Origin: Kappaphycus alvarezii
Taxonomy: Eukaryota; Rhodophyta; Florideophyceae; Gigartinales; Solieriaceae
Reading direction: 5' to 3'
NCBI GenBank assembly: GCA_002205965.3
Contig: NADL03000523.1
Span: 558,001-622,000, forward strand
DNA length: 64,000 nucleotides
Shown: positions 1 through 64,000 of the stretch, one piece after another
How the letters are laid out: each line of letters starts with the position of its first letter
Numbering within the stretch: position 1 is the first letter of the stretch
Translations under genes and position numbers: made by a program
The notes under the pieces: generated by a model
What the model was told of the DNA's origin: nothing
Database searches by the model: none
The model's input: the letters and a program-made list of their open reading frames with translations, nothing else

Positions 1-1189
1 TCGTAGGTTTCGCGTGCGAACTTTTCTATCCCGACTTCGTGATTTGGATTGAGACGAGTTTATACGTGTGATAGGATCTGATGTAAGCAATGATAACGTG
101 GAGACTGCTGGGAGGTGAGAAAAATATCGGGCACCTCCTGGTCTTAGGTTAATAAAGTACTACGTAACTGAGACCTAAAATAAGGCAACCACGAATATAA
201 AAGCGCAAATATTTAAATACAAAAAGATATTTTGGACTGCTTTCTTGACCTTTCATTTGTTAGCCCATTGCGAAAAGGACTATGCGCAACGGTTTGTTCC
301 TTTTTCATGCAAAGAAAAGCCATGAACGCCTATAAGGCAGATTCAAAATCCCTTCTAGCAAACCTCTATCCATTCTTCTAATGAGGAACAACCAAAAAAC
401 GCCAACTGTAAATAAGAACACCATTTGTGAAAAAGAGACGAATCATCCCTTCAAAGCAAAAAAGTCACTCTGCATTTTTCCCCTCAAAATTAGAACTAGC
501 TTTCAACAACTGAATGTATGCAGAATTATATTTTGATCATGCCAAGTTACAGCTGTTTCCTTCTAGAGGTCCATTTCAAAGTTCTAACAAATGCTTAGTT
601 CTTGCCACCTCTTCTAGGGACCACATTTCTGGGAAAAAACGTCTCCGTTCGTATTACTGGAAACTTTCTGTCAGTAACAATTCAATGCCTGCAAAAAAAT
701 TCTTATTGACTTACTATATGTTTGTCTATCTGTCAAAGTCCGCCTGATTTTCTACGCCTGCACATTTACGCATCGGCTCAGATCGAAGCGTAAAGTCTTG
801 ATATTTTCTATGACAAAAATTGTTGCTCTGAATATTGTTGTTTATTTTGCTGAAGAATACGCTTATATAAATATAACCCTCCAACTCACTTTTCCCCTCA
901 TTTTCTAAAATTCACAGTCATCAGGAACAGTGTTATCCCAGATTCCTTAAGTTATGGTGAACACGAAATTTGGACTATCGTAACGCATTTATTCTCTGCC
1001 TACAGTTAAATTACATTCCATTGCAATGAGGCCTGGTAAATTTCTAAACTGAAGTCAAAATACGGATAGCTTAGTGTGTCCCAGTAACGACGGTAAAGTT
1101 ACTCTTGACTCATTCAAAAGGGCAACTCTCTCGAATCATACGTACGGTCCCTCCAAGCTTCCAGATGAGAAAGTCACATTCTTCTTCCA
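1..1189. other. AT-rich intergenic DNA, no gene seen
   Basis: This stretch is AT-rich with short open frames in several phases. The longest (514-747, plus, 77 codons) shows no recognisable domain and no supporting context. It ends at the target-site duplication of the retrotransposon that follows. Confidence 0.6.
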
Positions 1190-1194
1190 GTAAC
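1190..1194. repeat. Target-site duplication, left copy (GTAAC)
   Basis: GTAAC lies immediately before the left LTR, which starts TGTAGTGC. The same five bases follow the right LTR at 15412-15416. A 5-bp duplication is the usual size for Ty3/gypsy integrases and fixes the element ends. Confidence 0.85.
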
Positions 1195-2169
1195 TGTAGT
1201 GCAATCCGGGTTCGGGTCAGGCCGGTAGACCAGAGGATGTAGGGTGATCAGAGTCTGGCTCCGGAAGACCAGAAAGTAGATTGGAAACGACCAACAAAAA
1301 AGGGGAACCAACAACAACACAACCAACAACAACGCGGAGGGCGAAGAAAAGGGAGAGGGGTGAAGTTCGTATGCCATAATTCAAGCGCGACCGAAGTGGC
1401 GCCCACGGGGTGAGCCTTTTAAAAGTTCCTGGAATCATGGGTCTCCTGTAAGCAGTAGGTTTGCACAGCTGAAGGGGCCTGGGTTTCGGTATAGGGTGGT
1501 GGTAGAGCGGAGGGGGACGCGGGACGCGCCGGAGTGAAAGAGGACGCTTACCCTGAGTCGGTTCGCAAACGCACGCGCGTCGGCTTCGCCGGGAAACAGG
1601 GGTTCACTCGATCGTGCTTCTTACTTCCAAAAAGAGAGGAGTTCGGAGCCTCCGACGGTACCGTTTACAATTGAAGCAACTGGCTGGCTCCTAGTTCTTT
1701 CAGTACAACTTGCGCTGCTTCAGCGAAATAGCTTATCGCTACGAAAATTAGCGATTCGATAGGCTTGTGGCTGGGAAGCCATCTCATACAAATATCCACA
1801 AAGTATCCAGTGTCAGGGCGTTCTGCGCTCTACATTCAGTAATGCGTACCACGGAGTGCCACGCTCTATGCAAGAATATCTAGTGTGACCACCCATGCCA
1901 CACTGCCACCTGCACATCCTGTCCGTGTAATGTACATTGCACTCTGTAAGTGCAAAACTTGTTAGCCAGGTGTAAACCATTTGTACATACAGTAGGTAGC
2001 CTGCTTACTGTGCTGCGACATGCGGTAGTAGCCTGGCCTTGGCCCACGTCGATTAGTGAATAGTAACATCCAAAAAAAGTAAACCATATCATTCCCGAAT
2101 AGCTTCCATCATTTCCTTCACTGCGCGCGATCGGCGGCGACGCACACCTGCGTACCGCCTTGCACCACA
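1195..2169 (-). repeat. 3' LTR of the Ty3/gypsy element
   Basis: It matches 14433-15411 almost end to end. It runs TG...CA on the plus strand (TGTAGTGCAATC to TTGCACCACA) and carries several short ORFs also seen in the other LTR, which I regard as chance. A purine tract lies just inside it (2170-2184, minus sense). Confidence 0.9.
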
Positions 2170-2184
2170 CAGCCCCCCCCCATC
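2170..2184 (-). promoter_or_regulatory. Polypurine tract (plus-strand priming site)
   Basis: On the minus strand GATGGGGGGGGGCTG abuts the TGTGGTGC start of the 3' LTR. A G-rich purine run directly upstream of the 3' LTR is where plus-strand DNA synthesis is primed in LTR elements. The final CTG is not pure purine, so the exact cut site is uncertain. Confidence 0.7.
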
Positions 2185-3433
2185 ACTCGCAGATCGAGCG
2201 CATGGATCAGCGGGCCAGGTGTGTTGGGAGACAGTGGTTGATGCACGGTAAGGATGCCGACATGGTAGTGACGCTACCCGATTACGTTCATTGTGACGCC
2301 TCATCCCGAATTAAAAGTCATCGTTTTAGTGACAATCCATGATCGTGAGTCGGTCCCATGTAAGAGAGGCGGAGAGGACTTGGCCTTTGAGCTGCCACAG
2401 TGGCCTCTGTGTGTCTGCTTAGTAGGTGGGGGAGGGGCATTGTGCGGGTGGCGCCCGGGTCGTAGGTGCGAATCAGGCTGAATCGCCCCAGCTGACTGTA
2501 GGGTGCCAATGGATACGTCCGTGTAGTGCGTCGAGAGAAGTACGTGTCGAATTTCCCTTGCCCATACGTTGGGGGGAGGGGGGGGTGCGTACCGGATGTA
2601 CGATGACCGACCACATTCGGCTTTCCTCAGTCTGTATTTTGTGGTTGTTGTGGGTCGCGGTTTCAACAATAAATAACCGGAAGAGCTTGTGGTTCGTGGC
2701 CTTGCTCGTTGTGTCCCAACGCCGCGGGAGGCAGAGGCGGTAACGCACACCGCATTGGGTAAAGTCGGGGGGGAGGGGCGCGTAGGTAGGTGTAGTGTGG
2801 CGCGTAGGTACTGTTCCGACAAAATAAATGGCACGCACCAAAGCCTTATGTAGGGTCTCGAGGGTGGTGGATAGCTTCCTGGCACAGTACAAGGGTGACC
2901 ATGTCGGGTCTGTACGTGTCCTGAAATTCCAAAATAATTTCGGGCTTGTACCTCGGGGGTCACGAGGTTCCACAGGGGGCGCCAAAAAATAAAATCAAAA
3001 AGACACGCAACGTGTTCTGATTGGCCGTCAGGGCGAGTGCACGGGTGTGGAGTGAGCTCGTGGGCCCCGCTCGGGATTCCATGCATTTTAAGCCGAGTTG
3101 CATTTTTGCGGTTGGTGGGTCGCACCAACTTGCAATTTCTTCCATGTCTCATGTCGGCTTCGTTTCACTTTCCATTCTTCCCCATTCCTCCCTCTCCAAC
3201 GCCTTCTTCACCCTCTCCCCTCTCTTCTCTTTCCCATTCTTCACCCAATGCTCTTCCTTCCTCCTTCGCTTCTCACTCTTTGTCCATCCCTTCTCCCTCC
3301 TCCATTCTCCGACTCTTTCGTTGCCCTTTCTTGTCCTTCCCCACCTCTTCTTCCGGTTCGGCTGGGCGTCCTCTTTGCCTCGCGCAGCTTTTAGCCCTTG
3401 CGTTCCGCTCCGATCTTCTGTTGACCGAGTAAC
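2170..3433. other. Internal non-pol segment between 3' LTR and the opposite-strand gene
   Basis: This 1.26-kb segment is GC-rich. It has long overlapping open frames on the minus strand (for example 2301-3152 and 2473-2985), but none resembles a known protein and they overlap in several phases, so I do not call them genes. From about 3150 to 3420 the plus strand is a long pyrimidine-rich stretch leading into the ATG at 3434. It may be the promoter or leader of that gene. Confidence 0.45.
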
Positions 3434-5754
3434 ATGGGTGAGCGTCGAGCGCCCTGGCGTCCTCACCGGGCAGGTTATCCTCCGTTCGACGACAATCCTC
3501 GTCGCGATCGGTACTTCTCTCGTCGCCTCGCAGCTGTCGCTGGTCCCGCAGGCCGATTAGCGCCAGTCTACTCACTGGAAAACCGTTGAAATCGTGCTGA
3601 CGATGAACGCTACGCGCAACCCACCGATCCAGGTCGCCTCAACCTTACCGATTTCGAGGGGCGTACACCCCTTGATCATCTAGATCTGTTCCTCCGCGCT
3701 CCCTTGTGGCATCACCTAGCTGTCAGCGATACTCAGGAGTGTGCACGCTTCGCTGTCGATGGAATGCTACCTGGAGGCTTCCCGCTTTCGGCAGTCAACC
3801 GCCGCGAATGGCGCATGTACGGCGCGATCAACCCCGCACTGCTGAAACCTAACCGCGGTCAGATATTTGGTCGTACGAAGACCCTGGAACGTGCCATGTG
3901 TACGCATGTTCAACAGGTTGGCCGTCAGTTCCGTCGGCAACGAGGGCGTCGGATCATTCCACAGAACATCGATGTGGCGTGCGTCTTCTATCGGCGTCCG
4001 GACGACGACACCTACTATGACTGTTTGATGACTTGGATGGTTGCGAACCAAGTGCAGAACGCTACGTGCAACGAAAATCTGGATCCTCTTCAGTTGGATC
4101 CCAGTGACATGATTGCCGGGGTACTCCCTCCGGCTGAGTTGCGTTACCTCCCGCGTCACCGCGCTATAAGTCCAGCAACCCACGCTCACAGCAGCGAGCT
4201 GGAGCTAGCCCGTGTGGAGCGGCGCATGCGGAAGCGCTTTGGCTACCTCGTCCCGTATGGGCGACAGGAGGTATGGCTCGTTCGCTCCGATGAACTTTCC
4301 AACCTCTATGCCGTCCCATGACCTGATTGGCATCGTCTCGAAGTGCCCGACGGCTTCCTTGCCCTTCTCCCAGCTATCCTTTCCTATCGCTGCACATAGT
4401 TCGCCCGAATCTACAGTACACCTTATTGGGCGGTGTTCTATGCAGGATGGGCGGCCAGCGTGGCGGCCGCGTTCTTGTGGGAGATATACTCTTACGGCCG
4501 CGTGTTGTGCTTTCCTCCCTTTGTCCTCCGCATAATCGGGGATATGAAGGAGCAGCTGGTCAGGCCCTTGGGAGGTCGGGATAAAGTTCAAGAGCTGACT
4601 TTCTGGCTGGGCTTCGCAGCGGACATCAACTGGGATGATGCTAACCAGGTACTGCAGGAGTGGAACCGCAGGGTGGATCATGAGTGCCTAGATCCGAAGT
4701 TCCTTGGCCGTCGTGATCCTCACTGTGGGGACTTTATCTTTGTTGACCCCTGGACGAGTGTCTGCGTCCCGCCTCACGATAAATAGGACCTCTGCTCGGT
4801 ACCGCCTGCAATGCCAATGGGGCACCCTTGTGGATACGTCATCGTGCGTGAAGGGGAATGTGGCAGCGATCCTTTGACAGCAACGACTGCGGCTGCTCAC
4901 CCAGCTCCGGTGCCCAACCGTCCCACACAAGACCGTCTCATCGGCCGTGGCCGTCATCTTGTGGGTTCCGCTGCTCTGCCCACTGGTTCGTACAACGCCC
5001 AACGCGGAAGGGCCATCGATGTCGTTGGAAAGAGTACGGACGAAGATCGCGATCGGTTGGTGTTCCCTTTCCGGCTGCGCGATATCCAATACCGCCAGCA
5101 TCCACCACTTCCTGAGTCAGTATTCCTCCAGCCTGTGCGCGAGTACCTTCTCGCTGCAGGGATTCCCAAGGGTCCGGACGAGGGTCGTGACCTTACACGG
5201 GAGTATGAGGTCACGACCCTCGTCGGGACCTCCAGATAGCTCTTGATCGCTTGAACCCGTGCCGTGAAGGCATGCGTTCCCCCATTTACCGCGACGTGGT
5301 GGGTCATTTTTTGCGCGGAGCTGGTGTCGTGTATCCCGTTCTGACGCAATCCACGGACGGACGCGCCATCATCGAAGCCCATGTGGGGCACTGCCTGGAA
5401 ACACCGGTGGAAAACGCAATCGAGCCCGCAGTCGAGGTCTTGGACTTGACGAGTCCTGCGGGTACAGGACTCCGACGCCGACGCGGAAGTATCTCAGCTT
5501 CTCCCGTCCAACCTACGAAGTTGAGGAAGCGTGTTGAGTCCCAGGACAAGCAGGGGGCTCGGAAAAGTATGGAGACACCAATGCAGGCCTTCATTCATGC
5601 CATCATCGCTCAGGCCGTGTACGCGTCTATTAGGAGACAAGGAATTGAGGGGGTTCCATGCGCAATCACGGCAGCTAGTGAAGCGCTGTTGCCGACTACG
5701 CCCGATGCTTCGTCCGAGCGAGTTAGTTACTTGCTTAATCATGTTAGTTAAGTT
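3434..5754 (+). pseudogene. Unrecognised opposite-strand gene carried by the retrotransposon
   Basis: From the ATG at 3434 one plus-strand frame stays protein-like to about 5239, broken by isolated stops near 3587, 4319, 4400, 4784 and 5237. A second frame carries on from 5251 to a stop at 5751. The conceptual product is roughly 750 residues. It includes a stretch rich in Arg/Trp/Asp and a C-terminal basic region with a short Arg run near 5470. I recognise no domain. The gene faces pol and stops 48 bp short of the pol stop at 5800. Antisense extra ORFs between pol and the 3' LTR are known in some plant Tat-lineage Ty3/gypsy elements, so this is probably element-encoded rather than a host insertion. 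At least two stops (TGA at 3587 and 4319) could come from CGA by C-to-T change. Confidence 0.55.
5171..5230. repeat. Near-perfect inverted repeat (22-bp arms, 16-nt loop)
   Basis: The arms 5171-5192 and 5209-5230 pair with a single mismatch around a 16-nt loop. The hairpin lies at the end of the first frame of the opposite-strand gene, just before its stop at 5237-5239. It could act in termination or RNA stability on either strand. Its role is unknown. Confidence 0.8.
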
Positions 5755-5799
5755 GTTGTGATCATGGAGGGGGATCGGTACTGCATACATCAAGGAGGC

Positions 5800-6250
5800 T
5801 TAGCCCATTTGCGCTTCGTCGAAGTCGTAGGGTACTGCAACATCCTTGCGCTTGCAATAGCAGAGTATGTCGGAGCGTGGGACATGCTTTACCGGTTCCC
5901 ATGTACTGTGCTCCGTCGGTTCGCCGTACCACTTGATTCTTAGCAGCGATTGTCCCTCTTCATCCAACGTCATGTCTATGACCTCATCGATCACTTGTTC
6001 ACTAGTCTTCTGTTTTGTGAGAGGCTCGGGGTCCTCCGCCATCCCTTCAGATGGGCCAACCGTACCCCGCATGGGGTATCTACGGTAATACTGTACAATG
6101 CGTGAGCGAGGGATGTGCTCGGGCTATTTCCAAGAATTCTGGTCCGATGGGTGATCAATCCACTTGACTTGATACTTTCTTGTACCGTCCGGCTCGTCCT
6201 ATGTCTAACTAATTCTTCTACATGGTATTCGCGATCGGCGATGATCCTTC
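5800..6250 (-). pseudogene. Pol C-terminus: two tandem chromodomains
   Basis: Two chromodomain-like modules follow one another. The first (about 6075-6230) starts EYHVEELVRHR and, after a one-base frame change, goes on with YQVKWIDHP and HIPRSRIVQYYRR. The second (5842-6000) has VIDEVIDM, LLRIKWYG, STWEPVKHVPRSDI and CYCKRK, and is intact in its frame. Upstream is a Lys/Arg-rich stretch (KASKRKRKVRR) that could be a nuclear localisation signal. Chromodomains fused to integrase steer insertion to marked chromatin in this retrotransposon group, normally as a single copy. The frame change and a stop inside the first copy suggest decay or sequence error. The pol stop is at 5800. Confidence 0.8.
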
Positions 6251-6337
6251 TTACCTTCCTCTTCCTTTTACTTGCCTTGCGTCGCGATCCAGAACCTGCC
6301 ATCGACGTAGCCTTCACCGAAGCTGTCCCTAGATTCC

Positions 6338-7516
6338 CTAGGTTCTCCTCATGAAGGGATCCCTTCCCTTCGGGGGTCGTGGGTCCTCGTTTGGTGGCGA
6401 CGCTCGCAGTTCTTCTCCCCCAGCTGGGACTTGAGCTGCTTGCCGTTGAAGTCGAGTACTACGACGTACCATACCCTCCGGTTTAGCGTCCCACCGTAAT
6501 CCAGTGCGAGGCGCTGAGTCGTCCTCTTCGTCAGGGAGGATAACTTGACCATGGTCCTCATCGAACTCTTCATACTGCGCGATAGCTTGCCATTCCTCTC
6601 CTGGTATAGGGGCGAAGAGAGGCTCATCGACATTCTTCATTCTAGGCGGAGTATCTTCACTTTCTTCTATCTCTTGGCCTTCTACTACTGCCTGGCCCTC
6701 TTGATAGTGCATCTCTATAGGTTGATCTGGAATCTCATAGGGTTTTGTGCTGTTGACCACCTCCTCCGGATGTTCCGGAGTATCTATCGAACTTGGGGGT
6801 ACAAAAATGGTTGGGCGTAGATCTTCTGCGTTCCGGTAAGCTTCCGCAGTACTACTCGGGAGTAGTGCGCGTAGCCCATCAGCGGACACGTCACGCCATG
6901 GCGCACGGGTGATTACTCCATGTGTGCGAGATGAGATCGGTGCCAGGACCGCGTTCGGTTCAGGAGGCAGGTCTTTATTCTCAGTTCGCCTCTGCGCGTC
7001 TTTTACTTTCGTGGACGGCGCGGTAGGCGCGCTCTCACTTACCGAAGCTGGTGGCGGGGCTTTCACGACCCTGTCACGCGATATGCGCTCGTATTGGCGT
7101 CCTATGTGGGCGACAGCAGTCTTCTCGTCGGCGGCGACGATCTTGTACGGACCATCAGCAAGTAGAGCTAGCTTGTGCTTAGGTTGTTCCTTGCTGAAGT
7201 ATTCCTTACGGATAAAGACGTAGGATCCAGGCCCTATTTACTCTCTTGACTTGCCCATACGTTCATCTAAGTTACGCTTGTACCCTTCTTTTGCCTTCGC
7301 TAGTTCATTACCGGCAGTGGTCATCAGTTTCTCGAGCCAAGCCTTCCACTTCTACATATACTTCGAATGGTCAGGTTGCTCCTCGAAAATCTTAGGTCGG
7401 GCTTGTATCGACATCGGTGGTGGCTGCTTGCTCAAGACCAATTCGAACGGTGCCATCTTCGTCGATGTGTGCGGTTGCGTGTTGTAGGCGTACGTCACCG
7501 ATCCGAGAAACATGTC
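6338..7516 (-). pseudogene. Integrase C-terminal region and Pro/Glu-rich tether
   Basis: This continues the integrase core in the same frame, interrupted by stops at 7517-7519, near 7350 and near 7237. It includes the recognisable post-core segment (NTQPHTSTKMAPFELVL) and a GPGSYVFIRKEYF block. That block is typical of the SH3-like integrase C-terminal domain of Ty3/gypsy elements. From 7066 to 6338 the frame is open and encodes an acidic, Pro-rich linker of about 240 residues leading to the basic stretch and chromodomains. Confidence 0.75.
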
Positions 7517-8258
7517 CTAGTCTCTTGGATGGTCGGTGACGTAATGCCGTAATGCGGCTAGTAAGGTCCGGTTGAATCTCTCTACTTGTCCATTCGCTTG
7601 CGGGTAGGAAGTAGTTGTGAATAACTTCTCAATCCCTAAAAAATTACAGATGTGTACGAATGTACGGGAAGTGAACTGCGTCCCATTATCGGAAAGTAAT
7701 TTCTGAGGTGGTCCGTAGACAAACAACCAGTCCTCCACAAAGGCCTTGGCGATCTCTGCGGCGGTAATATTTCGTAGCGGGACTGTGCGGACCAACTCAG
7801 TGAAGCGGTCCGTGATTACCAACACGTAGCGGTAACCTCTTGGTGAGCGGATTAACTACCCAAGTATATCGATGGCCACCATCTCGAAAGGATCCGTCGC
7901 TGGGAAGAGTTGCATCTGTGATGCATTCTTCCGTAGTTTCACCCGTTCCCTTGCACAGGTCGGGCATAAGGCAACTGTTGCGCATGCTTCTATTGCCATT
8001 ACAGGGCAATAGAAGTGCCTACGTAACATGTAATACATCTTGCGGACCCCCGGATGGGCCGTCAACTTGGTGTGATGGCTTAGGTATAGTACACGGTTCT
8101 TGATGGAATCAGGAATCACTATCTGCGGGAATGCTTCCAACGTGCGAATGGGGACACCGTCCTCATTGAACGAAAATGGCAGCCCTTCCTTCCCATTAAG
8201 ATGGGAACTGATTTGTGAGCAAAACGGATCACGGAACTGTGCCATAAGAAGTTCGCTT
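7517..8258 (-). pseudogene. Integrase zinc-binding and catalytic core
   Basis: The HHCC zinc-binding module is visible (LSHHTKLTAHPGVRKM, then CPTC), followed by the first catalytic Asp in VAIDILG. A TAG at 7856-7858 interrupts the same frame directly afterwards. The core then continues with LVITDRF, the second Asp in LLSDNGTQFTS and the Glu in NGQVERFNRT. All three DDE residues are therefore present. The stop after HPRD (7517-7519) sits where related integrases have Trp, as expected from TGG to TAG. The enzyme would insert element cDNA into chromosomes. This copy is probably non-functional because of the stops. Confidence 0.9.
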
Positions 8259-8358
8259 CAGGTGATTTATTTCACTATGGAGGGATTTGAAGAGTATTCT
8301 TGCATGAGAAGTGAATCTATGTCTGCGTAATAGTCTCTCAAAGCCCTCGAAGCGTCCT

Positions 8359-8870
8359 TTAGGGCGACAGAAGTAGAGTCGGGGATGGTTTCGGAATTTC
8401 GTCCCACCCCATGGGCAATATCTCGGACGAACTATCGTCAATTGTCTGATAACGGGCCGGTGCTGAAGTTAATATTTCGCCGAGGAGGCACGAGACCTCC
8501 GTGTCGACTTCCACTGTAGTCTCTCCCGCGGTCTTTAGGCGTGAAATTATGTTCGCTTGGCAGTTCTTAATACCTTTCTTGTACTGCACATCAAAGTCGT
8601 ACTCGCTTAAGCGAAGTCTCTAGCGCATGATACGACCAGAATGGTCGCTCACAGATAGAAGCCATCTGAGCGAAGCATGATCAGTGTGTACGGTGAAATG
8701 TTCCATCATTAGTTATGGTCTTAGAGTGAGCAGTGACCAAACAACTGCTAAACATTCCTTCTCCGTGACGGAGTAGTTCTTCTCCGCAGCGGTGAGGGAG
8801 CGGCTCCAATATCCAATTGGTTTTCGCTCTCCACCCTCGTGGGTCTGAGAGAGCGCCAACCAATTTGATA
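8359..8870 (-). pseudogene. RNase H domain, frameshifted
   Basis: The RNase H start ([12 protein letters not shown]) is followed, after a one-base frame change near 8855, by [15 protein letters not shown] and [14 protein letters not shown]. These are the standard blocks of Ty3-type RNase H. The C-terminal part ends with a DFDVQYKKGIKNCQAN segment, the link between RNase H and integrase. A TAG interrupts LMR-RLRL where relatives have Trp. The domain would remove the RNA strand during reverse transcription. Confidence 0.85.
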
Positions 8871-9353
8871 ATCACTACCGTCGGTGTCGACCGAGTAGGG
8901 AAGTCCTAACTTTGGTAGAGCAAGCACCGGCGGTTCAGTGACTGGTGTCAAAAGCGTATTGAACGCCTGTGCTTCCTCTTCACTAAGAGGAGGTAGCTCA
9001 AAAGGCATCTCATTCTTGAGAAGCTTATTGAGTGGTCCGGTAATATGAGAGAACCGTGGAACGAAGCGTCGATATACATTACAAATTCCTAGAAAGTACT
9101 TAAGCTCGGTTTGATCGCGAGGGTTTTTCGCGTCCTTCAAAGCGGCGGTTACTGTCTTGTCCGTTTCGAGGGGGCCTGGACGGATCTTGTGGCCAAGATA
9201 ATGGACTTTGTCCGTGAAGAAGTCGCACTTAGAAAGCTTCAACGTAATACCTGCACGATGCATACAAGCGAGGATATCCTCCACATGCCCAGGGTGAGGT
9301 GGCGCGTTCGATGACTCCGAGTTGGAGCATGCGATCGATTTAGGCTTGAGCAA
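8748..9353 (-). pseudogene. Reverse transcriptase C-terminal half (connection to RNase H)
   Basis: The frame carries HVEDILACMHRAGITLKL and KCDFFTDKVHYLGHKI, then FLGICNVYRRFVPRFSHI and a PLNKLLK block. These are the thumb/connection blocks of Ty3-type RT. They join directly to the RT N-terminal SPWA block at 9285-9292, so the palm between them, including the catalytic YxDD motif, is absent. In related elements this missing piece is about 135 residues (about 400 bp). The enzyme cannot work without it. Confidence 0.88.
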
Positions 9354-9639
9354 CGGCTCGTTGCTTTGGGCCGGCCCGATACGGCTGCGAGCAGATTGGC
9401 TTGGTATCCGGCTGCAGGTCGATGCGGTGTTCCACTGTGTTTATCTTTCCGAGCGTACTATCCCACATTTCCGGGAACTTCATGAGCATTTCTCGTACTC
9501 GTTCCTGTCCTTCCTTCGACAGATGCTCCAGGTTGGCGTCGTCCAAGTTCGGTTTATCTGCAGTGTCCTTGTCCAATGTACGTTGAATGAACTTGTACAT
9601 CTTGTATTTCTTATCCTGCGAAAATCGAGAGAGGGTCAC
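9286..9639 (-). pseudogene. Reverse transcriptase N-terminal part
   Basis: The sequence includes VEHRIDLQPDTKPICSQPY, the classic entry block of Ty3/gypsy RT, then a TAA at 9340-9342 where relatives have an acidic residue, and IDRMLQLGVIERATSPWA in the same frame. The homology stops at the deletion junction. The start overlaps the end of the protease frame by 4 bases in another phase, so protease and RT are not in one open frame here. Confidence 0.85.
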
Positions 9640-10574
9640 AGAGAGTAACGGATCGTCTCCGGGGGGGAGGAAACTGAGAGCCCCCCCGGATTGGTTTGAT
9701 CACTGGTTACATCTCTAGTTGTCCTCATGTAACGAGTAGAGTCCAATGTGACGGGATCTTGTACCAGTGGTAGGTAGGATTCCTGCGGTTTCATCTCAAG
9801 AACCTCCATAATTTGTATCATGCTGGGAATCACAAAAGAGGGTTGCGGCAGTGCAGTTCCTAATACCATTCCTTTTGGAAGTAGAAAGTCTTTTGCAGAG
9901 CAGTTGGCAACCAGAATAGTGAAAGTTTGAAGTGATTCAACTTTGTGTACACCATTGGCGGCCATTATGCCGTGTCGGTGGAAGTTCCGTTGATTAGGTT
10001 CGATTAAGATCGGACCGACGCGCTGCGCTGTTGCATGAACGAAAGTCTGACTCCTGGCGGGGATCAGTACACGCTCGGCTGACTTGGTCTTATTAGAGTT
10101 GCGTCCCGTCCACTTCGGAGCATGTAGGCTCTCTTGAATCTCCTTCTGTTCCCATTTCAGTCCCTTGACCGGTTCCAAAGGTCGTCGTACGATCGTCAAT
10201 TCCGTTCCATCATCCATTACTACCTTGCGCGAGCGGGGATAGATGGGTTCAATGAACCTGTCACAGAAATCGCATCCCAGGATCACGGGCGCTGCTAAAC
10301 TTGCACAGACAATGAAATCGACTTTTACTGTGTAGTTGCCGAAGCGAGCTACCAGGGCTGCGATCCCCAAAGAGCGGATCAATCGATCATTAGCATCTCT
10401 AACGGTAGTTAACCCCGTCATTCGCAAGTTAGCAAGCGATTCTTCTGGCAATAAGCTCTGGTGCACAAAGTTTGGACCTGCCCCAGTGTCCAGCACAGTC
10501 AACCGACGTGCCGTTGCGGTAGTAGTGAGTTCAATATCGGCGTATACCTTGTAGTTACGTTTGTGCATTAACAA
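9636..10574 (-). CDS. Retropepsin-type aspartic protease of the retrotransposon
   Basis: 312 codons, open throughout. The active-site block VLDTGAGPNFV lies at residues 27-37 (catalytic Asp about residue 29), and the second retropepsin block VILGCDFCDRF lies about 90 residues later. Viral-type retropepsins have one DTG per subunit and act as dimers, which fits. The long C-terminal tail has no clear domain and probably links to RT. The enzyme would cut the Gag-Pol precursor. This is the best-preserved part of the element. The start at 10574 is the first Met of the frame, and the original protein probably ran in from gag. Confidence 0.85.
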   Translation of the reverse strand: MLMHKRNYKVYADIELTTTATARRLTVLDTGAGPNFVHQSLLPEESLANLRMTGLTTVRDANDRLIRSLGIAALVARFGNYTVKVDFIVCASLAAPVILGCDFCDRFIEPIYPRSRKVVMDDGTELTIVRRPLEPVKGLKWEQKEIQESLHAPKWTGRNSNKTKSAERVLIPARSQTFVHATAQRVGPILIEPNQRNFHRHGIMAANGVHKVESLQTFTILVANCSAKDFLLPKGMVLGTALPQPSFVIPSMIQIMEVLEMKPQESYLPLVQDPVTLDSTRYMRTTRDVTSDQTNPGGLSVSSPPETIRYSL

Positions 10575-10797
10575 TCAGAGCTCCCTAAGATGTGGTGGAG
10601 TGTATTTTGAAAATGGTCGGCGGAGGGTCTCCTTACGTGAGGCATTCCTCCATGGGGACTTCTGTCTCTCCGCGTATGCACGCCTCTATCCGCGTATGCA
10701 GCCGTCACTTGGCCTCTGATGCCTTGTTATTCTTCCGCCCATATTACCCTCACAGGGTTATGCGGGGGTAGCTTCCCAGAAGAAGGTTGAACCTAAC
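10575..10797 (-). other. Spacer between gag and protease
   Basis: About 220 bp lie between the stop of the nucleocapsid frame and the protease frame. The plus strand contains a repeated CGCGTATGCA word (two copies around 10672-10698). I see no further coding signal. Confidence 0.4.
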
Positions 10798-12252
10798 TTA
10801 GTTTTTTGAATCCTTCTCGACTTTCGCTGATGCCACAGCCTCTTCTTGCTCCCTCTTTAGTACGGCCACAGGCGGCGCCTGTGGATTCATAGGCTGCGCC
10901 TGTACTCGAGGGTCGGACGTTACATGAGGGTATAGCATCTTTTCCTTCTGCTGACCATGCTGGTCGTACCCAACACGCGCTAGAGCGAGGTTATCCTTGT
11001 CCGTCTGGATTAACTCTTTCATGCGTAAGTATGAACGTTTCGGGCTAGTGCGGCGCTCGGCCTCGGCCAACGCGTGGTAATTTTCGACCACGGACGCGAG
11101 CTCTCGGGCTACCAGTGTGCACTCCGACGCCAAATGCCCATGTTTGTAACAATGCCAACATATACCCGGCGGTCTCTCACTATTATTAAGTCCACGTCAA
11201 GGGTGGTTATCCACCCATCCTGGTCTATACTTCTCCATGTTGTGGTAACCCTTCTGATGAGGGATATATGGTGCAGGAACTTGATTTATGGCGAAAAACT
11301 CTTCACCATGTTCACTTGGGGCTGTCAACAGAGATTCGCCGGGAGACTTGACGTTGCCAGATCTGGTTGGTAGGCTCTAAGTGTTATCCGACATTCCCAG
11401 GACATCACCAAGGTATTGAAGTTCGGCGTTACCGTGATCAAGACCACTGTTGGTGTGACCCCTCGAGGTTCCATCGCGGAATTATTCCGATGACTCGGCT
11501 AACAATGCGGGGGTTCCCAGGGGTAGGCACTTCATCACGGTCCTAGGAGTTGTTTTGTTCTTGTCCCGATGCACAATCGAAGCGGTACGACTCTTCAGCG
11601 CATACTCCCGGGTGAGAGCCCTGATGGATTCTCCTTGATCTTGTGCATAATGCACAATCTGTTCGAAGGTGAGATTAGACCCAGAACTTTCCCTATGACG
11701 GGCAACCAAAGCTCAATGAAGTTGCTTATCTTCTCCCACTCGGCGAAAACATTACCGCAGCGGGTACCCGCTTTGGCAAGTCGTAGGCCAAAGGCTCTCT
11801 CGTCTTCTCCTGTACGTTGAGCGCATGAACGAAACTCTTGAATAGCATTAAAAATCGCATTAAGCGTCGCGTAGTTATGGTGTAGATACTGCCTCAGGCC
11901 AAGAGGATGTTCATCCAGCGTTCGTGTACGATGAGGCTCGTATACTGCGTAATTGCGTTGCAGCGTCCTTAGTCAGAAAGTAAGGCAAGTCAATTAATGC
12001 TTGCGCCTCACTCATCTGATTATTGTTCGCTTCCTCCATGAAGCGAGGAAGAAATTCCAAAATCATGATCGGATATTCACCACTAAAGGTGGTGTCACTC
12101 AATGCTAATTTCATTCTCTTCAAATGATCACGGACCTTACCCGTCTGTCTTCCAGTTCGACTTTGAGAGGTTTTTTCCAGCCGATACGTGCGATAGCTCA
12201 GAGCTTTCTTGAAGTTCGAGTTGTTCGGTTTGAAGCTCCTTAAGCTTCCCAT
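10798..12252 (-). pseudogene. Gag: capsid-like part and CCHC nucleocapsid
   Basis: 11911-12252 is an open frame whose FSGEYPIMILEFLPRF and later helices resemble the gag core of Ty3-type elements. It is out of phase with the preceding gag frame. 11482-11709 is another gag-like fragment. A perfect zinc knuckle, CWHCYKHGHLASEC (C-x2-C-x4-H-x4-C), lies at 11119-11160. The frame then stays open to 10798 through a Lys/Glu-rich tail. Gag packages the RNA and forms particles, and the knuckle binds RNA. The phase changes show that this gag is broken, unless some are programmed or sequence errors. Confidence 0.8.
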
Positions 12253-13171
12253 ACTTAGGTCCCCGTGTTCGTACGGCTGGGGTCATATTTGCCCTCTCCC
12301 CATCCATGCTATCATTGTCTGAGCCTGAACTTGACTGATGACTAGAATTCGATGACACGGAAGGTTCGTCATCGCTAGGGTAGTACGATGGATCCTTCTT
12401 TCGACCAGAACGGTGTCCGTTCTTTCGGCGTCCTTTTTGACCACGTCCCCTGTAGCTGCGACATTTGCAATTGTACTTGCACCCACAGTCTCCAGCGGGG
12501 GTGTTTGGGTCGACGATGTTGTCGATCGAATAGATATCGCGTCCCAGAATTCCTACGCCAAATTGTTGCCCCGAAGCAACAACTTGTCCTTCTTCTGCAT
12601 GAACAGGCGACCCGGCAGCTGCTTGCGATGGCTGCTGCGCGGTGCTCTCGAGCAATGCATTGACATCTCCTCGTAGATCTCGGAGGTTACGAAGCACATT
12701 CGGCATCTCCCTAGAGTTGATATTCACCAGTGTCGCGATCAACTGATTCAACCTGGCCTCAAAATTTTCCGAACGTGTGCGTGCGGAGTTCGGATCTTCG
12801 GTGAGCCCGGCAACCGTTTGTTCGACATGATTGACGAGTGCTCTTTGAATCTTCTGGTCCTCACGACGACAAATGTCCGCGACGTCTTGATGAGGATGCG
12901 GGTCATTTCGCATGGTTTCTTGGGCTTCTATGGCCTGTTCTCTTTCTTTTGTGACTCTCGACTGGGCAGGCAATGCTTGCATCGCCTGCGTGACGGCTTG
13001 AACTTGGTCAACGGCACTTTGTGAGGGTCCCGCTTCACTTGAACCTGCGGCCACTCTTGCTTGAGTCACGGTGGAAGTAATCGGTGCAACGACCATACCG
13101 CGGGCCTTTGATTCGATTCTGCGTCGCGCCGCCGGGTTGAGGTGACTTGGCGGTGCGATCATCAATAGCGG
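12137..13171 (-). pseudogene. Gag N-terminal polyprotein, second part
   Basis: This is in the same frame as the upstream gag ORF, separated only by a TAA at 13172-13174. It encodes about 340 residues: an Ala/Gln-rich helical region, a Cys cluster (GDCGCKYNCKCRSYRGRG), a Lys/Arg-rich stretch and a Ser/Asp-rich stretch before the capsid-like part. The basic-then-acidic arrangement is not standard for Ty3 gag. The in-frame stop could be a mutation or a readthrough site. Confidence 0.6.
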
Positions 13172-14116
13172 TTAGTTCACTTGTGCCGAACCTGGGACAC
13201 GAGGGGCCTGTGAATGGCCCTCCACGGTGATCTGCGCCACTGGCGACGGCGGCGGTACGATACCTTGCGTCCAGTAACTCAGCGGGGGCGTCGGCGCTCC
13301 TGCCGAAGTCGGTAGAACTTGTACCACTTGCGGTTGACTATGCGGTATACGTGTGTCAGACCCCGTGAAGGTCTGGCCTTGGCCCTGTTGGTTTCCAATA
13401 CTCATTGTAGCCTGTACTTGTGACGACTGCCTTGACTCCGGCTTAGGTTCTCCTAAATCGGGAGAACCTCCTGAAGGTCCTGATGGAATCGGTAACTGCG
13501 GAATTGCTTTAGAAACGGCGAAAATCGTCGCTTGCGCGGACTGCGGTTGGGTACTGACGAATGTGACCCTGTCTGAAGTCCAGGGCCCGGACTTCACAGA
13601 GTTGAACCTTGACATTGGAAGATCACCTCCCGAGGGGGTAAACCCAGTTGGCCCGGATGTCCCTTGAACTCCTTGCGGCTGCTGGGATGATACGATTGGG
13701 GCATCACCGGTGCATCCTTGAGTCCCTTCCTCCTGATGGGCAAGCCGAGCACCTTCTTTCGTAGCTTGCACCATGGCTCGCTCCACCACTTGACGGTGTT
13801 CCGTAGCCATCCGAACCTCCGTACTGCCTTGAGCCTCTGAAAGGGTCGGACCTTGATATGCCGTTGCGGATTCCCGGTTTTCGGAAAGTGTGCGCTCGCG
13901 GGGCAATGCCTGCGAGCTCGACGGTCCAGCGCTTGGCGCGGACATGGCCGATTCACCATCTCGCACACGAGATTGTTCTGTGGCTTGCGAACCTTCAGCT
14001 CTTGGGGAGGATCGATTGCCCAATATTGCCTCTATCTCAGGACTTAATCTTGAATTTGAGAGCAACGCTCGAGAGGGCCCACTCGACGTGCTTCTTCCTG
14101 ATTGACGGCTCGACAT
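13172..14116 (-). CDS. Gag N-terminal part (Ser/Gln/Pro-rich)
   Basis: The first plausible Met after the 5' LTR and leader is at 14116 (MSSRQSGRST). The frame extends upstream to 14284, but that part encodes only a Val/Ile-rich run from a repeated leader sequence. The product of 314 codons is rich in Ser, Gln, Gly and Pro with no known domain. It reads directly into the next gag segment if the TAA at 13172-13174 is ignored. Confidence 0.6.
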   Translation of the reverse strand: MSSRQSGRSTSSGPSRALLSNSRLSPEIEAILGNRSSPRAEGSQATEQSRVRDGESAMSAPSAGPSSSQALPRERTLSENRESATAYQGPTLSEAQGSTEVRMATEHRQVVERAMVQATKEGARLAHQEEGTQGCTGDAPIVSSQQPQGVQGTSGPTGFTPSGGDLPMSRFNSVKSGPWTSDRVTFVSTQPQSAQATIFAVSKAIPQLPIPSGPSGGSPDLGEPKPESRQSSQVQATMSIGNQQGQGQTFTGSDTRIPHSQPQVVQVLPTSAGAPTPPLSYWTQGIVPPPSPVAQITVEGHSQAPRVPGSAQVN

Positions 14117-14413
14117 AATTAAACAAAAAGCGAAACAGATAACACGAATCAAGAAACAAACAATAACAACGATAACAACGATAATGAGCAACGATGCCTT
14201 GACCAGCTTAAGTTCCCAGTACTTCACTCGATCAACGGCGGAACAAACAATAACAACAATAACGACGATGACAAACAATGACAATTATACGAGCAACGAG
14301 GCCTTGACCAGCTTAACTTCCAAGTACTTCGCTTGACCAAAGGCGGGTGACTCACTCGAGTCGGAGAGTTAAAAAGAGGGACCCGAAAGCCACCTGGAGT
14401 CCCACGCGATTCT
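14117..14413 (-). other. 5' leader of the retrotransposon with an imperfect direct repeat
   Basis: The plus strand contains two similar stretches (about 14155-14220 and 14240-14332). Each has AACAATAACAACGATAAC-like words, then GAGCAACGA and CCTTGACCAGCTTAA. They lie between the primer site and the gag start and may belong to the packaging or leader RNA. Confidence 0.6.
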
Positions 14414-14427
14414 AGGTCGGGAGACCA
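14414..14427 (-). promoter_or_regulatory. Candidate primer-binding site
   Basis: On the minus strand TGGTCTCCCGACCT starts five bases inside the 5' LTR. LTR elements prime minus-strand synthesis from a tRNA whose CCA end pairs with a TGG here. I cannot identify the tRNA without the genome's tRNA set. Confidence 0.5.
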
Positions 14428-14432
14428 GAAAA

Positions 14433-15411
14433 TGAAGTACAATCTGGGTTCGGGTCAAGCCAGTAGACCAGAGGATGTAGGGCGATCAGAGTCTGGCTCC
14501 GGAAGACCTGAAAGTAGATTGGAAACGACCAACAAAAAGGGGAACCAACAACAACACAACCAACAACAACGCAGAAGGCGAAGAAAAGGGAGAGGGGTGA
14601 AGTTCGTATGCTACAATTCAAGCGCGACCGAAGTGGCGCCCACGGGGTGAGCCTTGTAAAAGTTCCTGGAATCGTGGGTCTCCTGTACACAGTAGGTTTG
14701 CGCAGCTGAAGGGGCCTGGGTTTCGTTATAGGGTGGTGGTTAAGCGGGGGGGACGCGGGACGCGCCGGAGTGAAAGAGGACGCTTAGCCTGAGTCGGTTC
14801 GCAAACGCACGCGCGTCGGCTTCGCGGGGAAACAGGGCGTCTTTCGATCGTGCTTTTCACTTCCAAAAAGAGAGGAGTTCGGAGCCTCCGACGGTACCAT
14901 TTACAATTGAAGCAACTGGCTGGCTCCTAGTTTTATTAGTACAACTTGCGCTTCTTCAGCGAAATAGCTCACCGCTACGAAAATCAGCGATTCGATAGGC
15001 TTGTGGCTGGGAAGCCACCTCATACAAATTTTCCCAAAATATCCAGTGTCAGGGCGCTCTGCGCTCTACATTCAGTAATGCGTGCCACAGAGTGCCACGC
15101 TCTATGCAAGAATATATAGTGTGACCACCCATGCCACACTGCCACCTGCACATCCTGTCCGTGTAGTGTACATTGCACTCTGTAAGTGCAAAACTTGTTA
15201 GCCAGGTTTACATGTAAGCCATGTGTACATACAGTAGGTAGCCTGCTTACTGTGCTGCGACATGCGGTAGTAGCCTGGCCTTGGTCCACGTCGATTAGTG
15301 AATAATAACATCCCAAAAAGTTAAACCATATCATTCCCGAATAGCTTCCATCATTTCCTTCACTGCGCGCGATCGGCGGCGACGCACACCTTCGTACCGC
15401 CTTGCACCACA
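14433..15411 (-). repeat. 5' LTR of the Ty3/gypsy element
   Basis: It is colinear with 1195-2169, including the AC-rich CAACAACAACACAACC stretch, the GGCGCCCACGGGGTGAGCC block and the CACACTGCCACCTGCACATCC block. It has a short insertion around 15210 relative to the other copy. The outer end TGTGGTGCAAGG (minus) is followed by GTAAC. Confidence 0.9.
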
Positions 15412-15416
15412 GTAAC
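15412..15416. repeat. Target-site duplication, right copy (GTAAC)
   Basis: This matches 1190-1194 and shows that the two LTRs belong to one insertion event. Confidence 0.85.
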
Positions 15417-15559
15417 ATACAACTGGATCTCGCAAATATTATAATCGGAACTAGAGCGAAGCTGTTTGTAATGCAATTGGCACTCACGCTGTACTGCCAT
15501 CGGCAGAGCTGATTTTGGTGATCTTTTTTTTATCTGATTCACTGCTAACCGGCAGGCAC

Positions 15560-16026
15560 TGTACTGTATAGTAAGGGCATTTGTCGCTAGTCGGCCACTA
15601 CTTCCCTTTGTACCGTATAGCCACCCGAGAGGGTTTGAGGGCTTTCAGTCTGGACCACTCAGCCCCCAAATTGAACCTGAGATTTTCGCAGGTGAAAGGC
15701 ACCTATTGGACCAAGTGTCGACTTTAATTATCTCTAACTTGGATCTCCATTACATGGCTGAACTTAACATTACTTACCCGCCGTCGTAGATAACCCTACC
15801 CTTTCTAACTAGTAGTTATACCTACCTGGCCACCAGGGCCCCAGATTAAACAGCCACCCCGATGTTGGCTCTGAACTTGACTCTCGACTTCCGCCTTTGC
15901 AGAAAGCTTGCCAACTGCAACTTTGGCTATAGCCACGTTTATCCGCCCGGGTACCCCTTTTTATTTCTCCCCTCTCTATCCAATATTATTACCCATTTTT
16001 TTGTCTGTTTGTGATATTTATTAACA
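15560..16026 (+). repeat. Candidate LTR of a second, truncated element
   Basis: A segment that may start TGTACTGTATAG ends TTTATTAACA at 16026. Two bases later comes TGGCGCCCCGGACTC, a layout typical of an LTR end followed by a primer-binding site. The left boundary is a guess and I found no partner LTR in the window. Confidence 0.35.
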
Positions 16027-16028
16027 CT

Positions 16029-16043
16029 TGGCGCCCCGGACTC
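16029..16043 (+). promoter_or_regulatory. Candidate primer-binding site of the second element
   Basis: TGGCGCCCCGGACTC begins with the TGG that pairs with a tRNA CCA end and sits two bases after a CA-ending segment. It supports the LTR call at 15560-16026 but is not proof. Confidence 0.4.
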
Positions 16044-16910
16044 CAGCGTCTACGTACAAATAGTAACTTTTAGGTTGTCGTTGGTGACAACGCCTTTATC
16101 TCCAAAGGAGAATTTCAGCACACCAAATGAGATATTCAGCACTGCTGACCCACTATTACATCTTTTTTGTCCATTTTCACGCCCCAGGTGTATGGATGTC
16201 TTTGGAATCGATCCTCATCAAGGTCCTAGCATTCCGCGGACCAGGTCCGGTCTTACATCCCGGAGGACAAGTATGCCGTCCAGCCGTCCTAGGAATTACC
16301 CCCGCTCTTCCAACCGCACTTCCCCTCGCCGTCGGAGAGTTGTGCTACTACATCGCAGGGTGCTTATAGAGAAAGAGGGACAGCGAAAACCCTGTGGGTC
16401 TTGGTGTGTGTGTGTTTATTTTCTCATTGTCTGACGGGGTTCCGTTCATAGACGAGAAGAACTGCGCACCGCGCATTGAACTACACTATCACCACACAGA
16501 CGAACACCTTCATGTCTACTTTGCTCTTGAATACCAATAAAATGCGCAAAATTGCGTGATAAGAGCACTTCGTTATACTTGAGATATGTTCCAGCGTGCG
16601 TATATCCTCCAATGTACTCGATATCACTGGTATCTATACCTCGATTACTGAGGATAGGACCTGCGAGAGAAATTAGAGATATAGCAGAGTTGATAAGCCT
16701 TGAGATAATTATAGATGGAACAGAATAGAGGCAATCATGAAGAAACAGGTTTTATTTCTTAACGGATGGATGGATAAAAAATTTGGTAAGCTTTGTAGGG
16801 AATTTGATAGTAGTTGGATCGGAGACGATTCTCAAAGAGTTTGATGGATCTCATGGGGCTCGTTTATTTGAATTAATATTCTCTTACTGAACTCGAGTAG
16901 CGACATATAA
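16044..16910. other. Possible internal fragment of the second LTR element, then AT-rich DNA
   Basis: An open frame at 16075-16434 (plus, 119 codons, basic Arg/Pro/Ser-rich) could be a gag start. I recognise no domain, and after about 16440 the sequence turns AT-rich with no coding signal. Confidence 0.3.
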
Positions 16911-17294
16911 ATGACTACAATTGTATTTGTCCAAAAAATGCACTGCATTGATGCGACATCAAACGAGATTTGCATAGGTGCACTTTTAAAAGACCTCCGT
17001 CTTGAAACTGTAGAGATCGTGATAAAAAGACCAAAGTTTGGTGTTAAAAAGAGAAAAGAGGAGACAGATGAGATGGGTGAAAGTTTCCAGCACGGACTCT
17101 TGGCAGTGGGGATAAAACTTCACGTGCTCATAGATTTTCATACATGTGAATTAGGTGTGGTGCACTTATTGCCGCATCGGCGAGGGAAATGTTTCCCTGC
17201 TATAGTTACATGCTTTTGGGAGAGCATAATAGATTTTATGGGGTGTTTCAATAAAGTAAATCTGTTCAATTCCTTTTTGGATATAGTCTCTTAA
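16911..17294 (+). CDS. Hypothetical protein, 127 codons
   Basis: This open frame from an ATG is protein-like in composition, with a basic central region (FGVKKRKEE) and a hydrophobic C-terminus. I recognise no family and no neighbour supports it. It lies in moderately AT-rich DNA between two transposon remnants, so a chance ORF or transposon debris is also possible. Confidence 0.25.
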   Translation: MTTIVFVQKMHCIDATSNEICIGALLKDLRLETVEIVIKRPKFGVKKRKEETDEMGESFQHGLLAVGIKLHVLIDFHTCELGVVHLLPHRRGKCFPAIVTCFWESIIDFMGCFNKVNLFNSFLDIVS

Positions 17295-17755
17295 CTTTAT
17301 TTTGTACTACGCTTAGTCTCCTTGGAAAAACTGGTTTTTTTCAGGAAATGGCCGTTCTCTCTAAATGTAAAACTACCAATAATTTTTCCACGAAAATTTC
17401 CATGCTATGGATTTACTCCTACTTCTAAGCCTGGGAAGAGGTCAATTTCTTAAAAAGAATCGTAAAAAACTGAATCACTTTATATTTTCGGTAGGAAGAA
17501 ACCATCGAGACCCATTTAAACGAAATCATGGTCTCTAAAGGAAACATACTGAAAAATATTTCCGTTACAGAAAATAATACAAAAATAATAATCTTTTCCA
17601 CAGATAGAATACCTGAATATGTTACATTTTATTATGGAGTACACTAAAAGTTTTACAAAATTCATTTAATTGCCGTTTTGGTTATATATCCATTTTTCAA
17701 ACTTTATGGCATTATTATAACAGTTGTCCGCTGCAGGATCCGACTATGTTGCTAG
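17295..17755. other. AT-rich spacer, nothing recognised
   Basis: No ORF of note. The composition changes sharply to GC-rich at about 17730 where the retroelement fragment starts. Confidence 0.5.
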
Positions 17756-18061
17756 CTAAGAGCTAGCAAGATGGTCCACGTCGTCTACGTGAAGCGACAT
17801 GCGCGAAAAAGTAGCTTGCGCAACTGACGACCAGATAGTGAAACTGATGCGGCGTAACACGCGCGTGCAGATCACTCCAACAGGGGTGCTGAACTTCTCC
17901 GCGATACGCGGCAGGAGATCCTCTATGAGGAGGAAGTTGGCAGGAGAAGGCGACCCCAGAGAATCGAACGCCAGCGGTTGGAACTCGAAATTGGGGGCCT
18001 GTGTCGCGTTGTCTGAGGGCGGTGGCAGACGCCGCGAGAGTTTTCGCTCCAGGTCCGCCAC
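17756..18061 (-). pseudogene. C-terminal tip of a retroelement reverse-transcriptase polyprotein
   Basis: The minus-strand frame includes FQPLAFDSLGSPSPANF. The fragment at 55973-56293 has LVPLAFDSLGSLSVATS followed by a similarly placed RVYQKIS helix. This Pro-Leu-x-Phe-[DE]-x-x-Gly block ends RT polyproteins common in algal and protist genomes. The rest of the same polyprotein lies on the same strand at 19350-20690. Confidence 0.6.
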
Positions 18062-18086
18062 CTTGCATAAGTTTCGAAATTATCAA

Positions 18087-19340
18087 TGCTCACTTCGTAA
18101 AATATAGTTCTCTCTTAATCTACATTTTCTTAATGTCTGTTTGAAATATATCATCTAAAATTCCTTGTAGAGGTTATTTAAATTAATTGATGCTTTCATT
18201 CTTTTGACATACAAGTTCTTAATGCATCCCAAATCTTATTTTGATGAATTTCTAACCAAAATATTACAATGGGAGCTGAAAATTGCACGGTAAAAAAATC
18301 TATTTATTTCTTCTCTTGTAAAAATTAGTTTTAATGCGATTCTTCTACTTCGGAACACATTACAAAACTTTTCAATATCGCATTTTTCATGATTAAGATG
18401 AAACGATTCATAAATGAACACTGATATAAAAATAAAGGCAGTGAACAGATACCAAAGGAGGAGGTTTTCTGGTATTTATTCCGCTTTAAAATTGCCGAAA
18501 TACCGATATTTATTTGAAATACATAAAAATTTACATAAATATCAACACGTATTGCTTTTTAGTTTTTTAAATAAGTTTAATGGGACTATTTTTGTGCATT
18601 ACTGTTCCAACATTATAATGCATATTTAATACTACATCTAGATGGTAATATACTATATACCATATCTATAAGAACAGTGTAAATGACCCACAATCATCAA
18701 AATTAGCTCATTATATCGTTGACCTAAACATAAACCTGTTTTCTATTTTCCTTATTCGTCCCTTAATTTCATTTCATTTTGAAATTTCTTTAGGGAACAA
18801 ATTTTTGATAAATGTTTTGATATATAAATTCTGTAGTTTTGATGAAGTGTCTAGACATCTTTCAGGTCATTGAAGTACTAGACGTAAATTTGTCAGTGTT
18901 TTACCGCTGCTTCTACTGCTTTCAATGGAGGTAATACTACGTTCAAATTTGGAAATAATTTCCGCAACTGTGGAAATTATATAGTGGGAAAAAAATTCTC
19001 ATGCATCCGATATGCATATAAATTGTTTACTTTTCTTGATCCCTAGGTAGCGCATTTAAGTTTTTTTCTGTTATTCAAGAATAGCTGGTTATTTCTTTAA
19101 CAATTTAAATGAGAAAAGAAAGCGCTTTAATCAATTTCTGCACATGAACAAAAACATTTTGCTCATAGTAAGGACTACAGGCCCATATAATAGTTTTTAG
19201 CCTTGCGGAAATGTAAAAGTGTTAGGAAAAGTTCCAATTGGGGGGGAATTTGGGGTGTTTTTAATCCATGAAAAATATGATCAGCTGTTCCCTGAGGGAT
19301 TTCGTGATGTGGGCAAAGGCTTATGATGTAAAGGATTGGC
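18087..19340. mobile_element. AT-rich insertion splitting the retroelement fragment
   Basis: About 1.25 kb of AT-rich DNA with no coding signal separates two GC-rich pieces of what looks like one minus-strand polyprotein gene. I found no inverted repeats or obvious duplication at its ends, so whether it is a transposon or a rearrangement is unknown. Confidence 0.4.
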
Positions 19341-19349
19341 GGAAATCCG

Positions 19350-20690
19350 TCAAAACGCTAGAAAACTGGCTGGAGGCCGGCCAACAGGCACGCCGCATTT
19401 GACATCGCTGCCGCTGCGGCATGACGCTGCGTTTAGACTTCTTTGACCTTTGCGTAGGTCTCCCTTGCCCTCGTAGCGACGTTGCGTGCGACGTCGGTTA
19501 AAAACGCGTGGGCGTCCGGGTGCCATCCCCCGAGGGGGATGGCTGGCGGAAGACGCAATAAAGGACTCGTATCTTCTGTGTTTCGCCGTTCTTGCTGCGT
19601 TAAGCGAGGTGATTAGGTTGAAAGCCCGTACTTTCCTGTTCGAGGGCGCTAAGGGGTTGACGAAGGTGACATCGAAGAAGCCTGTTCCGCCAGTTCGTCC
19701 CATTGCGCGAATATCAGGCCTTGTGCGGTGGACCCCTTCTCGCTGCTCGATGACTGGATGTCGCGCAGATTTCCCAAGATCGCTCGCTAATAAACGAACC
19801 TGACGGTCGTGTCTTCGCGTCCTTTCACCCCCGTGCAAGCAGTGCAACAGACGGTCGCCGAAACAGTCGAGAGTTTCGGGGCAGTTCCGCTTGGGTAAAG
19901 GTGTTTCCGGAGGGAAAAGCGGGATTCGTCAATAGTATTGGAACCATATTGAGAATTCTCTTGGTTCAATGCTAGTCTTAAGGCCCGGAGGTGGGGTGCA
20001 GTACACGCAATCTTTCGCGCCGGGGAGCCCCATGGAGGCACGGAAGTCCTGCCGTCTGTTGTCGCCTACATCGATCTCTTCCTGCACCCGCTCGTGGATG
20101 GCGTCCGATCGTGTCTTCTGTGATGGTGTTTTGTTTGAGCAGAGGGCACTGAAGGGGAGAATCCTGGACTGGGAGCAAGAGAGGGACCAAATCTGGTGCG
20201 ACTCCACGATGTCTCAGTACGTTGCGAGATCCGTAATTGCCGCCGGAAGGAGGGCTGCACACAGCCTGTTGGACGCTGCGCTGGAGGCGAGAAAGGCTGC
20301 AGCTGCAACTGACTTCGCCGAAGTGAGTCCAATTCCCAGTGATGGCTTCTTAGCGGTGATCAATTTCATAGGCAATTGCAGTTCTCGAAATATTTAAGGG
20401 TCGAGGACGCCCCCAGCCAGTGTGCGGACGCAGTTCTCCATCATTGCATCAAATATTGCAGCGCCTTCCGCAGTGCAAGCCGGTGGCACCACTCGTAACT
20501 CCTTTGCGAGTTCTCTTTGATAGAGGCATTGCACTGACTCCAGTGGTGGAGTTGGCCACTAGCTTCTGCATTTCGACACTGCTAGATGCAGTCCCCGAGC
20601 TGTGGCTTCTGGCGATGACAAGATGTCCAGTGCCTTGCGGAGCTGGTCGTGTTTTGCAATGATGTACCCATCATCATGGTACCAGAGTTG
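19350..20690 (-). pseudogene. Retroelement polyprotein, region downstream of the RT core
   Basis: Reading the minus strand from right to left gives LDILSSPEATARGLHLAV, SKCRS, a GIGLTSAKSVAAAAFLAS segment, RLCAALLP, DFRASMGLPGAKDCVYC and finally PDIRAMGRTGGTGFFDVTF followed by NPLAPSNRK. The order matches the post-palm half of RT polyproteins of the type at 57.0-57.95 kb: a helical 'AFLAS' block, a Cys block, then a nuclease-like 'D-I...-D-V-T...-NP' block. The reading is split over several frames with stops, and the RT core is missing at the right end near 20690, where AT-rich DNA begins. It is a decayed fragment. Confidence 0.6.
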
Positions 20691-23600
20691 AAACAGTTCC
20701 AATTGTGACTCCTGATTATCAAGTTTTACTCAACTATCTTCCTGCGATTCTTTTTGATTTAATGTTTACAAAAAAGGGTTTTAGAGAAAGGTAGGCGTAT
20801 ATTTACACATTGAGTGTTCAAAGAATTAAACTGTTACATATTGGAAAACTCTTGAAGTAGATTATCCCCTAGAACTACATCCTTCTAATCATTTTTTGAT
20901 GTCTAAAATTTTTTTCCTTTCCGGATTGAGACTTTTGAAAATAGAAAAGAGGTAATTACTTTCATAGACTGATTTTATGCGATTCATGTGTTGGTAAATT
21001 CAAAATTTCTCAGTACTAATAATATCGAATTCGACTTTGAATAAACTCAAAGTATCTAGCATGTTATAGAGTTATTGTATTCAGATTTTTTAAAAATTTT
21101 TGAAGATATATTTATTTCATTTTTAGTCATGTTTGATTTTTAATCGAACTCCTGTGAATTTACAATTCATCTTACTTTATGATTCGGATACTTTACGCTC
21201 CTTTCTTAAATTAGGGGAATTTAAGAAATTTTTCTATTTTTGTATTACTATATAGGTCTGTCACTCTATGAAAGAAGTATCGACCCACATCTGAATGATT
21301 TCCTTGAATTCTACTGTACCAAAATATGAATTTTACTACTTAGATTGTATCTATTTACTTCTATTTTATCTTTTTCCGATTCTCTACCCAATTAATCTTG
21401 AGTATCAACAGCCGGTCGTGAATCGAACGTTTTATTCAAAAGATCTTCTAATTATTCAGAGCTAATTTAAATGTCAAATCATAATATTCTAATCATTTCA
21501 CTCCTCTTATTTTTTGGACGGCAATTCTATCCAAATATCCAAATAGAGCTAAAATTATTATCAATCAAAACCGTTTCCAGTTCACAAATTTTTTCGATCA
21601 TTCGAATTACAATTTTTTCTCCAGTTGAACCTTTTTCGGGGAACACTGCAATATATCAGTCTTTAATCCTCTTTATATTAACGATCGGCCCGAAAATTTT
21701 ACTTAATTTTCTACAATAAAATTATTCAAGAGTATGCCTCAGGATAAATAATCATTATTTACCAAATCTATACCTGAGGAATCGATTATTGAATTCATAA
21801 ATATATTAATCAGTGTCCATGCAAATCATTTATTTTTCGTTCCAAATACACCTTTGAGATCAACCTTAATTTAGTTTTTATTTTAATTCTAAAATCGCGC
21901 CGAAGCATGAATGTACTAGCAATAATCAATATTCAATCTGAGGGCTTAGTTAAGACACATTTCGGAACAGCAAAATTCTCTATTTTTTAAAGAAATTGGC
22001 CGATTGCGACCACACAAATGAAGATTCAAAATAATGAGGGGAATGTATTTGTAAAAGATATTCAATTTAGTTTTTTCGGTTATTTCTGCCCGCAAATCTT
22101 TCTTTTATTTCGTAAAATTAAAAATAAATATTTTTTACCACGAAGATTTTTCCAACATATTCGTGTAGTTTTTTCTTCTAGTTAAAGTCTCAAAAAAAAT
22201 CTTTTGTCATTTTTTCTCTTATAAATCCAATCATAAGACATGGAATATATCACTATATTTTCAGTCTTGCGTTAAAACTTCACCAATCTTTCCAATTTTT
22301 ATCAAATTGACAAAAACCAAATTTTTTCCTCCTGAATCGATTTTATAGGTTCAAGTAACTACGAGGACATTCTGAAATCACCATTTTCCAGTTCTGAAGC
22401 CAAGGAAGTAAATCCAAGCTTTTCGGCTTTATTTCGAGTGCAGTTACTTTCTTTACTTTTAAATAACCCTGTCTTATAATGTATTGCGACTAAATTCTCT
22501 ATTTGCACTAAAATTTATATTTCAACCCGTTGCTTCAATAATATTTACGTGATGATTAGTATTAGCTGCCACTTTATCTGCATTATTTATGCAATATTAG
22601 AAACTCTTTTAATCCATTTGAAAGAATGATTCATTCATTTCTGTCATATGGAAATAAAACTTCTTCTGGGCACATGAATCGAATAAAAACATTCGATCGG
22701 GATGGACCGTGCAAAGATAGGATTTAAAAGTTTACGGACGAAAAATTTGTTAGTATGGCACTGAAATATCGACGACTTTCTCTAGGTTAAAAGAATTTAG
22801 AAACTGCATGCACAAGCGATTTGTAAACTCTGTATATTATTAATCTTCAGAAATACATAGCACTCATAATGTTAAGAAGTTTATTCATGGTCAAAGGAGT
22901 TTTTTTTTAGGGAACCACCTACTTGAATCCCTTTTCTTTTCTTCGGGTACGTGAAGCACTAGAAACCATGCAATACGTCTTCGGCTTGCTTTAAAGTTTT
23001 GCAGAAGAAGGAAGATATATATGAATTATATGACTATCTTACATCGATGAAGTAGTTGTAGATGTAGAGAAACATAAAGAAAGATAATTGGCGGGACTTT
23101 CTCGGAAAATTTGTTATTCCACTCTTGGAGAAGCTCAAATATCAGTGCACTTTTGTTTCACAATAACCGATTTCTAACTTTTCTGTTTCTTTAACCTATT
23201 AATTCCTTTTTTACAGGAGTACGGAAGGACGTTTAAATTTTTTGGTCAAAATTTTGAAGAAAAGTAGTCTGTGAATTTCGCCCATTTTCTTTATGTATGT
23301 TTTATGATTGAACTTATACTAGCCAATGAATATCGTTTAACAAGCCCATGAATAAAAATATGGGCAGTGAGATAAGCAGAGAGTCATAAGACCAGCCACA
23401 TATAAAATTGTCTGCTTCATATTTCTGGCAAACATAAATCAGGCAACAATTGAGTACTGGAAAAAAGATTATATCATTTCCTCTCTTTCAAAGTATTAGT
23501 AAACAATTTCAAAACATTATCACTGTTTTATAGTTGCAAGCAATACGGAATAGTAAGAAACTCGTTGGGAAGTTCTTTGTTACAAATTTATAAGAAAACT

Positions 23601-24000
23601 CATTATAGAATCCTTGCATGGTACTTTTCCCCGTTAAACGAGATTTACATTTTTTGCCTAAATTAAAAGCTCCAAATTTAAGTCGAAACCCATTCAAACA
23701 GTAGCAATAAATTATTGATAATCTACCTGATGGGGTGGAACTTCGATAACGCCATTTGTAAATTTTGAATGGTTTTCAAAGAGCATCATTAATTTTGTAG
23801 ATTAGGGGATCATGAACCGTGATATTACTGTTGTTTGAAAGTGACTGCATAGCAAATGGAAGAATTTCTTCCAATTCTTTCACGGTAGAACCCTTTTTTT
23901 CTTATGATGCATGAGTTGTGAACTTTTTCGCAGACGTACAGCATTTTCACTGCTCATCTATTTGCTACGAAAAGTTGTTTCGGCTGTTTTCTGGCATCTT
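20690..24000. other. AT-rich gene desert
   Basis: About 3.3 kb of strongly AT-rich DNA with many A and T runs. Open frames are short (the longest, 21471-21719 plus, is 82 codons, hydrophobic and unrecognised). I see no transposon ends, RNA gene or promoter-like structure. Confidence 0.6.
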
Positions 24001-25227
24001 CGTGCCGTTTCAATTCTTATTTTTGAACGTGAACGTCCAGTGGCATTTCTTCCCGCTCGCATTTGACACCCCGGGCGTACTTTCTGGCCGTTCTCGTCAT
24101 GTCCTCGACGACGGCCTTCCAAACAAAACCCGTTTCTCTCTGCCCTTTGTCACTCTGTCATAAAGTCAGGACTGTTGTAGCGGATAAGTTGTGCTATCCG
24201 GTCCAACGTAGCTGCCGGCCCCCTTGCTTTTATGCCGTCTCTCGGCAAGGGTTAGCCTTCAACTCGAGCAAAGTGTAATCCCATGCATGATTCTGTGATG
24301 TGACCACTCTTTACGCAATGAAATAATAATTCTTGAGAAGAGGGGGAACACGAGGGGATCACATAATGAAACAGAAAAGTTGGCTGATACCCGGTCAACT
24401 TGCATGGCAGTATGTATGTTGGGGGAATGTTGCGACAGGCGTTGAATGCACTTTACCAGCAAGTAGAGGGGAGGGCAGAAAGCAAGAAAAGTGTTTCTAC
24501 ACGTGGACAATTGGCTGTGGTTGCGAACTTTACCAAAGCTCCAAACGATATTCTGATACTCTGTTCTGTGGTTTAACAACTTTGCCGGGAAGGTATTTGG
24601 TGCCCGTTGGATGAATTAAACCCGTTTATTATGGTCTGATAGGAGTATCTGAAGTAAAATGCAACTTGAAGCTATACTTTTTTGTACCAAAGCAGCAAAA
24701 ATGGGAAAGTAGGTGCTTGAGTGTGAACAAGTATGTAGTGATTTGTATCCCATATCCATGAAATAAGATGATGGGAATGGGTTCTCTGCAGTGTGCAGTA
24801 AAATGGACTGGACTCGCATGGCTCCAAATTAGGTCCGACGCAAGAAAAAGAGAGAACACGGGTGGCACTATCTGAAGCGCACTGGTCAACTTTCGAGCGG
24901 GGCGATGGAATTGCTACAATTTTCCCTATGTTGTAAATCAAGTTGGGCCTTTCAAAGACATCAAGATGAAAGCCGACTGAAAGTGCAGGGGCATGGCGTT
25001 TGCTCATCTGTGGGGATCATATCAGTTTGAAAACAGAAGATGTGAACAACTTTTGTCGCAGTGTTGTGTATTCCATGGATTCAGTAAAGTCGGGCTTTTA
25101 TTACAGTCGCAAATGTATCTGTTTACAACTCGTAAAGGCATATTGTGTACTTGTCAACTATTGAAGAACCGAGCACAAGTCATTGTCTTGCTAGCGAGAA
25201 ATTTACCCCAATTAGATTGCATCAAAT

Positions 25228-25250
25228 GTAGGTAGGTAGGTAGGTAGGTA
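25228..25250. repeat. Tetranucleotide repeat (GTAG)n
   Basis: TAGG/GTAG is repeated about six times in tandem. Confidence 0.9.
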
Positions 25251-25948
25251 TTGTACAAGGAAGAAAGATGTAATGCACGGGCATAGGTAGGTAGAGTGTA
25301 TGATGAGTAAAGTGCAGTATGGCTGGTGTGAAAGAAATGAGCAGACCACATAGGTTAGGGTATGATGACGTAACTGCCTGATGTACTTACTGCACAGTGC
25401 ACCAGGTCGAAAGATCTGGCTTTGCTGTCCCGGTACCCACAGTAAGTACACGCCCTATTTCCTCTTGTCCAAGTATAAATTACACCCGCTTAAACGGGGC
25501 TTTGTGTCGCCGACTCAACGTGCTGATTTTTTGTCAGCGATTTGCAGGTTTTCATAGTGAAAGATAAAAAATGTTGCTCCTGTGGGAATAGCAATGGACG
25601 GTTGCGGCGATTATTTTTTGTTGGTTTGGAATGGAATCGGAATGGATTTGCATGTGGAACAGAGAAACTGTAAAGTCTCAAGTTTGGTCGGTTTGTACAT
25701 CAACAAGGAAGTGGCATCATCCTTTTTATTGCATCATCCTTTTTATTGAAAATTATAAAAAGATGTTCCATTTCCGTTATTATCGTCACATGTGGGTCTA
25801 CACCCCTTTTTGATATTTTTCTTTTATGACAAATAAACGATTCGATAATCTGTCTCAGGGTATGACAAAGTCTCTGCTTTCGTCAGATCGGTTGACGAGA
25901 GTTGCATTCATCTCATTCATTCCTTCCTTCCTCTATGGGCGGGCAGAG

Positions 25949-25977
25949 CAGTCGCAGTCGCAGTCGCAGTCGCAGTC
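25949..25977. repeat. Hexanucleotide repeat (CAGTCG)n
   Basis: CAGTCG is repeated nearly five times in tandem. Confidence 0.9.
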
Positions 25978-26600
25978 ACCAATCGTCCGCGAATGCATGT
26001 ATTCCCGTGACGTTATTGAGATGGAAGACGCCCCATTCCGTATCACGTCGAGATACAATCCATGCTACATTGTTTCTTGAATAAACTAATGTGTCACACT
26101 GCTGATTTCCAACTTGCGCGGCCTCACGCAACAAACGGGCGGTGTTTCCCAGTAACATCCCTGTGCATTCCTGCATCCACATGCTTGGCTCTACCTAGAC
26201 ATGTTCAACCACTTCCAACCTGCCCTGACTGCTGCTGTGTCGACAAAGTGTTCCCCACTCCACCTATCATAACTATACAAGCAGAGAAAAAGAATCTTCA
26301 CATACACTCTTCTCGCCTCTCGATCCTTCTACTGCACAGAACATGTTAGATCGGTCCAACATTTTATGGAATACCCCATATCATAGAGAACCGCAGTCTC
26401 GTTTGTCAACCAACCGATTACACATGGAATGCCTCGGTGTCATCATCTCACATTTGTTACAAAAACGTCCACCCATTTATAGACCATTCCACCGACAGAT
26501 ACCCAACTCTCGTCAACACCCGCTACAAAAACCCCACCCCCCTTGAAAAAGACACATTCTTCCCACACCAGTCTGTAATGCACACTCCGTTACCACCGGG

Positions 26601-26647
26601 GGGAACCTTTGCCTGTTTTACTCTTGCAAGATATATCCGATCTATCC
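26601..26647 (-). repeat. Dispersed repeat fragment (partner at 39678-39725)
   Basis: The reverse complement begins GGATAGATCGGATATATCTT and continues CAAGAGTAAAACA. It matches 39678-39725 over the first ~33 bases with one difference, then diverges. Probably a remnant of an unidentified repeat family. Confidence 0.65.
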
Positions 26648-27670
26648 TTACACTTGCATTCCTCCATTCGCCCATCTCAAACATTTGTACCACACCACCC
26701 CGTCTACACACCGAAACACACTTACCGTACAAATCCCATCCTACATATCATACGTTTCCCCTTTCAACTCTACACATTCCGTCTTCAAACCGCCTCGTGT
26801 CAACGCCCATGTCCCTCCTTTCCTTGCGTAACCTACTCTTCATGTCTCAGATTGTCCAGTACAACTCGTCGGCCTACTGGTCCTGCGATTCTCCACCATG
26901 ACCCAACTGGATCACATCCGTCGCCTCTTCAAATTGAAACACCGTTCAGGAGCATCGACACCCAGCGCTACAGCCCTACATGTACATGCATTGCTGCGCA
27001 AAGTTCAAAATTCATACGTGCCCACTTTCTGCTTCCCCTCGCTCCTGCCAACATGCAAACCCTAATCCCGTTCACCTTTATAAACTCCGTGTTGCACGCA
27101 CTACCCTCTGCACAACGGCACCTGCAGTATAAAACTAGCGCCTCGTGAAAAGGTTGAATGCTCTACTACTATCCATAGGCCCGACGGACTTTCTCCCGGT
27201 ATCCTCCATGCGATTCAAATACCTTTACCAATCCAAGACTAGACTCGCTTGAAACGTACATGTTACAACATAAACCCATGCTATCAGCACACCATGACTG
27301 CCCGCGACAAAGCCACTACCGTATGTATTTCGCCCCGCGTGAACACCGCATCCGGCAAAACAACCGTGACTTTTTTATTTCGCGACATAATGCTGTAAGA
27401 GTGGTTGTTTTGGTTTCACCTTGTCGATCGGATATGGTTGCAGTCGAGAGGTGCATATCTTGCATCAAGGACACATGAATATCGTGTGCATGTATCGTGT
27501 CGCTGCGTAGCGGAGATTTGGGGTTGGGTGAACAAATGCAATTCAGGCTTGGTTTTGCGGGACATCATTTGATGAATACGCGGTGCCTGTTCTTTGTTTA
27601 TAGTGCCTCGAATCGTCATAGTGGCCTATGAGCAAAGAGGACATTCTCGGTTCAAAGTGTGGAGCGAGCA

Positions 27671-27696
27671 GTGCGGTGCGGTGCGGTGCGGTGTGG
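27671..27696. repeat. Pentanucleotide repeat (GTGCG)n
   Basis: GTGCG is repeated about four times, ending in GTGTGG. Confidence 0.85.
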
Positions 27697-28877
27697 TTGT
27701 TGCGCATGTTGCGGCGAGTAACCTCGGGTTCCTGTGTGTTGGAAAGACGCCCCCAGTAGATACAAGGCGTTCCTAATCTCACTTGAGGTCCGTTTTCCAT
27801 AAACGAATCGGGATATCACAGAGTCTTAGCCAAACCTACAACCGCCCACCACCACCATACAAGATTCCCGAACAAATCTTCTCTTGCCCTTATATCCCAC
27901 CCCGCAAACCTTCTCCATTGCTCCTCCGCCAGTCTGTCGGGCCTCGTACCTTTCCCGTTCAACAAATCACTTTCTTTTTTTTCCCAAGTTGAAACGCCCT
28001 TGCTCGATTCCTGCCCCATTGTATCCCGTAAAGAAATTCAAACACACTGTACAGCTGCGTTTGCCGTGATTTACAGGCGCAGTTCAGGCAAGCTGCAGAG
28101 ACGCTGACTAGTCGCGAGCAGGCGGCTTGGCATTGTCGCCGTTACTGCTTTTACAATCTCCACAACACCCCTTTCACACCACCGTTGTAGATAGCCACAT
28201 TGGACATGTCCAAAGGGAATCAGGTACTGCACATCCCGCGGATCGGGTTTATTCTCAACAGCGATACTCCAAATGAAAACCAGTAGCGGTATGCGCTTTC
28301 ATCCGCAAACACTTGCAAATATTGCGCGGGGAGAAAGGCAGGTGCAACCGAATGCGCAACAGTACGTACAACATACCACATTTCAAACCATCCAAGCGGC
28401 TACCCTGCCCTGCACCCCGCCAAAAAACGAATACCTGCGGTCGCACCCAACCCACCCTCCACAATCTCCCGCCTCGCATCCACAAGCCTTACCCGCGCCA
28501 AACTCGCAGATCACCACCTCCTGTCCAACGAAACAAACTTCAAACACTGTACACTTGGTACCAAGCCCACACAAACCGACCCGACACGCCATAGGTATCA
28601 CGCGCACCCCAAAACAACTCGCCCCCCACACTACACCCCCCATCCCATGCCCCTCAAAACCAAACGCCACGCTCCCTCCCACCCTCTCCTCTTCCCACCG
28701 CATGCCCCTCCCACATGCCCCAAAAAACACGGTAAAACAAAAGACGCGTCGCACCGTTCGCACCGCCTGTCCAAACGGCATTGCCGCTTGCACAAACCCC
28801 TGTTTGCAGCACTGCACGACCGAAGATGGTCGACGAGATTGCAGACGACATTGGGGTGGAGTCTGCGTTGTAGCGGG

Positions 28878-30163
28878 ATGGGTGCGCTGTTTCGTCGCGT
28901 GTATCGGTCGCGGTATCGGGCTAGGTTGGTGTGTGTTTCGATAGTGTTGTTGTGTGTGGTTGTGTTTTATGAATTGCGGCTGCGTCCTTTGGTGGGGAGG
29001 GGGGCGGGGGGCGGGGGGGAGTCGGTTTCCGAGACGGGAGAGGGCTTGGTTGTGCGGCCGCCGCGGGTGGGAGAGTCGGTGTTGTTGGGGAATTTGCACA
29101 AGACGTTGTATGTGATACCGGGGAAGGAGAATCGGTGTAGTTATCAGTATGACTATTTGTGCAAGTTTTGGTTTTACGTGCGGTGTTATATCTTTGGTGC
29201 GTTTCCTTCTGTGGTAGTGTTACCGTCGGGAATGGAGGGGGTGAGTAAATTTCAACGGCGTGCGCGGGATGGGGATATCGGAATGTTGGTATGGCGGTCG
29301 AAGAATCATTCGATGGTGCCGGATTTGCTGGAGTATTTGTTGGAGTGGCGTCGGGAGGGGGGACGGGGGGCTGAGCGAGGGGTGCGGGTGAGAGTAGGGG
29401 TGTTTCACATTGCCAACGAGAAGCGACGGTACTACTGGCCGTGGTATGTGCATGCTGATTTCGTGGTGAGAAACTATTGGCTTGGAGCGGGGATGATGCC
29501 GCAGCACGGGGTGTATGTGCCGCTCGGGGGGCAGATGCCGGAGGTATGCGAGCCGGGGTCTACGATGAGGGAGGGGCGGGGGGTTTGCAAATGCGGTGGA
29601 CTGCGTGTGAAGCGGGGGGGGGAACGGAGGTGGGTGTGGAATTTCGGGGGAGTTTGAGGAAGCGGAGGGGAAAGTTGCTGCGATTGGCGGGAGAGTCTGA
29701 GGTGTTGCGAGGGCGTGGGTTGGTGAAGGTGGCGAAACGGTTTGGGGGGGATGGGGAGTTTGGAGGGGTGGCGGGGAGAAACCCAAAGACGGGATATCTG
29801 GAGGGGATTATGGAGAGTATGTTTGTGTTTGCGCCGTGTGGAAATGCGATGGAGACGCATCGGGTGTATGAGGCGGTGATGTTGGGTGCGATTCCGGTGG
29901 TGGAGGAGTGTGAGGGTGGGGGACGGGGGGAGTTTTTTCCGGTAAAGGAGTTGAGAGTGAAGGAGGTGGGGGAGATGGTGAGGTTTGTGGAAAGGTATGT
30001 GGGGGATGCGGAGGGTGTGGAGAGGTTGCAGAGGAGGGTGATGAAATGGTGGACGGCATATGCGGAGGAGGTGTTGTGGAATGTGTCGCGGGTGATTGGC
30101 GAGCATGTGGCGGTTGGGGAGCGGGGCACGGCAGGCATGCAGGGGATGGAGGAGTGGGAGTGA
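28878..30163 (+). CDS. Exostosin-like glycosyltransferase, one frameshift
   Basis: The chosen start (MGALFRRVYRSRYR) precedes a single hydrophobic anchor (about residues 15-33), giving a type II Golgi topology. The luminal part has FGAFPSVVV, VFHIANEKRRYYW and MPQHGVYVPLG. It ends with the exostosin/GT47-type C-terminal block: ESMFVFAPCGN, then THRVYEAVMLGAIPVV. Enzymes of this type add sugars to cell-wall or matrix polysaccharides. The first part ends at a stop at 29657, and the C-terminal half (to 30163) is one base out of phase. The switch must lie at about 29600-29655, next to a run of nine G (29614-29622), so either a sequence error or true inactivation is possible. The frame is open upstream to 28647, but that part is low-complexity. 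Sense-strand codons are extremely G/T-rich. Confidence 0.75.
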
Positions 30164-30215
30164 GTAGAGCGACATAGAGCAAGCATGCTAATTGTTTAAT
30201 GTTGTTCCATTGTTC

Positions 30216-31136
30216 CTACTTTTGCACAACATGAGGCTTGCAGGGGCTTGCGCAACCCCTGAACAAGCTTTTAAGATATTCATAATCAATCCGCTGCCAT
30301 GGGCGCAGCTCATTCAGATACTTAAAGTAGGCGCCAAGTGGATGCGAGAATTGTGCTGCAAATTTCGGGATGGCGTGGCGTTTGAATTGCGCGATCGCAG
30401 TTTCCGTCCTCCTTTTGGAGAGGTATCGAATGCCACTCCATGGCAAATCACCGTGCAACATAGCATAGATTGCATAGCCGAGACTCTCCAGGTCATGACT
30501 CGGTCTCGGTGGCATTTGATCGTGCGCTGCGATAGGGGAGTAGATGGTGACGCCGAGATAGCCGTGGCCATGCGTTGGATGTTTGAGGGTTGGATGGTCG
30601 GGATGGAAGATGGCGTATTGTCTGGCAAGGCCGAAATCAATGAGGTATGCGTCTTTGAGATCTGAATAGGCGGTGACTATGTTGGATGGCTTGAGGTCGC
30701 AGTGGATGATGCCGTGGTTGTGGATGTGCTGCAGGGCGTCGATGATTTTGATGGCGATGTTAGCAGTGATGTAGGGGGAGAGAGGACCTTTGTCGAGCAG
30801 GTCGGAAACGCTGGGGCCGAGGTATGGCATGGCGAGGGAGTTTGTTTTCTGATCTCTGCTGGTGTGGAAGCTGAGTACTTTTGGGATGGATTGGCAGGAG
30901 TTTAGGCGTTGTTGGAGGAAAGCATAGATTTTGAATTCATGGAATAGGGTAGAGTGGATGGAGGACGACTCTACTTTGAGGGCGACAGTGTTGCCGTCCT
31001 TGTCGATGGCTTGAAAGACATTTCCGTAGGTTCCAGAGCCTAGAAAGCGAACAACCCTCCATCCTTCTGGGACTGGAGGATGGTTGTTTGGGATAATGTT
31101 GACTGGGGAGGGCCCGTTTGTTTCTGTCGCCGCCAT
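30216..31136 (-). CDS. Casein kinase 1-like protein kinase
   Basis: Intact 306-codon frame, no intron. Residues 26-34 carry the Gly loop (FLGSGTYGNVF). The ATP-binding Lys is in VALKVES. The CK1-type catalytic loop is HCDLKPSNIV, and the Mg-binding motif is IDFGLARQ. The activation segment GYLGVTIYSPIAAH and the SHDLESLGYAIY block that follows are those of CK1-family kinases, which replace the usual APE motif. Expected role: Ser/Thr phosphorylation of acidic or primed sites in cytoplasm or nucleus. The C-terminal regulatory tail is very short (about 20 residues), unlike most CK1 proteins. The 5' flank contains an imperfect direct duplication (31276-31521). Confidence 0.9.
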   Translation of the reverse strand: MAATETNGPSPVNIIPNNHPPVPEGWRVVRFLGSGTYGNVFQAIDKDGNTVALKVESSSIHSTLFHEFKIYAFLQQRLNSCQSIPKVLSFHTSRDQKTNSLAMPYLGPSVSDLLDKGPLSPYITANIAIKIIDALQHIHNHGIIHCDLKPSNIVTAYSDLKDAYLIDFGLARQYAIFHPDHPTLKHPTHGHGYLGVTIYSPIAAHDQMPPRPSHDLESLGYAIYAMLHGDLPWSGIRYLSKRRTETAIAQFKRHAIPKFAAQFSHPLGAYFKYLNELRPWQRIDYEYLKSLFRGCASPCKPHVVQK

Positions 31137-31275
31137 TGCTTTGCTTGTCTAGTTGTTTTAATAAAGATAAAGAGCAGATTGCCTCCTTATCGTGTCGCTG
31201 TGATGGTGATGGATCAAAGGGCTGGTGTCTGATTGTATCGCATTGGATCTGTTATTTATAGCGAGAGGCGGCGTG

Positions 31276-31521
31276 GTGCTGTTCGTCTTCCCGGGTCCAT
31301 CGGAATGGACAAAGCAACACAAATGGAAACACACATGTCCTTGCGGCCGCTTACTTTTGTTAGAGACGTCCCCTCGCCACTCTTCCTTATATGGTACATG
31401 TTAATATTCATCTTCCTCTGTCTGGCATAGGGCTGTTCATCTTCCCGGGTCCATCAGGACGGATGCAGCAGAGCAGAGAAGGGAAAAGGGAAAAACTTGT
31501 CCTTGTGCTCGCTTACTTTTG
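31276..31521. repeat. Imperfect direct duplication upstream of the CK1-like gene
   Basis: 31277-31359 and 31431-31521 share GCTGTTC-TCTTCCCGGGTCCATC near the start and GTCCTTG...GCTTACTTTTG near the end, with diverged middles. They lie upstream of the CK1-like gene (start 31136, minus) and may be duplicated promoter elements. Confidence 0.7.
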
Positions 31522-31597
31522 CAAAACAAACTGGCTCGGACTTTTTTTACACTCTAAAAAAAACCTGGACACGTGTGAGACGAGAAACAGGACGACG

Positions 31598-33103
31598 TCA
31601 CATATCATCCACAGCACCCAAGCCGACTCTGTCCGCATTCCAGGGAATCTCAAACCGTTCCCTCTCCTCCTCTCCAACCAGCAGCGGCGGTCTGTCCCAC
31701 GTAGCGCCGACGCCTCTTTTCACCAACACGCCCGCCATCTCCGCCGTAGCCACAGGCCTGAGGACCATTCTCATAACGGCCAAGACGACGGCCGTTCCCG
31801 CGACAATAATGAGCATGGAGACAATATTCAACACACGCCCCGCCTCCTTCCACACCACGGACCTCCGTCGAACCAACCCCTCACCCACAAACAAATCGGT
31901 CTCATTCCCTCCCACCTGCCTCTGTATCCCGACTGCAGTGGCCGACTTGAACACCTGCTGCGCGATTTGAAAGGCCGGTACACCGACAGGCAAGATGCCC
32001 TCGATTTTTGTGAAAAACCGGCGTGTCGTGACTTGTACTTTGGAGACGGATCCATCCTGTGCGATCACCTCTGTGATGACGATGCGGCGTTGTTGCGGCG
32101 GATCGGGGTCTTCTTGAAACGAGATGTGCTGGTCAAGAAGTTGCAAGGTTTCCAGGTTGATGGTGGGATCTTGTGTTTCACGTCGATATATCGAGACCAT
32201 CATGGCGACTACTTGCCTATGTAACATGCGTACACGTTGGGGAATGAGTCTGCGCGGTGTACGTTGGGGCATGATTCTGGGGCGACCGTCGTCGAGGTTG
32301 TAAAAGGCACGTGCGGAGTAGGTGACGGTTTGGTTGTGAATTCGGATGATGTGTTCAGCGCCGTATTCATGGATGTCTGTTTGAAGGATCATGAGGATTG
32401 GGAGGGTTGTGTTGCGAAAGGGGGTGAAGGGGAGGGTGGTGAGGTTTGTGGTGACGCAGGCGGAGAGACGGGTTTGGGATTGATCGACATTGACGAGGGA
32501 GATGGCGATGCAAGGGCGGTTGAGAGAGGCTGTGTTGTGGTAGCGGACGGGACGCCAGCGTGGGGAAAAGGGATGGCGCATTTCAAAGGTGAGGAGGTCG
32601 TTGCGGATTGGGGTTAGTTCTTGGTTTGTGAGGAAGAGGACGGCGACTTCGAGTCCAAAGGTTAGAAAGATGACGACGAGGGCAAAGAGGAGTAATTTCA
32701 CGTTGATGCGACGTTTGGGGGTGGTGCGAGTGGTGGAACCACGGAAGAGGGGACGAAAGTGAAAGTCGCGTGCCAGGGACATGACGTGTGCGACGGAGAA
32801 GGAAAAGGTGGAGATTTGACCGTTGTGAGTGCGGAGGAGGATGGTGGTGACAATGTCTTGGATGAGGAGGAGGAGGAAGAGGGAGAGGATGGCGAGGATG
32901 ATGTCGTCGTTGGAGGTAAAGTCGCGGTGGAAGAGGTTGTTGGAGCGAACTGGGGTGACCACGAGCTCTTGACTTAGAAACGACGTGATGCTTGACGAGG
33001 TGGATTCTGGCACTGGGTTGTCGATAAACGTTGTGCCGCCGAGACGGGAATCCCACCGAAAGTAGGGCAAGTTGAACTCGTCGAGCAGTTCTCGGAATGG
33101 CAT
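31598..33103 (-). CDS. Multi-pass membrane protein, paralog A
   Basis: Intact 501-codon frame. Hydrophobic segments lie at about residues 68-90, 135-158 and 426-447. The long stretch between the second and third (about 265 residues) has paired Cys (NRPCIAISLVN, RLSACVTTN) and probably faces the outside or a lumen. It ends VGLGAVDDM. It is clearly paralogous to the gene at 33418-34964: both have a TSFLS start, a DDIILAILSLFLLLL-type first helix, an LLLRT turn, a second helix with LTFGLEV, matching Cys blocks and a GAVDD end. I recognise no described family. It could be a lineage-specific surface or channel-like protein. Confidence 0.75.
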   Translation of the reverse strand: MPFRELLDEFNLPYFRWDSRLGGTTFIDNPVPESTSSSITSFLSQELVVTPVRSNNLFHRDFTSNDDIILAILSLFLLLLIQDIVTTILLRTHNGQISTFSFSVAHVMSLARDFHFRPLFRGSTTRTTPKRRINVKLLLFALVVIFLTFGLEVAVLFLTNQELTPIRNDLLTFEMRHPFSPRWRPVRYHNTASLNRPCIAISLVNVDQSQTRLSACVTTNLTTLPFTPFRNTTLPILMILQTDIHEYGAEHIIRIHNQTVTYSARAFYNLDDGRPRIMPQRTPRRLIPQRVRMLHRQVVAMMVSIYRRETQDPTINLETLQLLDQHISFQEDPDPPQQRRIVITEVIAQDGSVSKVQVTTRRFFTKIEGILPVGVPAFQIAQQVFKSATAVGIQRQVGGNETDLFVGEGLVRRRSVVWKEAGRVLNIVSMLIIVAGTAVVLAVMRMVLRPVATAEMAGVLVKRGVGATWDRPPLLVGEEERERFEIPWNADRVGLGAVDDM

Positions 33104-33417
33104 GTTGTTGGGTGGATGGATGGCAGCGACGTGGAGTGTCGGGTGTCGGGTGTCGGGTGTCGGGTGTGGGTCGAAAAGATTTTGGGGGCGAGGAGGGCGT
33201 AGAAACTAGACTCGACGAGAGAGTTAAAAATGCAAACAAGGACAAAAAAGCAAACCAAAAAAATATCCAACCCCCACCATCACACCATCGTCCATCATCT
33301 TTGTGCCGATATGATGCCGACCTCATGTAAAACGTCATCACTGACCTCAACCACATCACAAACCGCCCCTGCGCCCCCCCGCCCCCGCGACCCCGCGCAA
33401 CCCAAAACAAAAATACC
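33104..33417. promoter_or_regulatory. Shared divergent promoter region of the paralog pair
   Basis: The 314 bp between the two head-to-head starts must hold both promoters. It contains a heptamer repeat (GTGTCGG, about four copies, 33136-33170). The plus strand changes from G-rich to C-rich at about 33235. Confidence 0.55.
33136..33170. repeat. Heptamer repeat (GTGTCGG)n
   Basis: About four tandem copies close to the start of paralog A, inside the shared promoter region. Confidence 0.9.
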
Positions 33418-34964
33418 ATGACATCCACTCCGCCACCAAACTTTATCCAAACAGGAGACACTTTCACCCTCCATCCCTCCATCCCCACACCGCCAACACC
33501 CTCCTCCGCAACATTTACATCCTTTCTCTCCTCCAATCTCACCGTCCAACCCCTCGTCACCGGCCCCTTCACCAGCGACCTAACCGCCTCCTCCGATGAC
33601 CTCCTTCTCGCCATTCTCTCCCTTCTCCTCCTCCTCGCCATCGAAGGCCTCACCTCCACCCTCCTTCTCCGCACCCGTCACGGTCTCCTTCACTCCCGTT
33701 CCTTTTCCCTCCGTCAATTCACCGACCTCATCCGCGAGTTTAACATACGTGCCGCCTTTCGCGGTCACCCCGCCTCCAAATCCACCCGCACCCCCCGACA
33801 ACAACACCCCTTGGATTGGCGACTCATCGTGTCTGCCATCCTGCTTGTCATCCTCACCTTTGGACTTCAGGTCCTCGTCCTGTTTCTCACAACCCCCGGA
33901 ACAAGGGAGGTTAGTAACCGTCAGGCCACCTTTCGACTTGTGGACCCGTTGATGCCGCAGTGGGTCCAGATATCACGGTCGCGCAATCTGGCCAATCAAC
34001 CGTGCTCCGCGTTATCCTTGAGCAATGTCGAGCAGGGTGTCACAAGGATATCCGCCTGTTTGACCTCCAGTGTCTCTCGTGATATCGAGGCCGGTTCTCC
34101 CGCCGTGGCCAGTCGCGATTGGACCGTCGTCCAAAATATGACCTTTCACAGTGACATGCATGAGTTTTGGTGGGGAGCATCGCGTCGAATTGGGAGGGCG
34201 TGGGGAGGCGTATAGTTCACGTGCGTATTTCAGGTTGACGGAGCGTGCGGGTGCGGGGGGGGGGAGTGATCAGGGGGGAGAGAGGTTGATGCCGAGGGCG
34301 GAAATTCGACGCGAGAGGGAGAGGCTGGTGCGTGCCGTTCATATGGCGTTTGTTGGCATGTTGTATGCGGCGTATAATAGGGAGGTTGGGCAGGGTATGA
34401 CCGTGGATGGGTTGAATGGTGTGCAGTTTGAATTTGTGGAGGGGGGAGGGTGGGGATGTGGAGATGGTTGATGTGGTGCGTACAAATGGGGGTCGGATTG
34501 TGTTGCAGAGTGCGGCTAGAAAGTATGTGACTCGGGCGACGGGGGCTATTCCCGGTGGGAATGGCGCTTTGCTGTTTGCAGAGGCGTTTTTAAGGGCGAG
34601 TGTCGGCGTGGTGGTGTCGGAGGGGAATACCAGGGATTTGATGATGGCCAGTGGCAATACGTATACGAGGGTGGGCGTGTTGTGGGAGGAGCGGTTTCGG
34701 TGGTTGAATTGGTTGAGTTTGTCCTTGCTGCTGTTTGTTGCGTTGGTGGTGTTGGTGGTGTTGAGGTGGGGATTAAAGCCGGTCGGCATGGGCGAATTGG
34801 CGGGTATGTACGTCGAGGAGGTTGCGGCAGGAGGGAGGGGGGGGGCGTGGGATGCGTTGGAGAGGAGAGAAGGAGTCGAGCAGAGATTCGGCGTCGAGTT
34901 TCGCCCGCTCGGCGCTGTCGACGATTATTATGACGAGCGGGTGGATGCACGGCGACGCCGCTGA
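33418..34964 (+). CDS. Multi-pass membrane protein, paralog B, two frameshifts
   Basis: The ATG at 33418 opens a frame with hydrophobic helices matching paralog A (DDLLLAILSLLLLLAIEG; VILTFGLQVLVLFL) and the same Cys blocks (QPCSALSLSN, RISACLTSS). The frame changes after SDMHEF at about 34165 (next to TTTT) and again at about 34441-34455 (next to a run of six G). Paralog A's sequence continues smoothly across both points (SSRAYFRL matching ARAFYNL, then IVLQSAARKYV and a third helix WLNWLSLSLLLFVALVVL). The C-terminus ends PLGAVDDYYDE plus a basic tail. Homology through to the end suggests a recently functional gene or an intact gene with sequence errors. Confidence 0.7.
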
Positions 34965-35315
34965 GGGGAGCGCCTGGTGCGCAGTGTTGACAGCAAGTAA
35001 AGCGTGGACCCTGGCATGGTATCCGTTTTGTGTCTGTGATAAAGCCCAATGATCCGACCCATTGTCGATGGCCTAGATGGCCTCGATGGCGTTGATCATC
35101 GACTCTTGAATCCGCAGCGCTGACACTACGTGCCGCAAGCGCCGTTGATGAATAGCAACAAACAACAATTTTACTTGCATCTCTTGCATCCACGACTAAC
35201 TAACAAGGTACGTACGTATGTATCGAGACGACCAAACCAATGCGTCATCTCAACAGATACAGGGGGAATAAAAAGGAGACCACATGGACCCGACGGCAAC
35301 CAACGCAATGCAACC
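34965..35315. other. Intergenic spacer between convergent genes
   Basis: About 350 bp between the 3' ends of paralog B (plus) and the Cys-rich gene (minus). No gene seen. Confidence 0.5.
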
Positions 35316-35490
35316 CTACGCGCAACACTCAAACCCAATCCTACGGCTCATGCCAATGCACCTCCTCACCACGCATCCAAACGGCGTCGAAGGCCTGAGA
35401 CACTCCCGAGTAGCCGTGCGCTCTGCAAACCGCCCAATCCTGCATATACACGGGCACGGCGGCCTCACCGGCGGCCTCACCGGCGGCCTA

Positions 35491-35523
<33 letters not shown>

Positions 35524-36064
35524 CTGGGGATGCTATCAAAATCGCAGCACCAGAATCCACTCCTCCTACCCAAGGGGCAGACATTGACGGAACACAACCT
35601 GAAGGGAGTCCTACTACACTCTTGTCTGGCAATACTCAAGCCGACAGTACCCGGGCGGGCAGCGACAGGGGCATGAAAAGACGGGAGATGGAGAGGGGTG
35701 TGACGGACGGAGTGACCGAGGCGGAAGCACTGGGTGTGGGTGTGGCGGAGGCGGAGGCGGAGGGACTGGGTGTCGGGGAGCGGGACGGGGGGGAGAGATC
35801 GCAACACCAAAAGCCAAAGCGGAAGCGGAGACGGCAGGTGGAGACTTGGCAGAAGCGGAAGATGAAGCGACGACATTGACGACGGGCGAGGAATTCGTCG
35901 CGGAAGCAACGGCAGGGGCAGGGTACCGGCCTTCTCTGACGGTCTGTTGGGGTGTCGAGGTGGGTGTCGGGGTGGGAGACGACGGTTTTGACGGCGTCGG
36001 TTGAGGCGTTGGAAATGGTGCAGAGGGCTAGGAGGAGGAGGAGGAAGAGGGTTTGGAATTTCAT
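35316..36064 (-). CDS. Secreted protein with three Cys-rich modules and Pro/Ser linkers, frameshifted
   Basis: It starts with a clear signal peptide (MKFQTLFLLLLLALC..., cleavage after SNA about residue 19). Three copies of a Cys module follow: 35801-35923 (CPCRC ... FCQVSTCRLRF ... GFWCCD), 35541-35673 (CPCRC ... LCSVNVCPLG ... GFWCCD) and 35319-35456 (CPCIC ... GCVVRRCIGM ... GFECCA, then the stop). The shared spacing is C-P-C-x-C, then C-x7/8-C-x4-C-x9/10-C-C. Linkers are Ser/Pro/Thr/Ala repeats (SPTPSPSASA, SPSPSPSPSP) like those joining binding modules in secreted wall proteins. Frames change between modules 1 and 2, near a C4 run, and again inside module 2. I do not recognise the module. 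Binding of wall polysaccharide would be a guess. Confidence 0.6.
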
Positions 36065-36532
36065 GGTGTGGTTGGTGGTGTTTGGGGTGTGCTGTGGAGG
36101 TTGGTTGGAGTGTGTGAGGAGTGGGGTTTGGAGGGTGGGGTGGTGGGTGGTGGAGGTTTATATAGGGTTTTTGGGGGGATGGGTAAGAGTGGAGGTTTCG
36201 CGGGTGTTTGTGGACGGATGGAGGGGTGAGGGGGGTTGTTTTGGGGGTAAATTTGTTTGGAATGAGGGATGTTGAAGGGCGGGGGGGTTGCGATGTGGGA
36301 TGCGGTGACACAACAAAGCAAGGCAGCAGATCTAGGGGAAGGAGGTTTGGAGTTGTTGAGATATGTGTGGGGGATTATGTGACGTGAGGAATGGATGAGT
36401 GCAAGTCGGGGGGAGGAGCAACGCTGGGGAGTGTGTATTCCGACGTTGTATGTCAACGTGTGTATGTAGGATTTGGCAATGGCAAGCGAGAGAGATGAAT
36501 TACAAACGCTTTGATAGAAGAATATTACAAAG

Positions 36533-36568
36533 AGGGGAGGGGAGGGGAGGGGAGGGAGGGGGGGGTGG
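36533..36568. repeat. G-rich repeat (GGGGA)n
   Basis: Tandem GGGGA units merging into a G run. Confidence 0.9.
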
Positions 36569-36586
36569 GAGCTGTCTTTTGGTGGA

Positions 36587-36632
36587 TGGGGCTGGGGCTG
36601 GGGCTGGGGCTGGGGATGGGGCCGGGGCTGGG
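36587..36632. repeat. G-rich repeat (GGGGCT)n
   Basis: About seven GGGGCT-like units. With 36533-36568 this makes a stretch able to form G-quadruplexes on the plus strand. Confidence 0.9.
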
Positions 36633-37785
36633 TAGAGTGGGTGAACGGTTTGTGTCAGTAGTGACGTTGTGAAACGTTGTATGGTGTTTTCATAGAACGG
36701 AAGGGAGGGAGGGCATGGCCTCCTAACGGGACATGACACAGAAAAATTCAGGATGCAGGATGCGGGGTGAGGAGAATGCGGCAACCCAAAGTCCATAGTG
36801 ACAGCCCCCGACTCTCATTTCTCATTTCTCATGCAGCACAGCCGGCCATGTCGTAAGCCAAAAGCCCTAAAAATCCCAAAACAGACACGTATGGCGCTCA
36901 AACCATTGGTACAGACCCCTTGACCTTGGTCTATTCTACAAGCTGCGCCAACATGTCGACGGAAGCTACAAACGTTACGGCCCGTATGCAAAAGTGGTAC
37001 GATATGTAGGAAAAGCGCGGGGGAGGGGATCATGAACCAAGGTGACATACTCCTCGCTGGACACAACACACTTTAACACCCTCACCCCCCCGCAACGAGT
37101 CGCAGCAAAAGTGCCCTCTACAACCGGCTGGGAACAACGGATGGAACAGCTTGAAATTGCGATGGAAACAAAGTCGCATCCATCCTGGGATCTATATTCT
37201 TCTTGTAACAAGCTCGGTAACGACAGTCGCGCACTTTTGAAATGCAGCCAAATGTTACCACCCCAGTTGTACTGCATCGCATCGCATCGTATCGCATATA
37301 TTGCAACCAAGCAAATCATGTACAGGCGGCAGGATCTAGGCACTCGAAGCGTCGGTATGAACAACAAGCAAAAGAAATTGCAGTGTGGAGTGTGGGGTAT
37401 AAACGTCCATGGACAATACAAGGCATGGGATGCGACCTTTTGTTTTGTGTAGTGCATGGTATGCAGGGGCACGATGGTTGGGGGGGCGGCGGTAATAGTA
37501 TTGCTTTATACTTTCTGGGGGGGGGGGTTGATGAGTTGTGTGTGGGTGTTTTTTTGTACGAGTTTCTCATTGGAGGGCGGCGGGGGGTTGTCGCCGTGAG
37601 GGGAAATGATCCCGGTTTCTATAACACTGTCACGTTTTCGGTCGTTTGATCTATTCGACTTGGGGATTGCTGCTTGTTTTTTTGGCGACATGTTTACTGG
37701 AGATGGGACTGTGTTTTGGAAGATCGCTTTGGACTTGATGATTTTCTCCGTTTTTTTTTGGAAGAGTGTTGTTTGTCGACGTGGA

Positions 37786-37848
37786 TCGGGTGTCGGGTCG
37801 GGTCGGGTCGGGTCGGGTCGGGTTGGGTCGGGTCGGGTCGGGTCGGGT
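37786..37848. repeat. Pentanucleotide repeat (GGGTC)n
   Basis: About twelve tandem GGGTC units with one GGGTT variant. Interstitial. I do not think it is a telomere because the flanks are ordinary sequence on both sides. Confidence 0.95.
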
Positions 37849-40499
37849 GAATGCAAATGCAAAAATGGAAAAAGGCGACGGCGATTCAAACAAGCGCACA
37901 TTGTATCTTTGTCATGTCATGGCAGCACCTTACCCTACACCAATCGACTCCCTTACCATCCTTATCATATATAACCAACCACTCGTCATCTTGACCGTCT
38001 ACCGGGCAACATCCTTTCCTCCTCATCATACTATAGCTAGCTCCATTTACATCAACCCAAAACTCAAACGACTAAAACCTAATCACACTTAACACGACAC
38101 ACATCCCCTTCCCGCCTATTCCCTCTCTTTCTTCGCCCACATCCTCCACCTTTCGCACTCCAAAACCAACCCACCCTCCCCGCTCAGCGGCAACCGCAAT
38201 CCCATACCACCCTGCAACACAACACCCCCCCAACCCTCATTCCCACCATCCACACATTTCCAAACACCACACACCACCCCTCTGCCCAACCCCTCACCCG
38301 CAACCATCCATCCCACCCCACCCACTTTTCGCAACCCCCAAGCCCCCGCAACACAACGCACCTTCCATTTACTTCATTCCTACCACCTCACTCTACCACA
38401 CATCTCATCCCAATTCCTCACATCACTCAACCCACTCCATGCCCATTCCGCACACACCATAAAGCCACATCCAAACCACCCTGCCTTGCACCTCCCGCCT
38501 GCATCACCCCCCCTTTGCGTCACTCCACCCTACCGTTCATCCATTCCACCCCACCCATTCCTCCCAGAAATAAAACCAATGTACACTGCCCACAAAAGCC
38601 AATGCAACACTTCTGCCCCATTCACACCCCCCCTCCCACTCCAATCGACCGTCCCTCCCCCCGCCTACGTCCCCTGAAAAGCTCCCCTCCTTTTTTACCA
38701 ATACGCATCTTCTCGCAATCATCACAGCTCTCATATGTTCATCCCATGCACGCCTTGCAACTATGAATTGAAACATGTGCCACTGACACATCGTCTCCTA
38801 CGGCCCACCATCCTTTCCCTGTTGGTAATCATCGACGCCGTTGCAGCTGGCTCAGTCTTCAAATCATCACCAGCGCTTGAAACCAAAAGGCTGCAACTGC
38901 CTCCCCTGCGAAACGGCACCCGGATTCATCGCAGTGCCGTTCACACTCGCTCTTCATTTTTCCACCCCTGTTGCGGTGTCTACACCCGCTTCAACCCCGC
39001 GTTGCATTGTGTCAAGCACGGAAACTGGTGACGCCGGTACAGAAGACGGTGATGTTGTGGGCGGTGCCTCTTTTTCACTGCGAGTAATGTCGACGGCTGG
39101 GAATAATGGGCGCATTATTGCATGAATTGAAACGGCGCCGTTTTCAAATTACGGGACGTGGCTCTGGTCGGTCCACACTTTGGTGCAATACCGGATCGGG
39201 TTTTCAGCAGTTGCGAGACATGCTTTTGGGGGTGAGTCGTCTGAAGCCACAGTTGCAATACAACCGTACGAGTCCGAGTCTTTGTTCAAACACATTAAAA
39301 GACTCTTTCCTGCATTCTGTACTAGTCTGAAAAGTTTCTGCACGACCAGGGATTGTACATTCGGGTGAATTCAACACTCTGCCAGGGCCCGGTTCATGTA
39401 GTTTCCTTTTCAAAACATATCAGGGTGATATGTAATACGAAGCAAATGTACTCCATGCACAATGCGTGGCTATACTTCTGCTTCATGAGGGCCGCAAACT
39501 ATAAGCCCAAAAGGTTTATGGTGAGGCTTTTGAGTTTCAAAGACCAGCTTATCTGCCAATCTTTTCTTGTCCCTTTTTTGAGTCGGACTTGCCGCCTCTT
39601 GTCAAGGGACTAGAGAATTGGGATATGTAGAAACATGACATTGTACTTGGATATCCATGGCTGTCTGGAAAACTATGGGATAGATCGGATATATCTTCCA
39701 AGAGTAAAACACCCAAACCTTTCCCCTTGGATATCCTGTTTGACCACCTCTTTGGAATACTGTATGAGCCCAAAAATGCCTCTAGTACGGTATATCCTCC
39801 GTAGTGCTGCCGTTTTTAAACTACAAAAATAGATTCGAGTGAATGTACCGCCCAATGGGTCCGTAGAAACATGTCTACATACTTATTTGGCGGAAATTGA
39901 TGATGAACAAGGGGGGAATGATGGGGTAATTTACTTCGCCGTCTGACACTTCTAGCGGGGGGAATCTGAACAGAGTTTGGAGAAAAGGAAGGGATGAAAA
40001 AGGCCTTAGTGATACCAATCCTTTCATTTGCTCAAACGGCATATTATTCGGTGCTCTTTACAAGAAGTATCGATGCAACTTAATCCATCCATCCGAGTCG
40101 AAAAAAGCAAACTTTTGCGGTGTAAACAGAGGCCTGGGTCACTCCAATTTGTATGCCTGGCACATAAAGAGGTACGAGACACAGATGACATTAAATCTAC
40201 CCGGATATCTGTGGATGGTTTGACTTTTGGGCACATGTAATCTACCGCGGCCAGTGATTGCATTCTATTCCGGACCGCTGAGCAGTGCCAACTGCGTCAC
40301 CAGTTTGTATCTACAGAGCTAGGGTTATAAGCGGAGAGCATGTTTAGATTTATGTTTGCTCTTCTCCCGATGCTTACCATTGAGAGAGAACCTACATAGG
40401 AGCCTGGGTATATGTATGATGGGTCGACGACGGGAATGTTTAAGGTTCTTGTAGGCGTCCCCAAGAGTTTTTCAGGCGCACATTGCAGATTCCTTTATA

Positions 40500-40500
<1 letters not shown>
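37849..40500. other. Intergenic DNA, C-rich then AT-richer, no supported gene
   Basis: 37,900-38,800 is strongly C/A-rich on the plus strand. The minus strand has Gly/Trp/Val-rich frames (38116-38361 and 38537-38791) that might be the G-rich end of a decayed gene, but stops intervene and I recognise nothing. The partner of the dispersed repeat lies at 39678-39725. Confidence 0.4.
39678..39725 (+). repeat. Dispersed repeat fragment (partner at 26601-26647)
   Basis: Direct-sense copy of the repeat described at 26601-26647. The flanks do not match. Confidence 0.65.
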
Positions 40501-44152
<3,652 letters not shown>

Positions 44153-45157
44153 CTATAACTTCCAACCTCTACAATAATAAACCTTGAAGTCACCTAGGGA
44201 ATCATCTTCTGTTGGCTCTCCGTACCAGTTATGGTATTCTCGACGGAATACAATACTAAAGGAAACATCTGAAAATGAGCCATAGTGATCCAATTCTCGG
44301 ACTATCATATCATTGAAAAACCAGTATATTGTTTCGTTAGTTATGAGTAGTCCAATTTTCACTTTGGGTTCTTCATGAAGATTTTTAGATGTATAAATTA
44401 TCTTTGGTTTATCATAAGGAATCTTTATATTCGAATTTGTGAAACTGTTTGCTTTGTAACCGATATTAGTTATAAAACATTTCTTAAGAGGCAAAGAATT
44501 AAAATTTCTTTCCGTAGATGAGTACTGTATTATACCTATTCTTCTTCCATTAATTCCGATATCCTCTAACGAGATTGAGCTACTAATTGCAGAATTTCCA
44601 AGGGCACATAAAATTTCAATATAGCCGTTTTGCATTGCACTTTTGCTCCTCAAAATTGATGTAGAATAAAAAGGTTTGCCTAGACTCAATCGCTCAGCAG
44701 TAGTTTGTCGCTCACAGAAGTTTATTTCATGTACTTGGAAATAATTGTGGGCTCTTAAAATGTCTTTATCCGGTTGACATTCTTTGACTGTCAATAATAT
44801 ACAGTCTTCTTCAAGTAGAACATTTTTATCATCAACCTTTGTTGGAAAATTGGAGATTTCATCATGTAATGCTCTCCACTGAGTCATAGACAAGATGTAA
44901 TTAAGCTTCAATATCGGAGAATTCGTCTTCTTTGAAAAATCGGAGGACCACTTGTATTCTCGAGGAGCATAGCGAGTGGACTTTGTAAGTATTTGAACAA
45001 CTCTAGGTGGCTGAGGGTATCTTCTTTCCGAGAAGGAATCAAGGCTTAACGAGTCGGGTAGACTTTGGATCTTCCGCCTCATTTCGTAGCCTAAAACATC
45101 AGTGAGTTGAAAATTTTCAGTCAATTTTTCATTCGTCATTTTCTGTAACACGTTCAT
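44153..45157 (-). CDS. Orphan protein, possible GH16/concanavalin-like fold
   Basis: Intact 334-codon frame in otherwise empty AT-rich DNA, far longer than chance ORFs nearby. It is rich in Ile/Ser/Asn and lacks a signal peptide. The segment PFYSTSILRSKSAMQNGYIE resembles the 'TS-x-x-RSK...YGYFE' strand of family-16 glycoside hydrolases. The later KIGLLITNETIYWFFNDMIV resembles their 'W-x-x-D-x-I-x-WYVDG' strand. The catalytic E-x-D-x-x-E is not seen where expected (SISLEDIGINGRR), so if the fold is right the protein is a non-catalytic or binding relative. This is a weak, by-eye similarity. The alternative is a gene of viral or plasmid origin. Confidence 0.55.
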   Translation of the reverse strand: MNVLQKMTNEKLTENFQLTDVLGYEMRRKIQSLPDSLSLDSFSERRYPQPPRVVQILTKSTRYAPREYKWSSDFSKKTNSPILKLNYILSMTQWRALHDEISNFPTKVDDKNVLLEEDCILLTVKECQPDKDILRAHNYFQVHEINFCERQTTAERLSLGKPFYSTSILRSKSAMQNGYIEILCALGNSAISSSISLEDIGINGRRIGIIQYSSTERNFNSLPLKKCFITNIGYKANSFTNSNIKIPYDKPKIIYTSKNLHEEPKVKIGLLITNETIYWFFNDMIVRELDHYGSFSDVSFSIVFRREYHNWYGEPTEDDSLGDFKVYYCRGWKL

Positions 45158-48100
45158 TATTCTCTCAGGTAATAGAGTCTAGATGTCAATGAAAAGATAA
45201 TGCACAGAGAATATGTTTACGGGCAAAGTAGGCCGAGGAGAAGATGTACACCTAAAAAATAATATAAAATTAAGGAACATAAATTTTATACTCAAAGAGT
45301 AGAGAGCTGCGCGATATTGATCTTTCTTTAATTTTCCATGGAACATAAATTCTGCGTACTCTTCTATTTAGCTATGATGATTTCCTATTTTAGTATTGTC
45401 TCACCTATTTTTTCTAAATTTTCTAAAAATTGATGACAGAAAATAATATCAAAACCACTTAGTTCTTATTTAAGTAAAGGAAGTTTGCATACTATTTTAT
45501 GACGGTTGGAATGAAATATTATGCATTGAAAAGTTAATAATTAAAAAAAAACTCAATCAAGCGAATGCTGAATTTTTTATGTTGAGAAAGTGATTCTGAA
45601 ACATATTTTAGTTCATAAATGAATTTTTGTTAGCATAAAGTACAAAAAACTATATTTTCAACTGTAAATGAATTCTTTTCAAAGAATATCACAGCAAAAC
45701 GTACATTTACAAAAAGAGGCTTAAAATTCAAAATTTAAAGTCAAAAATTTTGAATAATTTCATAGGTGAAGCACTGAAGTCTTGTAATACGGGAAATAAC
45801 ATGGACATTGAATACAAACAAAAAAGTTGAAACTGGAAACTTAAAACCATATTCTCCCTGAAAAATGGTTTTTGGTAATAAGTGTTACTTGAGTAAAATA
45901 AAAAATTCATATAAGCACATGTAACTCGTTTTGTAAAAATACGAGTCAATTTTTTGGAAAGTTTTTAATCACTAGAAATGCTTAATATATTATCCATTGA
46001 GCCACATGGCAAAATTACTACATCAATGAAACAACTTTTAGAAAGACTCTACCTTAAGGCAGTAAAATCATTTACTTATGCAAAAAGCTTGATTAGAGCC
46101 GACAGGGATAGTCATTTGTCCCAGAGATTAAATTCGCGTGCTACCTAAAGTCCATAGAAAAATTTGTTGGAAAAAATGTCACTACTATTCAATTCAAATT
46201 TGCCATAAATTGTATATTTTTAATCGCAGAATTTCACATAGCAAAAAAATAATTATACCTGAAAGAAACTAAAAATATAGCATTCGAAGCCATTTAATAC
46301 TTCCTGTTACAATTTATTCAATTAATTGTTTTTTAGTTTGCTCAAATATTCGATTTTCACTGTGCAGAGGTAAACATATGTAAGTTACGCTACTGCTGAT
46401 TTAAAATTAGGAGGAATTCTTGGGTTATTTTAATGTATGCAAGATGTGGTCGGTTGTATCCACGCCGCTAGTACGTTGTGCGGGATATGGGTTCAATGAT
46501 GGGTAGCACTAAATAGCATCCCTTAAGTACTTGATTTAAAATTTTACTGATATTGAAATTCAGAATTTTTCATAAATAAGAAAGTTTTATGTTGGTACAA
46601 GTGTGAAAAATAATTGAAGACTAATAAATGGAAAATAAAAGATATCCAGTGAAGTGCTTGGGCAAAATAATTATTCTGTTCTGGAAGTATCTTTAATGCT
46701 AAGGTTTTGGTAGTTGAATTTTATTCCTTCTGTTTTGTTCCTGCGGGCATCGCTCCAACTGTTACTGGGTTGATTCTGCTTTACAAACCAACTTAAAACA
46801 CAAAATTTAGGTATCAATTTCTCTCCCTTGATGGTGAGATAATTCAAATACTTTCCCGTATGAATTAACTGAGTAATTTTCAGCTCTAAAAGTTTATTCC
46901 ATAGCACACTGCATCATGGAATTTCGTGAAGAAATGGTTCTCAAAATAAATGTCTCTACATGTAGGAATAAATATCGGAGCCATACAGAGAAATTATATC
47001 AGAAGCAAGAGTGGTAAAATATTTCTTCTTAAAGACTAATTAATATCACTACAGATATTGCTAACAAAGATTTGTCATTTGTCAGTTGATAAATATGATT
47101 AAGTATTTACAGCTGAAGACTATTTACCAAGTTACGTTGGAATTAGACTCGATATCTAAAATGGAAGAGATTTTTCTAGAAACATGATATTTTGAGTAGA
47201 TCAGGAGAAAATTTTCGCGGAAAATGATTTATTATTATGTATATCAAATGATATCAATTGAATAACTAAACAAAGAGGTATATATACTGAAAGACAGAAT
47301 GAATTGTTGTCATTAAAATCATGTGATATAGATTAAATATTTTATTTCTGAAGAAAATCAATTGACCGAGAGAACGCAAAGAAAGGTCAAAACAACTTAT
47401 GAAAATGTCTTAAAGCTTATTCAATGATGAATCAAACGTATTATAATGATTTAAATCATTTAAATAGTTTCTTTTCATCTGCGATATTAGTTATACTCTT
47501 CATATTGACAGGTTTTCACAAATTTCATTGCACTGATCGACACTAGAATTTCATTTTAATCCCGTTTTCGTATTATTTTACGCAGGTAATCAATCGAAAA
47601 TTTTACATTTAATTTTTCCAAAAGGACCCAGTTGCCCTAATGCTGCCATTGGATGCTATTAAACTTCACGTTATCATGAATGATTTTTTTGGTTTCAGTT
47701 CATCTTTTTAGTGGAAAAAATACAGAAATTAGTGAAACTGTTTAGTCTAGAACATATCAGGCGGACAAAAGTGTAAACTGAAACTTTTCCTAAATGTAGA
47801 CTAAAACTTTTCGGGATTTTCGCAGCCGAATAATTGACAAAATCTTATTTCTTAAATGATTTTTAGTATTAAATTTTATTTATTCTGATCATCTTTCGTA
47901 AAAAGTAGTCGTTGATGAGTAAATTTTCAGGAGAAATGTTTTAATTTTTGGATAACCATATTTTACCAAAGGCATGGGTTTGGAAATTGAGATATTTTAA
48001 ATATTTCAGCGAATAAACTTTAAATTTAGCATCAAAATATTGGATGAGACTAGCCCAAAAAAGGATAGAGCGAAAGTTTGAAAAATCGTCAGGTCATCTT

Positions 48101-51100
48101 GTGATGACCTCATGAAATGACAATTAGAATGATATTTGAAGAATAATAAAGGATTTGACATGCTAAAAAGAAGTAAGAGCGGCGAAAGGGGAATGAATAA
48201 TTTATGGATGAGCAGTTAAGATAAAGCGAGTATCAAAATTTTAATTTTAACATTGCATCCAGATTCACTTGAAACAAAATCTCAGGAGTTTTATTTATGG
48301 GTTAAAAAATTTATTATAATAAAAATCTTTATAGTAAGCATGAGCATGGAATGTGAACAATAGAGTTTTAGTCCTAAAAAAGACTGAAAATAAGAACTTA
48401 AAATATTCTTGGAGGAAAACTTTGCTCCAACAATTCCCTAAATTATTCTCCGAAATACAATTATACCTAATACATTGTAATAATATAATTTTATCATAAA
48501 TTAAGAGGTTTATTCAATTAAAGTAATAAAAAAGGTAAAGTTTTTTATGCCTATGTTGTTTGCGGAAGAAAACTGCAATATGCGTAACAGTCGTCCAATA
48601 ATATGTCTAATTAAAACTATGCCAACCTATTATTTCAATATTTCAAAGAGATACTATGACTGAGCAATAAAAACCTTAATCGCATTCGCCGAGTGGTAGG
48701 CAGTTACATACGTCCTGATTTTAGTCTTTCTTCCATATTTCACTGAGCAGATCTTTACGTCAACTATTCTTTAGTATCAGAAATAATTAGGTAAAATGAA
48801 AGTAAAAAACTACTGAGCATTTTTCTACGACTTGTAGATTTGTTGTGAAAATGCATAGTTTGAAAGACAAAAAAGTTTGGTCATCACCAGTTAAAATTTA
48901 GAGCTTGTAATACAGATGCAATAATATCGATTCTTGGCTTTCAACAATTCTCTTTTATGAATTAATTTTCTTATCAACTTTATTCAGGTTCAATTCAATT
49001 GTCCGAGGGCTAAATAAGAAACATAAATTCCTGAAATTCTTACAGATCTGACTGTTTATACTGCCAGTCATCATCTAGTATCCAAATTAGGATTTTGGCG
49101 CGCCAAATGAATTTAAATTAATTATCAGGGCAATATTGTCTATATTTATCCCGCATAAATGTAGAAAATTGAAAAATAAGTCCCTTGAATTCGAACAATT
49201 CATGACAACCATTTCTTGGAGAGTCTTTTACGTCATTAGATGGATTCAATTAATCCCAAAAAGATTGCGTTATCTCACATCAGTCCTCGAAAACTTTCAC
49301 TTTGAGTTGTTGAATTCTTTCTTTTTTTGAAGTCATGAATAAAAGAAGTGCAAACATATAGTGCAAGGAAAGTCTTTTCAGTTCAAGTGTATACTTAAAC
49401 ATGGTACAAAATAGTTTCCATCTGACTTGAAAATTTGCAAAATATTGGTTAAGGATTTAATTCACAGAAGGTGCTGGACGATAATCACCCGCTAAACGTA
49501 ATATACAGTGCAATAGGTGGCACAGTAGGTAATCTCTTGATGGGCCAAGATTATAGCGTTAGTCTTTGGGCTGATTTAGCCATTCAGAGGCGGAAATTTC
49601 TTTTCAAAGAGGGTACTGTGGAACGCTCCATCATTATAAAAGATCTTAAAGGACCCTAAAAGACCTTTATTTCATCTCACCCTTTCCCACAGCCCAGTTT
49701 GTATACATTTTGTAGTACTAATGTTCTCTTTTCCCGAAGTAAAACTACTATTAGGGTTCAATTTACTTACCCTTCGTTTTTTGTAGAGCTCAGATCGCGA
49801 GTTCCTTTCCAGCGAAATTTTTTAATGGATTGATTCTAAGTTAGTAGTGAAGGTACAATCTTTCAAGCTTTGAAAATGACTTCTGTAAATTGCTCAGAAC
49901 AGGGAGTTTCTTAGAGAAGGACCGCATGTTGGTCCGTCCTAATTGGCTCAGAACAGGGGTTTTCTTAGAGATGGTCCGCATGTTGGTACGGCCTACTTGT
50001 GTGAAAAAATGGTTTCTGAGCTTCGTGAGTTGCTTGCCTATAATTTCGTCTTTCGAGAAATTTCATTAAATCCGGATAGTGTTCAGAAAATGACCTCAAG
50101 CATAACATAAACCATAGACAGAGTTGACGACGAGGCAAAATTAGGATAATAGGGTTGTCGTACACTTTCATTATTTTCGCAGCCATCTTCTTATAGTATG
50201 ACAAGAACCCTAAAGATTGTAGCACGTATTAGAAGGCTTTCTTTCAGTGTTAAAAATTCCTGCATTGAAAGCTTAATTTTCTGCACACTCAGATAAGTAT
50301 TGTTCTGTAGGAAAGTTGAGCGAGGCCTAAATTCCACCAATTGTGATACCCGTTTGTGCTTTTTTAAAAAGTTTTACTTCTCTTCATTAATTTAGTTCCT
50401 TCATCCTCATGGAATACAGAAAAAGCGAAATTTGAGGATTTTTATTCAAAATTCTGTTCTTGTTATTAAAAGACATCATCCGTATCTATGCTTTTAATCT
50501 CTTTTTATTTTGCCTCGAAAAATTCTGCGTATAACATTCATGTGTAGAACTACCTTTGAATACCTTTTCTTATACCAGGAATGTAAAATTATAAGTTTTA
50601 TGGTGTTCTACTCCCTAATGAATTTTTTTTTGTTGTGGTTGAATGAATGATTAAGTTTTATGGAATTAATTTTGATTTTGTAGTCAAAAGAGAAATGGAA
50701 GCTTTTTTTTGTTCGTGGCAAAAGTTTTACTCCTAGTACATGTTGTCATTGTAAATTTTCAGTACAATTCATGCTAGACTATTGTTTCTTTTCTCGTCAA
50801 TCTGTAAAAATCAAGAATATCAGCACAATAAAAAGCCAGCTGCACATAAATTTCTTCGAATGAATAGATTAGTTTAACTCACCACGTCATACCAATAAGT
50901 TCTGCAACATTAGTCACCACAAGTCTGCATTCCGATGTGATATAATCTAATACTCGAAAATTTATGGTACGACTGAATGAACCCTTTCTTGTATGAAAAA
51001 ATGACTTCCGAAATATTCGAAAAATTTTCGATACCTTGACCTATCCATCAGATCAATTTTCTGCCCAAAATGGCCTACCAAGTCTTTTTTGGCTTCCAGA

Positions 51101-52241
51101 GAGATAATTATTTATCTTATCTCTTGTTACTAAATCTACATGTGAAATTTCCACGAGATTACCTAAAAATTGTGCAGTGTAACTGACGGAAATTCAAGGA
51201 TATTTAGAATAATTTGTCCTAACCATCTTCAAAAAATTGGGAAACGCGTGGGATGGTTTATTCTTGAAAGATATCGCGGCTGTTATCCGACGTCCAAATG
51301 TACAGGGGAGTTTAACTGTTATAATTAAAGTCAATTCACTTCAAAAAAGTGAGTGGACTGTAATGTTATTCGAACTCACCCCATTCTTTTCAGCAAGTAT
51401 TTTTCAGTAAAGCATTCAGGGTCGATCCATGGTAGTTGAAACAGTGAAATATGAAATCGTGGATTTGCCCGTGGCCGAAAAGAAAAGTCCACGTCTCAAA
51501 AATATAATCAAGTGATGTACAGATTTAACATCATATCCGGTAAATGTCTGATTTACCCACTAGTGGCATGAAAGAATCGTGACCATAGTAGAGGACAATG
51601 CTGCCAAAGTCGTGGTCCAATTTGCACATACCTGTTGAAAATCTCTATCTTCGATCCGGGGGGTCATCAAACTCTGTCACCCTCTTCTCCTTCGTAATAC
51701 TGTGAGATCCCTAACGACCGCGACAACTTTGCATCTCTGGAAAAACCGTTTTCCTTCTGCAATCCTGAGAATACGCTCCCGGCATTAGAGACTACAATGA
51801 AGTTTATGCTCGGAGGGCCAGAACGTTCCTTCCAACCTCCGGGAGACGAGCAAAATAACACCTGAGCAAACCCTGAGCAATTTCGAGCTACGACGGGATA
51901 TAAAATCGAATCAAAAGCAGTAAAGAAAGTGATCATTTCGCATCTGTGCTAGCGTGGAAGAATCAATCCTGGAGCGACCTAAAATCCTAAATAACGCAGC
52001 TCACGAAGAAAATTATTCCAACAATGTTGTACTCGAAAACGTTGCTAATGCTACCCTGTTGCTTTTCGCTGAGGTGCTAGACAACGGTACATGTAAGAAC
52101 ATACTCAAAACATGAAAGAAATGAGCTTTAATCGCTAAACGAGGAACGAAGTTGAAGCTAGTTGCTATGAAGATGACACAACGACAGTTTTCGCTCGCAA
52201 TCGTGATACAGTATAAAGATATTATGGGAGAGTGAGGGGAT
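45158..52241. other. AT-rich gene desert, right part
   Basis: About 7 kb of AT-rich DNA. Short ORFs (45728-45949, 46671-46907, 49471-49659, 51667-51936) show no domains. The only structure I found is a 53-54-bp tandem duplication at 49888-49994. Confidence 0.6.
49888..49994. repeat. Tandem duplication, two 53-54-bp units
   Basis: The units at 49888-49940 and 49941-49994 share CTCAGAACAGGG, TTTCTTAGAGA and CCGCATGTTGGT, with a few differences. Confidence 0.9.
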
Positions 52242-53162
52242 GTGACGAGTCACACGCTGCACAATATTGCTGCAACACAAGTCAGGATTCATAAAAACGC
52301 TGCTATCGTCGAGACGATATCATGGGTTAGAGGGGACATTCTAGTGTTTGATGGAGATGAAGTCAAGATTGGTGAGTCTTATCCCAATCATTCTAACCCT
52401 ACCCCGTACCATGAACCCAACTTTGAGGCTTCCGAATATGCTCGGATCTTACATGTGCTTAGTGATACAAGAATGTTAACAGTCAGACAGCTTCTAATGG
52501 ACCCTCGGACGCGAAATGAAATGGACGAGGAACCAATAGATGTTTGGTCCGAACATGATGCTCCTCTCTTCAGTAACATTTCTTTTAAGCCTGATACTGT
52601 TACTGTTTCATTTGGGGGTGTTTGGCGTTTAGAAATTCCACCATAGATCCAAGTAAGCGGCCTTATGAGCGCGAAGCTAGAGTGCTTGAAAGGAAGCTTG
52701 CTGCGTTCAAGTCGGAATACGGAACATGCGTTTCACGATACGAACCTTCAGGTCAGGGGGATCCTGATAGCTTTCCCAGGTTTGCCTTTGGTATGAGTTA
52801 CATATTGTACACCTTCTGGTTTCTGAAACAGTGTCCCGTTCTCGAGCTGCTGGCGACGAGAGCATTACAGTCAGATGCAAAGAGAGAAGAAGTCATTGGG
52901 GATGGGTTGTCCCCATTAGTTTCTGCGTGGCCATCATCTCGTAAGAGAAGAAGGGAACAACAGGGAAAAAATTGTGGATCTCATAAATATCTCGGACGTC
53001 TTCAAAACGCAATCGGAAGAAAAATTAGGAGCAACAGAAGAAGTCGAACGCGATAAAGCAAATTTAAAGGCGATCGAATCTAAAGGCAAAACAGCGCAGT
53101 ATCTCCTCTCTGCAATTGCACAAGGGACAGCAATCCACCACGGACGAGAGTTAGGGCGGTGA
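52242..53162 (+). pseudogene. Harbinger-associated accessory protein, frameshifted
   Basis: 52242-52646 encodes EYARILHVLSDTRMLTVRQL and DVWSEHDAPLFSNISF, then a TVTVSFGGV stretch. The frame at 52622-53056 carries KRPYEREARVLERKL, RYEPSGQGDPDSFPRF, YILYTFW and a basic KRRREQQ. A third frame (to 53162) ends with a Lys/Glu-rich coiled-coil-like helix. The block order (LLHVLSD, W, short Phe-rich strand, SGQGDP-[DE]-x-FPxF, then a basic stretch) is that of accessory proteins paired with Harbinger transposases in algae and other protists. It would help the transposase enter the nucleus and bind DNA. Three frames with stops indicate a broken copy. Confidence 0.6.
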
Positions 53163-53439
53163 TGGATAAAACATTGAAGAATCATAGGAGATATCTCTCC
53201 TCTAGTATGATATAAAAACAGTAATAAGGGCAAATGTTTGTCTCCAGTTCTTCAATCCAATAGAGGCATCCTGTCTCCTCACTCTAGGTCTTAGTAACCC
53301 TAGGAAGTTTAGTTGACTGGCGATTTCGTCACGGATCGATGAATCCTCTCTCTTCCGGTTTCTCGAACGTCATAAGTACTAATCCGTATGTAAACAGTCA
53401 TGTATATATACAGTGGGAGAACTTGCACATTGTTGTCTT

Positions 53440-54080
53440 CTGCGATATCTAACTGGTTGCAATAGGTTTCATCTCGACTTTCAATGATGAAATGTGCAGT
53501 TTGCAGGTGACCATTATGGTCAAGGCATTAGTGGCAAGACTAGAGCGGAGAGGGGACTAACATATTCCAAAGCTCGAAACCAACATCCCGAACGCTTGTT
53601 CAATCGTAGTACGGCAAGATGACAATTAGTAGTTAAAGGAATACTTGATCTGCGATAGATATGGACCACCGTATGGAGTCAATATATATCCACTGATTGT
53701 ATAAGCATCATCCGCGGCAAATCTTTCCCAGATTGGGAGTTTCTTAAGACGTAATTCCTCGAACTTGACACTGGCCTGAAATGAAGTGGAGTCATGCGTT
53801 CCGCCTGCGTGACGCGCGGAAACAATTAGAAATTTGTACTTAGCCTCAGCAGCCGCATGGATGCGTACGGAATGGAAACCTTTACAGCTGCAATTCGGTT
53901 GACAAGCGCTGACGGGGATGGAGCGATGTAAGATTTCTTGAGGGCGGCATGTATTGTTTTGCAACGGCACGCCGCACTAAAGGTGTCTTGTAATGCAGGG
54001 GGTTTGTTCTATGGTGTCTGGAGATGTTTGGAAATGTAATGAAGGATTGTTGTACAGTATGTTGTTTGTTGCACAACGCG
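53440..54080 (-). pseudogene. PIF/Harbinger DDE transposase (DDE_Tnp_4 type), decayed
   Basis: The best block is the intact frame 53626-53970: KGFHSVRIHAAAEAKYKF, LIVSARHAGGTHDSTSFQ, LPIWERFAADDAYTISGY and ILTPYGG. After a frame change the C-terminal block TTIEQAFGMLVSSFGI follows, with the Glu of the triad. This is the HARBI1-type core. The Asp normally found in 'A-D-x-x-Y-x-F' is Glu here (AAAEAKY), and there are stops and phase changes, so the copy is unlikely to be active. Confidence 0.85.
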
Positions 54081-54323
54081 TTGGTGACAAACTGTGGTCA
54101 CCCCCTCTTTGACCCCGACGCTAGCGATGAATGGATTCGTCTGGCAGGTATTGCAGGCATGAGGAGATCAGGCAAATTGTCTTCGAGGTGATGAGCATAG
54201 ATATTGTGCAATAAGATGGTAATGGTCGATGTTGGATGGACGTGCAGGGAATTTGTTCCAAGCTAAAGAAAGCAAATGTGGATGAGAATGCGTCTTTTGA
54301 CGCTATGATACAGTACAGTACAG

Positions 54324-54325
54324 TA
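54324..54325. repeat. TA target-site duplication, left
   Basis: TA directly precedes the left inverted repeat. The matching TA is at 55884-55885. Confidence 0.85.
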
Positions 54326-55883
54326 CAGTTGTGGACAAAATTATAAGAAAAACAGAAAGTACAAAACAACTGCTCAAATTTTTAAGCAATGACGGGTTTA
54401 TTAACGCGTACGGACGCATTTTCTGCTACTAAACACGATTAAAAAACAGAATGCGATTTGCTTCAACATTTTGGAAGTTTTGAGCAAATCAACGATTCTA
54501 GGTGGACAATATTGTAAATAGAAATGGAAAAGCAAAGCAAATGTCCCACTTGAATCCTGTTTCAATTCGGAATCTTGTCGCCGTTCTTCTCGTAGACCAG
54601 TTTACATCTACGAGGCATAGATTTTACGAGAGCAGAGAGTGTCTCGTCACCAATTTGGGACCAACATTCCTGTACCGTTTCCAGAAGAGATTCAATGCTC
54701 TCAAACTGCCTCCCGTTTTCGTAAACATGGCGGGCCAGAATACACAACAAATTTTCTATAGGGTTCATGTCAGGGGAGTATGCAGGCCACCACATGACCC
54801 TGACATTCTTATCCTCTAGCCACGATTTCACAATACCAGCTCGGTGATATGGGGCTCCATCATGCATAAAAGTCCAGCAAACTGGCAAGTCCTCAGCGAA
54901 CTGTAGCAAATTATCTTGCAACGAGCGCAGATGCGCAGCGCCGTTCTGCGAACCTTCGAGTACAACCAAATCTGTTTTCCTTGTCCCTGCAAATGCTGCC
55001 CATATCATCACCCCCTCACCCCCATTTTGTCTTTTCTGAAAAAATTCGACTTCATGTCTATTACCCTGACAGTTCACTGCCAAAGCTTCTGGGCCATCAA
55101 GGTTTAACTTCTTCTCATCAGACCACACCACAGCAGACCAGCCAGCTTTACTCCATTTTTTCAACCGCCCATTCCTTTCGGTCTCGCTTGTGCCTTTCCT
55201 TCATTGCTAGAGTAGTCATAACTTTCTTTAACGTCATGAACGGGAATTGATTGAGTACACAGCGCACAGTGTGAGGGTTGACGGCAAGCTGAGGGGACTT
55301 GACTATGGATTGAGATCCTTTTCCCCCTTGCTTTGCCTCTCGAATAATCCGGCGCCTGTCCCAATCGGTGAGTTTCTTGGGTCGCCCGGGGGAGAAGTGC
55401 TTTCCATAATTCTCCCCGAGGCGGAGAAAATTGCGGACTACTGTGGCACTTCGGTGGAGAGCGGCTGCGATTTCTTCGGGCGACATTGCACCATGTGAAT
55501 AAGCCAAAATGAGGCCTTTTTCTCTGTCAGATAATCGACTCCCTCGAGGCATGTTATTGGCGTTTTTGGTCACTGGGATAGTCAGGGAAGGGACCCACTG
55601 GCACTTTTCAATGCTGCGGATAAGATAACAATCAGAGTTCGTAAGGGTTTGCTTTTCTTAGCGCCGAATCCGTCTACTTGGGTATTTCCATTTATATTTT
55701 TGTCCGCCTGTTTATAGAGAGAAGCAAATATCTCCATAAATAATAAAGAAAGTATAAATCTGACTTTTGTATCGTATTCGCAGCCTCTGAATCCATTTTG
55801 TAACGTATTCTAGAGCTCTTCTGTGGACGTATCCCAGCAACTCTTTTATACTTCTGTTTTTCTTATAATTTTGTCCACCACTG
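54326..55883 (-). mobile_element. Tc1/mariner element with complete ends (1558 bp)
   Basis: Terminal inverted repeats of about 35 bp are visible: CAGTTGTGGACAAAATTATA at 54326 and the complement CAGTGGTGGACAAAATTATA at the right end. Both continue AGAAAAACAGAA. It is flanked by TA on both sides, the Tc1/mariner target. The insertion lies within a CAGTA repeat that continues on either side (54309-54325 and 55884-55900). One transposase gene fills the minus strand. Confidence 0.93.
54562..55573 (-). CDS. Tc1/mariner transposase (DD34E), one frameshift
   Basis: The N-terminal part (55573 to 55148) holds paired helix-turn-helix modules: MPRGSRLSDREKGLIL, then MSPEEIAAALHRS, and a second module after the GRPKKLTDWDRR (GRPR-like) linker. 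The C-terminal part (55164 to 54562) carries the DDE core: VVWSDEKKLNL, FMHDGAPYH and SPDMNPIENLL. There are 34 residues between the second Asp and the Glu, the Tc1 spacing. The two parts are offset by one base at a run of six A/T (55156-55161, plus strand TTTTTT). A single-base slip explains the break. The intact ends and otherwise clean protein suggest a young copy. Confidence 0.9.
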
Positions 55884-55900
55884 TACAGTACTGTACTGTT
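55884..55900. repeat. TA duplication and CAGTA-type repeat at the right flank of the Tc1 element
   Basis: TACAGTACTGTACTG continues the repeat that precedes the element. If the element is removed the two sides join into a near-palindromic CAGTA/TACTG array. Confidence 0.8.
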
Positions 55901-55972
55901 TTATCCCTGGTGCACGAATGTGCACCGCTGCAGTCCTCAAGTTCAAGTTGGAATTGGGTGAGTAAACTCTGC

Positions 55973-56630
55973 TTATGGCGAGGCTCGAAAGATTACAGAT
56001 GCCGCACACGTTGGCAAGATTGCGTGACTAATCTTCTGATACACTCTAGTCTTCACTCCCCCCGTCGAGCATCCGCTACGAGACGCGACAGCTGCTGCGT
56101 ATCTCTTTATGACCTTGGATGTTGCCACAGAGAGTGATCCTAAGGAGTCGAAAGCTAGCGGCACAAGCTCCCATCCTATCGTTGATCGTCCCGAAAGTGC
56201 CTCGCCTGGAATGGCTGCCACTTTGGCAGCCAGGTCCCTCTTCTTCCGCTTTTCTGCTGCATGGGCCACAGCTCGCGCTTCCCGTTCTGCCATTGACTTT
56301 TTTGTCTCTCGTGAAATGGGGATGATACGGTGACATCGTATGCCACTGGGTGAGGGGACGGGGTGTTTGCTACATCAGACCGCGGGTGCAACAGAATGTC
56401 CGCGGGTTGCGCGTTCAGTTCAGGAAGTAGTGTACAGTAGGTACATGACTTTGTATTGAACGCCAACTCGTGCTGCCGTCTGTGTGTCGGTTGGTCCATC
56501 CGAGAGCTTTGTGGTATATGCCTGCCGCATGGTCTCGTAAAAGATCCTTGGGCCTGGGGCACTCGGCGCATCGCAGCAGTGCAGTGTCATGAAACACGGC
56601 AACTCCCAGATGGCGACGTTGCATTACTGT
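55973..56630 (-). pseudogene. C-terminal fragment of a retroelement RT polyprotein
   Basis: Read on the minus strand: a Cys-containing segment (HCCDAPSAPGPRIFYETM), QPADILLHPRSDV, HPVAYDVTVSSPFHERQ, then in another frame AEKRKKRDLAAKVA and LVPLAFDSLGSLSVATS. The order matches the fragment at 17756-20690 and ends at the same place. It would be the nuclease-like tail of the polyprotein. It is frameshifted, has no RT core on this strand, and lies next to the oppositely oriented RT fragment at 57.0 kb. Confidence 0.6.
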
Positions 56631-56999
56631 CTACATCTCGTTGGACGTTTGGTCCACCACGGACGGATGCGCAGGGAGGAAGGCTGCTGCAGGCGTCTTC
56701 AAGTAAGCTTGACGGCGGATCCTTTGCCGAGTATCCGCTTCCGAGTGCGTTGCGGGGTCGGGGGACCCTAGATGTGGCCTTGCCGGGAATTTATGATGGG
56801 GTAAGTGGCTGTTGGTTGTGTAGTTCAATGGAACTATTGCACAGCCGTATTCGTTGAACGAGGGGCCTGTGAAGGTAGGTGCATGTAGCCCCTATGTCCA
56901 TCACTTTGTCCGACTCTTTGCCCTTGACTTGCTTGTTTTGAAGCAGGCAAGAATGGTGTTTTCTGCAAAGAGTTTTAACGTGGCTGTTGCCATCAAGCG

Positions 57000-57950
57000 A
57001 TAGGTTGGATGGGAATAGTGATACCGACACGTGCCCCGACACTTGCCCGTTTCGTGAACATGGTTTACGGTCGCACGCAGCCACCCTTGCTGATCCCGAA
57101 CCGCGACCGTACTAAACTGGTGAGTGCTCAGGGCACGCAACAGGGTGACCTGGCGAGCATGCTGGTCTTTTCACTAACAATCCAGCCGCTTGTACGGCGG
57201 ATTGCAGCCGAGGACGGCATACTCTTCAATCAGTGGTATGCTGACGATGGCACCATCATGGGGAAGCTGGATGTTTTTCGTCTGCTCAGTCTTTTGCGGC
57301 CTGTGGTTTGGGCTTTTTCTCAATACAACAAAGACACGCATCTACTGGCCACACACGGCGGCCACGGACCGAGTGGCCTTCCTGGCGGAATTCCCTCTCT
57401 CGGATTGCTCCCGAGATGGCTTTGATCTCCCGGGCGCCCCGGTAGGTAACTCCACATTGACTGAGGCTTTTCTACGGAGCAAAACTAAACCGGCGAATAC
57501 TTGCGCGTGCTGCATCTTTTGCAAGTGCGGGATCGACGGGCCCGTTTTCATATGCACCGCCTATGCGCTTTGGCGAGGCGGGTGAATCACGCGTTCAAGG
57601 TGGGGTATCGCGCACACTGCACCGACGCTGCGGACGGAATCGAATGTCCACAGCGCTCGGCACAGGCGACCCTCGACAATGCGGGCCTCTCGGACGATGC
57701 GTGGGATCAAGTGTGTGTCTCCCTCGTCACCTTGGAGGTCAAGGTGTGTTGATGGTTGCTCCGTTTCTACGCGCCGCTGCGTGCGGTCAGGTTGGATGCG
57801 GCCCCCTGCACGGCAGCGGACGGCAGCATATCCCGGCGCTTGGTCATGGGTTGTCTCGGGCGACCCGTTTCCGCGGGGACTGGTGTGTCCCTTTCGCTCA
57901 AGCGCGATACTATATGCGTGACGTATAACGCTGAACACAACGACGCAGGC
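57000..57950 (+). pseudogene. Reverse transcriptase palm and thumb fragment
   Basis: The frame at 57009-57425 includes APTLARFVNMVYGRTQPPLL, the RT block GTQQGDLASMLVFSLTI and the catalytic box NQWYADDGTIMGKL. Later blocks follow in other frames: DLPGAPVGNSTLTEAFL, then HRLCALARRVNHAF, and GLSDDAWDQVCVSL, the post-palm helices. This RT type, with a '[WY]-[LA]-D-D-G-T' box and a C-terminal 'PLxFxxxG' tail, is frequent in algal and protist genomes. I cannot assign it firmly to a named clade. The copy has at least three phase changes. Confidence 0.75.
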
Positions 57951-58740
57951 AGGTAGGACACTGCCAGCCTGTGTGCAACACCCGGCAACCTTGACGGCCA
58001 TTTCCATAGGGTGCAGCAAAAGGGCAGGGCAAAGGTGAAACGCAGCCACCGTTGCTTTCCACCATGCGCATACGACGTACCAAAAGCTTCCAGCGCACAC
58101 TGGGGCATAACGGGGCGTCGACACGTCGTGGATGCAGTTTGCACAGGGTCGATGAGGGCGCTGTGGCAACGGTGCGAACAAGCACAGGATATGCATGGCG
58201 AGGTGCAGACGTTGTTGCGCAGGCTGCGCTTGGTGGGATGGGAAACATCGGGTGTGTGTGACAGGAGCATTGTGTGGCGGGATGCACTTTTTGGATGTGT
58301 GTGAGTGCTGCGGTGAGAGGGGGTGCGGTGGGAGGCGGTGTTGGGACGGGGGGCAGTGAGGCGAGGTGGGATGGGGTGTGTGGAATGTGGTGGGCGGGGT
58401 GTGGTGAGGGGTGGTAGTGGGCTGGGACTGGCGGTGTTGCTACAGTACTGCGGGTTTGGTTGGACTGATGGTATAGAGTTTGTGTTTTCTGTGGGATGGG
58501 GTTGGATTGGGGTGGGGCGTTGGTGGGTGGGTGGGTGTGGTTGGTGGTTTTTTGGAAGAGTGGATACGGTATAAGCGTGGGTGGGGTTGGACCGAGCGCG
58601 TATCGGGGGCTGGGTTGTGGGGAGTGGGCGGTGGGTCGGTGGAGGTGGGGGTTGTACCGTATCTCGGGCTTTACTGGGCGTGATGGATGTGAGCGGTTAT
58701 CCAGTTGGATCTAAATGAAATACTGTACAACAGTCGGGCA
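57951..58740. other. Intergenic DNA, no supported gene
   Basis: From 58,300 to 58,690 the plus strand is extremely G/T-rich and open in several frames with no domain. Probably composition-driven or the end of a decayed gene. Confidence 0.4.
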
Positions 58741-58746
58741 GTCCAT

Positions 58747-58800
58747 GTACAGTACAGTACAGTACTCTAAATAGATACGTACAGTACAGTACAGTACAGT
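58747..58800. repeat. CAGTA pentanucleotide array
   Basis: Two short runs of CAGTA, broken by CTCTAAATAGATACG. Confidence 0.95.
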
Positions 58801-58989
58801 ATCATAAAAAGTGAAGAATGTTTCCTAGCTACTAGAGTGATGGCTGGATGACCAAAGTGAAAAGTTTGCAACTGTGGCGGTTTACGGCAAGTTAAACGGT
58901 TATGTCCATACCGTTGATTGCAACGACATAGGTCCCAATCAGATGCGAGCAAGTTGAAAATTACAACGTTTGTGGGCTGTAATCACACA

Positions 58990-59048
58990 GAGTACAGTAT
59001 ACTGTACAGTACAGTAGAGGTCACTGTACAGTACTGTGCTGTATACTG
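58990..59048. repeat. CAGTA/TACTG array with inverted units
   Basis: AGTACAGTATACTGTACAGTACAG followed by ACTGTACAGTACTG. The array contains both orientations of the pentamer and so can fold on itself. Confidence 0.9.
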
Positions 59049-59199
59049 CAACCTGTGAGTGTGGAGTGAATTGAGAACATATAGAGTGAATCAACGACTG
59101 TATTTGGCACTCTTTACAGCGTTCAACTCTTACAGTATGGACAAGATCAAGATGAACAGTGTCCCATACTGGACTGAATTGTCGGGAGACGGGGAGTAG

Positions 59200-59240
59200 A
59201 GTGGTGTACAGTACTGTAGTGTACAGTAGGCGTTGTACTG
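59200..59240. repeat. Short CAGTA/TACTG cluster
   Basis: TGTACAGTACTGTAGTGTACAG and GTTGTACTGTAAG. Same motif family as the arrays at 58.7, 59.0 and 59.45 kb. Confidence 0.85.
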
Positions 59241-59439
59241 TAAGATTGGGAATGATAGACTGTAAAGGGGGTTACTGAATGGGATGGACCGAGGTGAGTT
59301 GGGGGGCAAACGGTGCAACAGTGCAACAGTGTGATGTGCGGCGGGCCATTTTGTAAGGAGGCGCTACAGCGGTGCATTCCTGTTCCAGTATTGCGTAACC
59401 GGGACACGGGGGATGTTACCGTCCAGTCCAGTGCAATAT

Positions 59440-59482
59440 ATGTACAGGTACATGTACTGTACATGTACAATATGTACAGTAG
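59440..59482. repeat. Palindromic GTACATGTAC cluster
   Basis: TGTACAGGTACATGTACTGTACATGTACAATATGTACAG (split here for reading: 59441-59459 and 59460-59480) is made of self-complementary GTACATGTAC units. Confidence 0.85.
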
Positions 59483-60225
59483 GTTGTAGGTTGCAGAGGG
59501 GCAGGTCGTGACTGGACCGCGGGGCAGGCGCAGGTGCAGCATTGGCAGACTAGACAAACGGAAACATGCGCCAGTGCATGGTGCAGCCAGCCAAGGGTGC
59601 CAAAATGCAAACCGCCACAAACCGTTTACCCAAACCACACGCGATCCACTTGCCACTCGCCACCGGTCAACCCAGCCCCGCGCGGTCCCATTGGTCGCAC
59701 TCAAATCTCTTTCAACTCGCCTCACCACAAAACAGATCCCCCCCCGATCCCCCCCACCTTCCCGCCACCTACTAAACCCGATCGGGCCATTCCCACCCCT
59801 CCCCCTCCCCTCCCAACTCCCCAACCCAAACACACAAACACAAACAACAAATTCACCCGCCCCAGCCCCACACAACGGGCCTAAAACAAACCACCACCAC
59901 TCCATCCCGTTTGGACCGCCGTGCTGTTTGTTATCCGTCGCGCTCAACATTTTGCATACTCTCGCGCCCTCGAGCCCCCGCCTCACCCGCGACCACCCGC
60001 CCGCCAAATTCAACAACCTACCCTGCCCTACACGATCCTGCCCTACCCTGCCAAACCCCTGTCTCCACCACCACGTTCCGATCATCGCCCCCCCCCCTGA
60101 GCGGGAAACAGCGAGAGAGTGTGGTGAAAACCCACCTCGTCGCAATCGCCACACCCTGCCAAAAAAACAAAAAAAAACAATCAAACCATCCTACAACGAC
60201 ACAACCCAACCCTTGTGCGTGCCTC

Positions 60226-60843
60226 ATGTCCCCTCCTTCACCCTCCCCCACACCCACACCCCCTCCATCCGCATCCTCCCTTTCCCCCACCCCCTCGTCC
60301 ACGTTGTGGAGGCCCGGCGGCTTCACCCGCGTCGCCTTTGGTGGAGTCACAGCTTTTGCAGGTGGGTCTGCATATGCCATGGCTCGTGGTTTACAAGGCA
60401 TGAGTATAATACGTGGGGGTATGTTGGCAAGCTGTGTAGCCATGCCGTTTGTGGCGTTACGTGAGGTGATTGCAGGGGGCACGGGGGTGGAAGGGCGGGT
60501 TGCTTCGGTGCTTGCAGGGGGGTTTGCAGGGTATGTGGGGGGGTTGGTGGTTTGTGGAGGGAGGTGGCGGGTTGTCGGGGAGGGCGTCTTGTTGGGTGGA
60601 GTGGGGTGTGGCGTTTTGGATTGGATGATTGGGGGGTTGGAGTGGAGGAGGAGGGTTTGGCTTGTGGGAAGGGAGGATAAGGCTTGGGAATGGGTGCGTG
60701 TGGATGCAGAGTATGAAGAGTTGTTGGAGAGGAGGAGGGTTACTGTTGAGGCGTTGGAGAGGGAGCAGAGGAGGATTGAGGTTTTGGTCCGTGCGTTGGA
60801 GGAGAAGAGGAGGGGAAGTGCGAATGGGGGGGAGGGACCGTGA
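60226..60843 (+). CDS. Small Gly-rich membrane protein, possibly Tim17-type
   Basis: 205 codons from the ATG at 60226, after a C-rich leader. A Pro/Ser N-terminus (about 30 residues) precedes Gly-rich hydrophobic segments: VAFGGVTAFAGGSAYAMARG, GGMLASCVAMPFVAL, VLAGGFAGYVGGLVV and GVLLGGVGCGVLDWMI. These are followed by a charged coiled-coil tail (YEELLERRRVTVEAL...). Four short Gly-x3-Gly helices with the RGGMLAS pattern recall the Tim17/22/23 superfamily of mitochondrial and plastid membranes. The similarity is by pattern only. The alternative is an unrelated Gly-rich membrane protein. Confidence 0.5.
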   Translation: MSPPSPSPTPTPPPSASSLSPTPSSTLWRPGGFTRVAFGGVTAFAGGSAYAMARGLQGMSIIRGGMLASCVAMPFVALREVIAGGTGVEGRVASVLAGGFAGYVGGLVVCGGRWRVVGEGVLLGGVGCGVLDWMIGGLEWRRRVWLVGREDKAWEWVRVDAEYEELLERRRVTVEALEREQRRIEVLVRALEEKRRGSANGGEGP

Positions 60844-61790
60844 GTCGCGATTCGTTGTTTGTCATGCACGCCTTGCACGCGGCTGCGGTCACATTTGTTG
60901 CGCGTTTGTTTCGTGTGTCGCTGGTGCTTTTGGGGGTGGGGGGGGGGTGGTGGTGGAGTAGGGGAGTTGGGGTGTTTGGCATACATGGTGGGTGGGGCTG
61001 CGTACCGGCTGTGCGTGGGCATGCATGCGGAATGTGAGCAATGTGGAGCGAGTTGGGGGTTGGGGGAGGCGTGGCGGATGTGGGGGATTTACGGTTGGAT
61101 GAAGAGTTGAGTGGCGGCTATCTTGGAGCGGGTGGATGGTTGTCACTTGATGCATGGGGCTGTGCAGAGGGCGGTGGCCGTCGTGGCGCTGGCGCTGGCG
61201 CTGGTGCGTGTCTCTTTTGCTGGCTTGAAACATACGTAGACGGTTTTTAGTGAGTTTGATGAATTTGGTCGCATGCGGCGCGCTGAGATGAAGCATTATG
61301 AAAAAATAAACAACATTGCAATGACGTTGGCGACGTTGGCGTGATTGCAACGCTGCGCATGTTTTGCTGCCGCATGTCTTGTCTGCTGTTTTTTGCGTCT
61401 TGCACCGTTTTCAATTCACAGTTCCATGCACATGTGCTACAGCCGTCGAGTGTATTGTATTGTATCTCTCGCTGCTCTTGCCAACCTGCCGAGCCGAGCC
61501 GAGCCGATCCGATCCGAGGCTCGCCAATCTGCCATGCAATCAACACGTTTTATCCTGCAAAACGTGTACATTTGTATTCCGTGTCTACGTGTACGCAACA
61601 TATCCGCGTCACTCTGGTATCGCTGGAAAGCCCAACGCCTGGCTTACAGCTGTACCTTTCATACTGTAATTACAGAAATTGTTGTACACTATTTGGAGGA
61701 GGGGAGCCAGCCAGCACACAAGCCGCTTTGCGTGCTACTGCCCACTACTGTACAGTGCGCCTAATAAATAGAGACACCTGTACAAGGAAA
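60844..61790. other. Downstream intergenic DNA, possible small ORFs
   Basis: 60864-61110 has hydrophobic then Trp/Gly-rich frames in two phases (MHALHAAAVTFVARLFRVSL in one, AYMVGGAAYRLCVGMHAECE in another). They might be a second small membrane-protein gene with a phase change, but I cannot support it. Nothing recognised to 61790. Confidence 0.35.
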
Positions 61791-61859
61791 GGGTGATTGG
61801 TACAGTAGTACCTCTTCATTTTCCCCTAAACCCTTTCCCCTTCCCTCTTAGACTGCCTT

Positions 61860-62350
61860 TCTCCAACCTTCATTCTGCCACGCTCGGCGCCTGCGCCGCA
61901 CTAGGCGCGGGCGCCGGGCACTCGTGCCTTTGCGCGTCTTGCAGATCGCGCACTTACGACTACGGGGCTCTAGTTGCATTGGCTAAGGATACGACCTTCT
62001 CAAGTGGCGATTTCTCTCGCGCCAGGAAGGCTCTCACCCTCCACCAAGTATTGCAACGCTTAGTGCACCCTGCTGCGCTCAACCCTGGCGGTTCTCCTGC
62101 CAGCATGGGAGGGTTCCTGAGCCAAACCCTCCTGCTGGTCGTACCCAAAGCCGTTCTTCTGGAGCGCTTGTCTTCCTCGCCGTCGCTTTCTGTAAGTATC
62201 GCGCTTACAGCGGAAGTTTTTCAAGCGATCACACCCATGGCTCGCCACGGTTGTGATTGTCGATTTTTTCTTCCCCCCCTGTTTGGCGGGCATCGCACTA
62301 CTGGCACATCGCGTAAGACAGCACTTTGCTGCTCTTCACTTGGCCATTAA
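61860..62350 (+). pseudogene. Possible N-terminal fragment of an RT polyprotein
   Basis: The plus-strand frame includes LAKDTTFSSGDFSRARKALT, which resembles the '[DE]-[LYF]-S-[RK]-A-x-[RK]-A-L' helix found before the RT domain in polyproteins of the type at 57 kb. Downstream is LHQVLQRLVHPAAL, then low similarity and frame changes. This is a weak call based on one block. Confidence 0.3.
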
Positions 62351-62678
62351 CCTTCTCAATACTCCGTGTCTACCGAACCCCTCATGCCCGTCACAAACAA
62401 GTAACGAGCAGCCCTTATCTTCTTCGGAAGCCGCCCCTATCACATTCAACCCCAATGTCGCCTATGGGCAGGCGTACACTAGGCGCGCGGGCGAGGCTAT
62501 TACGAGCATGGAGACGACCACCGGTTTGCCTCTACAGGGTCCGTATGGAACTGAGCGCCTGTGGGTGCCGGTTAGCTGGATGGATTGGTCTGACTCTAAT
62601 TCTGTGGAAGGCGACGACGTTGATAGCGACGTCGCCGACCCATTAGAGCCAGATTCGATTGAGGACGAAGATCAGTAG
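62253..62678 (+). CDS. Hypothetical protein with acidic C-terminus, 141 codons
   Basis: Open frame ending in a strongly acidic stretch (SVEGDDVDSDVADPLEPDSI...). The middle includes NVAYGQAYTRRAGEAI and a Trp-rich VPVSWMDWSDSN. I do not recognise it. It lies between the RT-like fragment and the second Tc1 element and could be host or transposon-derived. Confidence 0.3.
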   Translation: MIVDFFFPPCLAGIALLAHRVRQHFAALHLAINLLNTPCLPNPSCPSQTSNEQPLSSSEAAPITFNPNVAYGQAYTRRAGEAITSMETTTGLPLQGPYGTERLWVPVSWMDWSDSNSVEGDDVDSDVADPLEPDSIEDEDQ

Positions 62679-62938
62679 GTGTTGAACTTACGCGCAGGTT
62701 GTGACATTGCAAGACCGTACCTTAACATACCAATTTTATCCGGGATTACAACCGACCATATCTTTCAAATATTAAATCACCCTACATTTCCCCCCTTACA
62801 ATCTAAGGCATAATTGTACAATACGGAATGAGAATACAACGCAAACAACCCTTACTTACCTACAGAGACTGACATAGTACTATAGAGGCCAGAAAACTAG
62901 TATCTACTCTCCTATTTCCAAAGGAAAGAAAAAATTTA

Positions 62939-62985
62939 GTGGCGTCGTGGATAATAAATATAGAAACCATAAACAGAAATACACA
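62939..62985 (+). repeat. Candidate left inverted repeat of the second Tc1-type element
   Basis: After a TA at 62937-62938 the sequence GTGGCGTCGTGGATAATAAA and the following ACAGAAATAC resemble the ends of the Tc1 element at 54326. The partner end would lie beyond the right edge of the window. Confidence 0.5.
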
Positions 62986-62999
62986 AAAAGTAACTAGGA

Positions 63000-63992
63000 A
63001 GAAAACTTACCCCCATTAGCCTTAAGAACTTCGACGCACCTTTTATGCATCGACTTGACTAGCTTCTGAAGCACAGTCTACTCGATATTGGCCCATTCTT
63101 GGTCAATTGCCACTTTTAAAGCAGAAACTGAGTCAAACTGCCTCCCGTTACTGTAAACAGCTCGCGCCAGGATACCCCATAAGTTTTCGATTGGGTTTAG
63201 GTCCGGGAACCGTGCAGGCCAATCCATTACAGTAACGTCCTTCTCACAAAACCATGCCTTCGTATGCTGAGATACATGGATAGGGGCATTATCCTGCTGA
63301 AACACCCAATCAAATCCATGGTTGATGCCCGCAAAATCTAATAAATTATTCTCCAATGTCGTACAGTAACTTGCAGACACCTGCCTTTCATTCAAATAAA
63401 CAATTGGACCCTTGTCAAAGTAAGAAAAGCAAGCCCACATCATAACTGAACCACCGTCATTTTGGCGCTTAGCCAATAGCCTCTCATCCTTACGGACATC
63501 ATGACAGTAATGCTTAAAACCATCTGGCCCATACAAACTAAACTTCTTTTCATCTGAAAAGATTACTTTCTTCCAATCATTCAGTCCTTTTCCAACCATC
63601 TCTGTAGCCCAATCAAGTCTTGCTTTTTTTGTGGGCTGCGGTGAGCAGCGGAACCTGTTTAACCTTTTTTTACGTAAGAATACTTGTTGCGCGTAATATC
63701 TGCTGCACACTCTTCTTGCCTATTGGCAAATCCAAAGCGGTACAGAACTGTCCCGCCGATTTCTCACCCTTGTGTGCCTCTCTTAGTAGATGACTTCTTT
63801 TGGCGGGAGATATTTTGGCGGGCGTCTGCTGAGTTTCCCTTTGCCATACTTCTCCGGGGCTTGGATAAATGTCCACACCACCTTTTTAGAGCGATTGATT
63901 TTCGTTGCGATAGAATCAATGCTCTCCCCGGCACACCTCATCCTCATAATTTCTCCTTTTTCTTGCTCCGTGAGTGACTTCCCGCGAGGCAT
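63000..63992 (-). pseudogene. Second Tc1/mariner transposase (DD34E), frameshifted, near window edge
   Basis: Starts MPRGKSLTEQEKGEIM at 63992 with a helix-turn-helix (AGESIDSIATKINRS), continues in other frames (SPAKRSHLLREA; LNRFRCSPQPTKKARLDWA) and has the complete DDE core at 63078-63710: KVIFSDEKKFSLYG, VFQQDNAPIH and FPDLNPIENLWGI. There are 34 residues between the second Asp and the Glu. A TAG follows WANIE, and the tail LVKSMHKRCVEVLKANGG continues in frame to about 63010. Two phase changes and the stop show decay. The sequence is related to, but clearly diverged from, the copy at 54562-55573. Confidence 0.85.
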
Positions 63993-64000
63993 TTTGTTGA

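What the first reader, a model, noticed from the sequence alone, without database searches (positions are those of the whole stretch)
35316..36064. New-looking secreted Cys module repeated three times
After a signal peptide, three modules share the pattern C-P-C-x-C ... C-x7/8-C-x4-C-x9/10-C-C with a conserved G-F-[WE]-C-C end. They are separated by Ser/Pro linkers. Nucleotides differ strongly between copies while the Cys pattern and the GFWCCD core persist, which argues for selection on the protein. I know no family with this pattern. The linker style suggests binding modules for the wall or extracellular matrix.
Basis: partly seen in the sequence, partly recalled or inferred. Interest (0 to 1): 0.75.

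Follow-up and report, generated by a model that had tools for sequence, protein, structure and literature searches.

The report
Secreted eight-cysteine modules in an alga
The window holds one frame-broken copy of a gene from an apparently unnamed family of secreted algal proteins, built from small eight-cysteine modules on Ser/Pro linkers, which may help hold the algal wall together.

Summary
On the minus strand (36064-35316) a signal-peptide-like start is followed by three copies of one eight-cysteine module. A profile of 45 paralogous modules, leaving out this gene and its syntenic counterpart, hits the 64-kb window convincingly only at these three places (E 1.6e-10, 1.3e-7, 2.2e-7; next 0.29). 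The 336-Mb genome, a red alga by its light-harvesting and phycobilisome-linker genes (inference), holds 23 such gene copies in the loci fetched (15 with three modules), plus single-module relatives. 47 of 49 full modules share C-x-C-x-C-x10-16-C-x4-9-C-x4-C-x8-13-CC. Ten contig pairs give pooled dN/dS 0.21. One paralogue ends in a Jacalin-like lectin domain. Pfam, NCBIfam, PHROGs and PDB sequences do not recognise the module. The window copy is not open in one frame; its counterpart is broken elsewhere, and so are HSP70 copies, so assembly error or decay both fit. Ten of the 23 copies, counted by eye, are fully open. Best reading: a family of mostly cationic, disulfide-locked extracellular modules, probably binding wall or matrix polysaccharide; defence peptides and protease inhibitors are rivals. 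Function is inferred, not shown.

The parts
36157..36164 (-). TATATAAA, TATA-like motif about 93 bases upstream of the ATG
   Evidence: seen by eye; not tested
36002..36064 (-). start codon and signal-peptide-like segment MKFQTLFLLLLLALCTISNAS
   Evidence: frame 1 translation; signal peptide judged by eye
35930..36001 (-). short segment ending in RQRR, a possible furin/Kex2-type site (recalled motif; the following Pro makes cleavage uncertain)
   Evidence: inference
35798..35923 (-). module 1: CPCRC...C-x7-C-x4-C-x9-CC, ends GFWCCD
35677..35797 (-). linker 1, Ser/Pro/Ala/Thr-rich in frame 1; module 2 starts in another frame
35659..35673 (-). module 2, first part CPCRC (frame 2)
35541..35657 (-). 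module 2, rest (frame 0), ends GFWCCD
35463..35540 (-). linker 2, Ser-Pro repeats then RPPVRPPVRPP
35319..35459 (-). module 3: CPCIC...C-x8-C-x4-C-x10-CC, ends GFECCA
35316..35318 (-). stop codon

Best explanation
This is one copy of a multigene family of secreted proteins of a red alga, built from a roughly 46-residue module with eight cysteines (expected to form four disulfides), repeated one to three times, usually on flexible Ser/Pro-rich linkers. The most likely function is extracellular binding: each rigid, mostly cationic module contacts polysaccharide of the wall or matrix (in a red alga, sulfated galactan is the obvious polyanion), and repetition on linkers gives avidity or cross-linking. 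Shown: the module, its repetition, its family, purifying selection overall, and one fusion to a Jacalin-type lectin domain. Inferred: secretion (signal peptides judged by eye), disulfide state, ligand and matrix role. Whether the window copy itself makes a full protein is not settled.
For: Family: module 1 finds 9 places in the own genome at E up to 10, among them two paralogous contigs at E 0.015; two paralogue queries find 65 and 36 places at E up to 10, several per gene and some weak. The CPCxCR-x-G codon pattern has 52 matches against 14 for the reversed-pattern control. 61 module matches lie at 23 gene copies in fetched loci: 15 copies with three modules, 7 with two, 1 with one. 47 of 49 full modules have exactly 8 Cys with fixed C-x-C-x-C, C-x4-C and CC. 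Pooled dN/dS 0.21 over ten contig pairs, 27 module pieces and 1136 codons (unchanged without the identity filter, which dropped 0 of 27). Binding context: the C511 paralogue has two modules plus PF01419 Jacalin at 26.2 bits, cut-off 22. 49 modules hold 314 Arg and 6 Lys, net charge positive in 43 of 49. Signal-peptide-like starts are seen by eye in the open copies.
Against: No ligand, expression or localisation data. Of 49 modules 4 are net negative and 2 neutral, so charge alone cannot define the function. Three of ten pairs show weak or no constraint (C547/C453 0.46, C84/C469 0.83, C575/C60 1.35). The Jacalin fusion was seen at one locus only (C511; its counterpart C719 is frame-broken) and its score is modest. 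The neighbouring gene at 31601-33104 is also Arg-rich (48 R, 7 K), so part of the Arg bias may be compositional, though the kinase next to it is not (13 R, 18 K). The window copy is broken in frame.
Confidence: 0.5

Rival explanations
1. A secreted defence family: cationic disulfide-rich modules act on membranes of microbes or epiphytes, like defensins.
For: Arg-rich, net positive in 43 of 49 modules; multigene family; RQRR before module 1 in the window copy; Jacalin-related domains are studied in plant resistance (passage of PMC11766507).
Against: Several modules are neutral or negative. Modules stay joined by Ser/Pro linkers without evident basic cleavage sites between them in most open copies (by eye). 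Most pairs are strongly constrained (dN/dS 0.03-0.18 in seven of ten).
Confidence: 0.2
2. A multi-headed inhibitor of extracellular proteases, each module offering a variable loop on a fixed disulfide frame.
For: Tandem small modules with fixed Cys and loops of variable length (4-9 and 8-13 residues).
Against: No match to an inhibitor family in Pfam or in PDB sequences; a lectin fusion and Arg bias are not expected.
Confidence: 0.12
3. The window copy is a decayed copy (pseudogene) of a live family. This does not exclude the best explanation for the family.
For: Not open in one frame; the counterpart on C100 is also broken, at other places; the neighbouring gene 33430-34961 is also broken while its C100 counterpart aligns in one frame.
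Against: In the C519/C100 pair there are 4 synonymous and 2 non-synonymous differences over 107 codons (dN/dS 0.14, few events). Frame breaks occur elsewhere in this assembly, also in HSP70 copies, and 20 of 36 one-base indels between the two contigs fall in homopolymers of 3 or more, against 22% of bases, as sequencing error or slippage would give.
Confidence: 0.35
4. Chance: Cys-rich words in shifted frames of GC-rich repeats.
For: Three different frames are needed in the window.
Against: Paralogue profile against shuffles; three-module open frames elsewhere; silent codon differences.
Confidence: 0.01

Closest known systems
Jacalin-related lectins (PF01419), including red-algal griffithsin
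   Same: One family member (C511) carries a Jacalin domain after two modules; secreted carbohydrate-binding context.
   Different: The module itself is not matched by PF01419, and the window gene has no such domain.
CS-alpha-beta defensins and knottin toxins
   Different: No C-x3-C and no late C-x-C in the Cys spacing (definition recalled); tandem modules on linkers.
Chitin-binding hevein domains (CBM18) and other small wall-binding modules (recalled)
   Same: Repeated small Cys modules on Ser/Pro linkers in secreted proteins.
   Different: CC is the last Cys pair here, not central, and there is no Pfam match.
Plant and algal extensin/pherophorin-type matrix proteins (recalled)
   Same: Ser/Pro-rich spacers between globular parts.
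   Different: The globular module here is about 46 residues with eight Cys; no Pfam match to any of them.

Membership tests
The eight-Cys module family as defined here | C-x-C-x-C-x10-16-C-x4-9-C-x4-C-x8-13-CC and profile match | tested here: met
   Modules 1 and 3 whole; module 2 split over two frames, its larger part matching profile positions 7-47
The eight-Cys module family as defined here | signal-peptide-like start and all modules in one open frame | tested here: not met
   The window copy needs three frames; 10 of the 23 copies, the window's among the 23, meet it (by eye)
Any Pfam-A, NCBIfam or PHROGs family | score over the curated cut-off, or E below 0.001 for PHROGs | tested here: not met
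   0 of 11 modules in Pfam at E up to 5 and in NCBIfam at E up to 1; one module has PHROG E 0.36
Family with a solved structure (PDB, by sequence) | profile match | tested here: not met
   0 matches at E up to 10 with the 11-row profile
CS-alpha-beta defensins | C-x3-C in the helix paired with C-x-C in the last strand (recalled definition) | tested here: not met
   Cys spacings of 47 modules
CS-alpha-beta defensins | fold | tested here: inconclusive
Hevein / CBM18 | central CC followed by further Cys; Pfam match (recalled definition) | tested here: not met
   CC is terminal in 47 of 47 eight-Cys modules; no Pfam match
Jacalin-like lectins | PF01419 over cut-off | tested here: not met
   Not in the window gene's two scanned pieces; met only in the C-terminal part of paralogue C511, 26.2 against 22 bits
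Wall or matrix binding proteins | measured binding or wall localisation | not testable with these tools
   needs bench work

The most novel reading that the evidence does not exclude
A red-algal domain family that works as the protein cross-linker of the sulfated-galactan matrix: Arg-rich eight-Cys modules, strung on Ser/Pro linkers and sometimes joined to lectin domains, that tie carrageenan chains to each other and to cellulose or glucomannan, an unnamed counterpart of extensins or link proteins.
Probability: 0.2. Interest if true: 0.75.

Novelty: new variant of a known kind. Interest (0 to 1): 0.52.

Why it matters
Small secreted disulfide modules are a known kind of protein, but this framework is in none of the family libraries searched here and forms a sizeable family in a red alga. 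The passages that I saw on the red-algal matrix are about its polysaccharides (PMC8307928). If the modules bind sulfated galactans, they give a handle on how that matrix is assembled, and a set of natural galactan-binding modules.

Tried and rejected
Intron explanation for the frame change in linker 1: one 37-nt GT-AG candidate with a non-consensus donor in the window, none of 30 nt or more in C100; not supported. Splicing elsewhere in the gene was not enumerated.

Relatives outside this genome: one-protein scans, which find close relatives only, of viral contigs (2 stretches matched a pattern, 0 confirmed) and of prokaryote genomes (30 stretches, 0 confirmed). No eukaryote collection could be searched, so absence elsewhere is not shown.

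Literature: the strings GFWCC, CPCVCR, CPCICR, CPCMCR, CPCTCR, CPCRCR gave 0, 2 and 2 papers, not relevant by title and abstract start. Red alga plus cysteine-rich or matrix terms gave 54 papers with 15 listed and 0 papers; nothing on this family in the listings. Rhodobindin was considered and dropped: its printed repeat motif is different (passages of PMC4413206). The assembly could not be matched to a paper (0 papers; 15 of 10,991 listed; 5 listed; passages of PMC12567131, give no assembly size).

Structure: only one of five models is moderately confident, from a three-row alignment, so the fold is not used as evidence. The lack of good fold matches does not show a new fold. The Foldseek search itself was not accepted, nor was a second model.

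SSU rRNA search gave no usable answer.

Full report
What is there. The gene lies on the minus strand, 36064 to 35316. Frame 1 starts with MKFQTLFLLLLLALCTISNAS, runs through a short segment ending RQRR and into module 1 (35923-35798). Module 2's CPCRC is in frame 2 (35673-35659), and the rest of module 2 and all of module 3 are in frame 0, ending in a stop. GFWCCD is in two modules and GFECCA in the third.

Is it more than chance? Module 1 finds modules 2 and 3 in the window at E 3.8e-10 and 1.2e-4. Over 31 aligned codons, modules 1 and 2 share 17 residues in the Cys frame, 9 of them by different codons; the two other frames share 8 of 30 each. A profile built from 45 paralogous modules, leaving out this gene and its counterpart on contig C100, gives the three modules at 1.6e-10, 1.3e-7 and 2.2e-7, then a gap to 0.29; the best of 20 block-shuffled windows is 0.0046 and of the reversed window 0.12. 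The seed profile used to collect the paralogous modules did contain two window modules and one from C100, but the paralogues match each other more strongly than they match the window.

The family. The window is part of a 336-Mb, 884-contig assembly. Module 1 alone finds nine places at E up to 10; two paralogue queries find 65 and 36 places at E up to 10, several places per gene and some of them weak. A codon pattern for CPCxCR-x-G has 52 exact matches, the same pattern read backwards 14, so some of the 52 will be chance. In the fetched loci there are 61 module matches on 21 contigs, at 23 gene copies: 15 copies with three modules, seven with two, one with one, the window's copy among them; if paired contigs are counted once these are about 13 loci. 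Of 49 full modules 47 have exactly eight Cys in the order C-x-C-x-C-x10-16-C-x4-9-C-x4-C-x8-13-CC; the other two matches begin at the third profile position, so their first Cys is missing. Beyond the Cys, Pro in CPC (46 of 49), Arg after the third Cys (42), Val after the fifth (39) and Gly before CC (46) are conserved. A further subfamily has one shorter module and a C-terminal region that looks helical by eye: C155, C641 and places on C549, C706, C239, C828 and C830; the C549 and C706 proteins scanned have no Pfam match, and C155 has one at E 0.18 below cut-off. The C511 copy has two modules and then a Jacalin-like lectin domain at 26.2 bits, cut-off 22. C60, C575, C630 and C805 have another Cys-rich N-terminal part; the two scanned, C805 and C575, have no Pfam match. 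It occurs also on C575 at 685 kb and weakly on C792. C684 and C550 have long repeats rich in Ser, Pro and Glu after the modules.

Copies and selection. Contigs come in pairs. Three pairs were compared in longer stretches: window and C100 are 91% identical over 6.6 kb plus two further pieces of 0.6 kb (91% and 83%); C84 and C469 about 90% over 3.3 of 7 kb; C848 and C651 about 90% over 6.1 of 7 kb. The other pairs are judged by module similarity alone. Over ten pairs (27 module pieces, 1136 codons) there are 93.3 synonymous and 69.7 non-synonymous differences, pooled dS 0.128, dN 0.027, ratio 0.21; single pairs run from 0.03 to 1.35, and for the window gene and C100 it is 0.14 from only six differences. 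The identity filter in that script dropped 0 of 27 pieces. A tree of the 49 modules groups them by their place in the protein more than shuffled labels do (17 label changes, shuffled mean 29.2), but the paired near-copies alone favour this and 23 of 42 inner forks are open, so it is weak evidence for an old three-module order; module 1 of the window gene groups with module 2 of its counterpart C100 (98/91), which suggests an internal duplication or conversion in this gene.

The reading frame. The window copy is not open. The C100 counterpart has module 2 in one frame but is broken at other places, including module 3. No splice candidate of 30 nt or more that would link modules 1 and 2 is found in both (one in the window, none in C100). 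The neighbouring gene 33430-34961, a paralogue of the intact gene at 31601-33104, is broken too, while its counterpart on C100 aligns in one frame. Between C519 and C100 the intact neighbour has one indel in 1504 bases, the broken neighbour 21 in 1532, the Cys gene 9 in 746; over the whole alignment 20 of 36 one-base indels are in homopolymers of three or more, which hold 22% of bases. HSP70 copies on C556, C748 and C27 are also split into slightly overlapping pieces in different frames, while those on C497, C540, C813 and C562 are whole; SBD lectin repeats on C625 and C786 likewise lie partly in open four-repeat frames and partly in short or stop-bearing ones. Frame breaks are thus common in this assembly; error or decay of single copies both fit. 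Ten of the 23 family copies have a signal-peptide-like start and all modules in one open frame (C84, C848, C519 at 1036 kb, C469 at 121 kb, C791, C60, C575, C515, C805, C155; counted by eye), so the family looks live whatever this copy is.

The organism. Light-harvesting proteins (20 matches), whose best PDB relatives include entry 7y5e in second place (recalled to be from the red alga Porphyridium), and 16 phycobilisome-linker matches together point to a red alga (inference from established knowledge). There are 36 SBD lectin repeat matches (PF17882), a domain that a passage of PMC11766507 reports from Kappaphycus, Eucheuma and Solieria. From memory the assembly size fits Kappaphycus alvarezii; no paper seen here confirmed this. 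The same review found Jacalin-type lectins only in Gracilariaceae among annotated red-algal genomes (passage); C511 would be a further case. One HSP70 contig (C562) looks bacterial by eye, so the assembly may not be pure.

What it probably does. The modules are small, probably secreted and probably locked by disulfides, carry 314 Arg against 6 Lys in 49 copies, and are net positive in 43. They repeat on Ser/Pro linkers and one copy is joined to a lectin domain. Multivalent binding to wall or matrix polysaccharide is the explanation that covers most of this. [quoted passage not shown] It is a guess: neutral and negative modules exist, and no binding, localisation or expression evidence was available. 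Defence peptides and protease inhibitors remain open.

Noticed in passing
window 31601-33104 (-) and 33430-34961 (+): Head-to-head pair of paralogous, probably membrane proteins without Pfam match over cut-off; the first is intact, the second is broken in frame here but aligns in one frame on C100.
   Followed up: partly
window 28287-30160 (+): Gene with an RXYLT1_C match and a sub-cut-off Exostosin GT47 match, apparently spread over two frames with a G9 run at 29614.
   Followed up: partly
window 30219-31148 (-): Protein kinase in one open frame, Pkinase E 8.9e-25.
   Followed up: partly
window 54565-55657 (-), 63081-63719 (-), 6341-10574 (-): ORFs that look by eye like Tc1/mariner transposases and LTR-retroelement pieces.
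   Followed up: no
window 40001-52000: AT-rich stretch (GC 0.30-0.37) between GC-rich blocks.
   Followed up: no
L088 (G000:C511:195600-197800): Two eight-Cys modules followed by a Jacalin-like lectin domain in one open frame.
   Followed up: yes
L017 and L018 (C684, C550): Family members with long near-identical tandem repeats rich in Ser, Pro, Glu after the modules.
   Followed up: no
G000 C625 and C786: Clusters of SBD (OAAH-type) lectin repeats, 36 repeat matches; some clusters open over four repeats, others in short or stop-bearing frames.
   Followed up: partly
L076 (G000:C562): HSP70 that looks by eye like a bacterial DnaK, so the assembly may hold bacterial contigs.
   Followed up: no
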